A stretch of DNA of 26,191 bases from a virus. Shown here piece by piece: positions 1 through 26,191 of this stretch. Each line of letters starts with the position of its first letter. Position 1 is the stretch's first letter. The translations under genes and the position numbers were made by a program. The notes beneath the pieces are model-generated. The model was not told the DNA's origin, ran no database searches, and saw only the letters and a list, made by a program, of their open reading frames with translations. Location of the stretch: positions 1 to 26,191 of the IMG/VR virus record IMGVR_UViG_3300025647_000233; one strand, 5' to 3'.

Positions 1-1
1 A

Positions 2-2851
2 TCCGACGACGGTCAAACCAATGGCGCAAACGGAACAGTGGTTGCAGGAGCCGGTGCTGACGGTGGCAATGTTCAAGGAACAGGAACAGGTAGCCCAATT
101 CCAAAAGCATTCATTGAAAAAATTACACCTAGAAGTAATCCATTCAATGGCTTTGCTACAATGACATATTCTGTAAGTGTATATTTTTTAAGTTCAGCAC
201 AATTTAGAAAAATAATGACCACTGGTGTTAAAGATGTTGTGGGTCTTGATTTGATTATGCAATCAGGCGGTGCAACCGCAGAAGGTAAAGGGCAATATGG
301 AGCAACTAGAAGTCCTTATTTTTCGCTAGATTATTACATTGATGATATTGAACTAAAAGGGGTGGTATCGGGTACGAGTGTCGGAGCACCGCATAACGTA
401 TTTGAAATTTTCTTTAATGTTACAGAGCCAAACGGATTAACATTCCTTGACAATCTCCACGCTGGAGTCCATAATTTTTTAAAGCGTGTTGAAAAAATGT
501 CTGACGATGATATTGGACCAGCCAGCTACACAAATCAACTGTACTTAATGGTTGTTAGATTTTATGGATGGGATGCAAATGGCGAGATGGTCGATGGCAC
601 TAAAATTAATAAAACTGAATCAACTAGCGATCCCAAAGCAGTTACTGAGAAATTTATTCCATTTATTTTCAGAGGAATCAAATTTAAACTTGACAATAAT
701 TTAGTTCGCTATCGTTGTGAATGCTCGTGCCCGCAATCACATTATGCAATGTCGGCAGCGCATGGAACATTACCGTTTAATGTTGATGTAGCAGGCAATA
801 CATTAGGAACGGTATTAGCTGGGTCGGCTAATGCAAAAACTTCAACACTAAATGAGCCTGATGCGGCTGAAACAGCCAGAGATAATGACCAAACAACAGC
901 AGCCCAGCAAAATAATCAGAATAAAAAATCAGAGTATATTAGTTTAGTTGATGCATTAAACAACGAACAACAAAAATTAGTTAAAAAAGGATTACTAACA
1001 TACCCTAATACATATCAAATTGAGTTTGAACCAGGTTACGGTATTGAGAAGAAAAAAATCATTTTTGATGGTAGTACTAATAAATCTGCAAGTGCTATGC
1101 CTTCGACCGACGCAAACCCAAGCGCACCAGAAACTGACCGAGTTAACAAAGAAAATAGAATTGTAAGTTTCCAGGCTGGAACTAGCATTATGCAAATTAT
1201 TGAACAAACAGTTCGTAATAGTGAATTTATTCGTGAACAACAAAACATTATCATTGACGAAGTCACTAAAAAACCAGTTCCAAAAGATCCAAATAAAAAG
1301 AATGAAACATTTGTATGGTTTAAAATTAACACCACAGTATTACCATCAAAGTTAGTTGATCCGATTACCGGTGACTATGCGTATGATATTACGTATACTA
1401 TTTCACCATATGCAGTTAATACTAATGCCACTGCATATTTCCCGTCAAGTTTTTATAGAGGCGTGCATAAACGTTTCCCATATTGGTTCACTGGAGAAAA
1501 CACACAAATTTTAAGTTTAAACCAGGAGTTTAACTATATGTACTATACGCAGTTTGGTAGCGAACCAGGTGCGTTAGAAAAGAATTTAGGAATGAACACA
1601 ATACATGTTGCTAAACGGTATTACATGCCGCACGCTGATGAAACATCCCACGGAGGAGCTAATCGTGTTACTGAACCAGCAGCAAGTATGGCCAGTATTT
1701 TATATAGTCCTGGTGATTTAGCAAACGTAACAATAGAAATTATGGGAGATCCGGATTTTATCGCCCAGAGTGAAATATTTTATACTCCGCGTGTTAGACA
1801 GAAAGTAGCAGGATTAGACGCCTGGCTTCCGGATGGCTCGGTGAATTACGACGCAAGCGAAGTACTGTTTAGCATCGAATACAACACACCTTACGACTAT
1901 GATAATGACGGAGTAATGCAGGTTGGCAAGAACAATCCATACAAAAAGTCTAGACTACCGGGTAATGCCGATGGACCAGTGATGTCTATAGCATATAGAG
2001 CAAATGAGATTATAACTAATCTAAGTAAAGGTGCCTTTACTCAAAAGATTCAAGGCACGTTGATTTTATGGTCAGACAGCGATAAGATTAAGAGAGACGA
2101 AAAAGGAAATCTTGTTACCACTGATACTAAGCGAAAATCAGACATAGCAGAAAGTATGTCAGATGCAGATAAACAAAGATTACTAAAATCAAGTGTAACC
2201 GAAACAGACGCAGAAGCCGCTCTTATGGATACTGCATTAGAGCATAATACAGAAATGGACTCAGATCAAACCAAGATGCTGTTAGATCAAGAGGCCGATT
2301 TTGCAGTTGAAGAAGATACAGCAAGTGTTCAAGTACCGGATACAGTTTCTGATGATACCCCAGGTGCAACGACAATCGAAGATCACAATGCAGCGATGTT
2401 AGAACAACAAAAATTAAATAGTGGGGAACCATTAACAAGTGATGTTCCGGGCCCAGACGCAATTAGTAATCCTGATCCTGTACCAAGCCCGGTAAATGAT
2501 ACACCGGCTACTTCAACCACTGAAGAGTTCAATAATCCTGCACCACCACCGACTGGACCGGGCTGGACCGAACCAGAACAGCTTTCACGTATTCCACCGG
2601 GCGTAACAGAAGACCCGTTAACTGAAGGCACTGATCAAATGTATTACTATAAAGGCAAGAATATCAGTGGTCGCACACAAGCAGAACTTGATGCACAAAT
2701 CCAGGCAATTGATTCCGGAGAGCCGGTTTCCTATGATGCATATGATCCGATGTTAAATCAACGTGTGCGTGTTAATTATGATCCTGTAACCGACACTACT
2801 GTTGAAGAAGGATATTACGATGAAACAACTGGTAAGTTTATTAAGGATTAA
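2..2851 (+). CDS. Baseplate hub protein candidate (gp27-like), 5' partial
   Basis: The frame is open from base 2, so the true start lies upstream of the window. The first in-window start-like codon is GTG at 38, but there is no reason to think translation begins there. The visible N-terminus is a Gly/Thr-rich linker, followed by a folded domain with segments such as VFEIFFNVTEPNGLTF (about 400-445) and LYLMVVRFYGWD (about 540-575). Further on come SIMQIIEQTVRNSEFI (about 1185-1230), LNQEFNYMYYTQFG (about 1515-1560) and GDPDFIAQSEIFYTPR (about 1745-1795). From about 2090 onward the chain turns acidic, then Pro/Thr-rich, and looks disordered, ending in a short Tyr-rich segment. Hub proteins of the gp27 type sit on the spike and start the tail tube. 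The neighbouring spike gene 21 bases downstream supports that role. There is a CECSC cluster near 717-731. The gp27 call is inferred from motif style and position; another large hub or tail-structure protein is possible. Confidence 0.6.
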   Translation, partial: SDDGQTNGANGTVVAGAGADGGNVQGTGTGSPIPKAFIEKITPRSNPFNGFATMTYSVSVYFLSSAQFRKIMTTGVKDVVGLDLIMQSGGATAEGKGQYGATRSPYFSLDYYIDDIELKGVVSGTSVGAPHNVFEIFFNVTEPNGLTFLDNLHAGVHNFLKRVEKMSDDDIGPASYTNQLYLMVVRFYGWDANGEMVDGTKINKTESTSDPKAVTEKFIPFIFRGIKFKLDNNLVRYRCECSCPQSHYAMSAAHGTLPFNVDVAGNTLGTVLAGSANAKTSTLNEPDAAETARDNDQTTAAQQNNQNKKSEYISLVDALNNEQQKLVKKGLLTYPNTYQIEFEPGYGIEKKKIIFDGSTNKSASAMPSTDANPSAPETDRVNKENRIVSFQAGTSIMQIIEQTVRNSEFIREQQNIIIDEVTKKPVPKDPNKKNETFVWFKINTTVLPSKLVDPITGDYAYDITYTISPYAVNTNATAYFPSSFYRGVHKRFPYWFTGENTQILSLNQEFNYMYYTQFGSEPGALEKNLGMNTIHVAKRYYMPHADETSHGGANRVTEPAASMASILYSPGDLANVTIEIMGDPDFIAQSEIFYTPRVRQKVAGLDAWLPDGSVNYDASEVLFSIEYNTPYDYDNDGVMQVGKNNPYKKSRLPGNADGPVMSIAYRANEIITNLSKGAFTQKIQGTLILWSDSDKIKRDEKGNLVTTDTKRKSDIAESMSDADKQRLLKSSVTETDAEAALMDTALEHNTEMDSDQTKMLLDQEADFAVEEDTASVQVPDTVSDDTPGATTIEDHNAAMLEQQKLNSGEPLTSDVPGPDAISNPDPVPSPVNDTPATSTTEEFNNPAPPPTGPGWTEPEQLSRIPPGVTEDPLTEGTDQMYYYKGKNISGRTQAELDAQIQAIDSGEPVSYDAYDPMLNQRVRVNYDPVTDTTVEEGYYDETTGKFIKD

Positions 2852-2872
2852 TAACAAGAACTAATTAAAGTT

Positions 2873-4387
2873 ATGGCAGAGAATCTAACAAGAAGCAAAG
2901 GAAGACCACGAAGTTATCAATTAGACCGTGGCGGCACGGTCGCTGAATCGGGCCCATTTATTGGCGAAGTTATGAATAACCGAGACCCGGCTAGAACAGG
3001 ACGTATTCAAGTTTACATTCCAGAATTTGGCTCTAATGATAGATCAGATTCAACAACTTGGCGTACAGTTCGGTATCTAAGTCCTTTTTATGGAACTACT
3101 CCGCATTCAGGATCAAGTGAAGGGACAGGGACAGGTAACGGCGAAGGTAATTCTAATAGTTATGGTATGTGGTTCACAGTCCCAGATGTTGGAGTTAAAG
3201 TGCTGTGCTTCTTTGTCAATGGCGACGCGAATCAGGGGTATTATGTCGGCAGTGTTCCGGATCCTGATTTGTTACACATGATTCCAGCTGTTGGTGCGTC
3301 AGAAAATTTCGTCTTTGACAACGATCAACAAGCACAAAAATTTGCTAATGCTACTAGATTACCTGTAGCTGAACTTAATAATAAAAATGAAGCTATCAGA
3401 GAAGCAGCACAAGGATATTCTGAACAGAGACCGGTACATGCAGTTGTTGCAGCAACAATGTTTCAGCAAGGTGTAATCAATGACCGAGTCAGAGGACCGA
3501 TTGGATCATCAAGCAATAGAGAATCACCTAGTGCTGTTTTTGGTATTAGTACACCGGGGAGACCTATATATCAAAGCGGTGTAAATGAGTATAATATTCG
3601 TCAGAGTTTAAATACCGGTGCAGCGACCAAAAAAGATTTTAAAGTTGTGGGTCGACGTGGTGGTCATTCTATTGTTATGGATGATGGTGATATTGAAGGC
3701 AACGATAATTTAATTAGAATTCGAACGTCTAAGGGACATCAAATAACACTCAGTGACGACGGCAACTGCTTGCATATTATGCATGCCAATGGCCAATCTT
3801 GGGTTGAACTAGGTAAAGAAGGTACTATTGATATGTATGCCGCTAATTCTGTAAATGTTAGAAGTAGCGGGACAATTAACATGCATTCTGACGAAGACGT
3901 TAACATTTATGCTGGCAGAAATTTAAGTATGCACAGCAAGAAAAAAACATTTATCGAATCGCAAGATGAAATACATGTGATTTCTGAAAAAGATTTTGTT
4001 TTACATAGCGATAAGAAAATAACAATGTCTAGTGATGGAACCCTTGCGATTTCAAGTGAGAGTTCTGCTAGCATTAATGCAGGTGGAAATCTTGTAGCCA
4101 ATGGCGCATTAGTGTTACTGAATACTAACGGCGCATTGCCAAGCACAGAAGCGAAGTACGCCATTAGAACAACTTTGTCTGATTCTACGTTTGCAGATGC
4201 CGGGTGGGTCACCGAACAGTCAAAACTTGATAGTATTTGTACCAGAGTGCCTGCACACGAACCATGGGATGGTCATAACCTAGGAGTTCCAACGAATGTT
4301 AGTTATGGTCCAGCTAGTCAAACACAGCCAAATGATTCTGTATCCAGCAAATTAAACTCTGTAACTAATATAGGAGTTCAAAAGTAA
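2873..4387 (+). CDS. 5: Baseplate central spike, gp5/VgrG-like, lacking the lysozyme domain
   Basis: This 504-residue protein would form the trimeric membrane-piercing spike under the hub. Residues about 25-135 read as the gp5 N-terminal OB domain: GPFIGEVMNNRDPARTGRIQ, then a TWRTVRYLSPFYG strand, then MWFTVPDVGVKVLCFFVNGD and GYYVGSVPDP. Residues about 260-320 match the conserved neck seen in phage spike proteins (GGHSIVMDDGD, LIRIRTSKGHQITLSDD, GQSWVELGKEG). Residues about 315-425 are short strand repeats such as GTIDMYAANSVNVRSSGTIN and DVNIYAGRNLSMHS, the intertwined beta-helix stalk. T4 gp5 carries a lysozyme domain between the OB fold and the helix. Here that stretch (about 135-260) shows no lysozyme signature and is too short for one. 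The ATG at 2873 has only a weak purine stretch upstream. Its stop overlaps the next ATG by one base, so the two are probably translationally coupled. Confidence 0.88.
   Translation: MAENLTRSKGRPRSYQLDRGGTVAESGPFIGEVMNNRDPARTGRIQVYIPEFGSNDRSDSTTWRTVRYLSPFYGTTPHSGSSEGTGTGNGEGNSNSYGMWFTVPDVGVKVLCFFVNGDANQGYYVGSVPDPDLLHMIPAVGASENFVFDNDQQAQKFANATRLPVAELNNKNEAIREAAQGYSEQRPVHAVVAATMFQQGVINDRVRGPIGSSSNRESPSAVFGISTPGRPIYQSGVNEYNIRQSLNTGAATKKDFKVVGRRGGHSIVMDDGDIEGNDNLIRIRTSKGHQITLSDDGNCLHIMHANGQSWVELGKEGTIDMYAANSVNVRSSGTINMHSDEDVNIYAGRNLSMHSKKKTFIESQDEIHVISEKDFVLHSDKKITMSSDGTLAISSESSASINAGGNLVANGALVLLNTNGALPSTEAKYAIRTTLSDSTFADAGWVTEQSKLDSICTRVPAHEPWDGHNLGVPTNVSYGPASQTQPNDSVSSKLNSVTNIGVQK
4372..4376 (+). 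promoter_or_regulatory. Ribosome binding site for the 317-residue protein
   Basis: AGGAG lies ten bases before the ATG at 4387, inside the last codons of the spike gene. It fixes the start of the next gene, which overlaps the spike stop codon by one base (TAATG). Confidence 0.7.
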
Positions 4388-5340
4388 TGTCAATTAAAGG
4401 ACTAAACATTAGTGATATTGCTAGTCAAACAACTGTTAAAACTGGAGTTGGAACAATGTCACCTAATCAAGTAGGAACCTTGTTAGCTCAACAAGCTAAA
4501 GAAGCCAACTTGTCTGCTACTGAAATATCAGCTACTGGAGCTGTTGGAAAGTATGGCCTCACTCCAAGCGAATTAGAAAAAAACGGGTATTTAAAACCGG
4601 GGTTGTTAGACCGTTACGGCAATGACCCAACAAAAATGGAATCACTATTAAGAAGTCCTGGCGCCTGGACTGGCAAAGATGGAATCGAATCGGTTAGCAA
4701 CGTACTGAATAACGAAAAGTTACAAACTACAATCAAAACCGAATCGCTGAATACATCGTTGAATGAGCTAACATCTAGCGGATTATTAACAGGAACAGAA
4801 TCTCCGGAGGTTATTGGGTCTTTAACCAGTGTAACAAGTAAGTTTAATATCGATAGTGTTGGAAAATGGCTAAACAATAGTTTACCAGCAGACATGTCAT
4901 TGAGTATGGATTCAATTGCACGTGGTGCTCAATATGCTACTGAATTTGTAGACTCGAAAATGAGTGCATTATTCGGTGGTACAAGTAAAGCAATGAGTTC
5001 CTTGTTTAGTGGAAGTGCTGCGCCTCAAGTAGTAGTACCTAAAGTTGCATCACAAACAGTTAACAGAGATGCAATTGACGATTCGATGCGTTCGCTTATT
5101 GGAAATGCTAAAGTTCCAGCACCAAATTACACAGGACTACTAGATCAAGCGTCTGCTGAGTTACCGTCATTGAGCGGAATTCCGGTGGCTGGTGTAGATA
5201 TGTCTGGACCTGTTGAAGTATGCGAATGCTCGGACCCAACCTTAATTGGACCAAATAAAGAAGAATGTGAGGATGCTGGTGGAGTATGGACTTGTCGAAT
5301 AGTAAATAACAGTAATAATCCACCGACAACATTGGTATAA
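4387..5340 (+). CDS. Hub-associated structural protein with degenerate lysozyme-like motif
   Basis: This protein of 317 residues has no signal peptide or membrane segment. Residues about 30-120 contain SATGAVGKYGLTPSELEKNG, then YLKPGLLDRYG, then SPGAWTGKDGIESVSNVLNN. The GxxGKYxxxPxxLxxxGYLKP pattern recalls the GKYQF segment of phage tail lysozyme and transglycosylase-like domains, but I see no convincing catalytic Glu before it. It is probably a structural remnant or a related binding fold. The middle is Ser-rich and helical in character. The C-terminus (about 5210-5300) has four cysteines: CEC, then ECEDAGGVWTC. The gene sits between the spike and gp25, which is where accessory hub or spike-tip proteins are often encoded. 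Because the spike itself lacks a lysozyme domain, this is the only candidate in the window for that function. Activity is unproven and doubtful; the exact role is unknown. Confidence 0.6.
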   Translation: MSIKGLNISDIASQTTVKTGVGTMSPNQVGTLLAQQAKEANLSATEISATGAVGKYGLTPSELEKNGYLKPGLLDRYGNDPTKMESLLRSPGAWTGKDGIESVSNVLNNEKLQTTIKTESLNTSLNELTSSGLLTGTESPEVIGSLTSVTSKFNIDSVGKWLNNSLPADMSLSMDSIARGAQYATEFVDSKMSALFGGTSKAMSSLFSGSAAPQVVVPKVASQTVNRDAIDDSMRSLIGNAKVPAPNYTGLLDQASAELPSLSGIPVAGVDMSGPVEVCECSDPTLIGPNKEECEDAGGVWTCRIVNNSNNPPTTLV

Positions 5341-5344
5341 TAAT

Positions 5345-5722
5345 ATGGCAATCAGATTCAAAGGTTTTAGTACCATTAACAAGTATAAAAAATTTACATT
5401 AACTGATTATGAATTAGTTAAGCGTGATTTATTAAATCACTTTTCTATTAGAGAAGGCCAGTTACCAGGACGCCCGGACTTTGGAACTAAGTTGTGGAAT
5501 TTTATTTTTGAACCATCAACTACAGATATTCATAGACAGATTAAATCAGAAGTTGAACGTATTGTAAAATATGATCCAAGAATTAATCTTAACGATATTG
5601 TAATTTCAACCGACGAAAATGGTATTATATTGGAGTTAGTTGTTACTATAATACCAAACATCAATCCTCAAGTTCTTGAACTTAAATTCGACGAAGAATC
5701 GCAAACAGTCCGATACCTATAA
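5345..5722 (+). CDS. 25: Baseplate wedge/sheath initiator, gp25 (GPW/gp25 family)
   Basis: This protein has 125 residues, about the usual family length. The conserved core is visible: KRDLLNHFSIREGQLPGRPD followed by FGTKLWNFIFEP (residues about 27-56), then a helix with VERIVKYDPRINLNDIVIS, and a last strand pair ending ELKFDEE. The R-P-x-F-G...F-E-P pattern is the family hallmark. In T4 and in P2 (gpW) this small protein sits on the baseplate wedge and nucleates sheath assembly around the tube. It starts four bases after the previous stop with no clear Shine-Dalgarno, so reinitiation is likely. It lies directly before gp6, the same order as W-J in P2-type tails. Confidence 0.93.
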   Translation: MAIRFKGFSTINKYKKFTLTDYELVKRDLLNHFSIREGQLPGRPDFGTKLWNFIFEPSTTDIHRQIKSEVERIVKYDPRINLNDIVISTDENGIILELVVTIIPNINPQVLELKFDEESQTVRYL

Positions 5723-5734
5723 ACTACGCCGTTA

Positions 5735-5750
5735 ATTTATTCCATAAATA
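5735..5750 (+). promoter_or_regulatory. Late-promoter-like CATAAATA within an inverted repeat
   Basis: The 60-base gap between gp25 and gp6 is one of the two largest in the window. It holds CATAAATA at 5743-5750, one base from the T4 late promoter core TATAAATA. The same bases form the right arm of a perfect 6-bp inverted repeat, ATTTAT-TCC-ATAAAT (5735-5749). The site lies 33 bases before the gp6 start codon, a plausible promoter-to-gene distance. Function is inferred from the match, from the intergenic position, and from a second copy before the tail fibre gene. Confidence 0.5.
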
Positions 5751-5767
5751 ATACGATTACAACAAAG

Positions 5768-5773
5768 TAAGAG
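5768..5773 (+). promoter_or_regulatory. Ribosome binding site for gp6
   Basis: TAAGAG lies nine bases before the ATG at 5783 and supports this start over later in-frame ATG codons. The match to the Shine-Dalgarno sequence is partial. Confidence 0.5.
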
Positions 5774-5782
5774 TTTTATAAT

Positions 5783-8700
5783 ATGGCTACAACTTCACGT
5801 CAAACTACAATATTTGGTATCGAGGATTGGAAAAGAATCTATCAAACATACCGAGAAGCTGACTTCCAATCGTATAATTTTGAAACTTTACGCAAAAGTT
5901 TTGTAGATTACCTTCGTCAGTACTATCCAGAAACATTTAATGATTTTGTAGAATCAAGTGAATTTGTAGCATTATTGGATCTGATTGCCTTTATGGGACA
6001 GAGTCTAAGTTTTCGTGTTGATTTAAATAGTCGCGAAAACTTCTTAGACACAGCCGAACGTCGTGACAGCGTAGTTAATCTGGCTAAACTAATTGGGTAC
6101 ACTCCAAAGAGAAATCAATCATCTCGAGGATTCTTAAAGATTACAGCAATTAGTACGACAGAGAATGTTAGAGACTATAACAGAAATAATTTAGCAAATA
6201 TTACGGTAAAATGGAACGACCGATCTAATCCCGATTGGCAAGAACAATTTAAAGCTGTTGTTAACGCTATACTTGTTAGTAGCCAAACGGTAGGAAATCC
6301 AGGACATAGTGCTTCGCTATTAGGAATTAATACTAGCGAATATTCTATTAATCAAGCACAAGGATTCTTACCAGTTATTCCTTATAGTGCAACAGTTGAC
6401 AATATTAATATGAATTTTGAAGTTATCAGCGGTTCGAGCGTTAATAAAAGTTACATTTACGAGCCAAGCCCACGCACTGGTGCTGATTTTAATATGCTGT
6501 ATCGTAATGACGGCTTAGGATTTGGTAGTAAAAATACAGGCTACTTTTTCTACTTCAAGCAAGGCGGATTGCAATCAAGAGATTTTGTATTAAGCGAACG
6601 AATTTCAAATCGAGCAGTTGATGTTAATATCGAAGGTGTCAACGACAACGATGTTTGGTTATATCGAATTAATCCAAATACAGGCGAAATCATAGAAGAG
6701 TGGACGCAAGTCGAAAACATTTATGGAACTTCAACACAAACAACTGTAGCCGATAGAAAGCTATTTTCAGTTTCAAGCCGAGCCAATGATCAAATTACAT
6801 TAAACTTTGGTGATGGCGTATTCAGTCAAATTCCAGTAGGAACATTCCGTGTATTCGTTCGAAGCAGCAACGGTTTGGTCTACGTTATTAATCCAGATGA
6901 AATGCAAAGCATTGATGTATCAACAACATATGTTAGTCGTACCGGAAGACTAGAAACAGTAACGTTCACAGTAGGTTTACAAGAAAATGTCTCAAATAGT
7001 CGTGCAAGAGAAACACTGAGCGATATTAAAAATAGAGCACCTGCTCGTTTTTATACGCAAAACCGAATGGTAAACGGAGAAGATTACAATAACTTTCCAT
7101 ATACAAAATTTAACAGTATTATTAAAAGTAAAGCAGTTAACAGATCAAATGTAGGTACAAGTCGTTATTTAGATTTAGTTGATCCAACCGGAAAGTACTC
7201 ATCTGTTAATAGTTTTGGTTCTGATGGTGCATTATATAAAGATATTTCAGAATCCAGCTTTGGATTTACTTTTGTTGATAAAAATGATATTGAAAGTGTA
7301 ATTAGAAATCAAGTCGAGCCAACACTAGCTAGCCGACCAAGTATACAATTTTATTACGATCAATTTGATAGATTTGACCTAACAAAGTTTGATATGTATT
7401 GGAATTTAAGTACCAGTGGTGTTAACGAAACTACGGGATATTTTATTGATTCATCAGGAATCCCAATGACAATTGGCACAGGAATTGGCGATGATCGACA
7501 ATTTTTAATTGAAAATTGTTTAGTAAAGTTTACGGCGCCTGCTGGTCAGTATTTTGATAATAATAACAGACTAAGGACAGGAACGCCAACTGCACCCGGC
7601 GACAAATTAAGAATATGGGCTAGTATTAAAGATTTAATCGGTAACGGCACTAACGGCGGGCTGGGCAATGACAGCGATGGTATCGGACCGGTAACCATTA
7701 ATAATTACGTACCTACGGGTTCTGTTGCAAACCTGGTTATTCCGGTATTTAACACCGACCTTGCAACAAGTTTTGAACAATTAATATTAGCTCAGATTGA
7801 ATTGTACAGAAATTTTGGTATTGGTTATAACAATAAGTCCGGCACATGGTATATTATTTCAAGTAATAATCTTGATGCAGATAGCAATTTCAGCTTAGCC
7901 TTTGCGCAGGATTCTACATCTTCGGGCCTCGACGCCAGTTGGCTAGTAAAATTTATTAGTACCGGTACTAGTTATACAGTTACTTCGAGAGCTCTTGACT
8001 ATTATTTTTCAAGTGTATCAGAAACGCGATTTTTCTTTGATGATAGCCGTGCAGTATATGATACCAAAACTGGTAAAGTGGTAAATGATTTCGTACGAGT
8101 GCTAAAAACCAATAGTCAACCAGACAGTAATAATCCATTGAGTAATGATTATGTATTAGATATTATCGGACAAACTGTTGAATCTGATGGATTTGTTAAT
8201 GATTTTAATGTACTAATTAGTTTTGCTGATACAGACTCAGACAATATTCCGGATAATCCAGATTTTTTCGATGATATAATTGCACCAACAGTTAACCCTG
8301 ATTCAAAATATGTGTTTTTTGAACAAACAATTGATTTTGATAATTTAGAACGTTGGTTACCACTAGGATCGGGTGTTGTTAATGTTAATTATGGAACTGA
8401 AAATGAAATTAATCTCGCTAAGAGTGAATATGCCAATGGACAGATATTTTACGCTTATACAGATCAGAAATTCTTTGTTCTAACAATTAGTAATAATATC
8501 AGAACAATTACCGAAACCACTGGATATAGATCATATGTTGGTCGTAGCGATATACAATTCCAGTATAAGCATAATAGTCCAGAAACCAGACGAATTAATC
8601 CAGGTGTTACTAATATCATTGAATTGTTTGTGGTTACTGCTAGTTACTATGCTGATTATCAAAAGTATATTTCGGATACAACAAATACCGTTGAAGAACC

Positions 8701-9169
8701 AACACCGCCAACAATCGACGAACTTTCTCTTCAATACGAGTCGTTAAACGATAGTAAAATGTTGTCTGACAACATTATTTTTAATAGTGTTACTTTCAAA
8801 CCATTGTTTGGCGATAAAGCAAACACTGCATTGCAGGCCTATATTAAAGTTGTTAAAGTTCCAGGAAGTATTGTAAGTAATAGTGAAATTAAAAGTCGTG
8901 TAATTGAAACTATTAACAACTATTTTAATATAGAAAATTGGGATTTTGGCGATACATTCTATTTTACAGAGTTAGCGTCATACATTCACAGCGAGCTTGG
9001 TTCAATGGTAAATTCAATTATACTTTTACCGAAAGATACAACCAAATCATTTGGACATTTATATGAAATTAAGTCTACGCCAAACGAAATTTTTGTTAGT
9101 GCTGCGACAGTAAATGACGTTATTATTATCGATGATTTAACATCAAGCCAATTAAGAATAACACAATAA
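5783..9169 (+). CDS. 6: Baseplate wedge protein gp6 (baseplate J-like), enlarged
   Basis: gp6 forms dimers that ring the baseplate and, with gp7, make up the core wedge that triggers contraction. The N-terminus is typical: FESL-like helices, then FVALLDLIAFMGQSLSFRVD, NSRENFLDTAERRDSVVNLA, and KLIGYTPKRNQSSRG (residues about 65-125). Another conserved segment, NRAPARFYTQNRMVNGEDYN, lies at about 417-437. The C-terminal J-type domain (about 1010-1128) includes AYIKVVKVPGSIVSNSEIKS, INNYFNIENWDFGDTFYFTE and LGSMVNSIILLPKD. T4 gp6 has about 660 residues, whereas this has 1128. The extra length lies mainly between about 480 and 990, a Tyr/Asp/Asn-rich beta segment with no family I recognise, which may be a surface decoration. 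The gene follows gp25 and is followed after 16 bases by the giant wedge protein. Confidence 0.9.
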   Translation: MATTSRQTTIFGIEDWKRIYQTYREADFQSYNFETLRKSFVDYLRQYYPETFNDFVESSEFVALLDLIAFMGQSLSFRVDLNSRENFLDTAERRDSVVNLAKLIGYTPKRNQSSRGFLKITAISTTENVRDYNRNNLANITVKWNDRSNPDWQEQFKAVVNAILVSSQTVGNPGHSASLLGINTSEYSINQAQGFLPVIPYSATVDNINMNFEVISGSSVNKSYIYEPSPRTGADFNMLYRNDGLGFGSKNTGYFFYFKQGGLQSRDFVLSERISNRAVDVNIEGVNDNDVWLYRINPNTGEIIEEWTQVENIYGTSTQTTVADRKLFSVSSRANDQITLNFGDGVFSQIPVGTFRVFVRSSNGLVYVINPDEMQSIDVSTTYVSRTGRLETVTFTVGLQENVSNSRARETLSDIKNRAPARFYTQNRMVNGEDYNNFPYTKFNSIIKSKAVNRSNVGTSRYLDLVDPTGKYSSVNSFGSDGALYKDISESSFGFTFVDKNDIESVIRNQVEPTLASRPSIQFYYDQFDRFDLTKFDMYWNLSTSGVNETTGYFIDSSGIPMTIGTGIGDDRQFLIENCLVKFTAPAGQYFDNNNRLRTGTPTAPGDKLRIWASIKDLIGNGTNGGLGNDSDGIGPVTINNYVPTGSVANLVIPVFNTDLATSFEQLILAQIELYRNFGIGYNNKSGTWYIISSNNLDADSNFSLAFAQDSTSSGLDASWLVKFISTGTSYTVTSRALDYYFSSVSETRFFFDDSRAVYDTKTGKVVNDFVRVLKTNSQPDSNNPLSNDYVLDIIGQTVESDGFVNDFNVLISFADTDSDNIPDNPDFFDDIIAPTVNPDSKYVFFEQTIDFDNLERWLPLGSGVVNVNYGTENEINLAKSEYANGQIFYAYTDQKFFVLTISNNIRTITETTGYRSYVGRSDIQFQYKHNSPETRRINPGVTNIIELFVVTASYYADYQKYISDTTNTVEEPTPPTIDELSLQYESLNDSKMLSDNIIFNSVTFKPLFGDKANTALQAYIKVVKVPGSIVSNSEIKSRVIETINNYFNIENWDFGDTFYFTELASYIHSELGSMVNSIILLPKDTTKSFGHLYEIKSTPNEIFVSAATVNDVIIIDDLTSSQLRITQ

Positions 9170-9170
9170 T

Positions 9171-9174
9171 GGAG
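9171..9174 (+). promoter_or_regulatory. Ribosome binding site for the giant protein
   Basis: GGAG directly follows the gp6 stop codon and lies eleven bases before the ATG at 9186. It supports that start for the 5052-residue frame. Confidence 0.65.
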
Positions 9175-9185
9175 TAAGATAAAAT

Positions 9186-12100
9186 ATGGCACGTGTTCGT
9201 ACAGTTGACTTTTTGCCGGAAATATTTAAAACCGATGTAAATCAAGAATTTCTTGCAGCAACGCTTGACCAATTAATACAAAAACCAAAATTAAAACAGG
9301 TCGAAGGATATATTGGTCGTCGGTTTGGACCAGGCGTTAATTATACAGATAGTTATGTATTAGAGCCAACAAATTTACGAACACATTATCAACTTGAGGC
9401 TGGAGTAGTATCACAAGATGATATCGGTAAAGCAGTAGACGCTATTACATATCCAGGGTTAATTGATGCTATTGCATTAGCCGGAGGCAATGTAACTCGA
9501 CACGATAGACTCTTTAAGTCAGAAACATACAGTTGGGATCCACTGATAAATTTTGATAAGTTTATTAATTACGGACAATACTATTGGGTTCCCGAAGGGC
9601 CAATGACGGTCGATGTTTTCTCTACTACTATTGCTTTAGTTGACGACTTTGATGTATCCGTAACAAATAATGTTTATAATATTTCTGGAACATCGGGTTC
9701 TAATCCTACTATTACATTGGTTAGAGGTGGGAATTATACATTTAGTGTTGATAGCGGTAACTTTTGGATTCAAACACAGCCTGGAGTTGACGGCAAATTA
9801 GATTTCGCAGACAATAGATCAAGTCGCGACGTTTTAGGTGTGCTTAACAACGGTTCAAATAGCGTTACCTTTAATGTGCCAATGGCAGACGCCCAGGATT
9901 TTTATCATAACTTAACAGACATTGGACAGGTTGATTTAGTAACAAATGATCGGTTTGATAGTATCAACAATAGACTAGTATCTGAGGTAGGTTCTATCGA
10001 TGGAATCATTGATCTTGATGGTAGAACCATTGCTTTCATAAATCCGGCCCCAGGGAATTCAGAGGATCTGGGATGGCAACGTTTGTCGATGTTTGATAAC
10101 AGCGAGTATGATGATACGCTATTTTCAGAAACAGAATATTTAGATACAAACGATGAACGATATGCTATATTTAGAATTCGTTATATTACACCACCTGGTG
10201 GAACTAGTGCCGAAACATATATTAGCTTAGAAAAATTATCAGACGTAAATCAATTTGAAAAATTTAATGTTGGTTACGGTAATGAGTTCAATGGACTTAA
10301 CTTTTTTAAAAATGCCGAAGGCAAATTTGAACAAATTCCATTATTAACGTCGGCAATTAGCGTTTTATATTATCAAGACGGATCGACTAGTAATAGATTT
10401 GGCATTATTAAGTTAGTTGATCAAGAAGGTGCCGAAACGCTAGACATTGCAGATATTATAGGAAAAGAAACATACACCAGTCCAAATGGCGTTGTATTTA
10501 CAAATGGACTAAAAGTAAAATTTACAGGCAATGTAGTTCCGACGACTTACGAAAATAAAACATACTATGTTGAAGGAGTTGGCGAAGCTATTCAACTTGT
10601 TTTAGATGAAAATTTAATTACTCCTGGTCCTTGGTTTGATAACGTAATTAACACTGACAATCAGCCACAAGAACTAGAATATCTTACAGTTAATAGAGGA
10701 AGTAATGATTTAAATCCGTGGAGCAGAGGTAATCGTTGGTTCCACAAAGATGTAATTAATGCAGCCGCTGAATACAATAATACGGTTGCTGTAATTGATA
10801 ATGAATTTAGAGCTAAAAGGCCAATTATTGAATTTGATGCTGGGTTAAAACTTTATAACTTTGGTACCAATGGTATTGCACCAATTGATGTAATTGATTT
10901 TACCCAAACAGATGCTCTATCAAATGTACACGGTACTGCTGGTCTAATAGTTGACGGGTATACTCTAACGACAGGTTCGAGAGTCATTTTTGCTAACGAC
11001 GAAGACAGCAATGTTAGAAATAAGATTTATCGAGTTCAAATGGTTGATCCTGATGACGACTCTACAGAATACGGAACAATTATTAATTTAATACCAGCTG
11101 ACGATGCGATAGTTGTTGAAAACGATGTAGTCACTTGTGTCAATGGAACTACACTAATTGGAACGCAATATACATTCGACGGTACTACCTGGACACCATC
11201 ACAAAGTAAAACAACAACAAATCAAGCACCGTTATTTGATGTATTTGACGAAAACGGTTATAGTCTAAGTAACGAAATAGCATATAACAACACAACATTT
11301 TCCGGAACAGAATTATTTTCTTATAAAATTGGAACAAGCGCAACTGTTGATTCAATTCTTGGGTTTAGCTTAACTTATTTGAATATTGATAATATTGGCG
11401 ATATTGTTTTTGAAAATGATTTTTATAATGATACGTTTAATTACGATAATGTAATTGGTGCCAACGTTAACTTGGGGTTCTTGAGAAAGTATGCAGATAG
11501 AACTTCATATACTTCGCATGTTGGTTGGAAAACATCTGCTGAAACAAATTGGCAAAGACAAGTATTTACGTATACGTACAACGGCAGTGATTTAGTACTT
11601 AATGTTGTGCCCAAGACTGATTTAAACGTGCCAGCAATCAAAGTTTATGTGAATAATAAATTTGTTAGACCAGCGGCGTATACATATCGCACTACCGCAT
11701 CTAACACATACATTACGTTTAATAATGGATCAATATCATTGAACGATGTAGTACAAGTTAAAATTATCAGTGACCAGGCGAGTTCAAGTGCATATTATGA
11801 GACACCAAGCAATCTTGATAAAAATCCATTTAACGAATCTTTAGATACATTGTCACTTGGAACAATTAGAAACCATTACACATTATTAACTGAAAATCTT
11901 AATAATTTTTCTGGCGTTAGTAACGGAGCAAATAATACAAGAGATATAGGATATCTCTCTAGCTATGGTGATGTTATTGTTCAACATTCTGCTCCAACTC
12001 CGCTAGCAGCGCACTTGTATAGAAACGAAAACTTTAATTTCTTTGATTCGGTTGAGTACTGTGCTAGACAGTATGAAAAATTTAAGTATCGTTTACTTGA

Positions 12101-15100
12101 TTGGGTAGCGAATACTGAAACCTATAATAAGACTCCAGCGGAACTTCTTGATGAAGCAATGCTGGATTTAAATCAAGGAAAAACATTATCTGATTCGTTC
12201 TATCTAAGTAATATGTGTCCTACTGGCAATGATTATACAGAAATAACACACTCAGTGACGTTGGTTAGTACAAACGATTTTGAAACTAACAATGTATATG
12301 ATTTCACTAAGGCAACCACTGCTGGGCTATTAATTTATTTAAATGACACATTATTAACTAAGGATTATGATTATACAGTTGCTACTGATGGACCACGTGT
12401 TACATTCCTGACAACGCTTACCGACGGCGATATTATTACCATCAAAGAGTTTCAATCAACTTATGGAAATTATGTTCCGGAAACTCCAACAAAACTTGGA
12501 TTATTTCCAAAATTCCGACCAGAAATTATAACAGACGACACATACACAGAAACTCAGACAATGATTCAAGGGCATGACGGCTCTCTCACAGTTGGGTTTG
12601 ATGATATTAGAGACGAAGTGTTGCTCGAGTTCGAAACAAGAATTTTTAATAATATTAGCATTGATCCAGCAGCCAGCCTGCCAATGGAACAAAACGACAT
12701 TATACCAGGACAATTTAGAAATACCGATTACACGGATACTGAAATTAGTGAAATTATTAGTGCAGAATTTTTAAATTGGGTAGGATGGCACCGATTAGAT
12801 TATAAATCGCAAAATTATTCAAAAGATAATAAATGGACGTGGAATTATTCATCTGCAACAAGTAAAATTGATAACAATGTCCTTAAAGGACATTGGAGAG
12901 GAATATACCGTTACTTGTTTGACACAGATCGCCCACACACACATCCATGGGAAATGTTAAGTTTCTCAGAAAAGCCAGACTGGTGGGAAGATAGATATGG
13001 TCCGGCACCTTATACCTCAGGTAACTTAATTTTGTGGGAAGATCTCGAACTAGGGAAAGTTGCTGATCCAGATAATGAATATTACAAAACAAATTGCGCA
13101 CGTGAAGGTTTAACATCAATTATTCCAACAGATAGCGAAGGAAACCTACTAGACCCAATGACAGTTATTGTTAAGTCCTATGTAGAAACCGCGTTTGAAA
13201 GAAGTTGGAATTCCGGCGACGGCGCACCAGTTGAAACTGCCTGGAGACGCTCAAGCGCCTGGCCGTTTGCTTTACAAAAAATTTATGCGTTAACACACCC
13301 AGCGAAATACTTTGCATTAGCTGTTGATGTTGACCGATATACTTACAATCCAACTATTGCTCAATATGCATATGATTCAAAGTACAAACTCAATCCTAAG
13401 AATGTTGATGTAGTTGATACAGATAATCCAAAACATAGCTATTTAAATTGGATCATTGATTATAACTTGAATTATGGTGTGCAGTCAAGCGCAGACATTG
13501 CTGATTCGTTAAGTAAACTTGATGTCAGACTTTGCTATAGAATGGCCGGATTCACCGATAAAAAATATTTGAAAATTTTTACTGATAAAAGTGCTCCAGA
13601 TAGTACTAATACCAGTCTGTTAATACCAGATGAAAGCTACCAGGTTTTATTATATAAGAACCAGTCATTTGGTGATCTTCAATATAGCAGCATCATGGTA
13701 CAACGTACTGATAACGGTTATGCAGTTTTCGGCAACAGCATTACACATCCATATTTTAGAATTCTCAAGAGCACAAACAACGGAAATTACGAAAATATAA
13801 CTGTCGGTAGTCAACGAATTAGAATACCTAATGATTTTACAAATCAAGTAGTCAGAGTTCCTTACGGATATACATTTAAGACTATTAACGGAGTGGTTGA
13901 TTTTGTTGTAAGTTATGGTGCTTTCTTAAAACGTCAGGGTATGAAATTTGATGATATTGAAAATAATTACATTTTAGATTGGCCTAGAATGGCGCAGGAG
14001 TTTGTTTATTGGGCCAACCAAGATTGGATTGTTGGCAGCGCCATTAACTTAAATCCATCAGCAAATGTCATTGAATGTGAAAACAATTATTCAATCATTG
14101 ATAGTTTAGATAATTTGTCATTCGATGAACGCCCATTGGATCAAAACCGTCAGACATTAAATAAGAAAGATTATACTGTGGTGCGTTTAGGGAACAATTT
14201 TAAGATTAAAATGTTAGCTGACAAATCACTAAGTTATTTGAGAGTTCGGAAAACTAGCTACGAACATCTTTTAATCTTAGATAATACAAGTATTTTCAAT
14301 GATTTATTGTATCAACCAGTTACTGGATTGCGTCAACAGCGGGTTAAGCTCAATGGTTTTGTAACATTTGATTGGAATGGACAGCTTGACGCCCAAGGAT
14401 TTATTTTAAATCAGGATAATGTTCCTGACTGGGACGTTAATTTAAGTTACAATAAAGGGGATATGGTCCAGTATAAAAATTCATATTGGGTAGCAGCATC
14501 TAAAATATCTCCAACAGGTGAAGATTTCAATTTTGACGAATGGACTAAGATTGATTACAATTTGATTAATAAAGGTCTTCTTCCAAACATCAGTAATAAA
14601 GCTGGACAAATTAGGAATTTCTACAATCACGATGTTATTAATTTAGAATCAGATGCCGATTTATTAGGTTTAGGTATTACAGGGTTTAGAAAACGTTCTT
14701 ATCTCGAGTCTTTGAATCTTTCGGATATTAGTCAAGTTCACATTTACGAAAATCTAATTGGACAAAAAGGAACTCCGGATAGTGTTAATTTGTTCAAAGG
14801 AGTTGAATTTGACAAGGAAGTGTCTGAGTACGAGATTAACGAAAACTGGGCTATTAAACGTGCAGCATACGGCGCAACAGACAATAAACGTTATATCGAA
14901 TTAGAGTTAGATAGCAGAAGTCTAACCTCAAACCCGAGTATAATTGAAATCAATGTTAGCGGAACAGATTCGGATGCTAATCAACTAATTGATATTGACA
15001 ATATCTATCGCCAAAGTGTTAAAAATACAACAATTAACATTCTTCCTGAACGGACCGAAACAGTAACCGATGTTGGAATGCCAACATCTGGATTTGTGGA

Positions 15101-18100
15101 TATCAACGATGTTGATATTATTCTGTTCAGTTTATCTGATATTGAATCTATAAACGATCAACTCGATTTAGTTAAACAAGGATCGATTATATGGGTTGCA
15201 AAATCAAATCGTTACGATTGGAATATCTATCGTTGCCAATCATTACAACCTAAGATTGTAAGTTTTACTGATAACCTAAACGGTACTTTAACTGTTGAAT
15301 TCAGTGGAACTCATAGTTTATTGGCTGGTGAGTATATTATTGTTAAATTCTTTGATGAAGCATTAAACGGGATTTATAAAGTAAATTATGTTGATAATAG
15401 TAAACTTGTTGTTGTTTCTGGAAGCATTGTCGGTCAAGATACAGTAGTAGAAGGTAGTGGTGTTGCTTTTGTATTACAAACAGCTAAGGTAACCCAACCT
15501 AAAGATATTGCGAATACAATTTATAACAATAATTTATTTGCTGGAGACAAGATATGGGTTACTGAAACCGTTAACGGTAATTGGCAGGTATTTGAAAAAA
15601 CAAACCCAAATTTACCAGTTGAACATATTATTACACCTAATGTCGCAGCTAATACCAATTTTGGATACAGTTTAGCACAGTCGTTAAATGAAAATGGAGC
15701 TATTGTTGGTGCACCAAACGATACCTCGGGAATTGGTGCATTGCATTGTTATAATAGAATCAACGATGATTTTGTTTTCACTAATAAGTTAACCTTGGGT
15801 GCCACAGGAACACAAGGTTACGGTAACGATGTGTCATTAGCATCAACATGGGGTGTTGCCGGTGCAAGCCTAAGTGATAGCGAACAAGGTTATGCAGTAG
15901 TAGTACATAAAAATCAAGATACCGATCAATTTGAAGAGTGGCAATTGCTTAATTTGTCGGCAAGTGTAACAGGATCTGACGAATTTGGTCATGCAGTTAC
16001 TATTAGCGACGACGAAAACTGGATCTATGTCAGCGCATTAGATTCGTCAATGGTATATGCATTTAATAAAGTTACATATCAAACACAAACAGTATCTGTA
16101 AATGCAGTTGGTGGCCAAGCGACATATGATTTTAGCGATTATATTGAAGCAGATACTGATATACAAGTTATTGTTGAAGTTAACGGTATAGTTCTCGATC
16201 CAATAGATTACGTTTTTGCAGCAGGCACGCTAACGTTTTTGACAATCCCACTGGAAGGGCAGTCAATTGTAGTAACCAGAAGAACAAATACAACGTTAAC
16301 TGGTGATGGATCAACCTTGGGATTTAGCATCGCTAATTTATATACAGCGCAGAGTATTGATGCATTTAGTGTGTTTGATCCAAGTGGCAACTTATTACGT
16401 CCGTATACGGATTATACCTATTCTGCAGGCTCTATCAACTTTACTGTTGCACCAGGTAACGGTGATATGTATTCGGTGAGAGCTAAAGATTATTATCGGT
16501 ATGTTGGAGTTGTTGAAGCTTCACCGCCGGCCAGCGAAGCTTTTGGCAGTACTATAGCAACTACCAGCGATGGACAGCAGATATTAATTGGTGCACCGGA
16601 GGCAACCGTCTCTGGACAAGTCAATGCTGGTAAGGTATATGTTTACGAAAGAAAGGTTGAACGTTTTGTAATAACAGATGCCACAGAAAAAGAATATACA
16701 ACAACCGCAGCAATTAGTAATCTAAATAATGTTAAACTTAATAACGTGTTATTAATAAACGGATTATACAATGTTGACGATCAATATACAATCGATTCGG
16801 GAACAAAAACAGTTACAATTGATAATAATGTAACGTTAACAGTTGGATCAACAATCGATGTTGACACAAACGTTTTTGCAGAAGTACAAACTTTAACTTC
16901 CGACAGATACTCTGCAAATTCGTATTACGGAAGTAGTCTAAGTATCTGTAGAACAGATTGTTCAATGTATGTTGGCGCACCAAACGATAGTTATATTTTA
17001 CCTGATGCAGGAAGTGTCACTAGATATTTAAATAGTTCTCGTGTATTTGGTACTATCACCGGAAACACATCAAACCCAAGCGTAACCATTGGACACAGCA
17101 TTCGTATTAATAATATTGAAATCATTTTTACAGGAACTACGTTATCTACGGTAGTTGAAGATATTAACAATGCTATTGTACCAAATGTAAGTGCTACAGT
17201 AAGTTCGTCAAATGAGTTGGTCATTAATATTATTAATAGAGACGAAGCTCCGTCATTGAGTATGATGACAGTAATGCCTGGTTTGGGAACTGGTTTTACA
17301 GATCTTGGTCTAGAGCCATTTGTACAAACACAATATATTGTTAGTCCTCGACCTGAAGAATATAGTTATTTTGGGCATAGTGTCCACGTTGATTACTCTG
17401 CTACTAATTTAATCATTGGTGCTCCTCGAGCAACAGCAATATTGTTATCAACGTTTGATTATGAAAAGGATTCAACAGAAGGATACGAAACTATCTTTGA
17501 TTCTGGTACTACTAGAATTGTCGATCCTGTTACCGATAGCGGTGCAGTTTACACATATGATTTATTGCCAAGTTCAACATATGGTGAATCAGGCAGTTTT
17601 GTATTTGGGCAGCAAATATATGACCCTGTTCTAGGAGAAACAGATGTTGATGGTAACAAACTTAGAACATCAGATCAATTTGGTTATCGGGTCCATTACA
17701 CAGATGGAGCATTGCTAGTAACCTCTCCAGGATATGATTCAGAATCTGTAACAGATATTGGACGCCTATCTGTATTCAACAACAATGAAAATAAAACTGC
17801 CTGGGACGTAATCAAAGAACAGGCATTAACTGTTGATAGTAATTTAATCAATAGCGTATACATCTATAACAAAGAATCAAGTCAAATTGAAACATACTTA
17901 GATTATATTGATCCATTAAATGGAAAACTATTAGGTACAGTTCGCGATAATTTGGATTATGTTGGTGCAATAGATCCAGCAATTTACAATAGTTTAGATA
18001 ACACAGGCATAATTTGGGGCAAAGACCGGGTAGGGCATTTATGGTGGGATACAACCAATGCTAGATTCTTAGATTATAATCAAGAAGACATTGTATACAG

Positions 18101-21100
18101 CGCCAAAAATTGGGCATCTCTAATTCCTGGATCATCGATAGATGTCTATGAATGGGTTGAAAGTCAAATGCCACCGAGCCAATATGCCGGTGATGTTAAA
18201 AATGTTGACGAATATACACTCATTACATCGGTTAACTCGTCGAAAACTGTAATTAGTAAGTATTATTTCTGGGCACTCAAGACAACTAATACAAATACCG
18301 CAGCAGGAAAAACGTTAAGTGCAGAGTTGATTTCGCAATACATAGAAAATCCAATTAGTTCTGGTATTCCATTTGCTGCGCTAATGCATAAAAACATTAT
18401 TGCATTATACAATGTTAGTGATTATATCAGAGATAACTTACAAAGCGTGTTACACATTAACTATAATAAAATACAAAGTGATAATAATGTTTTTGTTGAG
18501 TACGACTTAATCAAAGAAGAAAATAAAAATGGATTCTTAACTAATAATTTATATAGAAAACTACTTGATAGTTTTTGCGGTGTTGATACATTAGGTAATT
18601 TAGTCCCAGATCAAACTTTAAAAGAAAGTGTGCGTCATGGTGTGTCATTTAGACCTAGACAAACAATGTTCATTGACCGTCAAACGGCATTGAACATTTA
18701 TCTAACAAAAGCTAATAGGGTTATTAAACAATATCCATTTAGCGAACTTAGAAATTTTGACTTGTTATCATCTGAAGAAGAAATCCCTACAGAAGGGTCT
18801 GGCGCTTGGGATCTTGCAGTTGCTGATTTAACCGAGTTAAGCTACCAAGAACCGGTAGTTCTTGGAATAGGCTATAAAATATTAGTACTATCTGACTCTA
18901 GTCAATTTGGATTATGGACAATATACGAAGTACAAGATGATTATACCATGTCGCGTATTCAAACACAAGAATATGATTGTAATCGTTATTGGAGCTACGT
19001 TGATTGGTATGCCGACGGATATACAGCGTCGATGAAGCCAAATTATAAAGTCAATACTTATAGCGAGATTCAAACATTACAAAATGCTGTTGAAGGAACA
19101 CTTGTTAAGGTTATTTCAAATAGTAACGGTAAATGGGAATTGTACTCTTTAACTAATTCAAACTGGACTCGAGTAGGTCTAGAACAAGGTACGGTGCAGA
19201 TTAGCACCACTGATTGGAATTGGGAGTTAGAGAAATCAATTACCGACGCTGCGCCTACATATGAACTAAGACAAATTTTAAAATCAATTAATGAAGAAAT
19301 ATTAATTGGAGATTTCCTATTAGAAAGAAATAGATTATTAATTAGTACGTTTAACTATATCCAGTCAGAGTTTGATGTTGAAATTGATTGGCTAATGAAA
19401 ACTAGTTTAATTGACGTAACACATAAGGTTAGAGACCTAGATCAATATGACATTTATAGAAAGGATAACCAAGATTTTGTTATTGATTACATCAAGGAAG
19501 CAAAACCGTATCATGTTAAAATTAAGGAATTCTTATTAAGATACGACGGTTCAGAGCAGATGTTAGGTGACCTAGTTGATTTTGATTGCCCAAGTACATA
19601 TAGCACTGCATTTAGCAAGTTTATAAGTCCTATTCTAGATGACGATATTGCTATCCTTGAAACGGATCAATCAAATTTTGAGCATACCGAACTGGTCTGG
19701 CAAACACAGCCGTGGAAATCATGGTTTGATAACCATAAACTTTCGATTAGTGAAGTTGTTGTTACCAATGGGGGCTCAAACTATACAGTTGCACCATTGG
19801 TTATAGTCGACGGCATTGCTGATCGAGCAGCCGAAATGACTGCTGTATTAAACGAATATGGCGAAGTTGGATCTATTACAATAAATGATCCAGGTGCTGG
19901 TTATAGAACCACTCCTATCATCTCGTTTACTGGCGGAAACGGAACTGGCGCTGTTGCAGTAGCATATACTAAACAAGATGTCGTTAGAAGTTTTACTACC
20001 ACTATTAAGTATGACCGCTACGAGTATGATTCTCAGATACTTATATGGGAAGATATTAATTGGGATGCGGCTCCTGCATTAGAAGAAAACCAACTAGTAA
20101 GATACAATGATCTAGTTTATAGAGCTATAAATGCAGACGGAAGTACAGTAACAGATCCGGATTTTAATCCTGATGAATATGAATTAGTTGATCCTTCTAC
20201 GCTCAGTGGTATTGATCGTACATTAGGTTTTTACACAGCTGATATTAACGAGCTCGGCTTAGATTTAGCATTACTAATTGACGGACTAACATATCCTGGA
20301 GTTCAATTAACTGGACCAAGTTTTGGTCAGAGCAGTGGATACGATGTTGGATATTTTGATATTAATCTTTGGGATAATTTGGAATACGGTCCTGAAGGTC
20401 TTCCGACATATAGCAAGAGCATATTAGATAATGAAATCTTTACATCTTTCACAGGCTCATATCCAGGTGTTGATTTGTCAGGAATTGAATCAGTACAAGC
20501 AACCGCTATATCTACGGTATCAGGAGGTTCACTTGATTCACTTATAATGGTAGACATAGGTAAAGGTTATGATCCAGATGTTCCACCAACTGTAAGTATA
20601 AGTGCACCAGCTGATAATATATCAGCAACAGCGGCAATTGCATCAGATGGCGATATAATCACTGGTATTACAGTTACTAAACCAGGGTTAGGTTATGTTA
20701 CCACTCCAACTGTAACCATTATTGAGGCTGATCCTACTCCGGGAATAACTGCAACCGCAGAAGCTATTATTTCCAGTGGTAGTGTTACATCGGCACCAAT
20801 GGTTCATACCGGTAATGGATATGATAGTGTACCAACTGTTACATTCTCGGATCCTCCGTCGGTTGTAGGTGCAAGAGCTCAAATGACATCATCGATTGCA
20901 AGTGGCCAGGTAAATTCTTGTACAATTATTGCCGGAGGCAATTCGTATCTAACACCGCCGACGGTTACTGTTAGTGCGCCAGCAGCAAGCGTTAATGCAA
21001 CTGCTAGCGCAACAAGCACCGCATTTGAAGTTCACGGTCTTGCATTAAATCTAGTAGGTAACTATTACAGCTCGGCTCCATCGGTAACCATTTCGCCACC

Positions 21101-24100
21101 AACAGAAACTGCACAACAAGCAGTATTGGTGCCGGTTATGAGTGCAGAACAAGTAACGAATTTTACAGTTTCTAATGCTGGATATTTGTATGATACATCA
21201 CCAACAGTTACAGTGGTACCAGCAGCTCCAACTCCGGGTATAAATGCGGCAGCAACGTGTGTGTTAGATCCTGATTCAATTGGTTTTGATGGTGTTGATG
21301 CTAGCGGCAATGGATTTGATGCAGCAGTATTTGATGGCGAAGGAGGCGTAGGAACATTCACAATTACTGTCAGTGGTTCCGGATATACTGTAGCGCCGGT
21401 CGTGACTCTTAGCGCACCAGATTTATCTGGTGGCACACAAGCAACTGCTGTAGCAACTATTAGTGGCGAAACAGCACCGTTGTATGCAGGCCAAGGATCG
21501 GTGTTATCGATTAGTGTAGTTGTTTCTGGGTCAGGATATACTACCGCACCAAGCGTTTCAATCGCAGCACCGGATTCAAGCATTAATCACGGAACAGGTG
21601 CAAGTATTACAGCAACTAGACTAAGTGATTCAACATTAGAATTCCATTTAAACAGCTCAGGTAACTACTATGATATCACTCCAACAATAACAATAGATCC
21701 GCCGACAGCGGCTAGAACAGCAACAGCAACCACCACAGTGCTCAATGGTTTGGTGCAATCAATAATTCTAACAGATGCAGGTTGGGGTTATATTGATAAT
21801 CCAACAGTGACCATCGGCGCACCAGACACATCACCAGTGAACGCTGTAATTACAACTACACTTACTGGAGGCGTAGTTACAGGATATACAATTACAAATC
21901 CGGGTGCTGGATATATTACAGCACCGACATTAGTCGTTGATGCACCTGCAGGTGTTGCATCAGATATAGCCACTGGAACAGCAACAGTAGTTGATAGAAA
22001 AGTTACAGGAATTGTAATTACAAATTCTGGCGCGAGTTATTCAACACCACCGACTGTTACAATCGAAGCACCAACAGGTTTATCATATCATGGATCGGGT
22101 GCTACTGCTACTGCTACAATTGTAAATAATAGAGTGTCAGCTATTGCGGTTACCAATCCAGGTAGCGGCTATGATATTGCTCCAACTATTACAATATCTG
22201 AACCGACTCGTACTACGTCAAGAGCATTGGCTACTGCGAACATTGTTGGTGGTTCGATTACTTCGCTTAACATTGTTGATGCAGGATATGGCTATTTAAC
22301 AGCGCCGACGGTAACCATTGGACCACCAACTGATGTAGAGCCTGATTCAGATATTGTTGGTGGCCAGTTTGTTGATGATTACAATTCACATGCACCGGAA
22401 GAACTTGTTCCTGGTGCAACATTTGACACGTTAGACTTCAAGGTATTTACAAAACCTGGATATGATTACTCAGGATCAGGTTTTGGCTTTAGTGTTACTA
22501 GTGAAAACTTCACATATCAAACGAACAGAACTACATTTAGTTTTGCTGGGTTAGAACTGCACCCGTCAACGATTATTGTTTATAATTCAACAGCTGGAAT
22601 TAGATTATATGAAGGCATACAATATACTGTTGATTGGGCAAATATGACTGTTTCAATTAATAGTGGAGTATCTGACGGCGAAGAAGTTAAGATATTTGTG
22701 TACAGCATTGGAGGTGGAAATCAGCATTACCGTAATGTGTACCTAGGTAACCAGTTTGACACAGTACTAACTGTACCTGTAGAATTTACAGATGTTGATT
22801 CAATACTGGTATTAATTAATGGGTCAGAAGTTACAAACTACACATATATTGATAATAATAACCATGGCACTGATATTATATTTGATACAACGTATACTAG
22901 CAGTGATTTTATTAACGTAACTGTATTTGGTGAATTAGTAGCAGATGATTCGACTGCAACTGATTATGGATACAGTTACCCAGAAACAGAAGAATTTATT
23001 GCCGACGGATCAACAACAACATTTACATTAAATGTTGATACTAGATTTAAAAATAGAGAAAATTTAATAGTCGAAGTAAATGGTCGAAGACTGCGTCCTT
23101 TTGCTTGTGCTAAACATGCGCATGATGGTAGTGTCAGAGATTTTGTATTGCCGTTCAGTGAAGAATCGGGCATTGATCAATCAACATTAACAGATGCAGA
23201 TGTTGTAGTATACGAAGGCGAAGTTAGATTAATTGCAAACGAAGATTATGTGTTATCGCCGGCTGATGGTAGCTCTGGAAGATATATTTCGATTATTGGT
23301 GATTTGCCACCAGTTAATACATATGTTGATGTTTATGTATTAGCAGGTGCTGATTATTCAGTAAGCACTGACGGAACTACCTTAACAATTACAGGTATTA
23401 CATTAAGCGCAGGCGATCATATTGCAGTTACTAGTTGGCACGACGTTAGAGAACAAGATATTTGTACACACGTATTTGAAGGTCCAACATATACAACTGT
23501 TGCATCAAAAGAGTTGTTTGATGCATATGGGTTCGATTCAGATTTATTTGACAAGACTGTTGGTGTAGAATCGTCAATTAATTATTTCAATTTAGATAGA
23601 CCGCTATCTAATAGTGATCGGCTCTGGGTTACTGTAAATGGACGTAGGTTGTTGCCTGGCGCTGAGTATTCTATTGTTGATAATAGTAGATATTTGTTAA
23701 TTGCAGGAGGTTCGATTGCTGATACAGACGTGGTAGCTGTTACATCTATAACTAACGTTGTTGTTCCAGACACATTAAGTTTTAGAATTTTTAAAGATAT
23801 GCGCGATAATGTAGCAATTTATAAGAACAATCACGACACAAACACGTTCCTGACACAACCATTACGTTGGACAGATGACGTAATATATGTTGATAATGCA
23901 AGTAATCTCGGAGAGCCAGATTTAAACGCTGCTGTATTTGGCATTGTTGAAATAAATGGCGAACGTATAACATATAGAAATAGGGATGTTGAAAATAATA
24001 CACTCAGTGGTTTGCGTAGAGGAACCGCTGGAACAGGCATTCAAAGATATCATGATTCTCTCTCGGTTGTTAGCGATCTAAGTAAAGGACAATTACTCAA

Positions 24101-24344
24101 TCAGAATTATTCAACAATCGGCTGGAATTTTAGCAGCGAATTTAACGAAGGTGATATTGTAAAAGTAGGATTAGTCCACTACGTTGCAATTCAAAATGTA
24201 CCTGCTGAGATTGAAATTAATAATACAGCATACTGGCAAATATACGATAAAATTTGGTACGCTCCTGGAGCAACCTCGGCCTCTAACGGTATACCGTTAC
24301 AACAACAAACAACTGTTGAGGCTAAATTCCTTAGAGGCCGGTGA
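9186..24344 (+). CDS. Giant baseplate wedge protein (gp7/P2-gpI-like N-terminus) with adhesin-like modules
   Basis: One uninterrupted frame of 5052 codons. The N-terminus (VDFLPEIFKTDVNQEFLAAT and on to residue about 60) resembles the start of tail proteins of the P2 gpI/gp7 wedge type. It is followed by segments I recall from marine T4-like phages: WDPLINFDKFINYGQYYWVP (about 115-135), NPWSRGNRWFHKDVI, RPIIEFDAGLKLYNFG, HTHPWEMLSFSEKPDWW, and AWRRSSAWPFALQKIYALTH. Later modules are a candidate carbohydrate-binding motif at about 1755, seven FG-GAP propeller blades at 2159-2870, and a wedge-like region at about 2950-3510. After these come two GxGY beta repeats (about 3524-3587), a YPGV segment, fourteen more repeats (3785-4384), and SHAPEELVPGATFDTLDFKV. 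Fibre-like beta units run to the end, with NGERITYRNRD and LSGLRRGTAGTG near 4930. It directly follows gp6, where gp7/gpI is expected. The fold assignments are by eye; the wedge role is an inference. Confidence 0.85.
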   Translation: MARVRTVDFLPEIFKTDVNQEFLAATLDQLIQKPKLKQVEGYIGRRFGPGVNYTDSYVLEPTNLRTHYQLEAGVVSQDDIGKAVDAITYPGLIDAIALAGGNVTRHDRLFKSETYSWDPLINFDKFINYGQYYWVPEGPMTVDVFSTTIALVDDFDVSVTNNVYNISGTSGSNPTITLVRGGNYTFSVDSGNFWIQTQPGVDGKLDFADNRSSRDVLGVLNNGSNSVTFNVPMADAQDFYHNLTDIGQVDLVTNDRFDSINNRLVSEVGSIDGIIDLDGRTIAFINPAPGNSEDLGWQRLSMFDNSEYDDTLFSETEYLDTNDERYAIFRIRYITPPGGTSAETYISLEKLSDVNQFEKFNVGYGNEFNGLNFFKNAEGKFEQIPLLTSAISVLYYQDGSTSNRFGIIKLVDQEGAETLDIADIIGKETYTSPNGVVFTNGLKVKFTGNVVPTTYENKTYYVEGVGEAIQLVLDENLITPGPWFDNVINTDNQPQELEYLTVNRGSNDLNPWSRGNRWFHKDVINAAAEYNNTVAVIDNEFRAKRPIIEFDAGLKLYNFGTNGIAPIDVIDFTQTDALSNVHGTAGLIVDGYTLTTGSRVIFANDEDSNVRNKIYRVQMVDPDDDSTEYGTIINLIPADDAIVVENDVVTCVNGTTLIGTQYTFDGTTWTPSQSKTTTNQAPLFDVFDENGYSLSNEIAYNNTTFSGTELFSYKIGTSATVDSILGFSLTYLNIDNIGDIVFENDFYNDTFNYDNVIGANVNLGFLRKYADRTSYTSHVGWKTSAETNWQRQVFTYTYNGSDLVLNVVPKTDLNVPAIKVYVNNKFVRPAAYTYRTTASNTYITFNNGSISLNDVVQVKIISDQASSSAYYETPSNLDKNPFNESLDTLSLGTIRNHYTLLTENLNNFSGVSNGANNTRDIGYLSSYGDVIVQHSAPTPLAAHLYRNENFNFFDSVEYCARQYEKFKYRLLDWVANTETYNKTPAELLDEAMLDLNQGKTLSDSFYLSNMCPTGNDYTEITHSVTLVSTNDFETNNVYDFTKATTAGLLIYLNDTLLTKDYDYTVATDGPRVTFLTTLTDGDIITIKEFQSTYGNYVPETPTKLGLFPKFRPEIITDDTYTETQTMIQGHDGSLTVGFDDIRDEVLLEFETRIFNNISIDPAASLPMEQNDIIPGQFRNTDYTDTEISEIISAEFLNWVGWHRLDYKSQNYSKDNKWTWNYSSATSKIDNNVLKGHWRGIYRYLFDTDRPHTHPWEMLSFSEKPDWWEDRYGPAPYTSGNLILWEDLELGKVADPDNEYYKTNCAREGLTSIIPTDSEGNLLDPMTVIVKSYVETAFERSWNSGDGAPVETAWRRSSAWPFALQKIYALTHPAKYFALAVDVDRYTYNPTIAQYAYDSKYKLNPKNVDVVDTDNPKHSYLNWIIDYNLNYGVQSSADIADSLSKLDVRLCYRMAGFTDKKYLKIFTDKSAPDSTNTSLLIPDESYQVLLYKNQSFGDLQYSSIMVQRTDNGYAVFGNSITHPYFRILKSTNNGNYENITVGSQRIRIPNDFTNQVVRVPYGYTFKTINGVVDFVVSYGAFLKRQGMKFDDIENNYILDWPRMAQEFVYWANQDWIVGSAINLNPSANVIECENNYSIIDSLDNLSFDERPLDQNRQTLNKKDYTVVRLGNNFKIKMLADKSLSYLRVRKTSYEHLLILDNTSIFNDLLYQPVTGLRQQRVKLNGFVTFDWNGQLDAQGFILNQDNVPDWDVNLSYNKGDMVQYKNSYWVAASKISPTGEDFNFDEWTKIDYNLINKGLLPNISNKAGQIRNFYNHDVINLESDADLLGLGITGFRKRSYLESLNLSDISQVHIYENLIGQKGTPDSVNLFKGVEFDKEVSEYEINENWAIKRAAYGATDNKRYIELELDSRSLTSNPSIIEINVSGTDSDANQLIDIDNIYRQSVKNTTINILPERTETVTDVGMPTSGFVDINDVDIILFSLSDIESINDQLDLVKQGSIIWVAKSNRYDWNIYRCQSLQPKIVSFTDNLNGTLTVEFSGTHSLLAGEYIIVKFFDEALNGIYKVNYVDNSKLVVVSGSIVGQDTVVEGSGVAFVLQTAKVTQPKDIANTIYNNNLFAGDKIWVTETVNGNWQVFEKTNPNLPVEHIITPNVAANTNFGYSLAQSLNENGAIVGAPNDTSGIGALHCYNRINDDFVFTNKLTLGATGTQGYGNDVSLASTWGVAGASLSDSEQGYAVVVHKNQDTDQFEEWQLLNLSASVTGSDEFGHAVTISDDENWIYVSALDSSMVYAFNKVTYQTQTVSVNAVGGQATYDFSDYIEADTDIQVIVEVNGIVLDPIDYVFAAGTLTFLTIPLEGQSIVVTRRTNTTLTGDGSTLGFSIANLYTAQSIDAFSVFDPSGNLLRPYTDYTYSAGSINFTVAPGNGDMYSVRAKDYYRYVGVVEASPPASEAFGSTIATTSDGQQILIGAPEATVSGQVNAGKVYVYERKVERFVITDATEKEYTTTAAISNLNNVKLNNVLLINGLYNVDDQYTIDSGTKTVTIDNNVTLTVGSTIDVDTNVFAEVQTLTSDRYSANSYYGSSLSICRTDCSMYVGAPNDSYILPDAGSVTRYLNSSRVFGTITGNTSNPSVTIGHSIRINNIEIIFTGTTLSTVVEDINNAIVPNVSATVSSSNELVINIINRDEAPSLSMMTVMPGLGTGFTDLGLEPFVQTQYIVSPRPEEYSYFGHSVHVDYSATNLIIGAPRATAILLSTFDYEKDSTEGYETIFDSGTTRIVDPVTDSGAVYTYDLLPSSTYGESGSFVFGQQIYDPVLGETDVDGNKLRTSDQFGYRVHYTDGALLVTSPGYDSESVTDIGRLSVFNNNENKTAWDVIKEQALTVDSNLINSVYIYNKESSQIETYLDYIDPLNGKLLGTVRDNLDYVGAIDPAIYNSLDNTGIIWGKDRVGHLWWDTTNARFLDYNQEDIVYSAKNWASLIPGSSIDVYEWVESQMPPSQYAGDVKNVDEYTLITSVNSSKTVISKYYFWALKTTNTNTAAGKTLSAELISQYIENPISSGIPFAALMHKNIIALYNVSDYIRDNLQSVLHINYNKIQSDNNVFVEYDLIKEENKNGFLTNNLYRKLLDSFCGVDTLGNLVPDQTLKESVRHGVSFRPRQTMFIDRQTALNIYLTKANRVIKQYPFSELRNFDLLSSEEEIPTEGSGAWDLAVADLTELSYQEPVVLGIGYKILVLSDSSQFGLWTIYEVQDDYTMSRIQTQEYDCNRYWSYVDWYADGYTASMKPNYKVNTYSEIQTLQNAVEGTLVKVISNSNGKWELYSLTNSNWTRVGLEQGTVQISTTDWNWELEKSITDAAPTYELRQILKSINEEILIGDFLLERNRLLISTFNYIQSEFDVEIDWLMKTSLIDVTHKVRDLDQYDIYRKDNQDFVIDYIKEAKPYHVKIKEFLLRYDGSEQMLGDLVDFDCPSTYSTAFSKFISPILDDDIAILETDQSNFEHTELVWQTQPWKSWFDNHKLSISEVVVTNGGSNYTVAPLVIVDGIADRAAEMTAVLNEYGEVGSITINDPGAGYRTTPIISFTGGNGTGAVAVAYTKQDVVRSFTTTIKYDRYEYDSQILIWEDINWDAAPALEENQLVRYNDLVYRAINADGSTVTDPDFNPDEYELVDPSTLSGIDRTLGFYTADINELGLDLALLIDGLTYPGVQLTGPSFGQSSGYDVGYFDINLWDNLEYGPEGLPTYSKSILDNEIFTSFTGSYPGVDLSGIESVQATAISTVSGGSLDSLIMVDIGKGYDPDVPPTVSISAPADNISATAAIASDGDIITGITVTKPGLGYVTTPTVTIIEADPTPGITATAEAIISSGSVTSAPMVHTGNGYDSVPTVTFSDPPSVVGARAQMTSSIASGQVNSCTIIAGGNSYLTPPTVTVSAPAASVNATASATSTAFEVHGLALNLVGNYYSSAPSVTISPPTETAQQAVLVPVMSAEQVTNFTVSNAGYLYDTSPTVTVVPAAPTPGINAAATCVLDPDSIGFDGVDASGNGFDAAVFDGEGGVGTFTITVSGSGYTVAPVVTLSAPDLSGGTQATAVATISGETAPLYAGQGSVLSISVVVSGSGYTTAPSVSIAAPDSSINHGTGASITATRLSDSTLEFHLNSSGNYYDITPTITIDPPTAARTATATTTVLNGLVQSIILTDAGWGYIDNPTVTIGAPDTSPVNAVITTTLTGGVVTGYTITNPGAGYITAPTLVVDAPAGVASDIATGTATVVDRKVTGIVITNSGASYSTPPTVTIEAPTGLSYHGSGATATATIVNNRVSAIAVTNPGSGYDIAPTITISEPTRTTSRALATANIVGGSITSLNIVDAGYGYLTAPTVTIGPPTDVEPDSDIVGGQFVDDYNSHAPEELVPGATFDTLDFKVFTKPGYDYSGSGFGFSVTSENFTYQTNRTTFSFAGLELHPSTIIVYNSTAGIRLYEGIQYTVDWANMTVSINSGVSDGEEVKIFVYSIGGGNQHYRNVYLGNQFDTVLTVPVEFTDVDSILVLINGSEVTNYTYIDNNNHGTDIIFDTTYTSSDFINVTVFGELVADDSTATDYGYSYPETEEFIADGSTTTFTLNVDTRFKNRENLIVEVNGRRLRPFACAKHAHDGSVRDFVLPFSEESGIDQSTLTDADVVVYEGEVRLIANEDYVLSPADGSSGRYISIIGDLPPVNTYVDVYVLAGADYSVSTDGTTLTITGITLSAGDHIAVTSWHDVREQDICTHVFEGPTYTTVASKELFDAYGFDSDLFDKTVGVESSINYFNLDRPLSNSDRLWVTVNGRRLLPGAEYSIVDNSRYLLIAGGSIADTDVVAVTSITNVVVPDTLSFRIFKDMRDNVAIYKNNHDTNTFLTQPLRWTDDVIYVDNASNLGEPDLNAAVFGIVEINGERITYRNRDVENNTLSGLRRGTAGTGIQRYHDSLSVVSDLSKGQLLNQNYSTIGWNFSSEFNEGDIVKVGLVHYVAIQNVPAEIEINNTAYWQIYDKIWYAPGATSASNGIPLQQQTTVEAKFLRGR
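14448..14556 (+). other. Candidate CBM5/12-like carbohydrate-binding segment in the giant protein
   Basis: Residues 1755-1790 of the giant protein read YNKGDMVQYKNSYWVAASKI, then a loop, then DEWTKI. This is the aromatic pattern Y-x-x-G-D-x-V-x-Y-x-x-x-x-Y/W-x-A...W seen in small chitin/cellulose-binding modules of families 5 and 12. Similar but weaker segments occur near residues 3632 (ENQLVRYNDLVYRAIN) and 4986 (FNEGDIVKVGLVHYVAIQ). Binding is not shown; the motif is short. Confidence 0.4.
15630..17806 (+). other. Seven-blade FG-GAP (integrin-alpha-like) beta-propeller in the giant protein
   Basis: Seven segments share the FG-GAP pattern (F/Y-G-x-x-hydrophobic ... I/V-G-A/S-P/L-x-D): FGYSLAQ...AIVGAPND at residue 2159, YGNDVSL...GVAGASLS at 2212, FGHAVTI...IYVSALD at 2267, FGSTIAT...ILIGAPEA at 2453, YGSSLSI...MYVGAPND at 2581, FGHSVHV...LIIGAPRA at 2729, and FGYRVHY...LLVTSPGYD at 2832. 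Where nothing is inserted the spacing is 53-55 residues, and the larger spacings mark inserted domains. Each blade also has the usual G-x-V-x-x-Y/F strand (GKVYVYER, GAVYTYD, GRLSVFNN). Seven is the count expected for a closed integrin-type propeller. Confidence 0.75.
19756..19945 (+). repeat. First pair of GxGY beta repeats
   Basis: Residues about 3524-3587 of the giant protein contain VVVTNGGSNYTVAPLVIVDG and ITINDPGAGYRTTPIISFTG. They follow the same pattern as the fourteen-copy block that begins about 200 residues later. The intervening residues are a different, apparently conserved wedge segment. Confidence 0.75.
20535..22338 (+). repeat. Fourteen-copy GxGY...PTVTI beta-repeat array
   Basis: Residues about 3785-4384 of the giant protein hold fourteen degenerate copies, averaging about 43 residues, of the pattern V-T-x-x-G-x-G-Y-x-x-x-P-T-V-T-I-x-x-P. 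Examples are ITVTKPGLGYVTTPTVTI, TITNPGAGYITAPTLVV, AVTNPGSGYDIAPTITI and NIVDAGYGYLTAPTVTIGPP. Spacers are rich in Ala, Thr, Ser and Gly. The copies are clearly related as protein but differ strongly as DNA, so this is an old or diversified array and not a recent expansion. Such repeats occur in phage and bacterial surface proteins and probably form a stack or rod of small beta units. Confidence 0.85.
22550..23760 (+). repeat. Fibre-like VNGxxLxPxxxY beta units at the C-terminus of the giant protein
   Basis: At least five imperfect units follow the pattern V-x-V-N-G-x-x-L-x-P-x-x-x-Y-x ... I-x-F/I ... L-x-x-G-D-x-V-x-V. Clear examples are IVEVNGRRLRPFA near residue 4627, VVVYEGEVRLIANEDYV near 4672, and WVTVNGRRLLPGAEYSIVDN near 4814. 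IIVYNSTAGIRLYEGIQYTV near 4463 and VLINGSEVTNYTY near 4540 are looser. Isolated copies also sit earlier, near residues 820, 1049, 2330 and 2396. The pattern is that of small beta-sandwich units common in phage tail fibres. Confidence 0.6.
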
Positions 24345-24368
24345 TTTAGTCTAGGTAAATAATAAGAA

Positions 24369-25025
24369 ATGCAAAATAAAGATACTGCAAAAGAAACTAA
24401 GAAAATGGATAACAAAAAACCTAATGATTCAGGGTTAGTAAATGTCTCTGGGCATCTAAAGATCTTTGATCCTGAGACCAAAGAAGTTTTGCTTGATAAA
24501 AGAAATGCAATTCATTACGAAAATATCAGCGAAGCATTAGCGCAAAGTCTAGCTAATAAAAATCTTGGTTACATTTATCAAATGAGTTTCGGTAATGGTG
24601 GCACTACTGTGGATCCAACAGGGGTTATTACATACCTTCCGCCGAATAGTACTGGACAAAATGCTGATCTGTACAACCAAACTTATAGTAAAGTGGTAGA
24701 TGATAATAGCTCAACTAACACTGATGTGTCGAGAAATAATCTTACAGTATTACACACATCAGGTAATGCTTATACAGATATTCTTGTTAGCTGTTTGTTA
24801 GATTATGGCGAGCCAACTGGCCAGCAGGCATTTGATAATAGTACAAACTTAGATGGAGATTATGTATTTGACGAGCTGGGATTAAAATCGTGGAATGGGT
24901 CTGCAAGTGACTTAAAATTAATTACCCACGTTATTTTTCACCCGGTACAAAAAAGTTTAAATAGACAAATCCAAATTGATTATACAATTCGGATTCAAAC
25001 ATTAACAAATTTAAGTTCTGCATAA
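24369..25025 (+). CDS. Conserved phage tail/baseplate structural protein, role unknown
   Basis: This protein has 218 residues and no signal peptide or membrane segment. After a Lys-rich N-terminus the sequence reads VNVSGHLKIFDPETKEVLLD, KRNAIHYENISEALAQSLAN, YIYQMSFGNGGTTVDPTGV, ITYLPPNSTGQNADLYNQTY, SCLLDYGEPTGQQAF, DGDYVFDELGLKSW and HVIFHPVQKSLNRQIQIDYT. I recall this arrangement from structural proteins of marine T4-like and other large phages, often beside baseplate genes, but I cannot give it a T4 number; a gp8-like wedge role is only a positional guess. The ATG at 24369 has a weak AAGAA upstream, and the in-frame ATG at 24405 would remove the first 12 residues and begin just before the Lys-rich segment ends. 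The gene lies 24 bases after the giant protein and before the tail fibre. Confidence 0.7.
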   Translation: MQNKDTAKETKKMDNKKPNDSGLVNVSGHLKIFDPETKEVLLDKRNAIHYENISEALAQSLANKNLGYIYQMSFGNGGTTVDPTGVITYLPPNSTGQNADLYNQTYSKVVDDNSSTNTDVSRNNLTVLHTSGNAYTDILVSCLLDYGEPTGQQAFDNSTNLDGDYVFDELGLKSWNGSASDLKLITHVIFHPVQKSLNRQIQIDYTIRIQTLTNLSSA

Positions 25026-25035
25026 ATATATGCAG
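25018..25035 (+). promoter_or_regulatory. Late-promoter-like CATAAATA inside a perfect 7-bp palindrome
   Basis: CATAAATA (25021-25028) lies over the stop codon of the preceding gene and 47 bases before the tail fibre ATG. It is part of a perfect hairpin: CTGCATA, loop AATA, TATGCAG. The same octamer precedes gp6. A late promoter is the preferred reading. A terminator is less likely because no T-run follows the stem. Confidence 0.5.
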
Positions 25036-25061
25036 ATAAGTGAACAAATTACACAAATTAT

Positions 25062-25065
25062 GGAG
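25062..25065 (+). promoter_or_regulatory. Ribosome binding site for the tail fibre gene
   Basis: GGAG lies ten bases before the ATG at 25076. It selects this start; the upstream ATG at 25030 opens only a 20-codon frame ending at 25092. Confidence 0.6.
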
Positions 25066-25075
25066 TTAGTCAACA

Positions 25076-26191
25076 ATGGCTTATACGATTAATAAAACTG
25101 ATGGTACAGTATTTGCCACAGTAGCAGATGGTACAGTAAACACATCAAGTAGCATGACCATCATTGGTAAGAATTATGCTGGTTATGGCGAGTTCTTGGG
25201 AGAGAACTTTATTAAGTTACTTGAAAATCACGCTAGTAATGCTCAGCCTGGATCACCATTGCGTGGACAAACTTGGTTTGATTCGTCTACTGGTTTATTA
25301 AAAGTATATAATGGTACACTATGGAAGACTCTTGGATCTGCAACGGCTTCCGGATCAACACCAAGCGGCGCTGTTAGTGGCGATTTATGGTTTGATTCAA
25401 CTAATAGTCAGCTAAAGGTATATAATGGTTCAACCTGGATTTTAGTTGGCCCCTCATACACCGCTGGTACTGGTAAGTCGGGTGCGATTGTTGAGACCGT
25501 TTCTGATGGCTCAACTAATCACGTTGTAGTTAAATTATTTGTTGAAAATACTCTTGTTGGCACAATCAGTAAAGATGCTACATTTGCTCCATCAACACCA
25601 ATCACAGGATTTGCAACAATTAAACCAGGAATTCAATTAAGCACTACAGTTAGTAATGCAGTTTTTTCTGGACAAGCCTCAGATGCTGATACGCTCGATG
25701 GAGTTCAGGCCACTGGTTTCTTAAGTTCAATTGACGATGATGTTACTGAAGGTATACTTAAAGTTAGTAACGATTCGGGTTTATATGTTGGCGACGATGA
25801 TGATTTCCGTGTAAGTGTTAATGTAAGCGGCGATGTATCATTGCAGAATAATACAACTGACGGCGATCTTCTATTTAAAGTCAATGATGGCGGCACGACG
25901 AAAACTGTTATAACCATTGATGGCGCCAGTGGATTAGCACAAGTTAATTCTAATCCAACAACAGCGTTAGGTATTGCTACTAAAGGATATGTCGATTCGG
26001 CAACTAGTGCATCAGGCAATTCACTATTCCGCGATGGTACAAATACTATTACCGGTAATATTGTTCCAGACGGCAATAATACTAGAAACTTCGGTGCATC
26101 AGGAACTCGATTTAATACAATTTACGCAACAACATTCTCAGGACATGCAACTGAAGCGCAATACGCTGACTTGGCTGAACGATTTGAAGCC
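25076..26191 (+). CDS. Tail fibre protein, 3' partial
   Basis: The frame runs 372 codons from ATG to the window edge without a stop. The N-terminus (MAYTINKTDGTVFATVADGT, then IIGKNYAGYGEFLGENFIKL) is of the kind found in marine phage tail fibres and probably docks the fibre on the baseplate. Two similar units follow: GQTWFDSSTGLLKVYNGTLW and GDLWFDSTNSQLKVYNGSTW (residues about 63-124). Then come a beta domain, the fibre motif ADTLDGVQATGFL (about 204), a TKGYVDS segment (about 302), and finally FNTIYATTFSGHATEAQYAD and LAERFE at the window end. In relatives I recall, that last segment continues into a C-terminal receptor-side domain, here outside the window. The protein would be one of the host-contact fibres. 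A strong ribosome site and a candidate late promoter lie just upstream. Confidence 0.85.
   Translation, partial: MAYTINKTDGTVFATVADGTVNTSSSMTIIGKNYAGYGEFLGENFIKLLENHASNAQPGSPLRGQTWFDSSTGLLKVYNGTLWKTLGSATASGSTPSGAVSGDLWFDSTNSQLKVYNGSTWILVGPSYTAGTGKSGAIVETVSDGSTNHVVVKLFVENTLVGTISKDATFAPSTPITGFATIKPGIQLSTTVSNAVFSGQASDADTLDGVQATGFLSSIDDDVTEGILKVSNDSGLYVGDDDDFRVSVNVSGDVSLQNNTTDGDLLFKVNDGGTTKTVITIDGASGLAQVNSNPTTALGIATKGYVDSATSASGNSLFRDGTNTITGNIVPDGNNTRNFGASGTRFNTIYATTFSGHATEAQYADLAERFEA

Follow-up and report, generated by a model that had tools for sequence, protein, structure and literature searches.

Genes at the locus and the giant reading frame

The window, by which we mean the whole 26,191-base IMG/VR record analysed here, is probably a fragment. 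It carries gp5-like, gp25, gp6 and giant genes in that order, followed by a further conserved gene:

2873..4387, + strand: gp5-like baseplate hub protein (PHROG 13211 'baseplate hub subunit and tail lysozyme', E=4e-37)
5345..5722, + strand: gp25-like baseplate wedge subunit (PHROG 261 / 43, E about 1e-14)
5783..9169, + strand: gp6-like baseplate wedge subunit, 1,128 aa (PHROG 10646, E=1.6e-284)
9186..24344, + strand: giant ORF, 5,052 aa
24369..25025, + strand: conserved gene 3′ of the giant, 218 aa (PHROG 11259, E=9e-74)

The gp6 of the window shares 31–40 % identity with gp6 of jumbo phages and is larger than that of T4, which has 660 aa. The PHROG 11259 gene keeps its place beside the giant in Atu_ph07, PA5oct, Phosso, SCTP-2 and Vibrio 2.275.O; for PA5oct, the record marks its product (gp357) as seen by ESI-MS/MS. 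An ORF that runs out of the window at 25076–26191 repeats the motif LWFDSxxGxLKVYNGxxW and weakly matches tail-fibre and virion structural PHROGs. In Escherichia phage 121Q (L092:5414-6178), an annotated group I intron-associated ORF lies between gp25 and gp6, upstream of the giant.

The giant ORF opens with an ATG 16 bases past the gp6 stop (9169), with GGAG 11 bases 5′ of the start, and takes up 15,159 of the 26,191 bases (58 %). The first-pass annotation had described a 5052-codon gene over this share of the window, directly following gp6 and preceded by a ribosome site, and the ORF agrees with it on each point, the upstream gene being the PHROG 10646 gp6. The computed mass of the product is 556.6 kDa and its pI 4.4. 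When the bases of the window were shuffled 50 times, the longest open run was 183 codons, and the five other frames hold 205–670 stops. GC content by codon position is 0.46/0.40/0.24, while mismatches against the relative L009 are 0.43/0.37/0.64. Because this relative is collinear with the giant from residue 1 to 5,051, the giant is not an assembly fusion. The 5,052-codon ORF is confirmed as real and not a product of chance.

A jumbo-phage virion protein family with three variable slots

Residues ~6–2850 of the giant matched PHROG 10938 'virion structural protein' (3,324 positions) in pieces with E-values from 1e-121 to 3e-30, and by profile match the giant is a member of this already recorded jumbo-phage virion protein family. 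Relatives were found in 57 phage records by tblastn, with ~22–33 % identity in the compared regions, and sequence searches returned no relative of known structure. IMG/VR contains 75 loci encoding relatives; the gene start is present in 72, and in all 72 gp6 is directly upstream. The giant also directly follows gp6 in the isolates Atu_ph07, PA5oct, RaK2, Phosso, Vibrio 2.275.O, XacN1, Hallingskeid, 121Q, RAS14 (assigned to the family by alignment) and CBB, with SCTP-2 as the sole exception among the isolates examined. In this Salicola phage (L005:5633-14923) a 3,096-aa beta-propeller repeat protein (PHROG 8401) occupies the place of gp6, directly before the giant.

Full-length relatives range from ~3,300 to 6,631 aa, and a length of 5,052 aa is therefore typical for the family. 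Among the isolates, lengths were 3,326 aa in RaK2, 3,323 in 121Q, 3,857 in PA5oct, 4,449 in Atu_ph07, 4,555 in Phosso, 3,771 in Vibrio 2.275.O, 3,313 in XacN1, 3,330 in Hallingskeid and 3,807 in SCTP-2, and open frames of 3,702 to 6,635 aa were present in 18 IMG/VR contigs with relatives. It had been guessed that giant versions may exist in marine phages; giants do exist, in many jumbo phages. The largest relative found (6,631 aa; L254:4-19899, IMGVR_UViG_3300023184_003237) has 2,806 aa past residue 3520 in window numbering. In one contig (L064:3604-9119) the giant is split by a one-base gap relative to a 99.9 % identical contig (L078), probably through sequencing error.

Relatives have been detected in virions. 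The PA5oct giant (gp355) is marked in its record as seen by ESI-MS/MS. The structural proteome of phAPEC6 includes gp245, of 381.88 kDa, with 17 unique peptides, beside gp244 'baseplate wedge' (PMC7247149); on the basis of its mass and neighbour gene we infer that gp245 is the 121Q-type giant. In the CBB proteome, CBB_236 was represented by 21 peptides at 7.7 % coverage (PMC5259590), and CBB gp236 is the giant after gp6. The outcome of the virion proteomics check is thus positive for PA5oct, phAPEC6 and CBB and covers these relatives, the window phage being a metagenomic fragment.

The layout of the family was determined from 29 aligned members, most of them full length and some without a few N-terminal residues, by measuring the spacing between fixed points. 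In the window giant the following features were distinguished:

9186..9587, + strand: conserved N-terminal block, residues 1–134 (LPEIF..., YQLE..., NYxxYYW), from alignment and near-constant length
9588..10832, + strand: variable slot 1, residues 135–549, with a cupredoxin-like domain modelled at 148–414, from spacing and model
12231..12455, + strand: predicted small beta domain, residues 1016–1090, as in phage tailspikes and fibre adaptors, from model
14415..14555, + strand: putative CBM5/12-like (chitin-binding type) module, residues 1744–1790, from model and a weak Pfam match
14523..15065, + strand: conserved KG[TS] block, residues 1780–1960, candidate gp7/gpI-like wedge core, from hhalign
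15234..15479, + strand: predicted ~80-aa beta-barrel, residues 2017–2098, resembling E1 FCCH and a phage endosialidase stalk domain, from model
15663..17981, + strand: variable slot 2, residues 2160–2932, with FG-GAP repeats (PF14312, E=3e-13 / 2.9e-16)
17793..19745, + strand: second conserved block, residues 2870–3520, with a KPY-type motif at 3440–3442, from alignment
20493..22346, + strand: fourteen ~42-aa GxGY...PTVTI units in slot 3, residues 3770–4387, 33 % identical on average
22347..24344, + strand: C-terminal part, residues 4388–5052, with a conserved GGxFxxxYxxxxPEELVPG motif and VxVNG domains; 4864–5051 align with L009

Across the 29 members, some segments were near-constant in length, namely those corresponding to residues 1–134 (134–161 aa) and 1150–1257 (105–124 aa), and intermediate segments varied less than the slots, for example 549–1150 (532–908 aa). 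Slot 1 (residues 134–549) spanned 63–555 aa in relatives, slot 2 (2160–2932) 101–1,089 aa and slot 3 (3520 to the end) 230–2,806 aa. Length variation is confined mainly to these three slots of a conserved scaffold. Each phage fills the slots with different modules, mostly adhesin-like. The KPY-type motif is present in most members, XacN1 and RAS14 being without it. While the family itself was already known, the scaffold-and-slots layout is new; neither it nor the KGT lead discussed below was found in the open-licence papers searched, and this slot architecture is worth documenting.

The FG-GAP repeats of slot 2 lie above the curated cut-off of PF14312 (59.8 versus 23 bits). In slot 3, the GxGY units match like repeats in PHROGs 701, 460 and 5342 and are followed by VxVNG-type domains. 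The array was not found at the equivalent place in the nearest relatives, and it contains no tandem repeat at the DNA level. A recent or foreign origin of the array was considered and rejected, given that the rise in GC (0.44) falls at codon positions 1–2, that GC3 is unchanged and that the units have diverged to the identity listed above. Near the C-terminus, positions 23820–24035 (residues ~4879–4950) encode a short module, FGIVEINGERITYxxxxxxTLSGLRRGTAGT, that has similar counterparts in S-SSM7 gp7 and in L078 and L009.

Two AlphaFold models were obtained at middling confidence (mean pLDDT 64 and 71), and their fold matches show shape, not function; in Foldseek searches of both against the PDB every match had E>0.001. 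The predicted domain at residues 148–414 resembled rusticyanin and other cupredoxins (Z about 8–9.3, about 90 residues, rmsd 2–3). The modelled beta domain at 1016–1090 matched CBA120 TSP4 (7rfv; Z 8.1, 64 residues, rmsd 1.7) and the cyanophage A4 tail (9k09; Z 8.2, 70 residues, rmsd 2.4), and that at 1744–1790 matched a Milano baseplate/receptor-binding chain (8fqc; Z 8.1, 45 residues, rmsd 1.2), with a sub-threshold Pfam CBM_5_12 match at E=0.011. For the predicted barrel at 2017–2098, matches were to UBA6 (7sol; Z 10.9, 76 residues, rmsd 2.1) and phi92 endosialidase (4hiz; Z 9.1, 81 residues, rmsd 2.6). Matches to E1 enzymes and laccases as such were set aside, being due to single small domains only.

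Sequence comparison with gp7 and gpI

The first-pass annotation had looked to the N-terminus for a match to the wedge family, and this was not supported here. No match of residues 1–200 to gpI, gp7 or Tri2 was found, no wedge entry of these types was among the fold matches listed for the N-terminal region, and aligning residues 1–150 by hhalign with the gp7 of T4 and of cyanophage produced no match. Residues 1–115, though conserved, are unfolded in the model with pLDDT <50, so that the lack of a fold match there carries little weight. More broadly, PDB wedge proteins were absent among the fold matches listed for the two models, barring weak low-ranked rows. The earlier reading as a whole is upheld insofar as the giant is a baseplate-region protein after gp6 with virion homologues, and lacks support for the N-terminal wedge match.

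The only gp7-like sequence signal in the giant is internal, at residues 1831–1887. The jumbo-phage family has a deeply conserved motif, FYxGxIxxKG[TS] (window 1854–1863), kept also in XacN1 and RAS14. T4 and cyanophage gp7 themselves match at 97 % probability via the motif FYxxKG[TI]xxSYxxLFKxLY, and in profile comparisons the best match of the giant falls on the KG motif for both targets. With a 181-column KGT block, which was picked after the motif had been seen, hhalign against the cyanophage gp7 core scored 22.7 compared to 10.4±1.7 for column shuffles (0/100); against T4 gp7 the same post hoc block scored 15.9, which was reached by 2/100 shuffles (P=0.04). When residues 1–2160 were used as the query, P was 0.02 for cyanophage gp7 and 0.33 for T4 gp7.

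Comparison of the whole-family profile with T4 gp7 was not significant (probability 0.3 %). The Pfam gp7 domains (Gp7_helical, Gp7_5th, Gp7_6th), all three of which match T4 gp7 itself, were absent from the pieces covering the giant, and PF09684 Tail_P2_I gave no match at E 10 in a spliced giant query or in ten jumbo records, with positive controls. No T4 gp7 or Tail_P2_I match was found elsewhere in the large or complete jumbo genomes, the T4 gp7 whole-genome search having been run without a positive control. The post-gp6 genes of Mel-JY01 and LR756511 provided no intermediate, and the IMG/VR relatives of P2 gpI were so similar to one another that no profile could be built from them. Two further candidates were rejected. 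A cyanophage gp7 HMM match in the Atu_ph07 giant (E=1e-4, residues 880–977) was taken as chance because it lies outside the KGT block and is absent from other members. A possible second shared motif (KPY at 3440, IDYINRSRSYY in T4, AKP in P2 gpI) was no better than shuffles and is lacking in XacN1 and RAS14. Membership of the giant in the gp7/gpI family is therefore not established, and it is the KGT block (1780–1960) rather than the N-terminus that is the best candidate lead to gp7.

Proposed role and comparison with known systems

Contractile baseplates contain two gp6-type proteins and one gp7-type protein per wedge, as in phage XM1, in which the gp7 orthologue gp17 bears spikes on an internal loop and at its C-terminus (PMC10457771). 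Since the jumbo-phage family likewise varies at internal and C-terminal sites, a wedge scaffold with peripheral modules is favoured. It is likely that the giant works in place of gp7, and gene order and analogy suggest a wedge subunit in several copies. There would be one giant per wedge and six per baseplate, amounting to about 3.3 MDa. Contact with the gp6 pair may be made by conserved elements of the giant that are unfolded alone in the models, namely residues 1–115 and the KGT block, where pLDDT is low at 1794–1905; segments folding only with gp6 would fit this behaviour, while low confidence alone proves nothing. The rest of the scaffold and its swappable modules would project outward as the baseplate periphery, holding fibres and/or touching the host surface.

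Taken as a whole, a wedge protein in the gp7 position, with a conserved scaffold and peripheral host- or fibre-binding modules, is the reading that we consider reasonably probable, if far from assured. The adjacency to gp6, the virion homologues and the KGT resemblance are in its favour, as is the failure to find any other gp7 candidate; the non-significant whole-profile comparison, the lack of Pfam gp7 and Tail_P2_I matches and the SCTP-2 giant, without gp6 upstream, count against it. Rather unlikely is an alternative in which the giant, though encoded beside gp6, does not correspond to gp7 and is instead a peripheral protein of the baseplate or an adhesin scaffold. The enlarged gp6 or other proteins would then close the wedge core, with the giant forming a surrounding skirt or fibre network. 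The added size of gp6 would suit this arrangement, as would the absence of significant gp7/gpI homology over the whole giant and the adhesin or carbohydrate-binding type of most recognizable modules. It accounts less readily for the strict gp6 adjacency, for a KGT resemblance that two comparisons both put exactly on the core motif of gp7 and, again, for the lack of another gp7 candidate.

That the giant is instead a polyprotein, cleaved after translation into several virion proteins corresponding to the scaffold and modules, seems improbable. Its extreme length with modular slots could be read in this way and the low proteomic coverage in relatives (7.6–7.7 %) is compatible with cleavage, but neither a protease domain nor a repeated cleavage motif was noticed, and the relatives are listed as one protein in the phAPEC6 and CBB papers. 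The record being a metagenomic fragment, an assembly fusion or annotation artefact might also be suspected, but the chance of this is negligible, as collinear relatives of ~3,300–6,631 aa, present in numerous isolates and independent contigs, already refute it.

A stronger form of the gp7-position reading, in which the family would be a gp7-type wedge subunit with its own receptor binding and the three slots a cassette system for host-contact modules, is possible but doubtful. If true, a single giant would stand in for several proteins of the baseplate and fibres. Existing annotation of the giants in RaK2-like jumbo phages and their relatives goes no further than 'virion structural protein' or 'hypothetical protein'; the placement in the gp7 slot, the slot map and a named block that probably contacts gp6 offer structural biologists direct targets, 121Q, RaK2 and PA5oct being growable, and the slots suggest where host-contact modules may be swapped in nature. 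If the giant is not gp7, it still belongs to a very large tail protein family for which sequence found no structurally known relative.

The sizes of the classical counterparts given in the first-pass annotation are accurate (T4 gp7, 1,032 aa; P2 gpI, 176 aa). T4 gp7 shares the post-gp6 place and has a KG[TI] motif resembling that of the giant (T4 734–757, window 1857–1880); however, the giant is 4.9 times longer and has no significant profile match to it and none of its Pfam domains. In T4 gp25 does not adjoin gp6, the order gp25–gp6–gp7 being that of Synechococcus phage S-SSM7. There, the gp7-slot giant SSSM7_101 ('gp7', 3,007 aa) ends a gp25–gp6–giant order as in the window. Both proteins have a similar KG[TS] block, with the gp7 core at residues 173–227 in S-SSM7 and its putative counterpart at 1831–1887 in the window giant, and GxGY repeats, but beyond the KGT block and repeats there is no detectable similarity. 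In P2 gpI, a KGT followed by an AKP motif recalls, by eye only, the KGT and KPY of the giant, whereas its family PF09684 has no match in the giant even at E 10. The closest known system is the set of PHROG 10938 proteins of jumbo phages (RaK2 ORF070, 121Q gp582, phAPEC6 gp245, CBB gp236, PA5oct gp355, Atu_ph07 gp180 and Phosso 294), which share with the window the conserved blocks 1–134, ~500–2150 and 2880–3500, the post-gp6 place and often PHROG 11259 downstream. The window giant differs from these isolate proteins in the content of all three slots, exceeds them in length and carries a long array of GxGY units.
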